Source: Owenia fusiformis (taxonomy: Eukaryota > Annelida > Polychaeta > Sabellida > Oweniidae). From it: a stretch of DNA of 64,000 nt. Below, one piece after another: positions 1 through 64,000 of this stretch. How positions within the stretch are numbered: the stretch's first letter is position 1; the number at the start of each line of letters is the position of its first letter. The position numbers and the translations under genes were made by a program. The notes under the pieces were generated by a model, which searched no databases, was not told the origin of the DNA, and worked only from the letters and a program-made list of their open reading frames with translations. The stretch spans positions 20,657,181 through 20,721,180 of the forward strand of contig CAIIXF020000010.1 of assembly GCA_903813345.2 (NCBI GenBank). The letters run 5' to 3'.

Positions 1-365
1 TGCTTTTTGTTGAGAAAATATGTAAGTTATTAGCCGCTTTTTTGCCGATCAGGATTTAAATTCTCTTTATCTGTCATGTACCTAGCAAGATTCAGAGATT
101 TTGACTTGTACGTCATGTCTTTCCGTCAAAACTTCCATTTTTGGTTTCTTGGTAAAGAGTAGCTTCTCTATGTATAATGAGAATTTGCTGTTCGGCACAG
201 AAGCACCTTTTAATTTTTTTCGATTTTCGCAAGGAGGACACTAACACAATTTTGAAGCGGTTGATAGGGGGCTCTAAAGGCTGTTCTAACATATCAGTCA
301 CAGCCTCTGAAAGAGCTAGATCTAAGGCTCTAGCTTTATAGACAAGGTGCATTTTCATCTAGAGG
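1..365. other. Left-edge non-coding stretch
   Basis: This AT-rich flank lies outside the big inverted repeat that starts at 366. It has an ATG-started 81-codon open frame on the minus strand (358 to 113). I recognise no domain in it, and it ends close to the repeat boundary. I see no splice context or conserved motif, so I do not call it a gene. Confidence 0.4.
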
Positions 366-2390
366 AAATGTGGTAGGCGTTTAGTGTTAAAAGAGTTCTG
401 ACAAGTGTTTCTTATGTAACTTTTTATGCTGAATCCAAAAAACCATGTTGGCATGCTGAAATATGATTATTTAACCCTTAAAATACCATATTAGTCCCCC
501 TACCCCCAAAATTCACCCCTATCAGGGGGAAAAAATTCGTCAACCTAAAATAACTTTGATTTTATGGTTTTTGTAAGTGAAATACATGGACATTGTATAA
601 AATAAACATTTAAAGTATGAATGATACGGATTACACTTAAGAAATTTGAATAAAAGCAAAAAGTATGTACCCCAGGGGGCAAATTTATGACCCATTTTTT
701 ACTTTTCGTGTCATAACTTTTTTATTAGACAATGATGGATGCTAAAAAAATCCATGTAAAAGGCATAATACCTGGTCTACTAATCCTGCAAGAATCAAAG
801 TAATTCCTTTGATAATTGCCTTGAAAAAAATTAGTGAATTTAAGAAAAAATGACATTTTAGCTGGGACTGATTTTATGTGTGGCTATAACTGACCCCTAT
901 TGCTTTAACATTTATCCATCTGTGTTCATATATTTGGCATTTTAGAATAAATCTAAAATATAAAACTTATTTTAGCTAAGTTTTAGGAAGATTTAAGCTT
1001 TCTAGCATGTTCAAATATTAAAAATTCATGAAATATGATGTCTAAAATTGATAAGTTATAGGTATACCCTTGGAAGACCCCTATAATTTCTTATTTATGA
1101 ACATATTTGTACCAATATTAGTTTTCTAGCTTAGACAAATAATGTATGATATATCCTGGCTTCGCTTTCTGGTGGTTTGAACAATCTTAGGTGTTATCAT
1201 TGAAAATTCATTCTTAAATCATAGGTCTGCAATCGATTAAATTCAAGTATACCATTAGCCTAGTATCATTCTACTGGTACAGGGTGTCCAAAAAACAGGA
1301 CCGAAGAAAAGTTAGTTAACTTTGTCAATCCTGCATATTCTGCCTCAAAACTTCAGAATTATTCAGTTCATTCAATCTGAATTTTTTTTTGATAATCTGC
1401 CTGTGGAGTCAAAAACTACAGCACTTTACAACATATGTCCAATGTGGCCACTTCTCTACATGCACAATCAAATCTGGCGAAGGAAGTTGTTCAATTGTCC
1501 ATGGCGTGACTAAAATCTATCTAGAGAAGTAAAACTAGTGTCAGACAAATTCTCAGATGTTCTTCAATTTTAAGTGGATAGCTTCATCAGAAGCTTTGCA
1601 ATCCATGTTGGTATGTGTAGGAGAGTCATCAACAGCTTCGTTGGCTGGAGTGGTGGCCACATGGGGCATGTGTTGTAAAATGCTGTAGTTTTTTACTTTA
1701 TAAGCAGATTATCATTAAATGTTCACAACAAAATCTACATTAAATGAAGTAAATAATTCTGAAATATTAAAGCAAAATATGCAAGATTGCCCAAAATAAT
1801 CAACATGAACAAGCTATGATTTCATAGATTAGTTTGATGTATGACATATTCCGAGCTGACTCTCTGTTTATTTAAACCATCTAAGAGGCTTAATCATTGA
1901 AAATCATTACAAATAAAGGTCTAAACAGACAGTATTAAGGTACACTATTAGAATACCCTAATTATTTCCAGGCTTAGAGTTTATTGGTACCTACTACTGT
2001 TTCATAGCTCGGAGGTTTAATATATGATATATCCTGACTAGTTTTTCGGCAGATTTGAACCAATGACAGTTCTAATCATTGATTATACTTCATATACTAG
2101 GTTTAAAATTGAAGTATTCAATAGAACCCTCTATGAAAATTCAAAAAAAGATTCAAAATGACATTAACCTCAACATTAGATCTGAATAAGGATTAAAATC
2201 CTTCATAGAGCTGAACAGGGAAGACAAGGCTAACTTCATTCTGGTGTTGATACATGGACCTGGTCCAAATCTTGCTATACTTCATCTAAGCCCAAAGAAA
2301 GGGAAATTTAGGAGCTTCATCTCAATGCATTTCAATGAGTGATCCCTTATTTCATGACCACCAAAATTATGGAAGGTGTGGCACAGTAAA
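366..2390 (+). repeat. Left arm of the giant inverted repeat
   Basis: Reverse complement of 3620-5569 with scattered substitutions and indels. The arm reads continuously except for about 525 bp of extra sequence at 1279-1805. The inner end was judged where the similarity to about 3620 fades, so it is approximate. Confidence 0.8.
1279..1805. mobile_element. Palindromic MITE-like insertion nested in the left arm
   Basis: This block is absent from the corresponding place in the right arm (around 4660-4680), so it entered after the arms formed. Its left end reads CAGGGTGTCCAAAAAACAGG after a TA. Its two halves are inverted copies: GCATATTCTGCCTCAAAACT near 1332 pairs with the complement of sequence near 1780, and GTGGCCAC occurs near 1444 and 1655. 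CAGGGTGTCC with TA targeting is typical of Tc1/mariner-like non-autonomous elements, but the right terminus looks truncated. Confidence 0.6.
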
Positions 2391-3227
2391 CTTAGAGGAA
2401 ATGCACTAACTATCAGAATATAGTACCTGCTGCAGTTGAGCGAGGATTCTTGCATTGAACTATGTGGTAAAAGGCTCTACAAATTCAATCAACCAAGTTG
2501 ATTGACCCCTATGCAAGTATGCTATTGGTTAGAAGGGTGGCAGAATTGTAGGCATAACACAAAGACAATATCTGCATTGAACAGATAGGCACCGGGGTAT
2601 AATCTTAGGTCACACATGGAGAGTCCAAACAAGAATGATGTTTGGACTTGCGTTTTGAGATTCCATAGAGGGGGGGGGTGGTAATTTGCAAATCAAAACA
2701 AGAATCTATGGATATATAAGCACAAATGCCAAAGGGAAGGGTGACTAAAAACATTAAAGAAACCCAACAATAAAAGCAAACCGCAAGTGCAAATCTGTCA
2801 TAAGAAAAGTAGACCCTATATATCCCAAAACCATAATCTAACGTGAAAAGAAACAATGTCTAACATCCCCCTCCCCCCTCCAATCGAGAACCAATATCAC
2901 AATCCAGGACCAGAACACCAAGGGACATTTCATTCATACTGAAGTCATTACAATACATGTTGAAGAAAAATTGAAAAAATTGATAGCCAATACTCATAAC
3001 ATCAAAAATAGTTGTAGATACTAGTACTCATAAAAGATCAGTCTCTGGAAGAAGATAAAATATGTGACATGCTGCTGAAGTTTGGCATGTTTTCAGAAGA
3101 TCCATTACTTAATCTCCAAAGTATATCTACAAAAGATGTACTCACAGAAACAATCAACAGGCTCGACAGTTTGGCCAACAACAACTGGATGTCTTTGTGT
3201 CTTAGAGGTTGATACCAACAGAGTCAA

Positions 3228-3485
3228 ATGAGAGACACAACATTTCTTGATCTACTGAGCAAGCACCAACATTTTCTAAACTATGTGCCTAATCCCAATT
3301 TAAACGAGCATAAAGTTGTTAGGGCAGACAAGAATGTTTTGCAGAATCTTATCACTGCATATGAAGCTAACCACAGACCTGTGGGCATCAATGAAATCAT
3401 GAAACATGAGCTGATGTCTTTTCCAATAGCCCTCTCGTTGACGAATGAAACATTCAAGCCAACTCAAATGTACTCTACTCCTTAA
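3228..3485 (+). pseudogene. Degenerate open frame in the spacer of the giant inverted repeat
   Basis: An 85-codon frame from ATG to TAA. The product is soluble, Asn/Leu-rich and ends ...KPTQMYSTP. It contains the stretch VGINEIMKHELMSFPIALSL. This vaguely recalls short segments of repeat-encoded uncharacterised proteins of marine invertebrates that precede a nuclease-like region, but I cannot name the family. The frame stays protein-like just upstream of the ATG but is broken by stops, and the downstream DNA (3490-3780) also shows interrupted coding-like sequence. I read it as a remnant of an element-encoded gene. Confidence 0.3.
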
Positions 3486-3619
3486 CTGTTTAACAAATTG
3501 TATTGAAATGCCAACCGTAATATTTCCAATATATGATCCTTCTTACAAATTAGCATCAATTGCATCTACATCTGAGGATTTGGCTACAGTCTTCTAGGAA
3601 GCAAAACTTCAGCAGTGAA

Positions 3620-5569
3620 GTGTACTGTGCCCCATCTTGCATACTTTTGGTGGTCATATCTCATGAAAAAGGGGATCATGCATTGAAATACATTGAGATG
3701 AAGCTCACAATTTCCCTTTCTTTGGGCTATGGTGAAGCGTATCAAGATTTGGACCATGTCCATGTATTACTACCAGAATGAAAAGTAATCCTTGTCTTCC
3801 TTGTTCAGCTCTATGAAGGATTGTAATTCTGATTTACAAGAGTCATCCGAGATCACATCAATCAGTTGCTTTATTTGATTTCCAGATCAAATGTTATGGT
3901 CAATGTCATTCTGAATCTTTTTTGAATTTCCCATATATGGTCCTATTGGATTTAAATTTCAAAAATTGCTACTCTGCAAAAACTCTCATTAACTGAAACA
4001 TCCCACTAATTCAAAATGTTGTCAAAGTGAGTATACGCGTTTGTCAAGAATTTGCCAAGAGTAACACAGAAAGGTTAATGGGGACAGTGGGGGGGGGGGA
4101 TTTTTTAATATGACTTAACATTGTTCAGGGAAGAAAACTCCATAAAAAGAAGATTTGTAAGAATCATTGGTACTTTTGCTCTCACGTCATGCAATTGTCA
4201 GGCTGCTTAGAATGAAATTAGCCTTGTCTTCGTAGTTCAGCTCTATGAAGAATTGTAATTCTGATTCAGATCCAGTGTTGAGGTTAATGTCATTCAGAAT
4301 CTTTTTTGAATTTATCATAGAGGGTTCTATTGAATACTTCAATTTTAGACCTAGTATATTAAGTATATTCAATGATTAGACCTGTTAGGTGGTTCAAATC
4401 TGCAGAAAAACTAGTCAGAATATGTCATATATCAAACCTCCGAGCTATGAGACAGTAGTAGGTACCAATATACTCTAAGCCTGGAATTAATAAGGGTGTT
4501 CTAATAGTCTACCTTAATACTGTCCGTTTAGGCCTTTATTTGTAATGGTTTTCAATGATTAAGCCTCTTAGATGGTTAAAATCACCAGAAAGTCAGCTCG
4601 GAATATGTCATGCATCAAACAACTAATCTATGAAATCATAGCTAGTTCAATTATGCTCATACCAGTAGAATGGTACTAATGGTATACATGAATTTAATCG
4701 ATTGCAGACCTATGATTTAAGAATGAATTTTCAATGATAACACTTAAAAGATTGTTCAAACCACCAGAAAGCCAAGCCAGGATATATCATATATCATTTC
4801 TCTAAGCTAGAAAACTAATATTGGTACAAATATGTTCATAAATAAGAAATATTAGGGTCTTCCAAGGGTATACGTATAACTTATCAATTTTAGACATCAT
4901 ATTTCATGAATTTTTAATAGTTGAACATGATAAAAAGCTTAAATCTTCCTAAAACTTAGCTAAAATAAGTTTTATATTTTAGATTTATTCTAAAATGCTA
5001 AATATATGAACACAGAGGGATAAATGTTAAAGCAATAGGGGTCAATTATAGTCACACATAAAATCAGTCCCAGCTAAAATGTCATTTTTTCTTAAATTCA
5101 CTAATTTTTTTCAAGGCAATTATCAAAGGAATTACTTTGATTCTTGCAGGATTAGTAGACCAGGTATTATGCCTTTTACATGGATTTTTTTAGCATCCAT
5201 CATTGTCTAATAAAAAAGTTATGACACGAAAAGTAAAAAATGGGTCATAAATTTGCCCCCTGGGGTACATACTTTTTGCTTTTATTCAAATTTCTTAAGG
5301 GTAATCCGTATCATTCATACTTCAAATGTTTATTTTATACAATGTCCATGTATTTCACTTACAAAAACCATAAAATCAAAGTTATTTTAGGTTGACGAAT
5401 TTTTTCCCCCTGATAGGGGTGAATTTTGGGGGTAGGGGGACTAACATGGTATTTTAAGGGTTAAATAATCATATTTCAGCTTGCCAACATGGTTTTTTGG
5501 ATTCAGCATAAAAAGTTACATAAGAAACACTTGTCAGAACACTTTTAACACTAAACGCCTACCACATTT
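3620..5569 (-). repeat. Right arm of the giant inverted repeat
   Basis: Inverted partner of 366-2390. It contains an internal direct duplication: the stretch around 3790-3960 (TTCAGCTCTATGAAGGATTG...) recurs around 4200-4340. It also has a run of about eleven G at 4090. The outer end is sharp at 5569. Confidence 0.8.
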
Positions 5570-6689
5570 TACAGAGAGACCTTTTGCAGAAAAGCACCCG
5601 GTCTATTAGGCTAGTCTAAGTCCTATAGATCTAAGAGTCATAGCCCAGGCATAGGCCCGTAAAAATGTAAAGAAATAAAGCTTACAGCATGTTCTATTTA
5701 AGTGAATTTGACTCATGTTATACATGTTCCATGCCTATGCCTAGTATAGTCCCGCAGGACGAAGAAGATAGAATGTAAAAATCAAATTGAAAATCAAAAT
5801 AATCGAACGAAAAAAAATTGAAAAAGTTGAAAATTCGATTTCGATTCAATTTGATTTTCTGCCATTATAAATGAAATACTGTACTTACCAACATGTTTCT
5901 CGGATATATATGTTGTTCTTACTTTATCTTCGCCGAAGATCGATGTTTATTTATATATAACAATCGAATAATCGACATAATTCAAACTCATCACTACGAC
6001 ACAAAAATATATCACTTTCGAAACCATGTAAACTGCTAAGATGACGTCATTTATATCCGGGATTGCTTTGCAAACTCCACACAACAGACTGTCCCATCTT
6101 TTCTCCTGCTTTCTCCCGATGCAATTCATACATTACTCGGAGATTACTGTCAAACGTTCCAAGTTTTACAATTTTAGCATGTTTATTACGATCTAATTCC
6201 TGCCAGTATCAATGAATAAATCTATTGACCAACAGATTGGAAATATGTATTCCAGCGATACCCTCATTTTGACGAAAGAATGGTACAAATATGTCCACTA
6301 TTTATCGAGATATCGTGTAGAAAAATTGAAGAAAGACATCGCTTAAGAAATTTCTATTTCTAGACTGAACTGTTCACGCTCGCAAGTGGCATCTCCAACT
6401 CCATATATGGGCAAAAAGGTGGAGTTAACAATAAGCAATGTAGGGATTGACACGATTGACACGAAGAAGTCTCGATGAATCTCGCTTAAACTCCGCCCCT
6501 TTTTCGTGAAAAATCACGTGAATTCCGGCTTTTGCTGGGACATATCCGGGCATCTCGGCTTCGAACCCAATCAGAAGTTTCAATTTTGACTGGCGCCGCA
6601 TACATTATCTCAAGTCTCACCCAATATTTTTATTTATCGTATGATCTGTAAAATGACGCCCTCTGATTGGTCGGTTCTTGTGCTGTACC
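5570..6689. other. Intergenic DNA without recognised gene
   Basis: Flank of the giant inverted repeat. It has short AT-rich simple stretches (AAATCAAAATAATCGAA-like around 5780-5850) and no coding frame with domain content on either strand. A 60-codon minus-strand frame (6129-5947) has no recognisable features. Confidence 0.4.
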
Positions 6690-6942
6690 AATCTGTATTG
6701 CTACTGAGATTGTCCCCGTTGGTCATCTCCGTCGCAATACAGAAAATATTGGTACGGAGGGGACAATCTCCGTAGCAATACAGAGGATCACACGATAAAA
6801 ACGTTATTGAATGATTTGAAGTGCAATACAGGATATATTCTGTCTCGATATTCTGTATTGGCACTCGACTTCGTCTCGTTCCAATACGGAATATCTCGAG
6901 CAGAATATATCCTGTATTGCACTTCAAATCATTCACTAACTT
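6690..6942. mobile_element. Pair of adjacent nested palindromes (MITE-like)
   Basis: CTGTATTGCTACTGAGATTG at 6693 is mirrored by CAATCTCCGTAGCAATACAG ending at 6783. Then TTGAATGATTTGAAGTGCAA from about 6807 is mirrored by TTGCACTTCAAATCATTCAC, with a further inner stem (CTCGATATTCTGTATTGG against CCAATACGGAATATCTCGAG). The outer sequence ACGTTATT..AATGATTT is shared with the palindrome at 15424-15557, which suggests one family of short foldback elements. Confidence 0.65.
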
Positions 6943-7839
6943 ATAGTATACGTTAAATATACATGAGTAGAATGATTCACGTTGACACCAACGCGAAATT
7001 GCAAATCACCCGTTCTAAACACGAAACTGAAGTTGATCGCGGGCATCTGAAGTAGACTAAGTATAGTAGCGCTTGTTTTGTAGCGCGCTATACGTTGTGA
7101 AAAATATCGCTAGCTTGAAGTCTCCACTTTCTCTATCGTGGCGTGAAATAACAAAGTAAAATACGAAATGACAGTTCTCCAATTTTGTCAACGATTATGG
7201 AATCTTGCTTTTTATGCAATTTAGTAAATATTGTAGCCAATAGGTATGGACCTAGAATGCTTGGAAAACATTATTTAACCCCATCTCAAAATGTATATGA
7301 TAAAGTTATATGCTTTTATTATTGACACATGAAACTTGGTAATGTGGATTCATTACTTTATCCTTAATACTATGTACAACAATTAGATTTGTTACAAACC
7401 TGTAAAAATGGGTGACCTAGTGATCATTACTTCTTGAACAGCCTGTATTACGCCACGATTCAGCATTATATTATTCGAAGCGTTTTTACAAAACTTAAAA
7501 TCCGCAATTTTGCTTTTTAACAATACCCAAGTTTAAAGATGAATGATTCATATGATGCAGGTATATGTTAAACCATGCCATGTTTTATGTATCATTCAGG
7601 ACCCCCCCCCCCCCCGGCCAAAAATTCTTACAAAATCATGCAGTTTTTCACTATTTTGAGCATTTCTCATGTAATTTTAGTTATATTGTGGCCAAAATTG
7701 TCAAATGTTAACCCCCCTGGAAATCTTTGAAGACTGAAGCCACCCACCCTTTTACACCGGTTTAAATGTCCAAGTCGAAAGTTATTCCATGATTCAGTAC
7801 ATGCAGATTATAAGCGTTTCCCCATACATGTATTTGCAG
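6943..7839. other. Non-coding stretch with a partial element copy
   Basis: Contains GTTTAAAGATGAATGATTCA...CCATGCCATGTTTTATGTATCAT at about 7530-7595. This matches the left end of the palindromic element at 54711-55319, so it is probably a solo, decayed end of the same family. A run of about 14 C follows at 7602-7615. No coding exon is seen before 7840. Confidence 0.45.
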
Positions 7840-7944
7840 ATGATGCCCAAGAAATGACGGTGACCAATTCATGTTGCTCCAATAGTATACTTGAGGGGCT
7901 AAGACATCAGGAACGACTCTCAGACACTGACTCTCAGAAAACAG
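7840..7944 (+). CDS. Candidate penultimate exon of the peptide GPCR (third intracellular loop)
   Basis: A 105-bp open block lies between a 3' splice site (TATTTGCAG, ending 7839) and a 5' splice site (ACAG|GTAACA at 7944/7945). Read in the only open frame it encodes DAQEMTVTNSCCSNS..., rich in Ser, Thr, Asp and Glu, as is usual for a receptor cytoplasmic loop. It ends one base into a codon (G). The exon at 11775 begins with the two bases AT, so the join gives Asp and stays in frame. The phase match and polar composition are the support. There is no membrane segment or family motif in the exon itself, so it is an inference that it belongs to the receptor. Earlier exons (TM1-TM5) are not visible and should lie to the left of the window. 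Confidence 0.4.
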
Positions 7945-8006
7945 GTAACAAAATAGTCCATATGCATAGTTCTTCTATATAAATTAATGTGCATATTAGA
8001 GATGTA

Positions 8007-8860
8007 TTCGGATTACTTAAATGACCTTCTGGATACTAAGTTTTTATTTCAGCAGTCTTCTATTTCATCCCTTCTATTCGGATTCCCTCAAATGATCATT
8101 TAGAAACTAAGTTTCTATTTCCTTCTATTCTGATTCCTTTAATTAGCCCATGGACGCTATTTCCTTCTATTCTGATTCCTTACACTACCTTTCTATTTCC
8201 TTCTATTCTGAATTCTTTAATGGCCCACTGGACACCAAGTCTCTATCTCCTTCTATTCCGATTACTTTAATGACCCTCTGGACACCAAGTTTCTATTTCC
8301 TTCTATTCTGATTCCTTTAATGACCATCTGGACACTAAATTTCTATTTCCTTCTATTCTAATTTCTTTAATGACCATCTGGACACTAAGTTTCTATTTCC
8401 TTCTATTCTGAATTCTTTAATGACCCTCTGGACACTTAATTTCTATCTCCTTCCATTCCAATTACTTTAATGACCCTCTGGACACCAAGTTTCTACTTCC
8501 TTCTATTTCTGATTCCTTTAATGACCATCTGGACACTAAGTTTCTATTTCCTTCTATTCTGATTCCTTAAATGAGTTTCTGAACACCAAGTTTCTCTTTT
8601 TCTTCTATTCTGATTCCTTTAATGACCATCTGGACACTAAGTTTCTATTTTCTTCTGTTCGGATTCCTTCAAATGACCATTTGAAAACTAAGTTTCAATT
8701 CCCTTTTATTCTGATTCCTTCAATGACCCTCTGGACACTAAGTGTCCATTTTTTCTATTCGGATCCCTTCAAATGACCATTTAAAACTAACGATTTCCCT
8801 CTATTCCGACTCCTTTAATGAGCCCCTAGACGCCATTTCCTTCTATTCTGATTCCTTACG
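8007..8860. repeat. Minisatellite, about 50-bp unit, roughly 16 copies
   Basis: Tandem, diverged copies of a unit of about 50 bp built from TTTCTATTTCCTTCTATTCT, GATTCCTTTAATGACC and ATCTGGACACTAAG. The middle copies (8230-8640) are the most regular. The edges are degraded, and some units lack the GGACAC part. It lies inside the inferred receptor intron. Confidence 0.9.
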
Positions 8861-9132
8861 AGTTTACACTGATATAAAAACGAGAATCACGCTGTAAGTT
8901 TTGTATCGCTTTTGTAGTCTCCCTGATAAATATATTATAGTTATATATAAATCATCAGTTCTGTTGTGTTAAACTATTTTCCATCATCTTAGATTGTATT
9001 AAGATGAATTCACATTAGCACTTTCACCTGAGGTTCCCCGATCAACTTTCCGTGCATTATCAAAATGTTCAGTTGATCTAATTACTTCTAGAAAGTGTCA
9101 TTACATATTCAGCAATGCATTCAAACTCGATT

Positions 9133-9427
9133 AAAACAAAGGATTCGTATCGATATGGTGAACTGATTCAACATTGTTTTTCTCATATGTCATTTTGTTC
9201 CAATGAGTCTCGGATAGATGTTTCATTTCATTCCGAACATTTGATACCAAGAACAAAAGAAGTGTCCGATGTGTTTTCTAAAACTATATAGAGAAAAGTA
9301 TATTTTTTCAAATCAAATTGTTGCCATTCAAAAGATGATTATTAAATTGACGATGTGTAAAATTTTCAGAATTTGTTTAAGAGAAACATTTGTTCAGTTC
9401 ATCATATCGATACCAATCCTTTGTTTT
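9133..9427. mobile_element. Palindromic MITE-like element, about 295 bp
   Basis: AAAACAAAGGATTCGTATCG at 9133 is inverted at CGATACCAATCCTTTGTTTT ending at 9427. The pairing continues inward over about 50 bp on each side (ATGGTGAACTGA against TCAGTTCATCAT). The interior is AT-rich and non-coding. Confidence 0.7.
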
Positions 9428-10009
9428 CCTAATAGGGTGTGATATAGACCGAGATTATGGAATATGAATTATCATTCTTATTCATAAACATTTCCTATTG
9501 CATCGGAAAAAATACATATTCTATTATTATTATTTTGTCAAAGGTAGATGGTGGTCAAAAATATATCAATTCCATCTCAATAAAGTTTATACTATAAAAA
9601 AGATTAATTTTTAAACATGTCATTTCAGGCGTTCGTTGGATATAACAATGAATATCCTTGGTACTTAAGCTAAACACGTTCTGCTCATTGTATCCGTGTA
9701 AAGACTTTCTTATTTTGTATATTTTTAGACAGCGTTATTTGACTAGGCGTAATCAGCTCCTTTATTAGGCAAACGTGTGATTACAGTCGTAAAAGGACCT
9801 ATGTATTCGTTATAATGCTTTCAGACACATGTAGCAAGAAAACGTGATCAGCCTCACACCTCTTTGATATATATCTTTCATCTATATTTATACATAATTC
9901 TGATTGATATTCCATAACACATATTTTCAAATGTTATTCCAATTAAGGACATCTTGTATCGATGTAATGTATACCATTCGAATTTAGAAATTGGTTTACT
10001 GGGCGGCAC

Positions 10010-10540
10010 ATGTGTATATACACTGGTGATCCACGCGAAACGCTGGTTCGTTTCGGTAACAAAATGTCGGAACCTCAAAGGTACGGATTTTTCTTTTTTC
10101 TCATTTCACGCGTTGTTGGCAGAGTTCCCACGACACTTTTGTCACAAAACGTACACATAGTAAACGTATATGTTTGCGAACAAATAGTTCAGAAGACAAC
10201 ATAATCGTCGATTTAATACCTCACTATTGTTACCAAAACGAAACGGGTTAGAAGCGCAGATCTTAACCGTTTTTTTGCACTTTCGTTTCGGTAACAAAAG
10301 TGAGGTATTAAATCGACGATTCTGTTGTCTTCTGAACTATTTGTTCACAAACATGTGCATTTTCTTATTTCTTAGCCATATGAAACGGATACTAGTTTGT
10401 GGTAAAATGTTGTTGGAATTCAGCCTGCAAAGCGTGAAATAAGGAGAAAAATCGTACCTTCGATGTTTCGACATTTTACTACCGAAACGAACCATTTTGG
10501 TAACCAGCGTAATCGAGTGGATCACCGGTGATATAGTATA
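10010..10540. mobile_element. Palindromic element, about 530 bp
   Basis: Nearly the whole segment folds back on itself. CACTGGTGATCCAC at 10020 pairs with GTGGATCACCGGTG at 10518. GGTTCGTTTCGGTAACAAAATG pairs with the complement near 10475. AGTTCAGAAGACAAC near 10186 pairs with GTTGTCTTCTGAACT near 10325. The short frames seen here on both strands are products of the palindrome, not genes. It lies inside the inferred receptor intron. Confidence 0.8.
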
Positions 10541-11000
10541 GGGTGTCAAACTAACTGCCTTCTTCATCAGTAAGCACATAAAATGTAATATGCAGATACA
10601 CGGATATCTTATAATTTATCTATGGCTTTAATAGTGTTATCACTGAAAACACAATTAGTAATTAAGATTTTTTAATGAATGGAGTATAAAACATAGAAAT
10701 GATAGCTTTTCCATATTTTTACCTCATTTTTACCCGGTTTTATGGTTATCATTGTATCACATTGTCTGGGTTGCGACATATTATTCTAATGATTACACTT
10801 ACTGTAATTTTTGAATCTGGTATTTACCTTGTTTTTGATGTATTTTATTTATTTATTGATTTCTCAATTCACCCGTTATAGGGTATAAGAGTACAAAAGA
10901 TAAACTTAAGTAATATACCGTAGTAACAAACATTAAAACAACATTATAATTGCCCAGCCTCGATTAAAAATTTACAACGTTTTATTAGTATATTTTTGTT

Positions 11001-11407
11001 TCAATTCATTAATTCATTTAACTTCTGTGTGTTTGGACTTGTGGAATAACATTTAGGATGGTACCTTCTTCTAAAATAACTTAAAGCTTTGCATTCTAAA
11101 ATGACATGAAATTCATCACCTATTCCTTTACCACATAAATCGCAAAACCTATTTTCCCTTAGAACATTTTTATAACACTCCCTTTCAACTGGGAGTTTAT
11201 TATTACACAATCGGTACATAACTATTTTATCTGGTAAAATGTAATTAGAAAACGACAGGTTATCGTCTTCTCTTTTATGAAAATGAAGGGTATACAGTGT
11301 ACATATGGGTTGTCTACTGGAAGGTTTTGGAAACATGATTTATCCCGAGGAAACTTTTTGAATTTCTGTTTTCCTCCAAAGTTAAGTTGAACTCTGTGTT
11401 TCCTCAA
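11001..11407 (-). pseudogene. Non-LTR retrotransposon (LINE) ORF2 C-terminal relic
   Basis: The minus-strand frame encodes a tail typical of LINE reverse-transcriptase proteins: a segment with the YRLCNNKLPVERE pattern, followed by a C-x2-C-x8-H-x4-C zinc-knuckle-like motif (CDLCGKGIGDEFHVILEC). An overlapping frame (11407-11222) carries what looks like the preceding residues (VQLNFGGKQKF), so the copy is frameshifted. No upstream polymerase domain remains. It is a 5'-truncated, dead copy within the receptor intron. The pattern is known from LINE-derived proteins of molluscs and other invertebrates, but the clade was not determined. Confidence 0.65.
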
Positions 11408-11774
11408 TTACAATAGTAAATGAAAACATGCTAACTTTGTTGAATTTAGTTTTTCTGCAAAATCCGAATAGAATAATGGAATTGCTTGAAGCTATTTAAG
11501 AAGATTGCGTGATATGTTTCTCGTTGCTCGGTATTATTCAGCTGTATTAATTATGTCGTTTCTGTCCAATGCTCTCGGCCATGCTGCTATTGATGCAATC
11601 AAGGATATTTGTTGAATTTTTTAATCTAATCTTTTAGACATAGATTTGCGAAGTAGATGACTTCGACAGAACAGGCCGCAGATCGAAATCATGTAAATCA
11701 CAGCTTATACTGTTTTCATATTGAAGCAAATTTTATAATACAAATCGTATTTATTTCGCAATTTATATTTCCAG

Positions 11775-12157
11775 ATATGTCCGATCTTTCAACAAGTGAA
11801 ATGCTACGAGGCCCAATACGGAACCAACTCTTCAAGAAGGCAAAGATAAAGTCATTGCGTATGACCGCAGTTATCGTCCTGGCCTTCATATTGTGCTGGA
11901 CCCCCTACTATGTTGTCTTAATCACTTGGACATACTTCAAGCCACAACTGCCTCATTCACCACATTTCTTCATTTGGATATTCTTCTTTGGGATGTCCAA
12001 CAGTATGATAAATCCCCTAATATATGGGGCGTTTCATTTTTGCTCAAGGAACAACAGTAGGAGGCTTGTAACAGTAAAGACGCTGACTTTCGATAAATTG
12101 AAACATACGTCCTCGAAGCGAAAGTCTCAGACTAGTAAATTACCAATGTTGGCATAA
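11775..12157 (+). CDS. Last exon of a GnRH/AKH/corazonin-receptor-like GPCR
   Basis: Terminal exon of a rhodopsin-class peptide receptor. The 3' splice site is TTATATTTCCAG ending at 11774, and the frame runs to TAA at 12155-12157. It encodes the end of the third loop with the basic pre-TM6 stretch (KKAKIKSLRMT), TM6 with the CWTP motif (ILCWTPYYVV), a short third extracellular loop, TM7 with NPLIY in NSMINPLIYG (the NPxxY motif), then a basic, Ser/Thr-rich tail of about 45 residues. The combination KSLRMT..CWTPYY and FFFGMSNSMINP is characteristic of the invertebrate GnRH/adipokinetic/corazonin receptor superfamily. Which branch cannot be told from TM6-TM7 alone, and a related vasopressin-type receptor is the alternative. 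Such receptors sit in the plasma membrane and signal mostly through Gq. The 3' part of this exon seeds the tandem array that follows. Confidence 0.8.
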
Positions 12158-12159
12158 TA

Positions 12160-14280
12160 AGAGACATTGTCACGGGCTACAGGTGTCGACGGAAGAGCGT
12201 CTGTTGTACAAAACTTGAGATGGGGATTTAGGTGTCGACAGGAGAGCGTCTGTTGTCGAAAACTTGAGGCATGATAGATTGAACGAAAATATTGGACGTT
12301 TCATATTTGCTCAAGGAACAACAGAGGCTTGTAACAGTAAAGACGCTGACTTTCAATAAATTGAAACATACGTCCTCGAAGCGAAAGTCTCAGACTAGTA
12401 AATTACCAATGTTGGCATAATAAGAGACATTGTCACGGGCTACAGGTGTCGACGGGTGAGGTCTGTTTGTACAAAACTTGAGATGGGCATATATTGTACG
12501 AAAATATTGGGCGTTTCATATTTGATCAAGGAACAACAGTAGGAGGCTTGTAACAGTAAAGACGCTGACTTTCAATAAATTGAAACATACGTCCTCGAAG
12601 CGAAAGTCTCAGACTAGTAAATTACCAATGTTGGCATAATAAGAAACACTGTCACGGGCTACAGGTGTCGACGAGAGAGGTCTGTTTGTACAAAACTTGA
12701 GGCATAATATATTGAACGAAAATATTGGGCGTTTCATATTTGATCAAGGAACAACAGTAGGAGGCTTGTAACAGTAAAGACGCTGACTTTCAATAAATTG
12801 AAACATACGTCCTCGAAGCGAAAGTCTCAGACTAGTAAATTACCAATGTTGGCATAATAAGAGACATTGTCACGGGCTACAGGTGTCGACGGGTGAGGTC
12901 TGTTTGTACAAAACTTGAGATGGGCATATATTGTACGAAAATATTGGGCGTTTCATATTTGATCAAGGAACAACAGTAGGAGGCTTGTAACAGTAAAGAC
13001 GCTGACTTTCAATAAATTGAAACATACGTCCTCGAAGCGAAAGTCTCAGACTAGTAAATTACCAATGTTGGCATAATAAGAAACACTGTCACGGGCTACA
13101 GGTGTCGACGAGAGAGGTCTGTTTGTACAAAACTTGAGGCATAATATATTGAACGAAAATATTGGGCGTTTCATATTTGATCAAGGAACAACAGTAGGAG
13201 GCTTGTAACAGTAAAGACGCTGACTTTCAATAAATTGAAACATACGTCCTCGAAGCGAAAGTCTCAGACTAGTAAATTACCAATGTTGGCATAATAAGAG
13301 ACATTGTCACGGGCTACAGGTGTCGACGGGTGAGGTCTAGCTGTTGTACAAAACTTGAGATGGGCATATATTGTACGAAAATATTGGGCGTTTCATATTT
13401 GCTCAAAGAACGACATGGGCTATCAACAGTAAAGACGCTGACTTTCGATGAATTGAAACATACATCCTCGAAGCGGAAGTCTCAGACTAGTAAATTATCA
13501 ATGTTGACATAAAAGGACAATTCCACGGCCTATAGGTGTCGACGGGAGAGGTCTGTTGTACAAAACTTGAGATGGGCTTATATTGAGCAAAAATATGGGG
13601 CGTTTCATATTTGCTCAAGGAATAACAACGCTTAGATTGAGCAAAAATATGGGGCGTTTCATATTTGCTTTGTAGGAGGCTTGTAACAGTAAAGACGCTG
13701 ACTTTCAATAAATTGAAACATACGTCCTCGAAGCGAAAGTCTCAGACTAGTAAATTACCAATGTTGGCATAATAAGAGACATTGTCACGGGCTACAGGTG
13801 TCGACGGGTGAGGTCTAGCTGTTGTACAAAACTTGAGATGGGCATATAAATAATATTGTACGAAAATATTGGGCGTTTCATATTTGCTCAAAGAACGACA
13901 TGGGCTATCAACAGTAAAGACGCTGACTTTCGATGAATTGAAACATACGTCCTCGAAGCGGAAGTCTCAGACTAGTAAATTATCAATGTTGACATAAAAG
14001 GACAATTCCACGGCCTATAGGTGTCGACGGGAGAGGTCTGTTGTACAAAACTTGAGATGGGCTTATATTGAGCAAAAATATGGGGCGTTTCATATTTGCT
14101 CAAGGAATAACAACGCTTAGATTGAGCAAAAATATGGGGCGTTTGCATATTTGCTCAAGGAATAACAACAAAAGTCTTGTAACAGTAAAGACGCTGACGT
14201 TCGATAAATTGAAACATACGTCCTCGAAGCGGAAGTCTGTTGTACAAAACGTGGGATAGGCATACAGTATATTGAACGAA
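12160..14280 (+). repeat. Tandem array derived from the receptor's last exon and 3' UTR
   Basis: The tail-coding segment GTAACAGTAAAGACGCTGAC, unique to the gene at 12068, recurs at 12331, 12550, 12768, 12987, 13205, 13423, 13683, 13906 and 14179. Each copy includes the end of the coding tail, its stop codon (GGCATAATAA) and about 75 bp of 3' flank with a GTCGAC site. From 12331 to 13423 the spacing is 218-219 bp. Two unit types (ACTTGAGATGGGCATATATTG and ACTTGAGGCATAATATATTG) alternate, giving a higher-order period of about 437 bp. Several copies have TGA in place of the TGC codon of the gene (TTTGATCAAGG against TTTTGCTCAAGG). The last third is more rearranged. No copy includes TM6 or TM7, so these are not extra receptor genes. 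Confidence 0.95.
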
Positions 14281-15109
14281 TACATGGAGACTGAATCTTC
14301 TCATAATATGTATATATATTTAATTATAACAAGAACATCAACGTCACTATATGTACATAGACTAATTATTTATGTATGAGAAATAAATATAATGTATATG
14401 AAAAAATTGTCTGGTATGAAACGTGCATATCGTAAATGAAGATACACAGTTGCAAAAATGTTGATTCAAATTCTTAAGTAATATTGTATAAAACCCTTTG
14501 AACACGAATCATTAATCAAGTGGGCGAAGCGAAGGAGTAGTGTTGTCGTTGAACTTTGAATTGAAAGAGGCGATAAGATATCGCGAGAAATAATCCAAAG
14601 TTTGGTTTATCCGGATCCCATGCTTACAATATAAAATTCAGAAAAATCAATTTCGATATCATACGGATTTAATTTTGGCACATCGTGCTAAACCAGCGAA
14701 AATTAAAGCCTACTACTAAAAAAATACAGAGTGAAAAATTAAAATTAGGTCACCGTTGGGATATGGTTCAGTATCCCAAGGCCCCAGATTACCATCCAGG
14801 ATATGACTGTTACTGAAATATTCGATGGCGATTAGTTTAAGCAGTCATGTGCTAATCTTTGCGATTTGCTATAAAACTGTGATCGATCATTATAATTTAT
14901 AATTTGAGGTTAAAACCCGCATCTGCAAATATAAGAAAACAAGTCGAAGCATACACATTGTTTTCAATAAAAAATCCAATATGGCAGACGAAAGTCGAAA
15001 AACGTTTCGCTACACTGCACTTTCAGCTGATGAAATTGAAGAGAAGGGGCATAAGATTAAACGTACCGTATAATACAAGAAAATCAAATGAGTAAGGTTG
15101 ATCTGTCTG
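14281..15109. other. Non-coding stretch after the array
   Basis: AT-rich DNA. AATAAATATAATG near 14380 could serve as a distal polyadenylation signal for the receptor gene but is not distinctive. No coding frame with domain content. Confidence 0.35.
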
Positions 15110-15370
15110 AATTTTCTCCGGCCGGGGAAGAGGAGGGAAAACCCCATGAATCAATTGATGACATACGATTTCCTCCTTCGCGCGCCTCTTTTCCCGAAAG
15201 TACTTACCCTCCATCTTGGTTTTCAAAGTTTTCAAATTGATCTAGTTTTAAACCAATCAACGATCGACTCGCTAAACCAATCAGCGACGATGTCATCTCA
15301 ATACAGATTTACATTATAAGCGTATGTCATCTTGAACCCTGGTGTTTCTCCCCCTCTTCGGCCGGGCCAA
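15110..15370. mobile_element. Palindromic GC-tipped MITE-like element
   Basis: CTCCGGCCGGGGAAGAGGAG near 15116 is inverted at CCCCCTCTTCGGCCGGG near 15350. The middle holds repeated ACCAATCA..CGA motifs (15250-15285). The GC-rich ends stand out from the AT-rich surroundings. No coding content. Confidence 0.5.
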
Positions 15371-15423
15371 GGAATTGGACTTGATATTTGGCGAGTTTCG
15401 TCTGAGTGATCATGGAATAAAAA

Positions 15424-15557
15424 CGTTATTCAATGATTTCTCGTGAAATACAGAAAATATACTTATAAAAAATTAAGTTTCACTCTGCTAGCGAATCATG
15501 AAATACAGAACTTTTCGGGAAGAATATTTTCGTATTTCACTCATATCATTGAATAAC
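15424..15557. mobile_element. Short palindrome, relative of the element at 6690-6942
   Basis: GTTATTCAATGATTTCTCGTGAAATAC at its left is mirrored by GTATTTCAC...AATCATTGAATAAC-type sequence ending at 15557. Preceded by AAAAAC as in the copy at 6795. Foldback of about 134 bp. Confidence 0.6.
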
Positions 15558-18087
15558 TAATTTTAGTATGGTTGATGGATTTACTACTCGACTCGAACGA
15601 GGCTGATAGTAACAAGGTGTGACTGTGGTTATTAACTGAATAACTGAAAAATCACAAAATCCAAGTTCTACAGTATATATCGCCATTTTTGAACGAATTA
15701 AGCCATATAGTGGATCTACAAGCAGGGTGTCCAAGAAATTAAGTTACAAATGCACCAAATACAAGAGATTTACCAGTTGTTGTGGGATTAAACTTCAACA
15801 AATCTCAGAATAATGAAGTTATATGGTTGGTTTACGTTATGGTATAGTTGGGGGTATATGGTCACGTCATAGTAACGTCAACAATGTAGGATTAGCACTA
15901 AAAATGATTTGTTTAATACGTTTCTCATTAATACTGTCATCCAGTATCATGTACTTCCCAGCATTATCTATATCGTGGTGCTTCTTGATTCAAAGGCATG
16001 ATAAAACCACTGCTGTCCATCACTCACAGTGCTGAAAACAAATGCCTTTCAGCATAGTCTCATTTGCATGTTGAACTCCAGCCGATCTTGTTTTCATACG
16101 TCCGTTAGTCTAAGGTAGAAGTCGGAAGGGGCTTTATCAAGTGAATACAGGGCATTGTATAAAGTTTCAATATCACGACAATCCGTTGTTAGATTTGTTT
16201 CCTTTCAATCTTGCCTTGTAAATTGGTGTATTGTCGATGTGCAGTACCGTCTCTGTCTTGTATAAGATCTCTTCGATAAAACTGGTAAGTGACATTACAT
16301 AGTTCTGATTTTCATCATTGATATCAGTATACAAAATGGAACACTACAGCAATAATAATACAGTTTTGGACTAAAAAAACGTTGATAGTTATCACATTTT
16401 CGCGTTCTTTTGGAATTGCTCAGCAGCAACCGTAACCGTAAAAGTGGTAACATATTGTAATGGTCTCCGTTTTTGTGACGGCGGTCGGCGCCTGTAACAA
16501 ATTCTTACAACTTCCAATAACTAACAAATACGCTGACTTCAATTTTTTCAAAATCATTACGAGTTTTCAGAAGTTCAAATCTGACTTTAGAATTGACCTC
16601 CAATGACCCTCTCAAGGTCAAAAAGGGTTCAAAATCATCTATAAGTTCTAAAATAAATATGATGGGATTTTAAGGACACAAACGTGTACAACATGTTCTG
16701 ACCCAAATCATTCATGAAAATTTGAAATCAATCCACCAAGAACTTCGCCTGGAAACGTGTATAGAATACTTTACAAACAAGATTTAGAAAAAAATTGCTC
16801 ATGTTGATTGATTCAAGAGGTGGCTCATTTTTGTCATTAAGACCTCAAAATAAACCGGTTATTTTAGGTCTCATTTCAAAAAGGCATGTCATGACTTTAC
16901 AACGCCTTTTTTCCAAGGGAACAAAATAAACATCTGAGATTTATATTCTTCAACATCACGATCACGTTGTTGATTAAACTATTTTCTTAATGTGTTACAC
17001 AGCGTTGGACGACATTCCTCGGCATTCTACTTCAACAAGAAAAGCTGCCGCATGCCATCTTATAGCCCGGGGATCAAGTCCCAGGTGCTTATAGCTCCCT
17101 TTTGAAATTTATATTTAATACAGTCAAAACAGGTACTTATAGGTTATAGGTTTATATATCGGTTATATATTTGTAACATGATTCAATTCAATAGAAATCT
17201 TTTTATATTTTTTTCTGTTACTGTCTTTTTGGGTATATCCTGGTTTGTCCTAAAGTTTGGTTGTAATATTTTCAGTTTTCTAATAACTTCGTATTTGATC
17301 AGAACTGGCTTGATTTGACATGCGGTGCTTTATCTTGACTTCTAAGTTTTAAAAAATAAGCGAAATATTTGCACAGAAAAATAAGGAAAAGGGGTTGCAT
17401 ATTAGGTGAAAATTAGGTCAATTTGGAAAAAGAACGAATCGACGGGTGTGATTATCAATGAATTATGAGATAATCCGATTGATTTAATATTCATTCTCTG
17501 AACAATCTATGAAAGTCTTTAGAGCCCTTTGAAACCATTCTTCTTTTTATGTATATGTATATCATGTCTGCATACATCTTTGCCGCCAACACACATACTG
17601 TATTTCAAATATTGCGGAAATTGGTCAAAATTAATGGACGCCCTTGTGAAAATGCGATTACTAATTTAAAAAATACTTTTATCTAAGATTAGATTCACTT
17701 CAATCATATGCACGGATATCGTGCTCAAAAGTTTACATGTGTATGATAATCCCACCTACCTGTATTTACACAACTCAGCCTATTCTGTAATAAATACCAC
17801 CTGTGTCAATTCTAATTATTACAAAATAAAATTGAAATTTTACACTCTCTAACCATCCCAAATCCAATCAGCAGTTGAACGGGAACAGTATGTTACATGA
17901 GCACTGATTTCTTGTACGAGCTTTGCTACTTGTAAATATTTTTTGTTTAATAAAAAGCGAATCTGCCCCTGAGGATGTCTTCTACTTGTGATTGTATCTG
18001 TATTATTTGTAATTTCATGAGGATATAAATAACTAGAATGATAAATTGAACAAGTTCAATTTAAGACTCTAGATTGGATTTTCCCAG
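15558..18087. other. Intergenic DNA with decayed repeats
   Basis: I find no gene. GCAGGGTGTCCAAGAAATTAAG at 15724 looks like a solo Tc1/mariner-type terminus of the CAGGGTGTCC class. The stretch 16530-16930 (repeated AAGGTCAAAA, GACCTC phrases) resembles the repeat at 58490-59340 and is probably an old retroelement fragment. CCCGGGGATCAAGTCCCAGG near 17067 is a small hairpin. The rest is AT-rich without structure that I can name. Confidence 0.4.
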
Positions 18088-18200
18088 ATAGCTGAGTAAG
18101 GACATGAGTAAGTAACTGAGTAGGTAGCTGAGTAAATAGCTTCGTAGGTATTGTAGCTAAGCAAGTAGCTGAATAAAGAGCATAGTTGGTATCTGAACAA
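18088..18200. repeat. Degenerate short tandem repeat (GTAGCTGAGTA type)
   Basis: About ten degenerate copies of a 10-14 bp word related to GTAGCTGAGTAA (AGATAGCTGAGTAAGG, GTAACTGAGTAG, GTAGCTGAGTAAATA, GTAGCTAAGCAA, GTAGCTGAATAA). Confidence 0.7.
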
Positions 18201-18358
18201 GTTCGCCCCATTGACATAACATTGAGATATCATCATATAGGCTTTTCTAGATTTCAAAACCTAATAGAATCTCAACCGGAAGTTAGATTTCTTTACTGAT
18301 TTTAGATTCGGACTCCTTACAAAAGTCTACCTTTATTTCATAACTTACACATTTTTCA

Positions 18359-18571
18359 TCTTGACCTACTTTCGGACACCGTACATATAGGCGATCAGCC
18401 TGGGGGGTTGGTCGGTATCAAATTAGGGGAATAGTCGCTATAGTGATTTTTGGGAAGTTTAAGACCTCTAGAGTAAGAAAATATGGCGATTATTCCCTGA
18501 TTTGATACCGATAACCTAAATTTTGGGGTGAAGCTGATGGCCTAATATATATCTCAAAAGTAGATCAAAAG
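18359..18571. mobile_element. Palindromic MITE-like element, about 213 bp
   Basis: CTTGACCTACTTTCGG at the left end pairs with the complement of TTTTGAGATATA..AAAAGTAGATCAAAAG at the right. GGCGATCAGCCTGGGG pairs with GGGGTGAAGCTGATGGCC. GGTATCAAATTAGGGGAATA pairs with TATTCCCTGATTTGATACC. Confidence 0.7.
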
Positions 18572-18970
18572 AATACCAAATGGTAGACACATGACCAATA
18601 TGCTTAAGTTACGATGCATCTTTGGTGGAGATGATACCCTCTCAAATGATGATCTCAAATGCATTGCAACAGATGTGCAAAACATGTACATTCGAAGGCT
18701 CGAGAACAGCAACACTATAACTTGAAGTACCAACCAGTATGTCGACAAAGGGCTGTGATTGGCACTCCTGTTGATGTCTAAGTAAATTGATGTTTTATAT
18801 AATGTATCTTTTCCTTTGTGCACAGGGACCCCCAGGGCAGAATATGTGCTAACCACGGGGTTTCTGCTGTGTCACTGCTCAATGAGCAAATATGTATAGT
18901 AATTGTTATTCTTATTACATTTATTACATACTGTAAATAAACATTATCTCCAGGATTGGAGGGTCAATAA

Positions 18971-19001
<31 letters not shown>

Positions 19002-19309
19002 CAGAATTATTTCTGACGGGAAAAAGGCTTACATTATAAGCATACTCTTTGCTAATTTCGAAGAATATTGTCGCACCGGGCTGATTCCCAAGCACCCTGT
19101 ATACCAAGTGGAGAAAGGCCAGGGACGATCAATAAGGGATATTTGGAGGTCGACCTGGTTTGGTGATACGGCAGTTACCAGTAGAATATGGTTCGTACAA
19201 AACAATTATATACTGGGATTTTAAAATCTCTTCCAACATAAATCTGTACAATAAAATAACAAAATGTCCATATTATATAATGTATGTCTTCAAGAATCGT
19301 TTTGTCTCT
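18572..19309. other. Possible retroelement 3' tail ending in (AAT)n, plus flank
   Basis: A more mixed-composition stretch (18600-18960) ends in AATAAA-like words and a perfect AAT microsatellite (18973-19001, about nine units). Many non-LTR elements end this way, but I cannot identify a coding remnant. The minus-strand frame 18856-18554 has no known motif. Nothing further is seen up to 19309. Confidence 0.3.
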
Positions 19310-20110
19310 GTTGTGGGATCTTCTCCACTCTGGGACTTGTGCAGCTCAAGAAGTAACCTCTGCTCCAGGAGTCACTTCGTCTCAAGAATAACTACTGCTT
19401 TTAGGCGGGGTCTAAGCTCTGAGAGTAATACTGCTCTGGAAGTACTTGTCTCTTGAGTACCTCTATGGAGAAGTGCCAGCTCAGGAATATCGATCAAGAA
19501 ATGAGATTAGACCTGCTCTTTGACTTCTCCAAGAAGGTCCCACTGTAATATCTCTGAGTCTTCTCACCTCGAATACACTATGGCTCCAGTGTATTGTGGT
19601 TCCAGTAGTGTAACCTCAGCTCCCCGGGAGTCGTCTCACCTCACAATCAATCTCTGTTCATCCTGTGCTCAAAGAGAGCTTTCCCTCTTGAGCTATCTCA
19701 TCTCTTGGGAGGGCCAGGCTCCAAAAGTACTATGGTTCTGGTGGTGTAACCTTATCTCCAGGAGTCGCCCTGTAACAAGAGAAAACACTGCTCTATACTG
19801 TCTCTTGGAAGGGGTCCAGGCTCCGGGGTAACCTCTGCTCAGGGAGTCGCCACTTCTCAAGAGAAGCCTCTTTACAACATCCGCTCAATAGCGCTTTAAC
19901 TCTGGAGCTACACTGTCTCTTGGAAGGGGTCCAGGCTCCGGGAGTAACATCTGCTCGGGGTGTCGCCGCTTCTCAGGTGAATCCGCTGCTCTTGAACGAG
20001 AACAACATCCACACGCTGAGAGTATCTTCTGCTCCGGGAGTTGTCTCTCGTCTCAGGAGTAGCCACTTTAATAAAACTTCTGCTCGAGAGTGCTTTAATT
20101 CCATTTTCAT
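19310..20110. repeat. Degenerate G/C-richer minisatellite-like block
   Basis: Loosely repeated phrases such as CTCTGCTCC(A/G)GGAGT, CTTGGAAGGGGTCCAGGCTC (twice, near 19813 and 19918) and CTTCTCAAGAGAA over about 800 bp. The composition differs clearly from the AT-rich neighbours. Open frames on both strands here (for example 19520-19831 and 20114-19908) are by-products of the repeat. Confidence 0.65.
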
Positions 20111-21120
20111 GCAATAAAAACAGAAAAAGAAGATCCTCTTTTGAGTAAAGAGGTTCAACATTTTGAATAAAAATGTTGACATGGGGTCCCTGTTTATAAG
20201 TTTTTGAATTGTTTGATTGATATTTTTATCATCATAGGTAGTTCACTTGAAAGAAAATATTGTTTAATAAGAACCATTGTATTTATGCCTAAAAAGTATT
20301 CGTGGTTAAAGATATGACTGTCTAGAATCACTTGCCATACTGCACATAGACCTTTGACCTAGATTATGACCAAGGGCTTTTATTGTTCAAATTTTGAGGC
20401 TGATTTTGAGGAATTAAGGCTTTCATTATATTAGCTGCATCCAGTCTGAATCTCTTGTTTTTGCAATTTTTTTCAGCCCTATTGCTAAACATGGGATGCC
20501 AAAATAGTGATTTTGAGATTTGAAATACGCCATGAATTCGGATCGAAATTTAGTTGCATATTCGGATTCCTGAGAAAATTCTACACTTATTTCATAACTC
20601 ATATGTTAGATTTGGAGCACATTTTCTGAGAAATTCAAAAGTGTCATTCTGACCATGTACATTGTGATCCTGGTCATGTAAATGATATGTTGAACTATTT
20701 GAAATGACTGGAGATCAAAACAGATCTCTGTTATCTTGGTTCAAAAAAATACTCCAAATCCAGCATGATTATGCCATTTCTGTTTAGTACCATGGTACCT
20801 TAAACCTGCACATTCGTGATGATAAATCTGGCAATGGGAGTTGTAAACTTTACTACACTGCCCTCTTTCAATGGAAAATAAATAAAAATGTGTGTTTACA
20901 ACTGCCTTTTGGACTGCCTCGTCTTGGTGCTTACCCACTTTTAGTAAAGATTTTTAATTTAAAGGCCCATCGGATGATTTTATGTTTGGAGGTCACCTTT
21001 TAGATTAATTCGAGACAAGCCTCAAAAGTGTTGATACAGATAAATGGCTTTAGTGTAGGAAGCTTTTGCATAAAATAAAATATCTTGTCACGCGAAAAAA
21101 CTTTATGCAGATAAAATCAG
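20111..21120. other. Intergenic DNA, nothing recognised
   Basis: AT-rich unique-looking DNA with no domain-bearing frame, palindrome or array that I could identify. Confidence 0.35.
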
Positions 21121-21560
21121 CTTTGGAGATCCATAGTATTCAGCTTCCAATGATCACTGAATAGGTTTGAGATCCTTAGTTGTCGACTCAAATTTAGCAC
21201 TATATGTCCGTGAGATCCATAGTATTCAACTCCAAATTATCACTGTATATGTCGAAGAGATTCGTAGTTGTCAGCTTCATATGATCACTGAATATGTTTG
21301 AGATCCATAGTTGTCGACTCAAATTTAGCACTATATGTCCGTGAGATCCATAGTATTCAACTCCAAATTATCACTGTATATGTCGAAGAGATTCGTAGTT
21401 GTCAGCTTCATATGATCACTGAATATGTTTGAGATCCATAGTTGTCGACTCAAATTTAGCACTATATGTCCGTGAGATCCATAGTATTCAACTCCAAATT
21501 ATCACTGTATATGTCGAGGAGATTCGTAGCTGTGCGCTTCCAATGATCACTATTTATGAG
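21121..21560. repeat. Nested tandem repeat: 131-bp unit made of three 43-44 bp subunits
   Basis: GAGATCC(A/T)TAGTTGTCGACTC starts at 21169, 21300 and 21431, exactly 131 bp apart. Each unit is itself three diverged subunits beginning GAGATCCATAGTTGTC, GAGATCCATAGTATTC and GAGATTCGTAG(T/C)TGT. This records two rounds of amplification. The first and last units are partial or diverged. Confidence 0.95.
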
Positions 21561-24500
21561 ATCTATGTAAGCTTCTTTACTCGCCGTTTTAACAGTTGTG
21601 ACATGATTTGCGTTTTTTAAATACCGTTTCCGGTGGCAGGGGCCCCATATTAAACAATATCTAGAAAAGTACCTTAAATAAATTATATTCTGGTGACATT
21701 TATAGACAATGCTGTTAAGATGTTGACCTTCATTCTGAAAGTTTCGTGTAATTCCATTTAAAATAGCAAAGTTAGAGTGGGGCGTCCAAGACTTCTGGAT
21801 CACTCCTCGTACATATCCAAAATATACATAATATATATATTTCATTTGTATATGTAATTTAAAATATATTTATATATATAGTACATTTCTAAGTAATACT
21901 CAGATACCACAATTATGAAAAAGATTAAATTAATTGTCCTGCACTGTAATGTGTACAGGATAGCACATATGATTATAACATCTGGGATGCTAATCTGAAA
22001 TTAATAATTGAATTCTATTTCAGCTCCTTTGTTTTTAATTATAATCATCCATTGAATGTTTCAATTCAAGGGAAAAAACATTGAAGTTTTATAGATGTCA
22101 CTATCGACTCAGAGATACATCTTCAATAAATAAACTCCAAAGGAAACGAAGTGTGGTTTTTAATTCAGATCTTTTTAATTCTCTTTTAACTATATTAAGT
22201 TAGCCTATGCCTTTGTTTCACTTCAAAGTCAAAGGAATACCTGGTATATACTGTAGGCCCATATAGAATATGAATTAGTTGAACATGAAAATGAAGATAA
22301 TTTTCAATGCAAATACTGCCTTTTGTCAAGTGTGATGTGAGGCATCATTGGACAAAAAACAGGATCCCAAAATAGGCGAGGCAAATATGAATAGGAGAGG
22401 CTAAATATGATTTTACCCACAGTTTTAGGGAAAGAAATGTTAGGCAATATTTTCTAAATATTTCATGCGAGGCTGTTGCTTCGTGTGTGTCGTAGCTACT
22501 GTAGTTTCCATGCAGAGTGAAATGTTTTTTATTCAAATTGTGAAATAGGGATACAATAAAACAATAACAACAAAGTCCAGGCTTATTTTAAACAATAAAA
22601 TTGGAGTAATTTAGTAATATAATAGTAATTTGCAATGGGTTCAGTTAAAATTGGTTCAGGTAAAATATAATTGTTTGAATTTGGAATATTTCTGAATCTG
22701 GGCTAAACATGTTATTTAAGACATTTTCATTCACATTGAGCAACAGTCATTACTCTTTGCGTCATCCGATTTTAAAGTTAAACCTTGTCTTTTTACCTGA
22801 AATGGAAAAGGTGACCGTGTTTGATGTAATCATAAAAATTATTTAAGGATTTATAAAAATACATGTTTCCACTATCCAATCAGTACAGAATCAGACCTTC
22901 ATAAAGTTTCGGTTTGTTTATTTGTTCGGGTCACAATTGCTATTTTTATTTTTTGTTGTAACATCAACACCGGTTATTTATGTACATCTGGGTCGAATCT
23001 TGAGATCATATGAATACATCATTTTTTATTTCGTAATATACTGTACAAGAATAAGTATCTTCATAATTGTTATTCAATGGAAAATTTCTTGGCAAAGGGA
23101 AAATCGTAATTAGAAAAATGATAACATTCGACAATTCGGCAAATTAGACACTCGGATGGATTAAATACCATATATACAGTATAAAATGAACCTTTTTCCC
23201 CGATTAAGCCAATGTTTCAACAATAAAATCAAAAAGAAACACATATCAATTTAATATCAAGATAGCTCGATGGAGTGGATTGCAGAGGTCTCTAGCTTTA
23301 ATTTGGTATATGTTACGTCCTCATACCTCTCAAGACTTTAAACTGCTCTAAATTAGGCCTTTTGGAGGATTTCCTACTCGCCTATATACTTTGTTAAATC
23401 TTTTGTCAAATCAACATCTTCATATGCTTCATATATGACTTAGTCCCATGGTTGTTGCTGTTTTATAAACATAATGTATATTATAGAAATGATATGAAAT
23501 GTTAAGAAGTTTGCGATGACGTTTTACTGAAAGTTCCCTTCTTGCAGAGCTGAATTAATGTTCTAAAGAATCGTGATTTTATTAGTTTGTGCATGGCAAC
23601 GTATTTGGCATTCAACGTCTGTTTCTTCTTTATTTATTCGTTGTTTGATTGAAATAAGTTGATTTTGGATTTTTGGATTCAATCGAAAGTTAATCAATGT
23701 CTGAAAAAACTTGTCTGCCATTTTGAATGAAACTTATTGCATCACGATGCGGTAAAACTGCTGTGGACCAGTAAACATGAGCCTGAAAAAAATCAAGTCT
23801 TTAAGTAACAGATTAAATTAATTAAATTCCACAGGTACTTTGTTTTTGGCCCCGTGGAAAGTTTAAACACATTTCGTTTGTATTGTAGTTTTATTGACAA
23901 CCACTAATAAGAAGTGATTATTATGTTTAACTTTCGATTATCATATACAAAATTGTTTTTTGAACAACATTAGTTTTTGTTCGAAAATTGAATTTTTTTA
24001 ATTAGGCGTTGCGTGCATAGCACTATGTATACCCCTGCAAATCGTATTTTGAAATATGAAAACGTATTTCAAAATGTTGATTCTATCTGCTCGTAGAGTC
24101 GTGGTCATAAAAAGATGGTGAACTATTTTTTAAAAAGTCTTAATCTTTTGAAAAGTGTCGAAAACAAAATCGTATGTTATGGGAAATAAGTTTGTATTTG
24201 CTCTAAAAGGACAAAATTATTTTAATCAATCTACGATATTAGGTAGTGAACTGAGAAAAAGAAATTAACATTTTTCTTTATATATTTATATTTATACTTT
24301 TTTCTTCTTTCAGTTATAATTCACACAAAACATAAATACAGGTATGTTTGAAATAGGCCTACAATAAAGTTGAATAACAGAAAAAGTAATTGTGTTTCGG
24401 CACTATCAAAGGATTATACATACTGTGCATATAAATAATGCACGCGCTCTATTGTATATATTGTCCATACAATAAGATTAACACATCATACAACCGCACG

Positions 24501-25484
24501 CAATCTGTGGTCATTTCAGTAAACATAATAATATATAGTACTATAGTATTTAGTCCAAGAAAATATTCAATTTTTCTGGTTTGATATCAGAAACGGTAAG
24601 TCGCTTAATACTTGAATTCGAATCACTGTGCATAAAATCTGCCTTTTTTACCAAACCTGATCACATCATATTTAGTGCTCATAAAAAATAATTACAACTA
24701 GTATTCGTAAATCACTCATTTCATACCGCTCGATATCAAATATATATTGACTTACAAAAACATTAGATACAAGGACAGTATTTCGATATTGTTCCTAATA
24801 AAGTACTTGATAACAATTCAGATTGAACAATTTTCCCGAAAACTTAATTGAACATTTATCGTTTTTTCCAAATTGCATCACAGGCAAAATTGTTTCATTT
24901 ACAAATCGATGTAGGCTGAAATTAAAGTAACGAATTTTAAACGAACTTCTATACTCATTTCCCGAAACATAGTTAATATTGTCCTTGGGGGTTTCATTAA
25001 AATGTTTTAGATGAAGGCAAAAATCTAACTCATTAGCCATTATAGCTGGGTTCTTGAATTTAACATGGATCGACTTTTTTGTTCGCATACATACAAAGAA
25101 TATTGAGACACATAAAAATAATTTGAACACATTGAAATGATTACTCCCGTTAAACTGATAATTTTAGTGTAGTGCCTTGCTATGCTATAATCTATTATAT
25201 TGAAATATATGGGCTCTTAACGAAGTGATTTGCCGTAAACTCTTCTTTTGAAGCTTTAAATTAAAAGATTAAGAGCGATATTAGCAGTTTCACGGGAGGA
25301 TAAGTATTTCTTTCTTTTGTATAAATGTGCAAATTGAACAGACTTTTACAATGAAGATCAACGATCGGATGGTTGTAATTATACGTATAACTGAATACTG
25401 AGACCTACAGGTATGTCGACGATACTTTATAAGAATTACTTTCAAACAGTCATTTAATTTCACTAGATATAGGTATGTATATAT
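21561..25484. other. AT-rich intergenic DNA downstream of the first FoxQ2 gene
   Basis: No gene found over 3.9 kb. A 111-codon minus-strand frame (25130-24795) begins with GTG, not ATG, and shows no known domain. Several AATAAA/TTTATT words are present, so the 3' UTR end of the forkhead gene cannot be fixed. The block may be regulatory DNA, but no motif is decisive. Confidence 0.35.
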
Positions 25485-26753
25485 TTAGTTCATTGTAGGC
25501 GACACCGGGGTGTCGCAAAACACCTCCTCGTTGTCTTCGTGGTCACTTTCCACAGGATTTGCTGTCTGACTTTCTGCGACGACAGACAATTGGCTCAAAG
25601 GATTGAGAAGTGGATGAGATGAGCACGACGTTGCTAAATATGATGATGCTTGCGATTGTAAAAGTTCATAATGTTGAGATTGTAGAAATTGTAGATTCGG
25701 ATAAGAGTGTTTAGGGTCCCGTTGTGTAACAGTCGTTGTTGACGTTGACTGCGTAAATTCGTTACTAGTATTTGGGACGCATTCAACTTTTGGTCTTTTA
25801 TTTTGTGTCTTCGTCGCTAGGAGATTATCAATATCGAATGCTCGTTTGATCTTTCCAGATGTTGGAGCAGGAACAATAACGTCATTCATTACAGGGGAAT
25901 TCTTCTTTCCAAATGATTGATGGGGGATATGGTCGTGCTTGTCAGGAATCACATCACGTTGTGTACCATGATTATCTAATTCGTTCTGTTTAGTTTCGGA
26001 GATATCAATGTCACAAGCGATTGGGGAACTTGGTATTTCTTTCGGCATTGGATTGTGCGTAGGTACGCAGCCTGGGTGTTCAGGTGACTGCTGCCAAGTC
26101 GGTTGGCTAGTTACGGGAGGAGGACTGGGACTATCGTCCTCTTCATCTGGTACACTCAAACCCATAGCTCGTCTTACTTTTCTCTGTGCGCGTCTTCTTC
26201 GAAAGTCACCCTTCTGAAAGTCATCGACATTAGCGGGATGTATTGCCCAATAATGTCCCTTTCCGTTGGCGCTTCTACCGGCCTTGATAAAACAATCATT
26301 CAATGATAGATTGTGCCTGATGCTGTTTCTCCAGCCCGGTCCCCTTTGACGGAAATAAGAATAATTGTCTAATAGCCATTGGTAGATGTCACTTAGAACG
26401 AGTTTTTTATCTGGAGAACTGAGAATTGCTAGGGAGATCAACCCGATGTAACTCTGTTGCGGTTTTGGTTCCTCGTGAACAAACTGTAGTCGTGGATGGT
26501 ACTTATAAAGCATAGCGAGGTGCTGTGGTAGATAGGGATGCATCGTTGATAAAGCAGTTGGTGCTACACCTGGGTACGGCAACCCAGGTACCGAGCGACT
26601 CATATACGGCATCAATAATTGTCCCCCGAGCGAAGATGAGAAAGCGCCGGGTGGAACGCCCCTTGTGAGTGCGCTGTAAACGTCTGCACTTTGCTGCATC
26701 TGCTGGGCGAGAATCGGTGTCGGAACTTTGATGTTGACGTTTTGAAAAGCCAT
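25485..26753 (-). CDS. FoxQ2: FoxQ2-class forkhead transcription factor, copy 1
   Basis: Single-exon gene for a 422-residue nuclear DNA-binding protein. I start it at the ATG whose codon occupies 26751-26753 (context AACAAAATGG, A at -3 and G at +4). The open frame extends five codons further upstream but only to a GTG. Order of parts: N-terminal motif VPTPILAQQ at residues 10-18; Pro/Tyr/Met-rich linker; forkhead domain at about 94-198, beginning KPQQSYIGLI, with recognition-helix core [15 protein letters not shown] and the FoxQ2-typical [16 protein letters not shown] and basic [13 protein letters not shown]; acidic DEEDDSPSP; EH1-like FDIDNLL (306-312), the kind of motif that recruits Groucho/TLE corepressors; Ser/Thr/Gln-rich tail. 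The forkhead and EH1-like sequences are much closer to FoxQ2 than to FoxQ1, FoxA or FoxD. It is the most downstream of three same-strand paralogues. Confidence 0.93.
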   Translation of the reverse strand: MAFQNVNIKVPTPILAQQMQQSADVYSALTRGVPPGAFSSSLGGQLLMPYMSRSVPGLPYPGVAPTALSTMHPYLPQHLAMLYKYHPRLQFVHEEPKPQQSYIGLISLAILSSPDKKLVLSDIYQWLLDNYSYFRQRGPGWRNSIRHNLSLNDCFIKAGRSANGKGHYWAIHPANVDDFQKGDFRRRRAQRKVRRAMGLSVPDEEDDSPSPPPVTSQPTWQQSPEHPGCVPTHNPMPKEIPSSPIACDIDISETKQNELDNHGTQRDVIPDKHDHIPHQSFGKKNSPVMNDVIVPAPTSGKIKRAFDIDNLLATKTQNKRPKVECVPNTSNEFTQSTSTTTVTQRDPKHSYPNLQFLQSQHYELLQSQASSYLATSCSSHPLLNPLSQLSVVAESQTANPVESDHEDNEEVFCDTPVSPTMN

Positions 26754-27171
26754 TTTGTTGAACGCCACGTTACGTTACGTTGCGTTACAACTGGACTACG
26801 TGGTCGTTTCCTCAAAATCCTCCAAGAAGTAAACTCCTTGATAAAAGCTGTTTAATGTTTGTTTACTACGATTTCCCTAAATTATCTAGAAATCTATTTG
26901 TACTTCTGCATTCATTTCTATTAGCAATCGAGTTCCTATTGTTCCTAATATTCTTGAAATGTCCGAATGGCGATCCAAAAACCCTCAAAGTTGTCTATGT
27001 CGATAGTTTGTATTTTGTTTGTAACAACTCAAATGATATTGTGTGTTGATCCCTGGTTGTATCTTCAAAGACAATCACGTAGATGTTCCAGACTGTTTTA
27101 ACACTATTTAATTAAGTAAAGGGGAGGGTCCTATATTCACGCTAAGATCAAACTTGTAGAAAACAACCTCC
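26754..27171. other. Upstream region of FoxQ2 copy 1
   Basis: Immediately before the start lies a short ACGTT repeat (about 26767-26788). No TATA box stands out on the gene strand. The plus-strand frame 26780-27049 is not protein-like in context. Confidence 0.4.
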
Positions 27172-27183
27172 TGATTGGTCACT
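27172..27183 (-). promoter_or_regulatory. CCAAT-type element shared with FoxQ2 copy 2
   Basis: AGTGACCAATCA on the gene strand, about 420 bp upstream of the start codon of copy 1. The identical 12-mer sits about 320 bp upstream of copy 2. It contains an inverted CCAAT box (NF-Y type). Similar ATTGGTC words also occur at some repeat ends in this window (6665, 57122), so function is an inference. Confidence 0.35.
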
Positions 27184-27449
27184 GATACGGATCAATAGCG
27201 TAGAAGACTCATGTAGCGTTGATGCATCTGCGGAGGACAAACTTTATCTTTGGACGCAAAAATATACCATTGTTAATAATTACCTTAATGAGAACAAACC
27301 CAAGTTTTAAAATAGACTTATTGTTTTTATCAACTTCTATATATATTCTACGATTGGCTCTTTGATGTCATACACATGACATTGGTCACTTTAATGTACA
27401 ATAAACAAAACTGCATGTAATGTACATGTATAATGATTCCATGTGAGGT

Positions 27450-27682
27450 ATTGATGCCTAGCTCGTATGGTCTAGTAGGCTATGAGCATTAAATACCCTC
27501 CGCAGGGTTCTTAAACTCGCAGACAATTTTAAAATACTTAACAATATGACAACATATGATTCAAAACTTTCAGTAGACTTTCAATAGATTAAACCAAAAA
27601 CCTATAATTTTGAATTGAATAAATGATTGACCCTCAGCGGAGTTTTAACTTGCGGAGACAACTTTAAAATACTTAACAATAA
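27450..27682. repeat. Direct duplication and possible tRNA-derived SINE scrap
   Basis: CCCTCCGCAGGGTTCTTAAACTCGCAGACAATTTTAAAATACTTAACAAT-type sequence at 27496 recurs in diverged form at 27631. Just before the first copy, TATGGTCTAGTAGGCTATGA (27471-27490) resembles a tRNA box A/D-arm, and GGGTTCTTAAACTC resembles a decayed box B. No complete cloverleaf can be drawn, so at best it is an old SINE fragment. Confidence 0.4.
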
Positions 27683-30600
27683 ACTGAGTGATTTAATATC
27701 TGCATTGAACACTATTATAAAGGATAAAAAACAAAAACTATAATTACGTCGCCAGGCTCAAATAAATAAATTCTTTCTAAACCTAGATAACCAGTTTGCC
27801 CCTTGTGCGTTTTGAATAAGGAGAAAGTTTGGAGATGTCAAGTACGTTGATGATTAGTTTTGCACGCAGTTAATCTAGCTGAGTGTTGTGACACTGTAGT
27901 GGCCAGTAATTGAAATAATTAAAAACTTACAAAGAAACAACACATGCCTGCATGTCAACGTAAGGAGCGCCGTATCCTCAACACGCAAGATGACTTATTT
28001 CCCAAAGTGTTCCATTCATTGCAATGTACCGTCACTCCCGGGATCGGCTACCCCGGGGGCCCAATCCCAAAAAATCTCACTTTTCAGACATAATCCCTGC
28101 ATTTTAACCGTTTGCCCTATCAAGATTTCTATCAAGATTTTAAAATGATACCAAATCATTGCCATAAAAAAATATGTGCATGAAGACAGACTTGTGCGTG
28201 AATCTTTTCAGATAATTATGTTTTGAATGTAGCTAAAACTTCAGATTAAGTCCACATATTTACCAAGTCAAAGTGGCGTGGTTCGAACTGACGCTTGGCG
28301 TACAGTGACCCGGTCTAACCTGCTGACCTTTATGACCCATTGACCTTAGACCTAGACGCAATCATTTTCGATCATTAAGGATTGCAACTGAACATTAGAA
28401 CAACGGAAAGCTAAGAATAGGAAGATATGCGGTTACTAAAAAAGTCTACATCGGTGTAATATGTCGTTTCTATAATTGCATAATTGTCAACTTGTCGTTC
28501 AGCTGACACAATAATAGTATGTTGCATGCTAAAAACGCTGTTTCCCTCGTATTTGTAACGTATTATGTGTTATTTGCTTCACACTGTTCATAACTATAAA
28601 ACGTTCGACCGTTTACTGCATACTGTTTTAGCGTAATTAAATGGCGTGTGAAAAATCCCAATCAACAAAGTGCAATCAATCCCTAAACATTATCTTTCAA
28701 TATAGAGGACAATATTTTGATTTCTGTCATAATATTTTTGTCTACACTGAACCAAAGGGATTATCATTTTAAATCACAATTTATTTATTAATTTCTAGAA
28801 ATACAGTCTCTGTATTGGAAAAATTATGGAGAAAAAACTCAAAGCTCCAGCCTGTTTGGAAGGTGAATGTGATAGGTTGACCAAAAAGAGCAAGACTGGA
28901 TAAGAGGGGGGTCCAAATGCAACTGTGAAAACTGAAAGTTTTGATTAGGCTGGTTTATTTTGGTTATCTCATCATGTGAAAATAAAACATGACATGAAAC
29001 ATACTAATTTTCACTCTTAGTTGTGTGCCATTAACATGAGTGAAATCACCCAGTGGGTTAGACCCGATATATGCCAATAGACAGTCTGATTTCATTTATC
29101 CAATTTTGCCTGTAGAAGCTACCCCCCTGCCCCCCCCCCCCTGGTATTTTTAGGTAGAGAGATGCATTATGCAACGGTTTTAAGGTCAAGAATGAGGTGG
29201 ACAAGCGTCAAGTTCATAAGAAATAAATGAAATTAAAATATTGCACATGCCACGAGCCTTGGAACGAGAAAAGCCGCATATTTCGTCTTTTAGTTTAGTA
29301 TCTTGTTTTCCATATGTAAAAAAGCACTTTTTTCACATTATCCTATTTGCTCCATTTCTCCATTGTAAAATCTTTAATTCATTTTTCATAGAAAATCAAA
29401 AAAAGAAAATAGGCGTAATCGGGCAGTATTCACGTAAAAGATTAAAGGTGTCGCTGAGATATCGTATTTTCAGATCGGGGTGTGTAAGTAATTATGAGAA
29501 TCGACAGATGCCCTGTATGGGGGTCATCATTACTGCCTTATTTATTGCCATTTAGGCATTTAGCCATTACCATCATCTACAAATCTTTTGTTTAATATCC
29601 AAACAATTTCAAATTATTTTTGGTTTGTTTCGTGTTTCATTTAGTTTACTATACACGGCAATTTAGGCTCTCACCGTTTGACAGAGTGCTAGTGACTCGA
29701 CAATTATTTGAAACCGTAGAGGGCGGAGAAGTGACACACACACAAAGACCACTAGCAGGGAGAACCTGGTCGGTGGCGCCCCGAGACCATAGGGTCCTCC
29801 TCCAAACAGTTGTCTTCCTTCAATATCCTCATTTTACTGTTTGCAAACTTCTCAGTAGGGCCACAGTGTGTGGTGGTCCGCTAAAAAGGTATCACTTCTC
29901 TCAGGCAGACGCTCCATTCTTCACATTTCTGACGGACGCGAGAGTTTTGTTGGTCCCTGCTTGTGGTCATCTTCTGACAGGTGACCCCTCAAAGACAATT
30001 ACTCTGCGGTTTAAGATATTGCATTATGTTCTTAACAACTTGGGGTATAAATTATTTAATTTTCCACAGTCTGACTTAGCTGTAAAAAGTGATTTCGATT
30101 AATATACGCATGGCAAAAAATGCAGATAAGATATGCATTATCGGAGTTCCAATTTTGAATCTGTATGACAATAACCTTTAGGGCTTACGTAACACCTCTG
30201 TCACCATCATCACCCCCATAGATTATTGCCCTACCCTTATTTTGTACGACACCGTGTGTCTATATGAGGGGTTATACAAGGACTCATACAGACTTAACTC
30301 AACATTTGTAAGGAGCCTGTCTCTCAAATTCAAAGTTTCCTCAGTCCACCAGGACACTTCTTTGAATAATCCCTTGGTGAGGAAAATGTCCCCGGAGATC
30401 GTCTTTTTTATTTCAAGGAAGTTAAAGTAAACAGGTGACCAGAAACCAGAAATAGGAGGCTTCATAAATCCCAAGTGCACTTGAAATGATAGGTAAATTC
30501 AAATTGTCAAATGGAATACGCATCACGTTTTATATTATTACCGTATTTAATTCTAATCACGAAAACGCTACATGTCTATCTTTCTTTACACCATATGTTG

Positions 30601-33600
30601 TAAACAGTGTCAGAAAAGGATAAATTCCTTTCTGATTTTTTTAAAAAATGTTTAAAACCACATGAGTAATTCAAAATAGAAAAATTACATTTGTTTCACT
30701 AGTATCGATCGCCTGGAATACACTGGTGGTTCCAGCTCATTTTGTTTTTCTGAATGTTTGACCCAAGTTTTTCCTGTAGTCAAATAGTGAAGGAAAATCT
30801 TTGGTTAAACTTCATAATATCTAATTAGCTATTCAATCAATAGACGTAACTTAATTTCAACGACTTATTAAAGCAAATAATACACCTTTGATTTGTCTAG
30901 GGACTCGTATAACCTAACGGGTTGAGACAATCGACGGTCTATATTTTACCGATGTTGGCAACTAATCTGCAGTAATTATATTACCTCAAAATTTGAAGAG
31001 TTGGGTGGAAGGAAGTCACTGATCAATTGGTTAAATTAGGAGATAATTGTCCCATTGCTATTTCGTTTTTTATCACTTGGGAGTTTTGTGTCACTGGTGG
31101 TACATGTTCCTCATTTGACGAACCTTGGGAAACAGTTGCTTGACTTTCCTCTGATCGAGCAGTAAATAAATGATTTATATGATTTCAGTTATTGATTCAT
31201 AACATTTTGAAAATATTATCAAACGTGAGAAATATTATTAAATGATTGATCTTCTTTATCTGCAATTCTGTTGCTTACGAACGAGATAATAACTTCAAAT
31301 CTCATCGAAAATCAAATTGTAAGACTTCTTTCAATACGAAAACCCAAGAAATTACCGACTCCCTATGGTATTTATAGATTTGAATTCCCTTGAAACTGAA
31401 CAAAGACGAATCACTTTGTACATTTTCTTTAATTACATTTAATAATGTTCGAATGATTTCACAATTCCCCTTATTTGTCACAATTATGTCCGGAGTTAGT
31501 AAACATTTTTTTTAAATTGGTCATTTGTTTTATCTTGTCATTTATTTGAGAGTTCTCTGACAAGGGAACGGTCTTGGTTTACGTGATATCCTCTGAGTCT
31601 GATGCCTTTTGAAATAAGGAGGAAAAGCTTTTAATGTGCTACTTTTTGCTTTGAAAAGATAATTAATTTAATCAAGTGAGAAATGGATTGTATAAATCTC
31701 TTAAACGACGAGCAAAAATACTATTTGACTTTTGCTCTATTTTGTATTCATAACAAAGGGAAAATACTCTGTATTTCGTTTAAGAGAACACACTAATTAA
31801 GTACGTTAGGGACATGATGAATTAAATTACCTATAAGTCATTTGCCATCGACAGAAAGATGGGTTCGTTCATTATCGGAAATAACACAATTTAGTGAAAA
31901 TGAGATTTTTAAAAGCTTTTCGAGTTAGATATAAATGTTAGAAAGTTATTGTTAACAGTTGCTCTGTGTTAACACGAATCTAGAACAACAGTGTGGTCCT
32001 AGAATCGAATACGGTTACTATATGTACAAGAACAAAGCTGCGTGACAATATCTAAAACACACAATGTTTGTCCTTTAATAAGTTTCTCTAGTATTCCAGA
32101 TGACTGCGGTTTTAGTCTAAATTACAAATATAATTCATGTTCATCAATCCATTGAAATGTTTCCAGAAATGTTATCATCTCATTCTGGTAAGTTATTGCA
32201 AATGGTACAAAACTGTTACAATATCTATTGATAGTGTTTTGCCGATCGCCAATCGATCACCAACGCTGAACGCCAGTTACAGAAAACGGTGGCTATATTC
32301 TTGTTTGGTGATATTTTGATTACGTTTATTGCTGTTTGTTTTTTTGTATATTTGTTTTTTAAATGTTGCTTCCTGTGAACTAAATACTAATATATTTCAC
32401 CTGATATTCTTCTAATGAATCCGCATGGTGCTAATTGATATCGACAAACTACAAAGCTAATTGCCAGAGAAAGTTTATACCTACAAAGTAAAATATTATT
32501 TGATAAAGGTTTATGTATTTATATTCCATAAGTTAATTACTTATTAGTGAGTTATTAGCGAGCTATTTCAAACAGTAAAGAAACAGTTCGTCTTTGATGA
32601 CAACTCTTTACGAAACATCCGCTGACTGTAGTCTTAATTAGGAGAGTGCGTATTGATGTTTCTTAAAACATCTGACCTAATCAACTCCCTGCTACAACTT
32701 TAAGGCCATGCTAGCTGTTCTGGAAAATTCGTTTTATTTAGTTAAAATTGCATTTTATCTAAATGTTTTATTTACTTTGTAATTGCTCTAATTCATAGCA
32801 AATATGTTGAATCATGGGCTTCTTGAAAGCCCATGGTTGAATACAGTTCGCCAAAACGAATGGGGTTAAATTTTTTAATTTCATTCTTTTTAATCAAAAA
32901 CATTTTAGATTGGCACATATTCTTTATGAACAATGCAAGCAAACATGAATTTAAATAGAGGTTGCACCATTTATTTAAATGAATAAAAATAATTTTTCTT
33001 TGGAACAACATATAAATGCTTAATACGTGCGAAAATCGCTGTACAACCTCCGGCTATAACAGCAGATTAGAAAGATTGCGCAGGAGAAGAACATTTGATT
33101 TGATTTCCACCACATTTTGATTAAAACCGACAATTTGAATAGTGGTGAAGAAAACGCCTACACGCTCTCCTAAATATACACCATATGGGAAGTTGTCAGC
33201 CAAGGGGAAACTAGACACTATCTAGCCATTACGTCCCTTCTCAGGCATATGGCCACGACAACTCAAGTCCAGGGAAGAAGCAAATTTTAACCATTTTTCT
33301 TTGTGGATAACAGTTCCAATTATGGGCTTCAATTTCCATTGTTTTTAAACATGTCATTAGGATGCCCAGTTTTTATACTAATTTCTGTTAGATTGTTAAT
33401 TGATTCTGACACAACGTAATCTAACATTGAATTATGCTAAGCCGATTCTAAATACGTAGATGGAGATTCTCACCGATCAAATCACTATTTAATGCTACAG
33501 CTTTGCCCTTTCTTTGTTCGATCCCAGTTTTGGTGAATTTATTTGGATGCTTAATTTTAAAATAATTTACTACGTTACAGACTGGAAAGATACACCCAAA

Positions 33601-34765
33601 TATTCTTATACTGCTATAGATTATTCCTTTAAAGTTGAAGTACAAGTGAGTGATCAATTCGTTAAATGTTTTTTATTACACTTTGTTAATTGTAATTCAT
33701 GCAATAAATATTGGAAAAAACGTTTTTTTCAATATTTCAAATCATACAATTAAAATGCACATGCAATACTTGAAGACATTAGGAGAAATTAAAACGCTCA
33801 AAAAATGATTTTGTTAAATCAGTAGTTGGTTTACATTTATTCAAACCAGCTAAATAAGTTATGATTGTTCGAACGAGAATTTAATTGCAAGATACTTGCA
33901 ATGGCTTTAATACCTTTAAAATCGAATTTAGATGAATTCAAATGTAAATGTCTTAAATTGAAATTGTTGTTTTTTGGATCAAGGACAATCAACTCCCCAC
34001 TTGTAGTCTAGGTGCTATATTGTGTTGTTAGATACCGATTTAGATACCAATCTTTCTTGCATCCTCAACAACATAGCGACAAGTTCCGTTCCGCACTTCG
34101 CAGCCAAATGTTATTTTGTTATTGTCTCGTAACTAATATGAGTAAAATAACTTACCTTGCTCGATATAAAAAATAAAATTTATATGACAGCCAACCTTCG
34201 ATTATTTAAACATTTGTTTTTCATATTGATTAAATAAGAAATACAGTCTTTTAAAACTGTTTGCAAAAATGCAATTTTGGCTGACATTTTTTCGATAGAC
34301 GAGAGTTACGAATTCAAGAAATTTTATAATAATACAAATCTCGAACCTATAAATGTGTCAGCGCTAATTGAGGGGTCCAGAAATATCCGCGTAAGATTAC
34401 TCAGTCAGATCGTGTTTTAAAAGTTCAATTAATTAAATGGAACAAGAGCCAAAGATCATGTTTCAAGTTTGGTGGCATCAGAAGCCCTAATTTTCATTTA
34501 CATAACTCATTTGGATATTTCTTCAAAAAATTTTAGATTGACAAAATGTGAATTATTTTGACAACGAAAATGTTGGCGTTTACAGTACATGGTTGACGTA
34601 ACGGAGATGGGTCGAGCGTGTGACATTTTATCTATAAAAAATAAATAAGTGATAAATGTATGTAATCGGTACATTATATGTCACATAAATTATAATTTAC
34701 GTGCATTATGTGCCTTGTACCGTTTACACATAATAATACCCTAATTATCATATTGGATAAAGGTT
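27683..34765. other. Gene-free AT-rich spacer between FoxQ2 copies 1 and 2
   Basis: About 7 kb without a supported gene. Notable points: C-rich runs at 29128-29141. The 160-codon plus-strand frame at 29620-30102 begins with TTG and has no internal Met or known domain. A perfect small hairpin at 32812-32836 (CATGGGCTTCTTGAAAGCCCATG). Overall the spacer is poorer in recognisable mobile elements than either end of the window, which would fit regulatory DNA around developmental genes. Confidence 0.4.
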
Positions 34766-34829
34766 GTGTAATAATTTGTAAAACACAACATAATCTTGTG
34801 TAATAATTTGTAAAACACAACATAATCTT
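34766..34829. repeat. Short tandem duplication, 32-33 bp unit, two copies
   Basis: The phrase GTGTAATAATTTGTAAAACACAACATAATCTT is present twice head to tail with almost no change, a recent local duplication. Confidence 0.85.
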
Positions 34830-35779
34830 GATTCACCAAGGTATTTATTTTGACTTGAAGAAAATACATCGATTAAACATTTTTAACTTCACAGGATACT
34901 CACAACACAGTTTAAAATATTACATGACGGGCATCATTGTAGACCTCCCGTTTCGACATTTGTCTTTTTCGATATTTGAAAAAATATAAGACACAATCTA
35001 TTTCAACAACAACGCACCTACAACAATAAGTGATCCTTGTTACCATAATTGATTTTTTTAAATTTTAGTTTGTATTACATAAGTTTGAAAATGAAGAAAT
35101 CGAAAAGGTACCCACTAAGTCCATTTTTCAAACGGAGGCAAGGTATTAGATCATATATATAAATCAAAACATTTTCAACACCAAATTGGACCAGCTTTAA
35201 TGCATGAATTTTCGTTTGTTTGTTACCTGAGTAAACGGTCCATGTTTTGAATCAGATTTACGTGATTGAATTTTCAGTTTTGATAATTTCTAATTAACCA
35301 TTTAAAATAACTAGATTTACCCCCATTTTTATGGTAAAATTACACCATTGATATAATTTTGTTAATTAAGTACAACAATTTAATATTTTGATTATTCCGG
35401 GCAGACAAATATCTAGTTTATATTCAAGTTTTGGCTTTAAATATAAAAATATATAGATAATGACTTTTAAAGCATCATTGAAATGCCAAGATCTAATTTT
35501 ACATAATTGTACTTTTTGATATTTCTTACCGACTTAAGCATACAGATTAGCTTTATGTCTACCTGGATTAGTCATTTTTATATTTGTATCAGAATCCTGA
35601 AAATGTTTAGCCCCTACCGCGAGATTGAAAGGCAACCTATAAATTGCCATTTGATTTTTTGGCAACTTATTAAGTAAGCCTTGTAAAGGGTTCTACTAAT
35701 TTTGATATATAGAAAGATATTCAATAAATACATGTGAAAGAAGTTGTCGATGATCAGATGCCGGAACTCGAAGAGTCTT
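34830..35779. other. Region downstream of FoxQ2 copy 2
   Basis: AT-rich, presumed 3' UTR and flank. An overlapping minus-strand frame (35973-35614) is a shadow of the forkhead gene's 3' end. No other feature. Confidence 0.35.
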
Positions 35780-36868
35780 TTAATTATTACCCTGACATTG
35801 TCTTTTTGGAGTTTGAGCCTCATATATATCGTCTGGAGCCAAAAGACTTTCAACATCGAACGCTCGCTTTTTTCTAGGTCTATCTTGAGATATCGCTGAA
35901 GATTGTAAATGTGGCATAACTGGCTGAGGATAAAATCTTGGCTTATGAGACATCGAAGTGAACATATCAGCATGCTCTATTGGCTTAAAGTTATACATTG
36001 CTGGACAAGATGGATTGGCGAGGTCAGAGCTTTGAACGGACGAAATGTCTTTAGTAGATGTAGGATTGGACGGGTACATGTTCGTAGATTTAGGATCATT
36101 ATTGTACATGTTTGATGCTTCAAAACTGGGCCCAGGTGTACACACAGATGTTTCTGGCGGGCTTCCAGTTCGCTGCTTTCCACTTCCTTGCCAGGAAATA
36201 ACCGGTAATCTCACGACTGGAGATGGGCACGGGCTATCATCGTCATCATTGTCTGTAATATCAAGTCCCATAGCTTTACGCACTCTGTTCTGTGCCCGTC
36301 TTCTTCTGAAATCTCCTTTCTTGAAGTCCTCTAAGTTAGCGTCGTGTATTGCCCAATAATGTCCCTTGCCATTGGCACTCCTGTCCGCCTTGATAAAGCA
36401 ATCGTTCAATGAAAGATTATGGCGTATACTGTTCCTCCAGCCCGGGCCCCGCTGCCTAAAGTAAATATAGTTGTCAAGAATCCACTGGTAAATATCACTG
36501 AGAACCAGTCTCTTCTCCTTTGAACTTAAGATTGCCATGGCAATGAGTCCGATATAGCTGTATTGCGGCTTTGGCTCCTCACGACAAAGAAAGCTTGCCG
36601 GAAATCCAGGACGAGGAAAACCTGCTTGCAATGGATGTGGTACAGGAAGTATCGAAGTCGGATACGATATCGGCATGGGCATGGGCATAACGTGTCCTTG
36701 AAAACCTTGAAGAACAAGCTGGACTCTAGAATTATACTCTTGTATTTGTTGCGCCATCTCTGGTGTTGGAACCATGTGCTCTGATAACGTAAGCCCCGAC
36801 ATTGTTGGCATGTTCATTGTCGAATGCTGTCCGTATGGTTTCATCTGCTGACGAGTCTCTATCTCCAT
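35780..36868 (-). CDS. FoxQ2: FoxQ2-class forkhead transcription factor, copy 2
   Basis: Single-exon gene, 362 residues, from ATG at 36868 (context ATAATGG, A at -3, G at +4) to TAA at 35780. Parts in order: N-terminal [11 protein letters not shown] at about residues 33-43, aligned with VPTPILAQQMQ of copy 1; Met/Pro-rich linker; forkhead domain about 97-201 with [32 protein letters not shown] and basic [16 protein letters not shown]; acidic [12 protein letters not shown], matching the DEEDDSPSP of copy 1; Ser/Asn/Pro-rich region; EH1-like FDVESLL (337-343) near the C terminus. In wing 1 it has ADRSANGKG where copy 1 and most FoxQ2 proteins have AGRSANGKG. It is a nuclear transcription factor, likely a Groucho-dependent repressor. 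Copies 1 and 2 are clearly sister genes from a tandem duplication. Confidence 0.93.
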
Positions 36869-36889
36869 TATCCAGTTAATGTTGGTGCT

Positions 36890-36897
36890 CTTTTATA
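36890..36897 (-). promoter_or_regulatory. TATA-like box close to the start of FoxQ2 copy 2
   Basis: TATAAAAG on the gene strand, only 22-29 bp before the ATG. A start site about 30 bp downstream would fall on the ATG itself. So either the leader is nearly absent, translation starts at Met9 (MKPYGQ), or the box is not used. Confidence 0.25.
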
Positions 36898-37190
36898 AGT
36901 CCTGTTTTAATAACGTTAGTTCAACAAACGGATGAATAACCGTACCTTGTGCTATTAATTCTTATTTTTTACATTAGTCATCTTGTTTACTATAACTCTT
37001 CAACTATTTTTAAATATTATTATGTTGTATGGCGTTGTCTTGACAATTCCTTTCACTATACTCCAATTAGAAATGTTTATACCATTGCGTAAATCTAGTG
37101 ATTTCGATCGTTCACTTTTTGAATCACTTGTTTACCTGCAAAACTAGTAATAACATCAAGAAATTAAACAAGATGACTTATACCGGAATT

Positions 37191-37202
37191 TGATTGGTCA
37201 CT
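37191..37202 (-). promoter_or_regulatory. CCAAT-type element shared with FoxQ2 copy 1
   Basis: AGTGACCAATCA on the gene strand, identical to 27172-27183, about 320 bp upstream of the start codon. The next bases also partly agree (ACTGATA against ACTAATA on the plus strand). A second ATTGG follows at 37230. Confidence 0.35.
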
Positions 37203-39824
37203 AATAAGAATAGTTGTATTTGTCACATGGTGTGTGATTGGCGTATGTCAACGCTCTGAATTGCATGTCTGATAAACTGTTTTCTTCTTTACAGTTTTGT
37301 CTCAAAATTAGCATTATTTGTCAATCTTGAAATAACATCACAAGAAAACGAACAACTATGCAGAACTTGCAAATTTTGAAAATGCAATTCAAGGATATCA
37401 TTGGACGAATTGACACGTGATGGCAGTATCCGAGACAAACAACATCAAAGGAGCGTTATATTGATATTTTGTAAAAATGGAGGTTAATCCCTAATATGTC
37501 ATTGAAAAGTTCGTATTTAGCAATATGTTCCTGCTGACACCACTTCAAAATCTAGATTGAAGTCTTCACTTTAAGATTTCCACGCCCCCTCCCTCTTAGT
37601 ATACCAAGATTGACGTGTATAAAATAGAAATGCCAAATTGGGCATGAACATAAATTTATAATCATAATCAAGTGATGTGTTGGTGTCAGAAATCCCAAAG
37701 ACCTACGGATGTGTCGAGTTATGTCTGCATATCGACTAGCTGCTATAAATGCTTCCCATTTTTAGGTGGCACGTTGAGAATAGAAGTTACAAACCCCCTG
37801 GTTGTTTGTTTACTGATAGGCGGCGCCACACGCTGTCACCATTGTAAATATTGCATTGAAAACATTGAAGAACATTTATCATGTGTTTATCAAGACTCTT
37901 CTCAGCCCCGCCTCTCAAATCGATCTATTCATGAATTCAATTCATATTCAGTAGGGCTTGTAATGATAATTCATTAAACCTATTGGTGGCTTTGTATATC
38001 GGTAATGGGCTATCATTTTGTGATTTGGCTTTCACTTTCATTTGAAACCTGTCACCTTAATGATTCTAACAAGCCTATTTAAAATGTGAGTTTGACAAGC
38101 CATGATACCTGGCGTTCTCACATACAATCCCAACCAAATTTTACAACTTGTTTATAGCATGTTTTTATTTACGTTTGACACAAATAGAAAATATTTAAAC
38201 GCGACTGTCAATATACTAAGTAAATATTGAAATGAATTCCTAGGTTGAAAAGGTCTTAAGTCTACATATTTCTTTTTTGATGGTTTGACAAAGATTGGGC
38301 CTATGTCCGTTTTGAGAAATAGTTTTGAAATATCGACTTTGCTTTGTTCATCGATGGTATTGTTGTTTGAAAACAATATTACCACAATACATTATAAACA
38401 AAGATGTTTTTTGTCAAACTTGAAAGAAACGGATAGGGTTTTTGTTGACTTGAAAGTAGCAAGATGGCGGATAGGCGGATAGGCGTTTGAATCAGATTTG
38501 TCATTTATCACAAAACATTTAATCATATGGATGCAACACATAGAATGCCATGCAGTCAAAATTACAACAAAGGATGTTACTATCTAACTGATCATTCAAT
38601 TAGTTCTTCCTTTCATCAAGTTTGGGATAAGAGATTAGAACCAATAGAATGGCAATGCAAGTGTTTATTAGAGAATAGCGGGACACCTTTTAACACAATA
38701 CTGTATTATATACGTGTCACTTTGTATCCCCTTGTACCGAGAAAATAACCCTCGTCTCTGCTTCAAGAACTCTCAAAATCTTTTCAAAATGACTAGTTTA
38801 AACCCCAAATATTCATATGTTTTATCGAAGCAGTATGACAGCCGCTAAGAATGGGTTTAGCCCAACAATCCCCCTGGTGAAACATTTTGCATATCTTTTG
38901 TTGCGATTTGAAGATTGTAATCTAAATGCAATTGTAGAATAAAAAGTCAGTTAACATTGTCATCTCCATACCCCATCCCCCAAACAATTAACATGTCAGG
39001 GCTTTTACGGCTATCTGATATTTTAACACACGTTTAAATTTTAACAAACATACGGCTCCTTTCGTTGAACTAAAGAGGATCGATCTGATTATTAATATAT
39101 TTAAAAAATTCACTTGGTGATCTACGTTTCATCGTGCTATTTAAGATCTATTATATCTCATAGTTGAATTGGATAACCAGAGCGACATCTGTAGTATTTT
39201 AAGACTTCCAAAATGTCAAAAATGTGAGTTTTTACATTTTACCAGATGCTTCTTGACAAGTTTTCGTAATTAGTCATTTCATAATTTCGTCAATATTATT
39301 CAAAGTTATGCCATTCAGCAATGAATGTAAACCTGAATAACCCTAAAATTAGAAATATCTGAAATTAACTTTTTTACCTTTTTCCGGATGATGCGATAGC
39401 GTGATCGAGAAGGGCCAAAGAGTTATTTTTATTTAGAATTATTATTATTATCCATATGTTTCTTAACATTGACTTTATCTTGTCAAATTTCATTTTAATC
39501 TATGATTCTTTGGATTGTTTGAAAGTTCACAAATTTTTCAGATTTTTTGAGACGAAGCAAAACTCTATAATGCGCACTAAGACTTTTTCCCTCAAGAAGA
39601 ACTTGCTCATTTTTATCATAACTTCCCATAAGAACTTCCAATTTAGATATTATATTAATGCTCATTCACCGCTCTCAGGCGGTCATAACACAATTCAACA
39701 GAACACATTTTCTTACAATGTGGATGGCTGTGCGCGACCCGTTTATTGGTGAACACTGAAAAAACATCTAACAAAAACACTTACAATCAATCTATAAATT
39801 CCAATCTCAACCCCATACTCTAAG
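37203..39824. other. Spacer between FoxQ2 copies 2 and 3, first part
   Basis: No gene recognised. Short frames at 37672-37977, 38527-38748 and 39456-39752 (plus strand) have no domain, conserved motif or splice context. Base composition is AT-rich throughout. Confidence 0.4.
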
Positions 39825-40400
39825 AAAAATCTCGGAGGTTATTCTCGGCCATTTGTTCGGAACAATGGTCGTTTAGGTTTAGAGAAACCATTTTGATACA
39901 CATTTTAGCTGCCTTCAGATATATGCTGTTAACGGTTTAGTAAAACCTTGGAAGAAACATAAAAGTATGCTCCATAACAATAATATCTTGGATATATTAT
40001 CAGCCACTTGTTCGTAACAATGGACGTTTAGGTTTTTATACACATTTTTAACTGCCATGAAATATATACAACAGAAGGTTTTAAGAAGGCCTTAGAAAAG
40101 CATAAACGTATGCCCCGTAGAAATAATATCTCTGAGATATTCCCGGCCTCTTGTTCGGAACAATGCCGTTTAGGTTTCGGAAACCATTTTTTATACACAG
40201 ATTTTAACTGCCTTGAAATAATACAGTATATTTAAGAAAACTTTAGAAAAAACATAAAAGTGTACTCCATAAAAATGATATCTCTGAGATATTCTCAGCC
40301 ACTTGTTCGAAACAGTGGTCTTTTTAAGTTTCAGAAAAACTATCTGCCTTGAGATATTAACTGCAGTCGGTTTAATACGACCTTAGAGAAACAAAAATTA
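39825..40400. repeat. Tandem repeat, about 150-bp unit, four copies
   Basis: Units share CTC(G/T)GAG(G/A)TATTCTC(G/A)GCCA, CTTGTTCGGAACAATGG, CGTTTAGGTTT and ACATTTTAACTGCC. The GTTCGGAACAA core occurs near 39855, 40011, 40153 and 40303, a period of about 143-157 bp. An isolated GTTCGGAACAATG also lies near 40635. Confidence 0.85.
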
Positions 40401-41494
40401 TATGTCCTCAGTTTGACTAGCTTCATGATTTAGAACATGTAATGCTGATTTTCTATTTGTTAAAGATCTTGTACTACAAAATATTCTTGAAAATTCTTGT
40501 ACGTTTTTGAAATTTTAAAAACATACAATTGCTTTAGAACCATTTCTTCAAGTTTATGATAACTTATAACTTTCTTAAATGTCAAACTCTGAAGTATGAA
40601 CATGTTAAATATTCTGGAACGTTCTTGACTTAATGTTCGGAACAATGATCCATGTACCCTCTCACAATTTATGAAAACTTGTATCGAAATAAATGCTTAG
40701 TTTCTATCTAACAGCGTTATTCTGTAGTGAGAAAATGAAAATGTTTGTCAAATAAACTTGCTCTTTTGAAATGTTGAAATTGCAATAATGATACAAAACC
40801 GAACTCATATCAGTTCCCGGTGACCACAACCCTTTACGGAGTGTAAGAGGCACCTAAAAGTTTGTTTTCAGTGACTAATAGGGGGTCAGCCTACCCGCAA
40901 GCTGAAACTGAAAATGTAGGACTTGAGTTCATTGAATAAATGTACCTGTAGGAATTTGAGTTCTATTAACAAACTCATTAAATATTTAGGTTCATGAGTT
41001 AACTGTTTGGCGCTAAAAGCCGAAGTGATTACAAAAGGACCTTACCAATAAGACCAATCAGAACAAGCCCCAGTGATCACATGACACACAAACAAATCGA
41101 CGACCTCGATCTGATACGTACTGAACATTCATTAAAGCATTTTCGAACTAATTCACAAGTTCAAACGTTAGAAAATACATTACTCCTAAGTACATTAAGG
41201 TAAGATCCAAAGAAATGACATGTATGATTCATATCTCGTGGTTATCAATATCGCGTGGTGGGTCGTATAAAAAAATTAATTACTAGTGACTAAGAAAACT
41301 TGATTTGTGTAAATAGCCAGCAAATTTACCGAGAGGTTGACAATCAAAAAACCTTGAGCAAGTCATTCCGTGTCCTGTGATTTCTATATTTACCTCATAG
41401 TTTAGGTTAAATCTTTTTGATAACATGTGCATATATTTGATATTTTGCACATGGGTGGAAAAAGTGATATCTGTGGATATTGTCACTTTTTTCG

Positions 41495-41555
41495 AGGTCT
41501 CATCTGCCGAAGGCAGCGCAAAGTAGGAGCGTAGCGACTACTTTGCGGGAGACCT
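41495..41555. repeat. Compact compound hairpin (three-way-junction-like palindrome)
   Basis: AGGTCTC at the left pairs with GAGACCT at the right. Inside are two further hairpins: TGCCGAAGGCA, and GCAAAGTAG-GAGCGTAGCGA-CTACTTTGC with a perfect 9-bp stem. It is GC-rich against an AT-rich background. A preceding hairpin AAAAGTGA...TCACTTTT (41459-41491) adjoins it. GAGACCTCG at 42039 may be the other end of an element that starts here. Confidence 0.55.
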
Positions 41556-41799
41556 GAACCATTGATCACGTTTGCTCCTGTAATTATTCACTCCTTCACC
41601 TCTTTAAAATGTGATTTCAATCAGTTGATCAAATCTTCGGACTTTAACCTCAATTTCAAATATTAATATTTATAAGAAAAAATACCGACTCATTATTATA
41701 TTTTTAAAAGTCTTTCAAATAAAGTGAAATGAAGCCAAAATCAGCTAAAATTATGCAATGTCGTAAAATGGCGTTTCTAGAATATGATGCAATAACCTG

Positions 41800-41899
41800 T
41801 GACGTCACAGACACGTATTGCCACATCAACAACTAAACAAACAATTAAAATAGACTTCACTGATTGGTTTAAAGATTCTTCGCATCATTTGTGACGTCA
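41800..41899. promoter_or_regulatory. Pair of full CRE palindromes in a short duplication
   Basis: TGACGTCA occurs at 41800-41807 and 41892-41899, 92 bp apart, each followed by similar text (CACATCAACAACTAAACAAACAA against CCCAACCAACAACCAAACAAATAA). The sequence is the full CREB/ATF site. Because the flank is duplicated as well, the pair could be just a repeat. Confidence 0.3.
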
Positions 41900-42192
41900 T
41901 AAATATGTTACCCAACCAACAACCAAACAAATAACAAATAGGCATATAGGTTCGTTCAGTGCCACGCTCTTGAATCGGTTATAAACAGGATAGCCTAATC
42001 AACAGATATATGCTAGAGTCAGGAATTTTTTTGACTTGGAGACCTCGACTCGAGGAGTTTGCTGCATTTTCTTGTTTCACATTATGAACATCCGTGTGAT
42101 ATGTTTTAGAATATCGTTTATCAGCTGCATATTTGTACAAACTTTTGAATTTTATTTTGGATCATAATCATAGGATAAACCCAGAATTAGAT

Positions 42193-42304
42193 CATTTCTC
42201 GTGATATTTTATCGCATCATATATATCAACCCTCATTTGCTTGGCTCACTCGTGTTGATATTTAATATCAACTCGTCGATAAAAATGGTATCACACAAAA
42301 TGAT
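42193..42304. repeat. Palindrome, about 112 bp
   Basis: GATCATTTCTCGTGATATTTTATCG at the left pairs with CGATAAAAATGGTATCACACAAAATGATC at the right. Just inside lies the perfect 19-bp GTTGATATTTAATATCAAC (42254-42272). Confidence 0.6.
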
Positions 42305-42756
42305 CAGATATTTGTAAATACTCGGTGGGCCAAAAAATATACCCAATTTAAAATTGCAATAAAAATACATTCCAAAAGCAAAAGATAAATTAGATATCTT
42401 ATTTAGATAGTTATAGATAGTCTATTGATAATAATATTTCTGGGTATTTAACATAACTCCTTATATTATGATCAAAACTTTGATTTTAGTTAAAGATGTG
42501 TTGATCAGTTTTATGGTGTACATGATTTTCCGATAGAATAGATGCATCAATTGTATTTTACCCCTAAATCACTTTTAATACTTCAAAACATGTATATTTC
42601 AAATCATAATGTAACATATACACCAAGAAAAGCTTCTCCTGGTTAAAAATGTGTCACTAAAAGTCTTAAGACATCGTATTCCCTGTTTTATGTATGAAAG
42701 AAAGTACCATAATTTTACCATACTGTAATGTTTAATATTTCTATTCTTTTGCCAAT

Positions 42757-43125
42757 CAAAGGACGATCGGTTTTGGAGAACGAAGTTCATCAATCTAAAT
42801 GAGCATTATCCCTGCTTCGGACAAATTTGATTTTTTTTACAAAATATAGATTTGAATGTCTTCTTATGAATAGTCATAATTTAATTTGGGTAACATTTCT
42901 AGATTTTTCGCAAAAAAAATTAGCTGATGAACTTCTTTCCCCAAATCAAGACTTGTATTTTATTGAATCGGTCAAATTGAGCGTTATCCCTGCTTCAGAC
43001 CAATTTGTTATTTTTACATCTTGTAGATTTAAATGTCCTCTTTTGAATATTCATAGTTTAATTTGGGTAATATTTCTATATTTTTCATGAAAAAATTATT
43101 AGCCCAAACCGAGAATCGTCCTTTG
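42757..43125. mobile_element. Small TIR element with an internal 178-bp direct duplication
   Basis: Ends are inverted: CAAAGGACGATCGGTTTTGG at the left and CCAAACCGAGAATCGTCCTTTG at the right. Inside, GAGC(A/G)TTATCCCTGCTTC(G/A)GAC at 42801 and 42979 begin two copies of a 178-bp segment (TTTAATTTGGGTAA(C/T)ATTTCTA in each). About 370 bp in total, non-coding. Confidence 0.65.
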
Positions 43126-43559
43126 AAGCTTGGAAACCACTATTCAAAATCCGTGTCAACAAGGAAAAAAGAACATCAGCCTCGACTACTGATATTAACA
43201 TCTTCAATTACTATCCTTGTTTAAGCGAGCTTTTGGAAGATAATTATTTGATAAAAAATTATATATTTATTTGGAATGTTACTGTACCTGATTGTTTATG
43301 AGATTGTGTGTAATTGTTGTTCTATCATATATAATTAAAAACTTAAACGACTGCCCGTCTTGACAGATTTGCTAAATCGCCCATCCCCACTTATCAACAA
43401 AACCTGAGACTTACAAGATTGTCAGTCTTAGACAAAACTGTTTTCAAATAGCAGGGCGAAATCTTTTCATGTTGGAATTCTTAAAATGATTTTCATCCAT
43501 CTTATAGCTTCCATACGATTATATGAAAATTTAAATTGTATAAGATCATGATTCAAACA

Positions 43560-43860
43560 ATACAAAACACAAATATCGTAATGTACATTATATTGTTTAC
43601 AATCAAATATTTCATGATGTCACCAAATTAAATCAATAATTCGTATCATACGTCGTTAGAACGATATGTTGTTGTTCAATGCGTCGAATAATACTTACAT
43701 AGGTACCGCGTAGGTAAAAGCTAAGATTCGCGAGGTTCTTATTGAAGTTACGTTTTTATCGTCAAATCTATTGTGTTATTTACAATAGAATATTTCACAA
43801 TGACAACAAATTAAACCAATGATGTCATAACATATCGTTAATTAGCGTGTTTTGGTTCAA
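43560..43860. repeat. Diverged direct duplication, 183-bp offset
   Basis: TTTACAATCAAATATTTCATGATG...AAATTAAATCAAT at about 43597 and TTTACAATAGAATATTTCACAATG...AAATTAAACCAAT at about 43780 are two copies of one segment, each followed by a CGTTA(G/A) motif. Confidence 0.65.
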
Positions 43861-46070
43861 CGAAGTCACCAACCTTTCAGGCAGAATGTTACGTGAACAA
43901 ACAAGCATCAATATAAGACTATACTGATAAATATTTTACGTGTAATAAATTATTATATTGCTAGTTATGTAAGTTCTGTTATACCACAGTTGCGATAATA
44001 TTTGATACATGTAATACAGCATTGAATAATCATTTACGAATCAATAATTCATACGTTTCTAATCATTTAGTAATCATTTATTTAATACTTTCGTCTAATT
44101 AATTAGATAACACTTAAATCAAAACAATACTGTACTGAGAAGAAAATCTGCTGGTGAGTATAGAAACTGCCATGTGAAATCAGTTTTTAATTAATTTATT
44201 AGGACGTGTGATTAAAGAATACGTTTTATTGTGTAGTGTACAATGAAATATTGAAATCTGGAATCTGTGAATTCCCTCTTCAGCGATTGGTGCTATACCG
44301 AAGTCCCTAATGACACCACCATAATTACAAAATAAATAATATGTTTCTCCCTTTAATCTAGGTAGGCAGATTGGAAGGAATGATATGGAGGTAGTATCTC
44401 GTTTATGTTGTAAATATCCTTCTCTGGATGATACGGCAATAGAAATCGTCGACTACATGATTATGAGGTGGAGAGTGACGTCAAAATGCCGAATTCCATT
44501 TCCATTATTATCTTCCCGAATTTGCAGCAAAAAGTCGTAACTTTCTTGAGAAACATTTATCAAACCATGGGCTTGACCCGGGGGGCTTGAAAACCCATTA
44601 TCAAACTGATGCTGCACGAACATGTTTCAAGTTCCCCACAGATGAGCATCTTGGATTTCCAAGGTATGATGTTTTCATACGTGTGATTGAAAATCAAACT
44701 GGTCAATGTGAGTATGCAGATGAGTCAATTAGGCACGACCGAGCATATCATTTGCTGTTTCAGACAGTATTGTGATAGCCAAGTACATAATAAATTGAAA
44801 ATAAACAAATTGTTTACAGCAGCACTGAGAAAATAAACATAACTAGGGTATGTTACATGCAGTAATCTTCGAAAAAACGAACAATGTCTAAAGAAGCAAC
44901 TAGTATTATTACTTTATGTTGACATTTTGACGTCACTGGAAAAAATGAACCAAAAGTCACTGTCTACCTAAATGTAATTCATTCTACCGTTCAATACTAG
45001 TTCCGTGACTCGGTGTGCTATTAAAACAAAATTCCGTCTTATATGAATTAGTAAAATATAATTAAAACAAACTTAAACAATTTATATACAAGATGGTGTC
45101 GACAAAGTGAGACTAATGAATATTTTAGTAATACATTGTGAGAAGAACGATGTTAAGAACAATACAGTATCGTGCTAAATCATTTCAAATATTTGTGATT
45201 ATGACCATGAGAAATATGACGATGTGTATTTGCGTGTTTAATTAACTAGTAATTTCTTAAAAATAGGATAGTGTCTTTAAGCTTGCTTTGTAAGCGCCGG
45301 AACAGATGCAAGATTCAGCGAAGATTTCCTAATTGTTCCATTGTAATTCTTCTAACCAATTTCCCAAAGCTTTAATAGATAAATGCGTGTTGATGTTCAC
45401 GTCTCCAGTATCTACCTGTTTAATAAATAAAACCATCAACACGATCAAAATATCGGATGTTATTTGTCAGAGTGTCATCTTTAGTTAATCGTCAGCTTAT
45501 TGTAGGACTCGAGATGATTGGGATCCGTAATCATGATGATGGTTTTAAAATAGCTGTCGAAGTTGAATTTTTATCCTATGAAGATTAAACTCTTTATCTT
45601 ATTAACAACCTCTAAATACCACAGCATTTTTAATCTTTGATTGCCTTTAATATACTATCGTTGATGTTCATTTTGCTATAATATCTGAACAGAGAAAAAT
45701 ACACATATTCTAATTCAATTGTATTTTGTGAAAATTGAACAAGGTCATGGTGAGACTGTCGTTGACTGTTTTTGGAATAATCATACTAGGTTGTTAATAA
45801 AAAAAAATCTCCAGCGTCACATACTCAAATTAGTAGTTCATTTTCTTTATTTCGAGATGAAAAAACAAAAGGTCGGGTCGGGTAAACGAGTAGTACTGCG
45901 TCCTTCTTAAGTACGTGATATCTTCTAGGTTGGCGATATTTTGACTGCTTGTTTGAATGCAACACTTACGATTGAAATGAGGTATTATCTCAATGTTAAG
46001 AAAAACGTAGTTCAACTACACTATTTGTTCAATGCATAGTTGAATACAATAGCGGTTAAAAGAAATGTAT
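43861..46070. other. Spacer downstream of FoxQ2 copy 3
   Basis: No supported gene. The 62-codon frame 44587-44775 and others are short and featureless. Presumably it includes the 3' UTR of copy 3. Confidence 0.4.
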
Positions 46071-46745
46071 TTAGCCATCCACTGAGCAGTGACTTAACAT
46101 TGGCGTTGAATTGTAGAATCGTAAAGCGTAAGGGTGGTAATGACGGTACCCAGGTACTGCATACCCCACTGCCTCGACACTCGTCATGGGGACGTATTCA
46201 TAGCGACATCTATTCAGTCTACCAGCGGCATTGCTACGATTGTTCGACGACCCATCCTCCCCATGGCGCGCGAGCCGCCGAGCCCGTCTGCGACGGAAAT
46301 CTCCCTGTTTGAAATCCTCAAGGCACGCACTATGAATAGTCCAATAATGTCCTTTCCCATTCTCGCTACGTCCACATTTTAGGAAGCACTCATTTAAGGA
46401 GAGGTTGTGCCGTATTGTGTTTCGCCAGGAGCGATCTTCCAAATTTCGATAATACGGGAATGTGTCGGTGATAAAGTCATATATATCCCCTAGTAACAAT
46501 TTATTCGAAGGGTGATTTAATATTGCCATAGATATTAAAGCAATGTAGGAATGACCGGGCTTCAGATCGCATTTGTCGACTTCGGACGCTTGTGTTTTAT
46601 TAAGTTTTGTGTCCCGTTGAATGACATCATGTCGTTTAATTGCTTCTGATCTAGGCGGCACTTTGACACGTGGTACAGCGAACTCTTGAAAGTCCATATG
46701 AGAGTCAAACAACCCATCATGTGTGACCCTTGGGTTTATATCCAT
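46071..46745 (-). CDS. FoxQ2: FoxQ2-class forkhead transcription factor, divergent short copy 3
   Basis: Single-exon gene, 224 residues, from ATG at 46745 (GACATGG, G at -3 and +4) to TAA at 46071. The forkhead domain spans about residues 61-160: [49 protein letters not shown] and basic DFRRRRARRLAR. Upstream is a 60-residue basic/polar N terminus without the VPTPxxAQQ motif. Downstream is a short tail ending in a Tyr/His-rich segment (GYRHYHPYALRFYNS). It has no EH1-like FxIxxLL motif and none of the acidic SP-rich linker of copies 1 and 2. Wing and helix signatures ([19 protein letters not shown]) place it in the FoxQ2 class, but in a different subtype. It probably differs from the other two in corepressor use. 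The same strand and spacing make it part of one cluster. Confidence 0.88.
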   Translation of the reverse strand: MDINPRVTHDGLFDSHMDFQEFAVPRVKVPPRSEAIKRHDVIQRDTKLNKTQASEVDKCDLKPGHSYIALISMAILNHPSNKLLLGDIYDFITDTFPYYRNLEDRSWRNTIRHNLSLNECFLKCGRSENGKGHYWTIHSACLEDFKQGDFRRRRARRLARHGEDGSSNNRSNAAGRLNRCRYEYVPMTSVEAVGYAVPGYRHYHPYALRFYNSTPMLSHCSVDG

Positions 46746-47775
46746 GTCCGCATCTGCTATGATGTGTCCAAACTATCTCCAAACTGTCTCTTCCCTATCA
46801 TTTGATGATCAAATCTAACAAAATGACTTCAACATTTGACCATGCGCGTATGTTTAGTCCAACGATATTTTGTTGCGTATACTGTAAGCGATGCTGGGTT
46901 TCGTGTCATGTACCTTTCTTGTGTTGCTATTTTGCCAGCCTGGAAAGTGTCAGCTATTTACACATTTTACCAACTTTTGTAACAAGTCAATCAACATTGC
47001 ACATCATACTCAACATTTGACAGGTCATGAATGTGTCTGCACAAGTGAAACGGGAACAGTAATAAAGTGTTACATAACAGATAGAGAGCACGAAAATGTA
47101 ACACCTAAAATGTTCAATATGTAAAATATGAAATAATGAAGAAGTTCAGATCTGATCTATAACAAGTTTTCTGTCATACTGAAACTTCATGATGATGTTT
47201 CATTCATGTTTGCGCAATACCCTCTTCAGCATAACTTACAAGGGTTGCACAAACGCATGGGATACCACGTCAGATACTGTACATCACGGCGTAACATTGT
47301 AATTGTTCATTTTACCGACAAAATGCAAAGATTTACGCGATTAATATATGTGCAATGCTCCTCCCAGTAATACTAATTGCAAAAGTTTTAATATTCGTGG
47401 AATCTTCTTAAAAACTTCAAGTTTTGTTCAGATTAATATGTGCTTCAATACAATTCGATATTCAAAAAGATTGTGTCACGATATACAGAATTAGAATCAC
47501 CAGAAAGTAGACATTTTAAACCCTACCCGTTTTCTTTGTCGCGTTTTTCGGCCATGCGCTCTCGTTGTCGCACCGTCTTTCTAGACTCTTTCACAGAGCC
47601 CCTTGTCATATTCAACTGATATACACAGACGGGAAAATAGTAAGGATTTTTAAATGTATTATTTATTTTAACTCGAATGTTTAGTTTTATTTATTTAAAG
47701 CAATTAATAATGAAGGAGAACATAGGCTATAATACGCTAACGGCGTAACGTCTTATTTTGTAAAGGCTTCACTTG
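46746..47775. other. Upstream region of FoxQ2 copy 3
   Basis: I find neither the AGTGACCAATCA element of copies 1 and 2 nor a TATA box near the start. No gene is recognised. It ends at the transposon with CACTG termini. Confidence 0.4.
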
Positions 47776-48080
47776 CACTGAGGGGTATCGTGATGCAACA
47801 ACACCGTGTTGTTGCATCAAGATGGCCAGACTTCCGGTGATAGATTTTCGTACGCTGTTTTGTTTTTCCAATTTACACCCATTTCTAGGACGAGTTGCTC
47901 AATAATCATACACATGCAGTTAGCGCATGATCTATATTTTAAAAAACTGTCATTGGTATACATGTAGCATCATCAAGAAGCGATAAATTCGTGGTTTTAA
48001 TTCCTCACTATTGATGCAACAACACCACTCTGTTTCTTATCGATGATGCAACAACACCAATGTGCTGATGCAAAAACGCC
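47776..48080 (+). repeat. Left terminal inverted repeat of the CACTG element
   Basis: Pairs with 50454-50757. Motif positions measured from the tip are 0, 221, 253 and 275 bp, compared with 0, 220, 242 and 274 at the right end. Confidence 0.8.
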
Positions 48081-48556
48081 AATATAATGTATCATTGAAC
48101 AACAAGAGAAACTGTTTTATGTTCTGTTTACAGGTGTAGGTCGGGACATGAATAAAACGCGTGAGTCAGTGGTCCATGAACGAAACGTATTTTGTTTGGT
48201 TTCTTTGTATATATCAAAGTTAAAAGGATATACAAGGCAAACTAAATAAAGTACAGAATCCCCGGGAGGCAATCTCATTGATATTGTATCTGAAAAATAA
48301 AGATCATACATTTTCTAAATTAAATGCCCTTGATTTATCGTATGGAAATTGCTTACAAATAACTAATATAATTTTGGAAAGACAACAGATACAGTATCAG
48401 TCATTTTGTGTTATTAGTACCTCAATTGAAATGCTCAATTCTGATTGGTTGATTAGCGGTTAAAATTATGTACTGTTGACCACTACTTCTGAAAAAACTA
48501 CTAGGTACTGTTGACCGCTACTTCTGAAAAAAAGTTTCATGACGTCACAAAAAAAC

Positions 48557-48615
48557 ATGGAAGACGGACATTTTGTAAACGTTAGTGAAAATGACTTTAC
48601 TAGGCGACAAGTATA
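48557..48615 (+). pseudogene. Frameshifted first-exon relic in the left arm
   Basis: Starts MEDGHFVNVSEND like the open copy in the right arm (MVDGHFVNVDESD). An 8-bp deletion after this point shifts the frame to an early stop. The 5' splice site seen in the right arm is not preserved (AACGAGTACG in place of AAGTGAGTATG). Confidence 0.4.
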
Positions 48616-48823
48616 GCAAAAATACAAATAGAAACTTAAAATTAACATTAATTCACTAACGAGTACGCCGTGATGTGCCAAATACAGAGTTAAGCTACTT
48701 GCACTGTCTCCAGATTTTCTAAAAAAATATTGCTAACGTGGTTCGGAGAAAAGGTTGTGAAATGCAGCCATGCCGATTAATGATTGTCGTCTATATGTGT
48801 ATTATTAGTTTACTCAGACTAAC

Positions 48824-49500
48824 AAAACAATTGTAGACCTCTCCATTCGATCAACCGTCAAAATCATATACCTCGACTGTAAACCTCGACCTTCGGTCTC
48901 TGTCAACAGTAGTTTTTCGTATACAGTCTCGGTATACAATTTTGCCGGTTGACCTCTGGGGAGGTCAACAATTGTAAACTGTTGACCACTACTAGGTACT
49001 GTTGACCCCTATTTTTGAAAAATTGTTTTTTAATGTTGAATTTTTTTTAATTTTGAAAAAATAAGTTGTGTAAAAAATTACAAGTATTCGACGGCTTGGA
49101 GATACCTTTACTTATCAAATATGTTCACGTGACATTCGATTATATATTCGTCCAATTATTATATTATTTGGACTAACAGAACAATTGTTAACCTCTCTTT
49201 TCGGTCAACTGGCAAAAGTGTCCTCGACCTCTGGTCTTGATCAACAGTACTTTCAAGGTTTACAGTATCGGTATACAATTTTGCCAGTTGACCTGAGAGG
49301 TCTACAATTGTATAATTTATATCCTTCAAATTATGATATTCTTCGGACTAACAAACAATTGTCAACCTCTCTATTCGGTCAACTGGCCAAAGTGTATACC
49401 TCAACAGTAAACCCTGAGAGTACTGTTGACCTCGACCTCCGAACTTTCAAGGATTACAGTATTGGTATACAGTTTTGCCAGTTGACCTCAATTGTATATT
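48824..49500. repeat. Three tandem palindromic units with GTTGACC/GGTCAAC cores
   Basis: Units at about 48824-48978, 49176-49310 and 49346-49500 each begin ACAATTGT(A/T)(G/A)ACCTCTC and contain GGTCAAC(T/C)G. They pass through ACAGTA...GGTATACA and end TTTTGCC(A/G)GTTGACC..ACAATTG. Each unit is itself inverted-symmetric. Two of them lie in the spacer between the two arms of the second inverted pair. Confidence 0.75.
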
Positions 49501-50757
49501 GTATATCCTTTGTTATCCCACCCAAAGTATGATGTCATGTATAAAGTTGAAGAGTTGTATACGCTGCTCAGGAGTTTACGCTATCCAGGAGTTGTACATC
49601 GTTCTCAAGAGTTGTGTAGGAAGAGTGTTGGTTTAATGATGCTATTATATAAAGGTTATTGAGTGAGAGGGATTCAATATTGGTTTTATTCCGAGAGACA
49701 ATATGATATTTCCCGAGGGCCCGGGATATCTGGGATAACTGTACCCCTATCAATTTACCCTTTTGGGCCCTTAATCTTATCACTTTTGTTTACCTTTTTA
49801 CTCAGTCGGAGAGAAGGAATCCAAAGAGAGCAATAATTGTACACGTGCGTCGTGCAAGATTTCCATTAAACGTGTAACTAAACGGCCTCTCTAATAAAGT
49901 CAATTAGACGTTTTTACACGTTGGCTCTCCAAATTGGAGGAGATAAAGAATCATATCATATTATATCATAGATGAAGCAATCATCCCATCAACATAAGCT
50001 CACGAATGTCACAGTTAAACTGTTTTAGTTATAAACAGTGGTAACGTAAATCTACTAGTCTATCACTGTTCCACAGATGGATGACAGATAATTTCCAATA
50101 GTTCATCATGTTTACCGAGAACGAAAGATGTTTGTCCACCATTTTGAATGATACTAACTGGAGTCAGGGTCATCAAGCTATGGAACAGTGGTTTATGAAA
50201 ATAGATTGGGTTACTAAAGCTTGCCATGTTAAAGGCGATTGCATTATGTTATAGAACAACGTCCAGTACATTATAATATTTAAAACTATAAATTTTTGGA
50301 AATACATATAAAGGATCTTCGCCCGCAGGACGTGTATTTTGAATGCCTTGAGAAGAACGCAAATATGGGTAATGGGTAACGGTGTTGCAATAGTAGCATT
50401 TAAAAATCTGTTACTCTCGAGATTTATGGTCTTCTGAAATTATACTATTAATTGGTGTTGCTGCATCATTGCTCAAATCTAGAGGGGTGTTGTTGCATCT
50501 TCGGTTTGGTGTTGTTGCATCAATAGTGAGGAACTAAAACCGTGAACTTATTGCTTCTTGGTGATGGTACATTTATACTAATGACAGTTTCTTTAAATAT
50601 AGATCGTGCGCTAACTGCATGTGTATGGTTATTGAGCAACTCGTCCTAGAAATGGGTTTAATTGGGGAAACAAAATATCGTACGAAAATCTATCACCGGA
50701 AGTCTGGCCATCTTGATGCAACAACACGGTGTTGTTGCATCACGATACTCCCCAGTG

Positions 50758-51549
50758 ACTTGGGGTTGCGGTGATAAAATGATGTCTATCTCAATATATA
50801 CTAATTCAAATTAAGTGAAATTAATTGCGTGTAGGAAGGAAAGGGTATATTTAAAAGAACATGCTGAAACATTGGAACGTTTTGAATGTTTATCCCTTAA
50901 TTAGAGATATTTGAACACAAAAAATGAAACGTAATTTTGTGAATTTTTCACATGGCTTCACTTCATATTTCTTTCAATTTATACTTCTTACAGAAATGAT
51001 ATAGTTTTTTGATTAAAATAAAGAATATGATATGCCTTTGAGGAATCAAAAGAGAATAATTCACCTTTCAAACGATTAAATGTTTAATTGATCAAAATAT
51101 ATATCTTGTTGGTACAAAATTCTGCCTGTCCACACTTTTTTTGGCATAAATATAAGCGTTAAATGAGCATTGTTATATTATGACGTCATCACACAGAATC
51201 TATTTTTTTTCAAAATGGTGAATTTAAATAATGCGAAAATTTGAGAAAGATCTGTTAAGAAATGACAAAGTTATCTTCATTTTTCTTTTAAAATTAAAAT
51301 CATTTTTCTTCAAAATGTTACAGTCCACACCCGGTTTTCGCATAGAAAGTCACATCATACGGCTTGCGTGATTCTCATTTAAAAAGTCCCAAATCAATTA
51401 TTTAGAATTCCGATAGGCAAAATATTTCATGGACATATATGTTCAACTGATGACTAAAAATTGTATAGAAATATGATTTTGATGTGGAGATATCGCGATT
51501 CTTAAAGTAAGTACGCATGTAAAAATGAAGTTAAATTCCGTGATGTACA
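50758..51549. other. Flank between the CACTG element and the right arm of the second inverted pair
   Basis: AT-rich, non-coding, no repeat identified. Confidence 0.35.
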
Positions 51550-51862
51550 GTATACAATTGTTGACCTCTCCAGAGGTCAGAGGTCAACCGGTAAAATTGT
51601 ATACCGAGACTGTAAACCGAGAAACTACCGTTGACAGAGACCGAAGGTCGAGGTCAACAGTAGTTTCAAGGTTTACAGTCAAGGTATATGGTTTTGACGG
51701 TTGACCGAATGGAGAGGTCTACAATTGTTTTGTTAGTCAGAAGAAACTAATAATACACATATAGACGTAAGTCATCAATCATGGCTTCATTTCACAATCT
51801 TTTCTCCGAACCACGCCAGCAATAATTTTGAAAATCTTTTTGGCACATAACTGCATACTCAC

Positions 51863-51972
51863 TTGTAAATTAATGTTAATTTTTCGTTTCTTTTTGTATT
51901 TTTGCTATACTTGTCGTCTAGCAAAGTCAAAATATCACTTTCATCAACGTTTACGAAATGTCCGTCTACCAT
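51863..51972 (-). CDS. Open first coding exon in the right arm (Crypton/DUF3504-like?)
   Basis: On the minus strand, an ATG in good context (AACATGG) opens a 36-codon frame, MVDGHFVNVDESDILTLLDD..., that continues KYSKNTKRN and meets a strong 5' splice site (ACAA|GTGAGTATG at 51863/51862). The pattern FVNV-acidic-ILxLLDDKxxKNTKR resembles, from memory, the N-terminal helical part of Crypton-type tyrosine recombinases and related DUF3504 proteins, in which a KNTKK-like motif precedes the core-binding domain. No downstream exon was found, so the exon is probably an orphan end of a once autonomous element. Confidence 0.3.
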
Positions 51973-52145
51973 GTTTTTTCTGTAAACATTATGACGTCAT
52001 ATTTCCCATAATTCACAAGTGTAGTACAGTAACATAAGCGGTCAATAATATGATATCCCATGATGCACAGGTGAGGTACAGGCAAAAATGTTGACCGCTA
52101 ATTGACCAATCAGATGCGAGTATTTACACTGAGGTACTAACAATA

Positions 52146-54710
52146 TCTGACGTCGTATCATGGATACCTTTTACTCTTATTTCATCGAATTTTGTTTTAA
52201 GTACCGTTTATTACCTGGATGATCTTTTAGCATTTCGTCGATCAGTTTCAGTAGTAGGTGCAATATTACACTTCTTATTTATATTTTTGCTTTGCAATAT
52301 GCAACTCAATTTCTTTCATCATGTTGTTCATTTGGAGCGATTTACGAATACATTTTAATGTTATCGGTTCAACGTTTTATGTTTTAATGAGTATGTGCAA
52401 ACGTTTAAAAAAGTAATAATATCAACAATAAGAATGGTGAATGAATACGAGTACATTAAATAGATTTAGATATAGAGCTCGATATGCGTACCGAGTCTCC
52501 GCAAAACTGAATATACTTTAACTCTTTGAATTAGAGCTAAATGTTTTTGAATAGCCCTTGTCGGGTACGTGGGGCAAAACTGAGGACATGTTTGAATATC
52601 TTCCGTTAACTAGTCTATGGGGTTTCTAGAGATGGGTATTTTAACTCCTATGGGAACTATTTTGACTAGTTTTGGTTGCCCGAACAACAATTTACATTGT
52701 AACTTACCTACTGGAAGTTCTTACCTACTCATAGCCATTTTGCCCAACATGATTTACTACACTTATAAAATAATTAGGCGATTATTTGAAAAAATATCTT
52801 GATTTATAAGTGTCTCTTTTCAGAACTATTCAAATATAAACGGTTACCAATTACCAAAACAATTACAGTAAATATTAAAAAGCAATATCAGATATCAATT
52901 AACGACTACCAATAGCCCACGGATTCATCTTTTTTCTTTTTTTTATTCAGCAGTAATTTTTGACATATAATCTGTTTTTTGATTTAAGGTTGTGTCTTTA
53001 TAGATAAAAATAAATAAAAAAACACATAATTGACGGTTAGGAAAGCCATAGAATTAGTTTATCATGAAATAGAATTAGTTTATCATGAAATAGAATTGAC
53101 TTATCAAGAAATCATGGTATGAGTGACATTGCAACATTTTCGCTGAAAATGTAACTTTGCATTTTGCATTTATCTAAAAAGAGGCTAAAGTAAGATCAGA
53201 GACCAATGATGTACATTGTCAAAATGGACCCTTATAAATGAACATGAGCATTAGTTCAGAAAATAAGCAGTTTCAAATATGTTCAAGAATTGTCGATGGA
53301 CAGACGGACAGACAGACGGATGAATGGTTGATAACATAGGCTCACCATGATGTGAGCCACTGAGCAGAAAAAAGTAAAACTACATATTTAATATTTTGAA
53401 ATATGTCGGATTAATATATACATGTATATGATTCAAATGTACATATAAGTTTTAAAAACTATGTTGGTTGCATCAGTAAAGGGACAAGTGAAAGATTACA
53501 GATACATAAACTACCACATAATATTTATATTGTTTTGATTTAATAAGAACAAAAATTCATTTTATTACAAATCATTTTTATTAACAATATCAGTGATAAA
53601 AATATTGTATACATTCATGTATCATTGAGAAATAAACAATACGTGTATGTCATTTTGATGTTCAAAAATAATAAATAGAGATAATAATATATAATAATGT
53701 TGATATTACTTTCTGCTCATAGTTTCAATACAAATAAAATACAAATTCAAATACAACATGCATTAATTGGAATGGTTTTGTAATGGACGGTGTTTCTAAT
53801 ATCACAACAAACAAAAAATCGCAGATGGTTATATTCAAAAAACAAAATATACGAGAACCACTCTGACATCTATATGACAACCAGAAACATACTAGGTTAT
53901 TTCATGATCATCAAGAATTATCATTAAGACTATTTTATTCATCTGTGCTTTACATTCTATTACAGTATTATCTAGAATATGATCCAGCAAATAGCAAGTA
54001 CCTGTATTCAGCTTTCAATGATGTAGGTTATATTCCTCTTAACACTCATCACTGCCAACTTCAGTACGGTATAACATAACAGTATGTTAACATTTTATGA
54101 ATGAAGTCATCTATGAAAGCCTTTCCTAACTGATTCTGTCAAAACTATGCAACAGTTTCATCCTGACATGTTCCGTGCTATGTCATGAGGTTTGAATATT
54201 TGAAAATCGACAGGCAAGGCAAAAGCCAAAAATTATTGCCAAAATCTCTTTAAGTTTCTGTTGTACATTTAATGAATGCATTTGTACCATTTCAATGCAT
54301 ATACCACAATATATATAACAATATACCACTCTAAAGCATATAAAAACCCTGCACCTCAGTTGGACGGATTCCCATACCAATACTAATACTACATAAATAT
54401 CACATAAAAAATATCAGATCATTTAATACCATGTATAAGTAGTTTTATCCAACAGATCTTTGATCTATTTTAATATGCTTATCAAGTACATGTACATATA
54501 AGTTTTGTCATATTCTTAAACGATTTATATGCTAATATCGCTTTCCCTTTCTCTTGGTTGATATGGCACCTTGATTCTAATCTATTTGGCATTAATTTGA
54601 TATAAGTTTAGTGACATAACATTGAAATCTAGATTTTAGAAACAGCCGCAACCAAGATATATGTACAGTATGTACTGTTAAAATAACATTAGATTGTTTA
54701 TACAGGGTAG
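52146..54710. other. AT-rich intergenic DNA with short repeats
   Basis: No gene. A 21-bp unit (ATAGAATTAGTTTATCATGAA) is repeated three times at 53049-53112. CTAGT/ACTAGT and CTATGGG repeat symmetrically around 52610-52670. At 53298-53359 a GGACAGACGGACAGACAGACG tract precedes GGCTCACCATGATGTGAGCC, the usual end of a family of bivalve-type dispersed repeats. Confidence 0.5.
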
Positions 54711-55319
54711 GCCAAAAATAGCCAAGTTTAAAGATGAATATTATAATGATAAATCGTGCCATGTTTTATATATCATTTTAAAGATAAATCATTTCCTAAC
54801 AATATGACACCATCCAGTTGAACCGTTGTTTTCATGTGGAGTTAGAGACTAAAATTGACACCAGGGGTGTCATGAGCGACCAAAACATTATTCACTGTGG
54901 ATTTCTAAATGGTGGAAAATGGAGGGAAATTTGAACTTTGGCACCTTCAAAATAGGTACATTTATACAAGGTTAGTGCAAAATCCACCAATAATACTTGT
55001 ATCTTTTGAATGGACTATCAATAGTATATTACTCTTGACAAATTTATAGTGATTCAGTCAAGCATACTGAGTGCAAATGTGACTGCAATATGAAGGGAAA
55101 TTCTGGAATTTTCATTTTTTGGGCGCTCATGACACCCCTGGTGTCGATTTTAGCTTATAACTTCGCAAGAAAACAAAAGCTTTTCAATCAGATGGTGTCA
55201 TATTGTAAGGAAATATTTTATCTTAAAATGATATGTCATACATATAATACATTTAAGATATATATCATTTGAATCATTCATCTTTAAACTTTCGTATCAG
55301 TTTTTTGGCCTACCCTGTA
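54711..55319. mobile_element. TA-flanked palindromic element with CAGGGTAGGCC termini
   Basis: TACAGGGTAGGCCAAAAA at the left and TTTTTTGGCCTACCCTGTA at the right are inverted and bordered by TA. The pairing continues inward (GACACCAGGGGTGTCATGAGC against GCTCATGACACCCCTGGTGTC). About 609 bp, no transposase. TA targeting and the CAGGGT tip point to a Tc1/mariner-type non-autonomous family. A partial relative is at about 7530-7595. Confidence 0.8.
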
Positions 55320-56059
55320 TACATCAAGAGTATAAGCCAGCCCTTTCCAATACAGTGAGGTCTTATCATGGTGTTATTTTCCCGTTATTTCAAATTTGCC
55401 TCACCATTTTAAATTTGCCTCACCTATAACATTACCTGTATAATGTACATGTACTTTCAAGCTACTAGTACAAATTCCCAAAACAATGCTACTAAATACT
55501 ACATTATGTAAATAATCATTCCATTTTCATAAAAATCCTTTAATTGGTTGTCCAATGAGAAATCAATACATATTTGTCATTGGAATAAAAGACAAATATC
55601 ATGTCATGCACAATAAAGGGGAGACCAGCAAGATCAGAGGTCCCTTAATGGTCAACCAGGGCTCAATCTTGGTGAATCTTATGTAACACACAACATGAGA
55701 AATTGACACCAAATGCAATAATTATCACATCTTTATCAGTCTTTTTATCAGTATTTTGTTCAGATATCATATCAGTCTAAATTGGGCATTTAAATAATTT
55801 TGTTCAGAAATAATTTAATAGCTTTGTTAGATTCATAATTACAGTCTACTCGAGACCTCCACCATTTCTGTTGACGACCATGGCACTTGTCAAACCATAC
55901 CTCTTATGGCACCAATAATCTGGGTCCGTTAATTTTTTCAGCATAGAAAACAATTTAAGTTCTAACCAGTAGATCTGATGCATCCTGGGTGTAATACACT
56001 TGCAGCTTGAAATCCTGGTTACATCTCAACATATTTTCAGCTAAAATATTTTTTATATC
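55320..56059. other. Presumed 3' UTR and downstream flank of ADGRV1
   Basis: Lies directly after the ADGRV1 stop codon on the minus strand. No other frame of interest. Confidence 0.4.
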
Positions 56060-56389
56060 TTAAAGATGTGTGTCAGCAATCGCTATTCTTCTCATTTCAT
56101 ATCCTGGTGAGGCAGTAGATTCCTCAGGATCTTGAAGCGTAGATTCCATCTGGGCACTCATTTCACTTGGTGTAAATCCTCCACCAGTTTTTAATGCAAA
56201 AATTAAATCATCAAAATCTTGTGATTCTCCTGGATCTTCCCCTATACCTATAGATGGTGCCTGGGGTGGGGGTTTAGTGTCATAAGGGCTTGGGGGATGG
56301 ACGTAGATGTTACCGGGGTGGCTCTGTGGTGGTGTACGTTTAACTCTCATTAAAGGTCCCTGGTGGCCCACAGATCCACGCTCCCAACT
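56060..56389 (-). CDS. ADGRV1: ADGRV1 terminal exon: cytoplasmic tail and PDZ ligand
   Basis: 3' splice site TTTTGTTACAG, then SWERGSVGHQ. Pro-rich middle (HPPSPYDTKPPPQAPS), then the conserved SQDFDDLIFALKTG block, and DTHL before TAA at 56060-56062. 109 residues, entered in phase 0. Confidence 0.93.
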   Translation of the reverse strand, partial: SWERGSVGHQGPLMRVKRTPPQSHPGNIYVHPPSPYDTKPPPQAPSIGIGEDPGESQDFDDLIFALKTGGGFTPSEMSAQMESTLQDPEESTASPGYEMRRIAIADTHL

Positions 56390-59300
56390 CTGTAACAAAA
56401 ATATGAAAATAATAATCATTACTGAAATAATTAAGCTCATATTTTACTTCAAGGGACTTTACACCATAGGAGAGCATCTTGAGTTTTACCACATACACCT
56501 ATCTACTTACCGGATTTTCTCGCATATAAGCCCTGGGCGTATAACTGAAAGAAGGGGTAATTTCGTCTGTTATTTTACCTCTTATTTTTCGCCCATGGGC
56601 GTATAAGTGTACTACTTTCGATTTTTGGCCCAGTGGGCGTAAAGGTGAGAAGAGCTGATGAATACAAAGACTACCGTACCTACTGTTGTAGTCCTACCGC
56701 ATGTTTTGTAAGAATTATAAAGGAAATGTCACCTACAACCTTGGACTTAATGTTGAAACAAAGTAACAACAGAACGATCCACCACTGCCACTTACGGCAC
56801 AGCGTTGAACTTAATGTTGAAACAAAGTAACGACAGAACGATCTGCCAGTGACAAAATACTCTTGAATTTATTGAAAAAATCAATAAATAGTCATTTTTT
56901 ATAGGCCAATGGGCGTATAAGCGTACTACCTACGATTTTTGGCCCATGGGCCTAAATTTAGGGGGGCGTATATGCGAGAAAATCCGGTAACTACAAAGAA
57001 ATCCCAAATCCCTCTTTCAGTGCTAACTTTGCGATTGTACTGACGAACGAATTACTTCCATGGAAATCAATTAAATCTGAAGTTTGAATACTAGTATACT
57101 AGGGAAATCCCTCTGTTATTTGATTGGTCATTTATCATGAACCCGATTGGCTGCCTGGTTCAAGGCACCTGTGGGCACTTGTGTCATTTGACAGAGATTC
57201 CCCTTCTATCGCTGCGACATTGTGTTCAAATCTGATGGTTGGTTATTCTGATGATTATTTCAATATAACCAATAAGTTGGTCTCAAGATATATCTAAGGT
57301 ATTAGTAAGATATTATCTAAGTAATAATGGGACATCATAGATTGTCATTGAGAATGATTTAGGAAACCTATGGTTATATACAACATCTTTAAAAATGAAG
57401 GAAAATCAGAAATGAGGAGAGCAAATTTACTGAATGCTTTACACAATTTTCCTGAATTTTCCTGAACTTTTAAAAATATTTTCATTTCTTTTAATAGTGG
57501 TTCCATGTAAAAATGGTTCCCTGTAATTATGGATATTTAATTGTATGAACAACTTTTAATTGCTATTAATGTTTTTAATTTATTAATAAGTTTATTGGTC
57601 TCTTGAACATCTAAGGTACATCGAGATATAAGTCCCATAAAGCAAATAACAAATAAAACATTCATGTACATACATGGTAAAACATAATAATTACGATCTA
57701 ATTTTAACAATCACGAAGTAGTTAGTGGGATAAAATGATTTCACGTCAATTTTGTAACTTTTGTATTTTTGTAAAATATTCACCAATTGTTTCAGTAATT
57801 GTATCATCGTGCGCTGACAAGGAGTATAAAAATAGACTACTCTACCTGTATTGAAATGAGAAAAACTATTGTTTATACTTTTTATTTTACTGAGATATAA
57901 AGATCGAGCTAGTTTTAGTTCTGATTGAGAACAACAAAAAAGAAAAAAAATTAAAAAAAAAGTTTTAATAAAACTTTGGCAATCAATTGTTTGTATATTT
58001 TTGTTTACTCATGGAATCAACTAATACGGTACCATACCAAAAAATTAACAATAACAACTATACCTCATTAAGTAAGGATGCCTTTGACCCATGAAGACTG
58101 CCTGTGCCAGAAACAGGATGAATCATATAGTCTGCAGTGGCATTAGGATCACTCCCAGTGATGTTTATTGTGTAGCTCCCATGTTTCTCCGGTTTATGGA
58201 AGCATGGTAGGCATGGATTACGTAGACAGAAGTATACTACAAATGCGTACAATCCCTGGAAATCATCAAAAAGCCTTGTTAAGATGGGCTTTTTGGTGGC
58301 AAAAGTATGCAAATAATGCCATGGTCACATTTGCTCCCATTTTAAACACCAGTGCCTGGCCAATGAGTATTTTGTTAAAAAAGGACCCACGGTCCTGTGC
58401 TCACACAGTTTGGAACCTTCAGAGGAATGTTTATCCTGACTTTCAAACAAAAATATTGATTTGGATTTGAAGTCTCGAACTTTGAGAAACTTAGATAGCA
58501 CAGTTGTGTGACCTAGTTTGATGAATTTTGACCTTGAAAATTTTACTTATTCAGAGCTCAGTAAGGTCTTTTGTGAAGCTGCCCAAAATTTACATCCAAA
58601 AATCAATTTGAAAAATCAGCTTTTTTGACCTTCCGAAGGTGACTGAAGGTCAAGTAAAGGTCAAATCCTAAAACTAATGTCAGATTTGAACTCCTGGCAA
58701 CTTGTAGATGATTTTCCCAAAAAAAATTTGGTCAAATTGAAGCAAGTTGAAAAATAACTTATTTTTACTATTTTTTGACGTCAAATATCTCAAAAACCGT
58801 AAAAATTTGATGCTGACATATATCGAGCAATATGTAGGGAATGCTTAAATCTAGTAATGATGTAATTCATTGCAAGAAATGATCAAGTATAAGGCAAACT
58901 TTGAGAAACTTGTCAATCACAAAACATGCCATTGATTTTATACATGAGAAAGTTTCCTGAAAATGACTGAAAAGTCCTACACCACCTAAACACCAAAAAC
59001 TGTAATTCCAAGAGCTTTGAAATCTTCAGAGGACATAAGTTGCATATACAGCAACTACTACAAGTTATTTGAAAGTTCTACTTCAACAAAGTGTCTAGTA
59101 TTTACAGAAAATTTGACTTTTTGACGTCAAAATCAGCAATTTCTCGGAAACCGGGCGAACTTGGGAAATGGGGATGATAGGTCAAATAGGCATTATGGAT
59201 ATGCAATAAATGAATGTGGATATGACTCAATCCGAATAGCAGTTTTAATTTGTGCGGCCAATGTTGACGGACGGACGGACTCCGAGTTATAATTTCACCT

Positions 59301-62300
59301 TCCCTGCGGCCTGTAAAAAACTGGGTACACCACACGGAGACCGCAAGGCGGACGTTGTTTTCCTACGCTTGCCGCAAAAACTCACTGATTTCATTGATCT
59401 GGGGTCGACTTAAGGCCGCCGTACGACAAATGTGACTGGGGTGTTAAGGAGTGAGTAATTTTTAATGCACTTGCACTTCAATCATATACATATATAAAAT
59501 GTGTACAAAATGTCCTCACCTATGGGTGATCCAGTCAAATGGTTATCCTAAAAATGAGTAGACAAGACTTTACCAACACAATTTGAGGAAGGAAAATCCA
59601 AACTGGCCACCTTAAAATTTACCCAGAATGCCAAAATTAGTCAGTTCTAGATTTTCATACTAAGAACAACCCCTGAAAATTTGAAATTGATCGGTCACAC
59701 AGTTAACCAGAAAACATGTAAACAAGACTTTACAGACAAGATTTCAGGACGGAAAATCCAAAATGGCTGCCTTGACATTTATCCAGAATGCCAAAAAACT
59801 AATCTGTTCTAGATTTTCATACTAAGAATCATCGCGGTTCATCTGGAAATGCGTAGACAAGACTTTACAGACAAGATTTTTGGACAGAAAATTCAAAATG
59901 GCTGCCTTGACATTTATCCAGAATGCCAAACCAGAACAACGGCAACGCTAAAGCGTAGCGAATCCCATCGAACAGAAATGGCTGGCATTTTTACAAACGA
60001 ATAGCAAATATCATAAAACAACACACCAGAAACGCCACCATTTTCAAAATGGTTGCTCACTAGCCAAGTTGTCATCAGAAGAAATAATATGCTTTTAAGT
60101 AGCCACCTCTAAAATTTTTGAAAAATCGCCCGCGTACTTGTAAAATAACACACATAAAAATGGTGGCCATTTTTCAAAATGGCCGACTACTCCCCAAAGT
60201 TTTATTAGACAATGTGCCATGCTTAAAGCATTCACATACCAAATATGAACAAAATCGCTCAACTACTTTTCGAGTTATAGTAAAATACGTTAAAATGGCA
60301 GCCATTTTTCAAAATGGCCACCTTCTACCAAAAGTGTCATTAATAGAAATAGACAGTATGCCATACTTATAGTATTCACATACCAAATATGAACAAAATC
60401 GCTCCACTACTTTTCCAGTTATAGTAAAATACGTTAAAATGGCGGCCATTTTGAAAAATGGCCACCATTTTAACTTCTACCAAAATTGTCTTTAGACAGT
60501 GTGCAGTGCTTATAGTATTCACATACCGAATATGAACAAAATCGCTCCACTATTTTTTGAGTTACAGCAAAAATCGTAAAATGACAAGTAAAGGCCGCCA
60601 TTTTTCAAGATGGCTGCCATGTGCTTCTTTAATATCTACATTTGTAGCATTATTAATGTCCTTTATAATTTTTTTACATTTAAAACATATTGCTATTACA
60701 GTTTTACATATTGCACCTAAATTACTGTAAAATTGGCACTAAAATTGCCGCCATTTTGAAATGAGCGGCCATTTTGAAAATCGGCTTTCGAGCAGAACTT
60801 CTACTTCCATAGGGTATATGTGTAGAAAATATGAACAAAATCGGGCCAACGGTATTTGAGTTATTGCCCGGACGGACAGACGGACGGATGGACGTACGTA
60901 CAGACGTAAGTACGGACGGACGGACGGAGGCGTTCCCTATATCCCTCCGAACTTCGTTTGATGGGATAAAAACCAATCAGATCTAGATTTTCATACTAAG
61001 AATCATTCCTGAAAATTTGAAATTGATCTACCAAACGGTTCACCTGGAAATGTGGAGACAAGACTTTACAGACAAGATTTTAAGACGGAAAATCCAAAAT
61101 GGCTGCCTTGACATTTATCCAGAATGCCAAAAAATTGATCTACCAAACGATTCACCTGGAAATGCGTAGACAAGACTTTACAGACAAGATTTTAGGACGG
61201 AAAATCCAAAATGGCTGCCTTGAAATTTACCCAGAATGCCCAAAAACTAATCAGATCTAGATTTTCATACTAAGAATCATCCCTGAAAATTTGAAATTGA
61301 TCTATGAAACGGTTCACCTGAAAACACGTAGACAAGACTTTATAGACAAGATTATTTAAAGTATGAAAACTGAAAAACACCATTCAATATGATACAAAGT
61401 ATTATCCCGCGCTAGTTTTAAAAGCAACTGTGAAACCGTTTTTCTTAAAGTTTGCAGGCAAGGATTTTAGCATTTGACTACAAAATGGCCGACAGGAAGT
61501 AGGTTTCGAATTAAATGTTTTTCATCCACATCTGTATGCACTCATTAGTTATCCCTGAAAATTTGAAGGTGATATCTGTAGCGGTTTTGGAGAAAACTGC
61601 CGGATGTACGGACATCTTGTAATATATAGATACACTGTCCCACATGTTTTGTTAAAGAGCAACTGAAGCATACAATCTTTCCACAAAGATAAATTCAGAC
61701 CAACATTTGGATATCTACAGACGGACATACGGACAGACAGACGGACGCGCCTAGGCAGACAATATGGCCCCACACTATGTGGTGGGGACATAAAAAGTAT
61801 TCGGGGGATATGTACTTTAAGGGACCATCTCAAAATGTACAAATGTAGTTTTTTAAAAATATTCAGCTGGAAAGTCTCACTATGTCATAGAATCTGATTT
61901 GAGATTGATGAATCTGATTTGAGATTGATGAATCTGATTTGAGATTGATGACGACCATTTCTTTAATACTACTGTCCACTTTCCAGGAATCTTGTTCTTT
62001 TTTAATATACAGCATCTTTTGTCTTGCCCATCTCTAATACATAACTGAACTTAAAATCATCCCTTAGCTAAGTACATGGGTGTAGTCAGCTTTCAGTCAG
62101 GGGGAGTGTGATTGCCAAAAAAAGATCTGTTTTCAGTCAGGGGGGATGCGACCATGGCATAAGCGAGCCCAAAATATTTTTTTAAGATTTGTTTTTAATT
62201 TTGCAAAAATTGAAGTAACTTCTTCAAAACTGAGCTAAAGCTCCTTTCTTCTTCTATCTATCTAACCCCCTGGCTACACCTATGAAGTATATGTAACATA

Positions 62301-63752
62301 GCATCCCCAGGCAGGAGATAATTAAATTGTTTTAGTAATAGTCATGATTATTAAGTAATTGACTGGATAATTTTATGAGTCAGTGTGCGAGAAAACATTT
62401 TAAATACAACTGAAATGTGTAAATGATACCGCTTAAATTGGCCAACATACCAATTATGTCCCATGAAATGTCCCAATTATCAACTCAAAATTACTTGGAG
62501 AAAAGAACTTACTTGTAGGATATTGAAGATACAGAATAGTATAAGCATCCAGAGCTGACCATAGGCTAAATGAAGGCCACCCCACAACCAACTGAGAACA
62601 ATTAAGGTCCAGAATAGCAGTAGTGTACGAATCTCTGAAAGTATGAAGTAAGAAAATTACATTAATTATCATGCAATATAATAATTCATTTGGTAGGTTT
62701 GCCATGTAACTTGTGTGCTTCTTAAATGTTGCCTATTGTGTTTGATATATTAACTGATGGCCACACTGTATAATACCAAGAAACCCAACAGGGTCAGTCG
62801 ATCCTTTTTTTATTTTATTTTTTGCAAATCCCTACTCGTCTAGTATTCTGATGAACTCTGATCTGGACGAATTGTATTTATTGTGTGCTTGGAGTATGTG
62901 AGTTTCTTGGTGCTAATATGGCAGTACACTAAGTAGAGTAAAAATTCCTCTGTAAGTGGAACACCTTCATAAGTAGAAAACTTGAACCTCTTCAAGTAGA
63001 ACCTAGGGGGTTCACTATATAAACCTTGATGGGATTCTCAGCGCACATGGGGCACCTTTTTTGACATTTGGTATGGCAATGGACCCAAATTTTAGGCCCC
63101 CCCAAATTATGACTTTTGAGGTATGGCAATGGTTGGATTTTTTCACTTTCTGGTATGAGAATGTTCGTAGAAAATATGTTACATGTACCTCTCACTTGTG
63201 GTATGGCATTGGTCTAGCAGTTACACCAATCCATAATTAGAGGTTATTTTGGATCGTTTTCCTCAAAGATCTGCCTTCTTTCTGGGGCTTTAGACATTTT
63301 GAATGCCTTTGGTCCTATATCTGGATATTAGGTATAGCATTGGTCTTACATTTGGACATTTGGTATGGCTTTTGGGCGTTATTTTGGTTGGTATGGGAAC
63401 ACATTTAACAGATTGGTATGGGAATATATTGATATCTGTGGGTTCAGCCTAGGACCATCGCCAAATTTTGTATACAGTGAACCCCTCGGGAAATAGAACA
63501 CCTCTCAAGTGGAGCACTATTCCCTTACACAGGCTTACTGTGCAGTCAAATATTGATGAAACCTACATGACTTGTATTTGAAAAATGCACATACCATATT
63601 TGTTGAATCGTCCCCTGTACATATCATCATAGGCTTCCCATTGTGCTTTTAGTTGGTATGCCTGTATGAATATGATTCCAACCACCATCATACAGATCAG
63701 TACAGGAGCCAGTATACCCCCTAGACCAGCGTAGGCATTGGTGATGAAACAG
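56060..63752 (-). CDS. ADGRV1: ADGRV1 (very large adhesion GPCR V1), last four coding exons
   Basis: Four minus-strand exons (63752-63595, 62634-62513, 58255-58064, 56389-56060) join in frame through GT/AG sites. They give 269 complete residues, from the end of an extracellular loop to the C terminus. Order: CFITNAYAGLGG then TM5, an intracellular loop with QLKAQWEAYDDMYRGR, TM6 (WTLIVLSWLWGGLHLAYG), TM7 (WMLILFCIFNILQGLYAFVV), then a tail of about 165 residues. The tail includes SQDFDDLIFALKTGGGF and ends MRRIAIADTHL. The vertebrate ADGRV1 tail is recalled as having the same SQEFDDLIFALKTG block and RRIPIADTHL end, so orthology is very likely. DTHL is a class I PDZ ligand. In vertebrates it binds whirlin, PDZD7 and harmonin in the Usher complex at stereocilia ankle links and photoreceptors. 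The giant Calx-beta ectodomain, the GAIN domain and TM1-TM4 lie beyond the right edge. It is remarkable how well the tail is conserved in an invertebrate. Confidence 0.93.
56510..56987. mobile_element. TA-flanked TIR element in the last ADGRV1 intron
   Basis: CCGGATTTTCTCGCATATAA at the left and TATATGCGAGAAAATCCGG at the right, each bordered by TA (56508-56509, 56988-56989). 478 bp, with internal duplications (GGGCGTATAAG(T/C)GTACTAC twice, GTTGAAACAAAGTAAC twice). No transposase. TA duplication suggests a Tc1/mariner/pogo-type origin. Confidence 0.8.
58064..58255 (-). CDS. ADGRV1: ADGRV1 exon: end of TM7 and start of tail
   Basis: 192 bp, phase 0 at both ends: TTTCCAG|GGATTG at the 3' splice site and GAG|GTATAG at the 5' splice site. 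Encodes GLYAFVVYFCLRNPCLPCF (end of TM7 and a Cys-rich juxtamembrane stretch that could be palmitoylated) through KASLLNE. Confidence 0.92.
58490..59340. repeat. Dispersed retroelement-like repeat with a GGACGGACGGACT tail
   Basis: A stretch with many AAGGTCAA/GACCTT phrases ends in GTTGACGGACGGACGGACTCCGAGTTATAATTTCACC (around 59260-59310), a form shared by many molluscan dispersed repeats. Intron of ADGRV1. No coding remnant found. Confidence 0.5.
59480..61400. repeat. Satellite-like block of AAAATGGC-rich repeats in an ADGRV1 intron
   Basis: Outer parts (59600-59950 and 60970-61370) are diverged copies of a unit with CTAGATTTTCATACTAAGAA, ACAAGACTTTACAGACAAGA and GGAAAATCCAAAATGGCTGCC. 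The middle (60100-60770) repeats CACATACC(A/G)AATATGAACAAAATCGCTC...AAAATGGC(G/A)GCCATTTT with a period of about 125-145 bp. Then a GGACGGACGG tract (60868-60930) and TTCGTTTGATGGGATAAAAA. It looks like one repeat inserted within another, since the outer unit resumes right after the tail. Confidence 0.8.
61401..61800. repeat. Second dispersed repeat tail
   Basis: Ends in ACGGACATACGGACAGACAGACGGACG (about 61720-61746) and the hairpin CCCCACACTATGTGGTGGGG followed by ACATAAAAAG. Same structural type as the tails at 53298 and 60868. Confidence 0.55.
61891..61950. repeat. Perfect 20-bp tandem repeat, three copies
   Basis: AATCTGATTTGAGATTGATG three times without a mismatch, a very recent slippage event within the ADGRV1 intron. 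Confidence 0.97.
62078..62281. mobile_element. MITE with GGGTGTAG...CTACACC ends
   Basis: GGGTGTAGTCAGCTTTCAG at the left and CCCCCTGGCTACACC at the right are imperfect inverted ends. Inside, TTTTCAGTCAGGGGG is a second copy of the left motif. About 204 bp, ADGRV1 intron. Confidence 0.55.
62513..62634 (-). CDS. ADGRV1: ADGRV1 exon: TM6 and most of TM7
   Basis: 122 bp. Begins AG after CATACTTTCAG, completing a Glu codon with the G of the previous exon, and ends CAA|GTAAGT. Encodes EIRTLLLFWTLIVLSWLWGG...CIFNILQ. The WLWGGLHLAYG segment is characteristic of ADGRV1. Confidence 0.92.
62930..63540. mobile_element. Inverted-repeat element with internal GGTATGGCATTGG repeats
   Basis: AAGTAGAACCTAGGGGGTTCACTATATA near 62994 pairs with the complement of TATACAGTGAACCCCTCGGGAAATAGAAC near 63472. 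The interior holds about seven degenerate copies of GGTATGGCA(A/T)TGG. ADGRV1 intron. Confidence 0.6.
63595..63752 (-). CDS. ADGRV1: ADGRV1 exon: TM5 and third intracellular loop
   Basis: 158 bp. 3' splice site TTCTTATTTCAG, first base C completing a codon from an exon beyond the window. Ends AATATG|GTATGT with one base carried over. Encodes CFITNAYAGLGGILAPVLIC... to ...RGRFNKY. Confidence 0.9.
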
Positions 63753-64000
63753 CTGAAATAAGAAAGCCAAAAATTCAAATGGACAATAGAGACTTTAAAT
63801 TACTTGTGAAGTCTTTTTAATATAAAATACAAGGTGTGTTGTGCAAGTAGCATCTTCAGTTCAGTTTACAATGGTAGTGGCTACTGATTGATTAAATAGC
63901 ATTATATGTGGAGCACCAACTCACATCAGATTCATTGAACTTTTATATGTACTTATAAATAGTGAAGTAACTTAAGGTAGTCATGGGCGTAGCGCCCGGT
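63753..64000. other. Right-edge intron sequence of ADGRV1
   Basis: Follows (in genome order) the TM5 exon. No further exon is recognisable before the edge. Confidence 0.5.

Follow-up and report, generated by a model that had tools for sequence, protein, structure and literature searches.

The receptor exon and the array behind it

The window (the whole stretch of DNA that was analysed, 64,000 nt) contains the last exon of a rhodopsin-family GPCR and, directly behind it, a tandem array built of copies of the gene end (Table 1). The exon encodes TM6-TM7, helix 8 and the C-tail, and ends with a TAA stop codon followed by a second TAA. The reading frame is open from 11657 to 12157, and the exon probably starts near 11780, as judged from an acceptor-like tttccag; in a 1200-base piece the 7tm_1 match begins at profile position 162, at about base 11732, which is earlier than with the exon alone and makes the proposed start tentative. 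The Pfam 7tm_1 match of the exon (E = 1.2e-13) covers profile positions 196-260 of 260, the last 65 positions, and together with the NPxxY motif it places the exon in the rhodopsin family. Among the best 60 of 539 matches to solved sequences, the highest was 9u4y, a beta-2 adrenergic / GnRH receptor chimera (E = 6.7e-14, 55.2 bits), and by our reading the match falls in the GnRH receptor part of the chimera. It was followed, among the same 60, by the oxytocin receptor (51.2 bits) and the vasopressin V2 receptor, scores close enough to make any subfamily assignment tentative. As in the GnRH / corazonin / AKH receptor family, the TM6-TM7 exon is the last coding part here. In the human GnRH receptor gene, TM6-TM7 also lie in the last exon.

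Exons for TM1-TM5 were sought by Pfam searches of 1200-base pieces from three frames of the + strand; 30 of the 33 pieces planned, covering 1101-12202, were searched. None was found there, the only 7tm_1 match being that of the known exon; one weak match to APOBEC_C (14.5 bits) was below the cut-off. The first base of the window may already lie in an intron of the receptor gene, or the exon could be an orphan or isolated fragment.

Several other features were observed upstream of the exon. A large inverted repeat at 366-5569 has arms of 723 nt (366-1088 and 4847-5569) that are 98% complementary, with nested arms inward, and is perhaps a palindromic or foldback element. A 50-bp tandem repeat of about 12 copies at 8182-8780 had no Pfam match in three + strand frames. 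Nested inverted repeats at 10044-10494 (85 nt at 91% and 48 nt at 85%) suggest a MITE-like foldback element. An ORF on the minus strand at 11001-11339 has a weak match to zf-RVT, the reverse transcriptase zinc-binding domain (24 bits, cut-off 27.5), and is perhaps a decayed non-LTR element.

Table 1. Positions of the receptor exon, the array units and the other annotated features of the window
Feature	Position	Strand	Remarks
Last exon, rhodopsin-family (GnRH / oxytocin-vasopressin receptor-like) GPCR	11780..12157	+	Pfam 7tm_1 and solved-sequence match
Left edge of array, AATATATGGGG	12019..12029	+	matches right edge at 9/11 bases
Unit 1, the gene's own copy (Tyr of NPxxY to stop, then two tandem spacers)	12022..12288	+	sole intact frame
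Unit 2, spacer A	12289..12503	+	frame shifted by 4-base deletion
First AATAAA/ATTAAA hexamer past gene stop	12355..12360	+	in unit 2, at the place of gene codon GAT
Units 3-4, dimer 1, spacers B, A (unit 4 from 12722)	12504..12940	+	TGC>TGA stop in each
Units 5-6, dimer 2 (unit 6 from 13159)	12941..13380	+	TGC>TGA stop in each
Unit 7, diverged type C	13381..13646	+	frame shifted; includes 54-bp partial unit 13593-13646
Unit 8, spacer A variant	13647..13865	+	frame shifted
Unit 9, type C, 1/266 from unit 7	13866..14131	+	frame shifted; includes 54-bp partial unit 14078-14131
Unit 10, last, with large internal deletion	14132..14280	+	frame shifted; continues into right flank
Right edge of array, AATACATGGAG	14279..14289	+	matches left edge at 9/11 bases
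Forkhead-domain ORF	25485-26774	-	Pfam Forkhead, E 3.2e-32
Forkhead-domain ORF	35780-36892	-	Pfam Forkhead, E 2.3e-34
Forkhead-domain ORF	46071-46772	-	Pfam Forkhead, E 3.7e-32

Searches of the window with Tandem Repeats Finder and blastn (E up to 1e-3) revealed ten head-to-tail units, mostly of about 218 bp, that span 12,022 to about 14,280 (about 2.3 kb), nine of them extra to that of the gene. In this arrangement the ten units have the tandem head-to-tail organisation of satellite DNA. Tandem Repeats Finder reported periods of 218 (score 2270) and 437 (score 2397) at 12230-13627, and a period of 485 at 13194-14238. With the gene end as query, blastn found nine further copies from 12286 to 14238 and four short partial matches within the array, and no copy outside the array in the 64 kb at E up to 1e-3. 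The preliminary description had the gene tail copied about nine times, directly behind its source exon; both points hold, copies being found solely behind this exon in the window. The array start that it gave, 12068, had to be moved 46 bp further left, as the copied block begins at 12019-12022, inside the NPxxY codons.

By our own reading of the alignment, the spacers of units 2 to 6 follow the order A, B, A, B, A variant, and those of units 7 to 9 the order C, A variant, C, the last unit, unit 10, carrying a deletion. The 267-bp unit of the gene was read in the same way as an A-like spacer followed by a B-like spacer with no core between them, as if the intervening core had been deleted. Past the double stop TAATAA, a typical unit has about 80 bases, and the gene's own has 131.

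Amplification of the dimer and direction of copying

It had also been claimed that two unit variants alternate in the central part and that the 437-bp dimer was the unit amplified, and the self-comparison of the array agrees. At lag 437 an uninterrupted 578 bp (12324-12901) are identical, whereas at lags 218 and 219 no exact run exceeds 147 bp. Unit 3 differs from unit 5 at 0/218 positions and from unit 4 at 10/218; the multimers are more alike than the monomers within them, as in higher-order repeats. Dimer 1 and dimer 2 agree in 435 columns and differ by 2 mismatches and 3 gap columns. The amplification of the 437-bp dimer is recent. Core mismatches to the gene number 21/165 in unit 7, 20/165 in unit 9 and 9/106 in unit 10, the diverged units, and 4/167 in unit 2, 4 to 7/171 in units 3-6 and 4/161 in unit 8.

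An intact reading frame was found in the gene copy alone (1/10 units), which is an internal mark of the unit under selection. All nine extra copies are broken, units 3-6 by a common TGC>TGA stop in helix 8 and units 2, 7, 8, 9 and 10 by frame-shifting indels, and the extra copies are noncoding. An unrooted tree of the cores, calculated without supports, places the gene on a near-zero branch along the path that leads from the central units to the diverged ones (7, 9 and 10); units 2, 4 and 6 have near-zero branches too. In a tree of the edge and spacer columns, the gene joins unit 10, and its branch is long (0.22). The first 16 copied residues (the NPxxY Tyr and helix 8) can be aligned gap-free to the GnRH receptor, 6/16 being identical, and the start of the block is therefore most likely part of the gene's old body. 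Judged from the ten units of this one window and the solved receptor sequences, copying from gene to array would be the likelier direction. The proposed origin from the receptor's last exon is supported by the helix 8 alignment, the sole intact frame and the place of the gene in the core tree. The codon at 12038 is TTT in the gene and ATT in all nine copies, so the founder may differ from the present gene tail. This difference and the place of the gene in the tree of edge and spacer columns count against the gene-to-array direction.

For copying in the opposite direction, an older dispersed satellite or a repeat-bearing mobile element, of the type of the oyster Helentrons, would have inserted here and supplied the receptor with its C-tail and 3′ end. 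The Pfam domain stops almost exactly at the start of the copied block, so that the domain by itself is no proof of an ancestral tail. According to PMC7492417, short satellite-like arrays in mobile elements occur widely through the oyster genome, those of Crassostrea gigas being carried by non-autonomous Helentrons, and they share with the present array that they are short tandem arrays outside the classical long arrays. The Helentron arrays, however, are central repeats of a mobile element, whereas here the receptor exon forms the left flank, and reading the flanks by eye revealed no element. The match of the first copied codons to GnRH receptor helix 8, the confinement of the intact frame to the gene copy, the intermediate place of the gene, with central copies on one side and diverged copies on the other (in a tree without supports), and the finding of no further copy within the 64-kb window all argue against such an insertion. 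An older satellite as the origin of the gene's tail is thus disfavoured, and we consider a satellite or element source unlikely.

Edges of the array and possible exchange with the coding tail

The two edges of the array are similar to each other (Table 1). A match of 9/11 or better within 3 bases of register was found in 45/20000 random pairs from the window, a figure that serves as a guide and not as a test because the edges were picked after being seen. This near match could have seeded the first duplication. In the proposed sequence of events, the segment from the NPxxY codons to a point in the 3′ flank would have been tandemly duplicated, perhaps via slippage or unequal exchange at the near-matching sites. 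The units would then have diverged, and an A/B dimer would have been multiplied, presumably by unequal exchange; the exact 437-bp period shows that the latest dimer round occurred without measurable divergence. The nine dead copies would now probably lie within the receptor 3′ untranslated region or in intergenic DNA, with no function. We regard this account as a whole, from duplication of the gene end through divergence and dimer amplification to broken, functionless copies, as having good probability.

A further possibility is that the coding tail of the receptor and the dead copies exchange sequence, in which case the noncoding array would share in the evolution of the C-terminal tail of a hormone receptor. 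Between the gene and unit 4 there are 2 events in 147 bases (12047-12193, unit positions 26-172) and 6 in the 56 flanking bases (Fisher p = 0.006, uncorrected and with boundaries set after looking). The 147-base low-difference tract consists of 111 bases of tail and stop and 36 beyond, and begins just past 12043, the site of the stop codon in units 3-6. The same count, also uncorrected, gave p = 0.006 for the gene versus unit 6, 0.015 versus unit 2 and 0.12 versus unit 8. For pairs within the array it gave 0.35 (unit 3 versus unit 4) and 0.075 (unit 4 versus unit 6), values which indicate that the low-difference pattern is not general. Each indel was counted as one event. The count stopped at position 203 of the first unit, because the gene's spacer changes there; this left out three events in each comparison with the gene and one, at position 212, in unit 3 versus unit 4. 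A first count had given p = 1.1e-5 (gene versus unit 4) and 8.5e-6 (unit 3 versus unit 4), owing to poor alignment of the spacers; with each indel as one event and slightly different bins, these values fell to 0.006 and 0.35 and the first count was discarded.

A run-length permutation was carried out on 7 of the 10 units, with 191 columns of which 40 were variable. It left out unit 10 for its large deletion, unit 5 as identical to unit 3 and unit 9 as having 1 difference from unit 7, and also gapped columns and columns past 213. The gene versus units 2, 3, 4, 6, 7 and 8 gave p = 0.019-0.13, with nothing significant after correction; 3 of the 21 pairs were below 0.0024 (0.05/21), none of them involving the gene. 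On these comparisons, the coding tail and the array may exchange sequence, which we put forward as a doubtful suggestion.

Function, related repeats and other features

AATAAA hexamers are present in six units (2, 3-6 and 8), and another lies past the array at 14382. The array might therefore have a role in providing alternative 3′ ends, or in other 3′ UTR control of the receptor, all the more as the first AATAAA/ATTAAA past the gene stop sits in unit 2. The six hexamers, however, occupy one shared place in copies of one sequence, where AAT stands in place of the GAT of the gene at 12092, and they likely trace to one change. There are also 86 AATAAA on the + strand of the 64-kb window, so that one per unit is unremarkable and needs no special cause, and a role in polyadenylation was judged weak. 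The one dimer that was folded did no better than its shuffles (z = 0.94; 86 of 100 shuffles folded at least as well), and the window has no Rfam family at gathering score, both in keeping with an array that has no role as RNA. The search for tRNA genes gave 0 matches. Such a role is accordingly very improbable in our estimate, and we are strongly inclined to see the array as without function.

Misassembly inflating the copy number is scarcely credible: near-identical 437-bp repeats are difficult to assemble, but units 2, 7, 8 and 10 are mutually different and have indels of their own, so the mixed array at least is real.

The locus is thus probably best read as a young, local higher-order array that arose from a gene end and is functionless. 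Minisatellites and VNTRs occur in gene 3′ regions, and the present array resembles them in being local, in its recent exact duplication and in its predicted copy-number variation; it differs in its long unit of about 218 bp, which includes coding bases and a stop codon. The preliminary description took it for satellite DNA, but with ten units and about 2.3 kb it could equally be a local mini- or macrosatellite. Satellite DNA in the usual sense forms long or numerous arrays, mostly in heterochromatin, and the window has a single array of this monomer, of 2.3 kb. Higher-order repeats consist of adjacent monomers multiplied jointly as one unit (PMC5615363), and with those of the alpha-satellite type the present array shares the amplification of two or more adjacent monomers together. 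Higher-order satellite repeats, however, are long and heterochromatic, whereas the present units number ten, take up 2.3 kb next to a gene and have a coding exon as source.

To our knowledge, the seed of a tandem array seldom still adjoins the array. At this locus 2.3 kb contain the probable source and the two edges as well as diverged copies and fresh dimers, so that the passage from a single sequence to a higher-order array can be followed at a single site. The sources of satellite DNA given in Section 4.1 of a 2025 review are transposable elements, rDNA spacers, micro- and minisatellites and older satellites, with no protein-coding exon among them (PMC12692304). A literature search of titles and the beginnings of abstracts, with subscription journals mostly outside it, found no case of a satellite derived from a coding exon. 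An exact 34-base core pattern had 0 matches in viral and prokaryote contig collections, a result that is uninformative for an animal genome. The array is a clear small example of a tandem repeat that was probably born from a gene, a neat local case and not a new kind.

A second small higher-order array was found in the same window at 21126-21558. It has a 131-bp spacing, with copies 95% and 90% identical to the first, and subunits of about 43 bp (68% matches at that period). Its presence makes the receptor-tail array less surprising.

The three consecutive forkhead-domain ORFs on the minus strand (Table 1) are presumably FoxQ2-like. FoxQ2 type I genes are often of high copy number in spiralians (PMC12828049), and the three ORFs thus give a hint of the type of animal concerned. 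Short tandem repeats were also observed at 60204-60583 and 61020-61246, with periods of 144 and 112.
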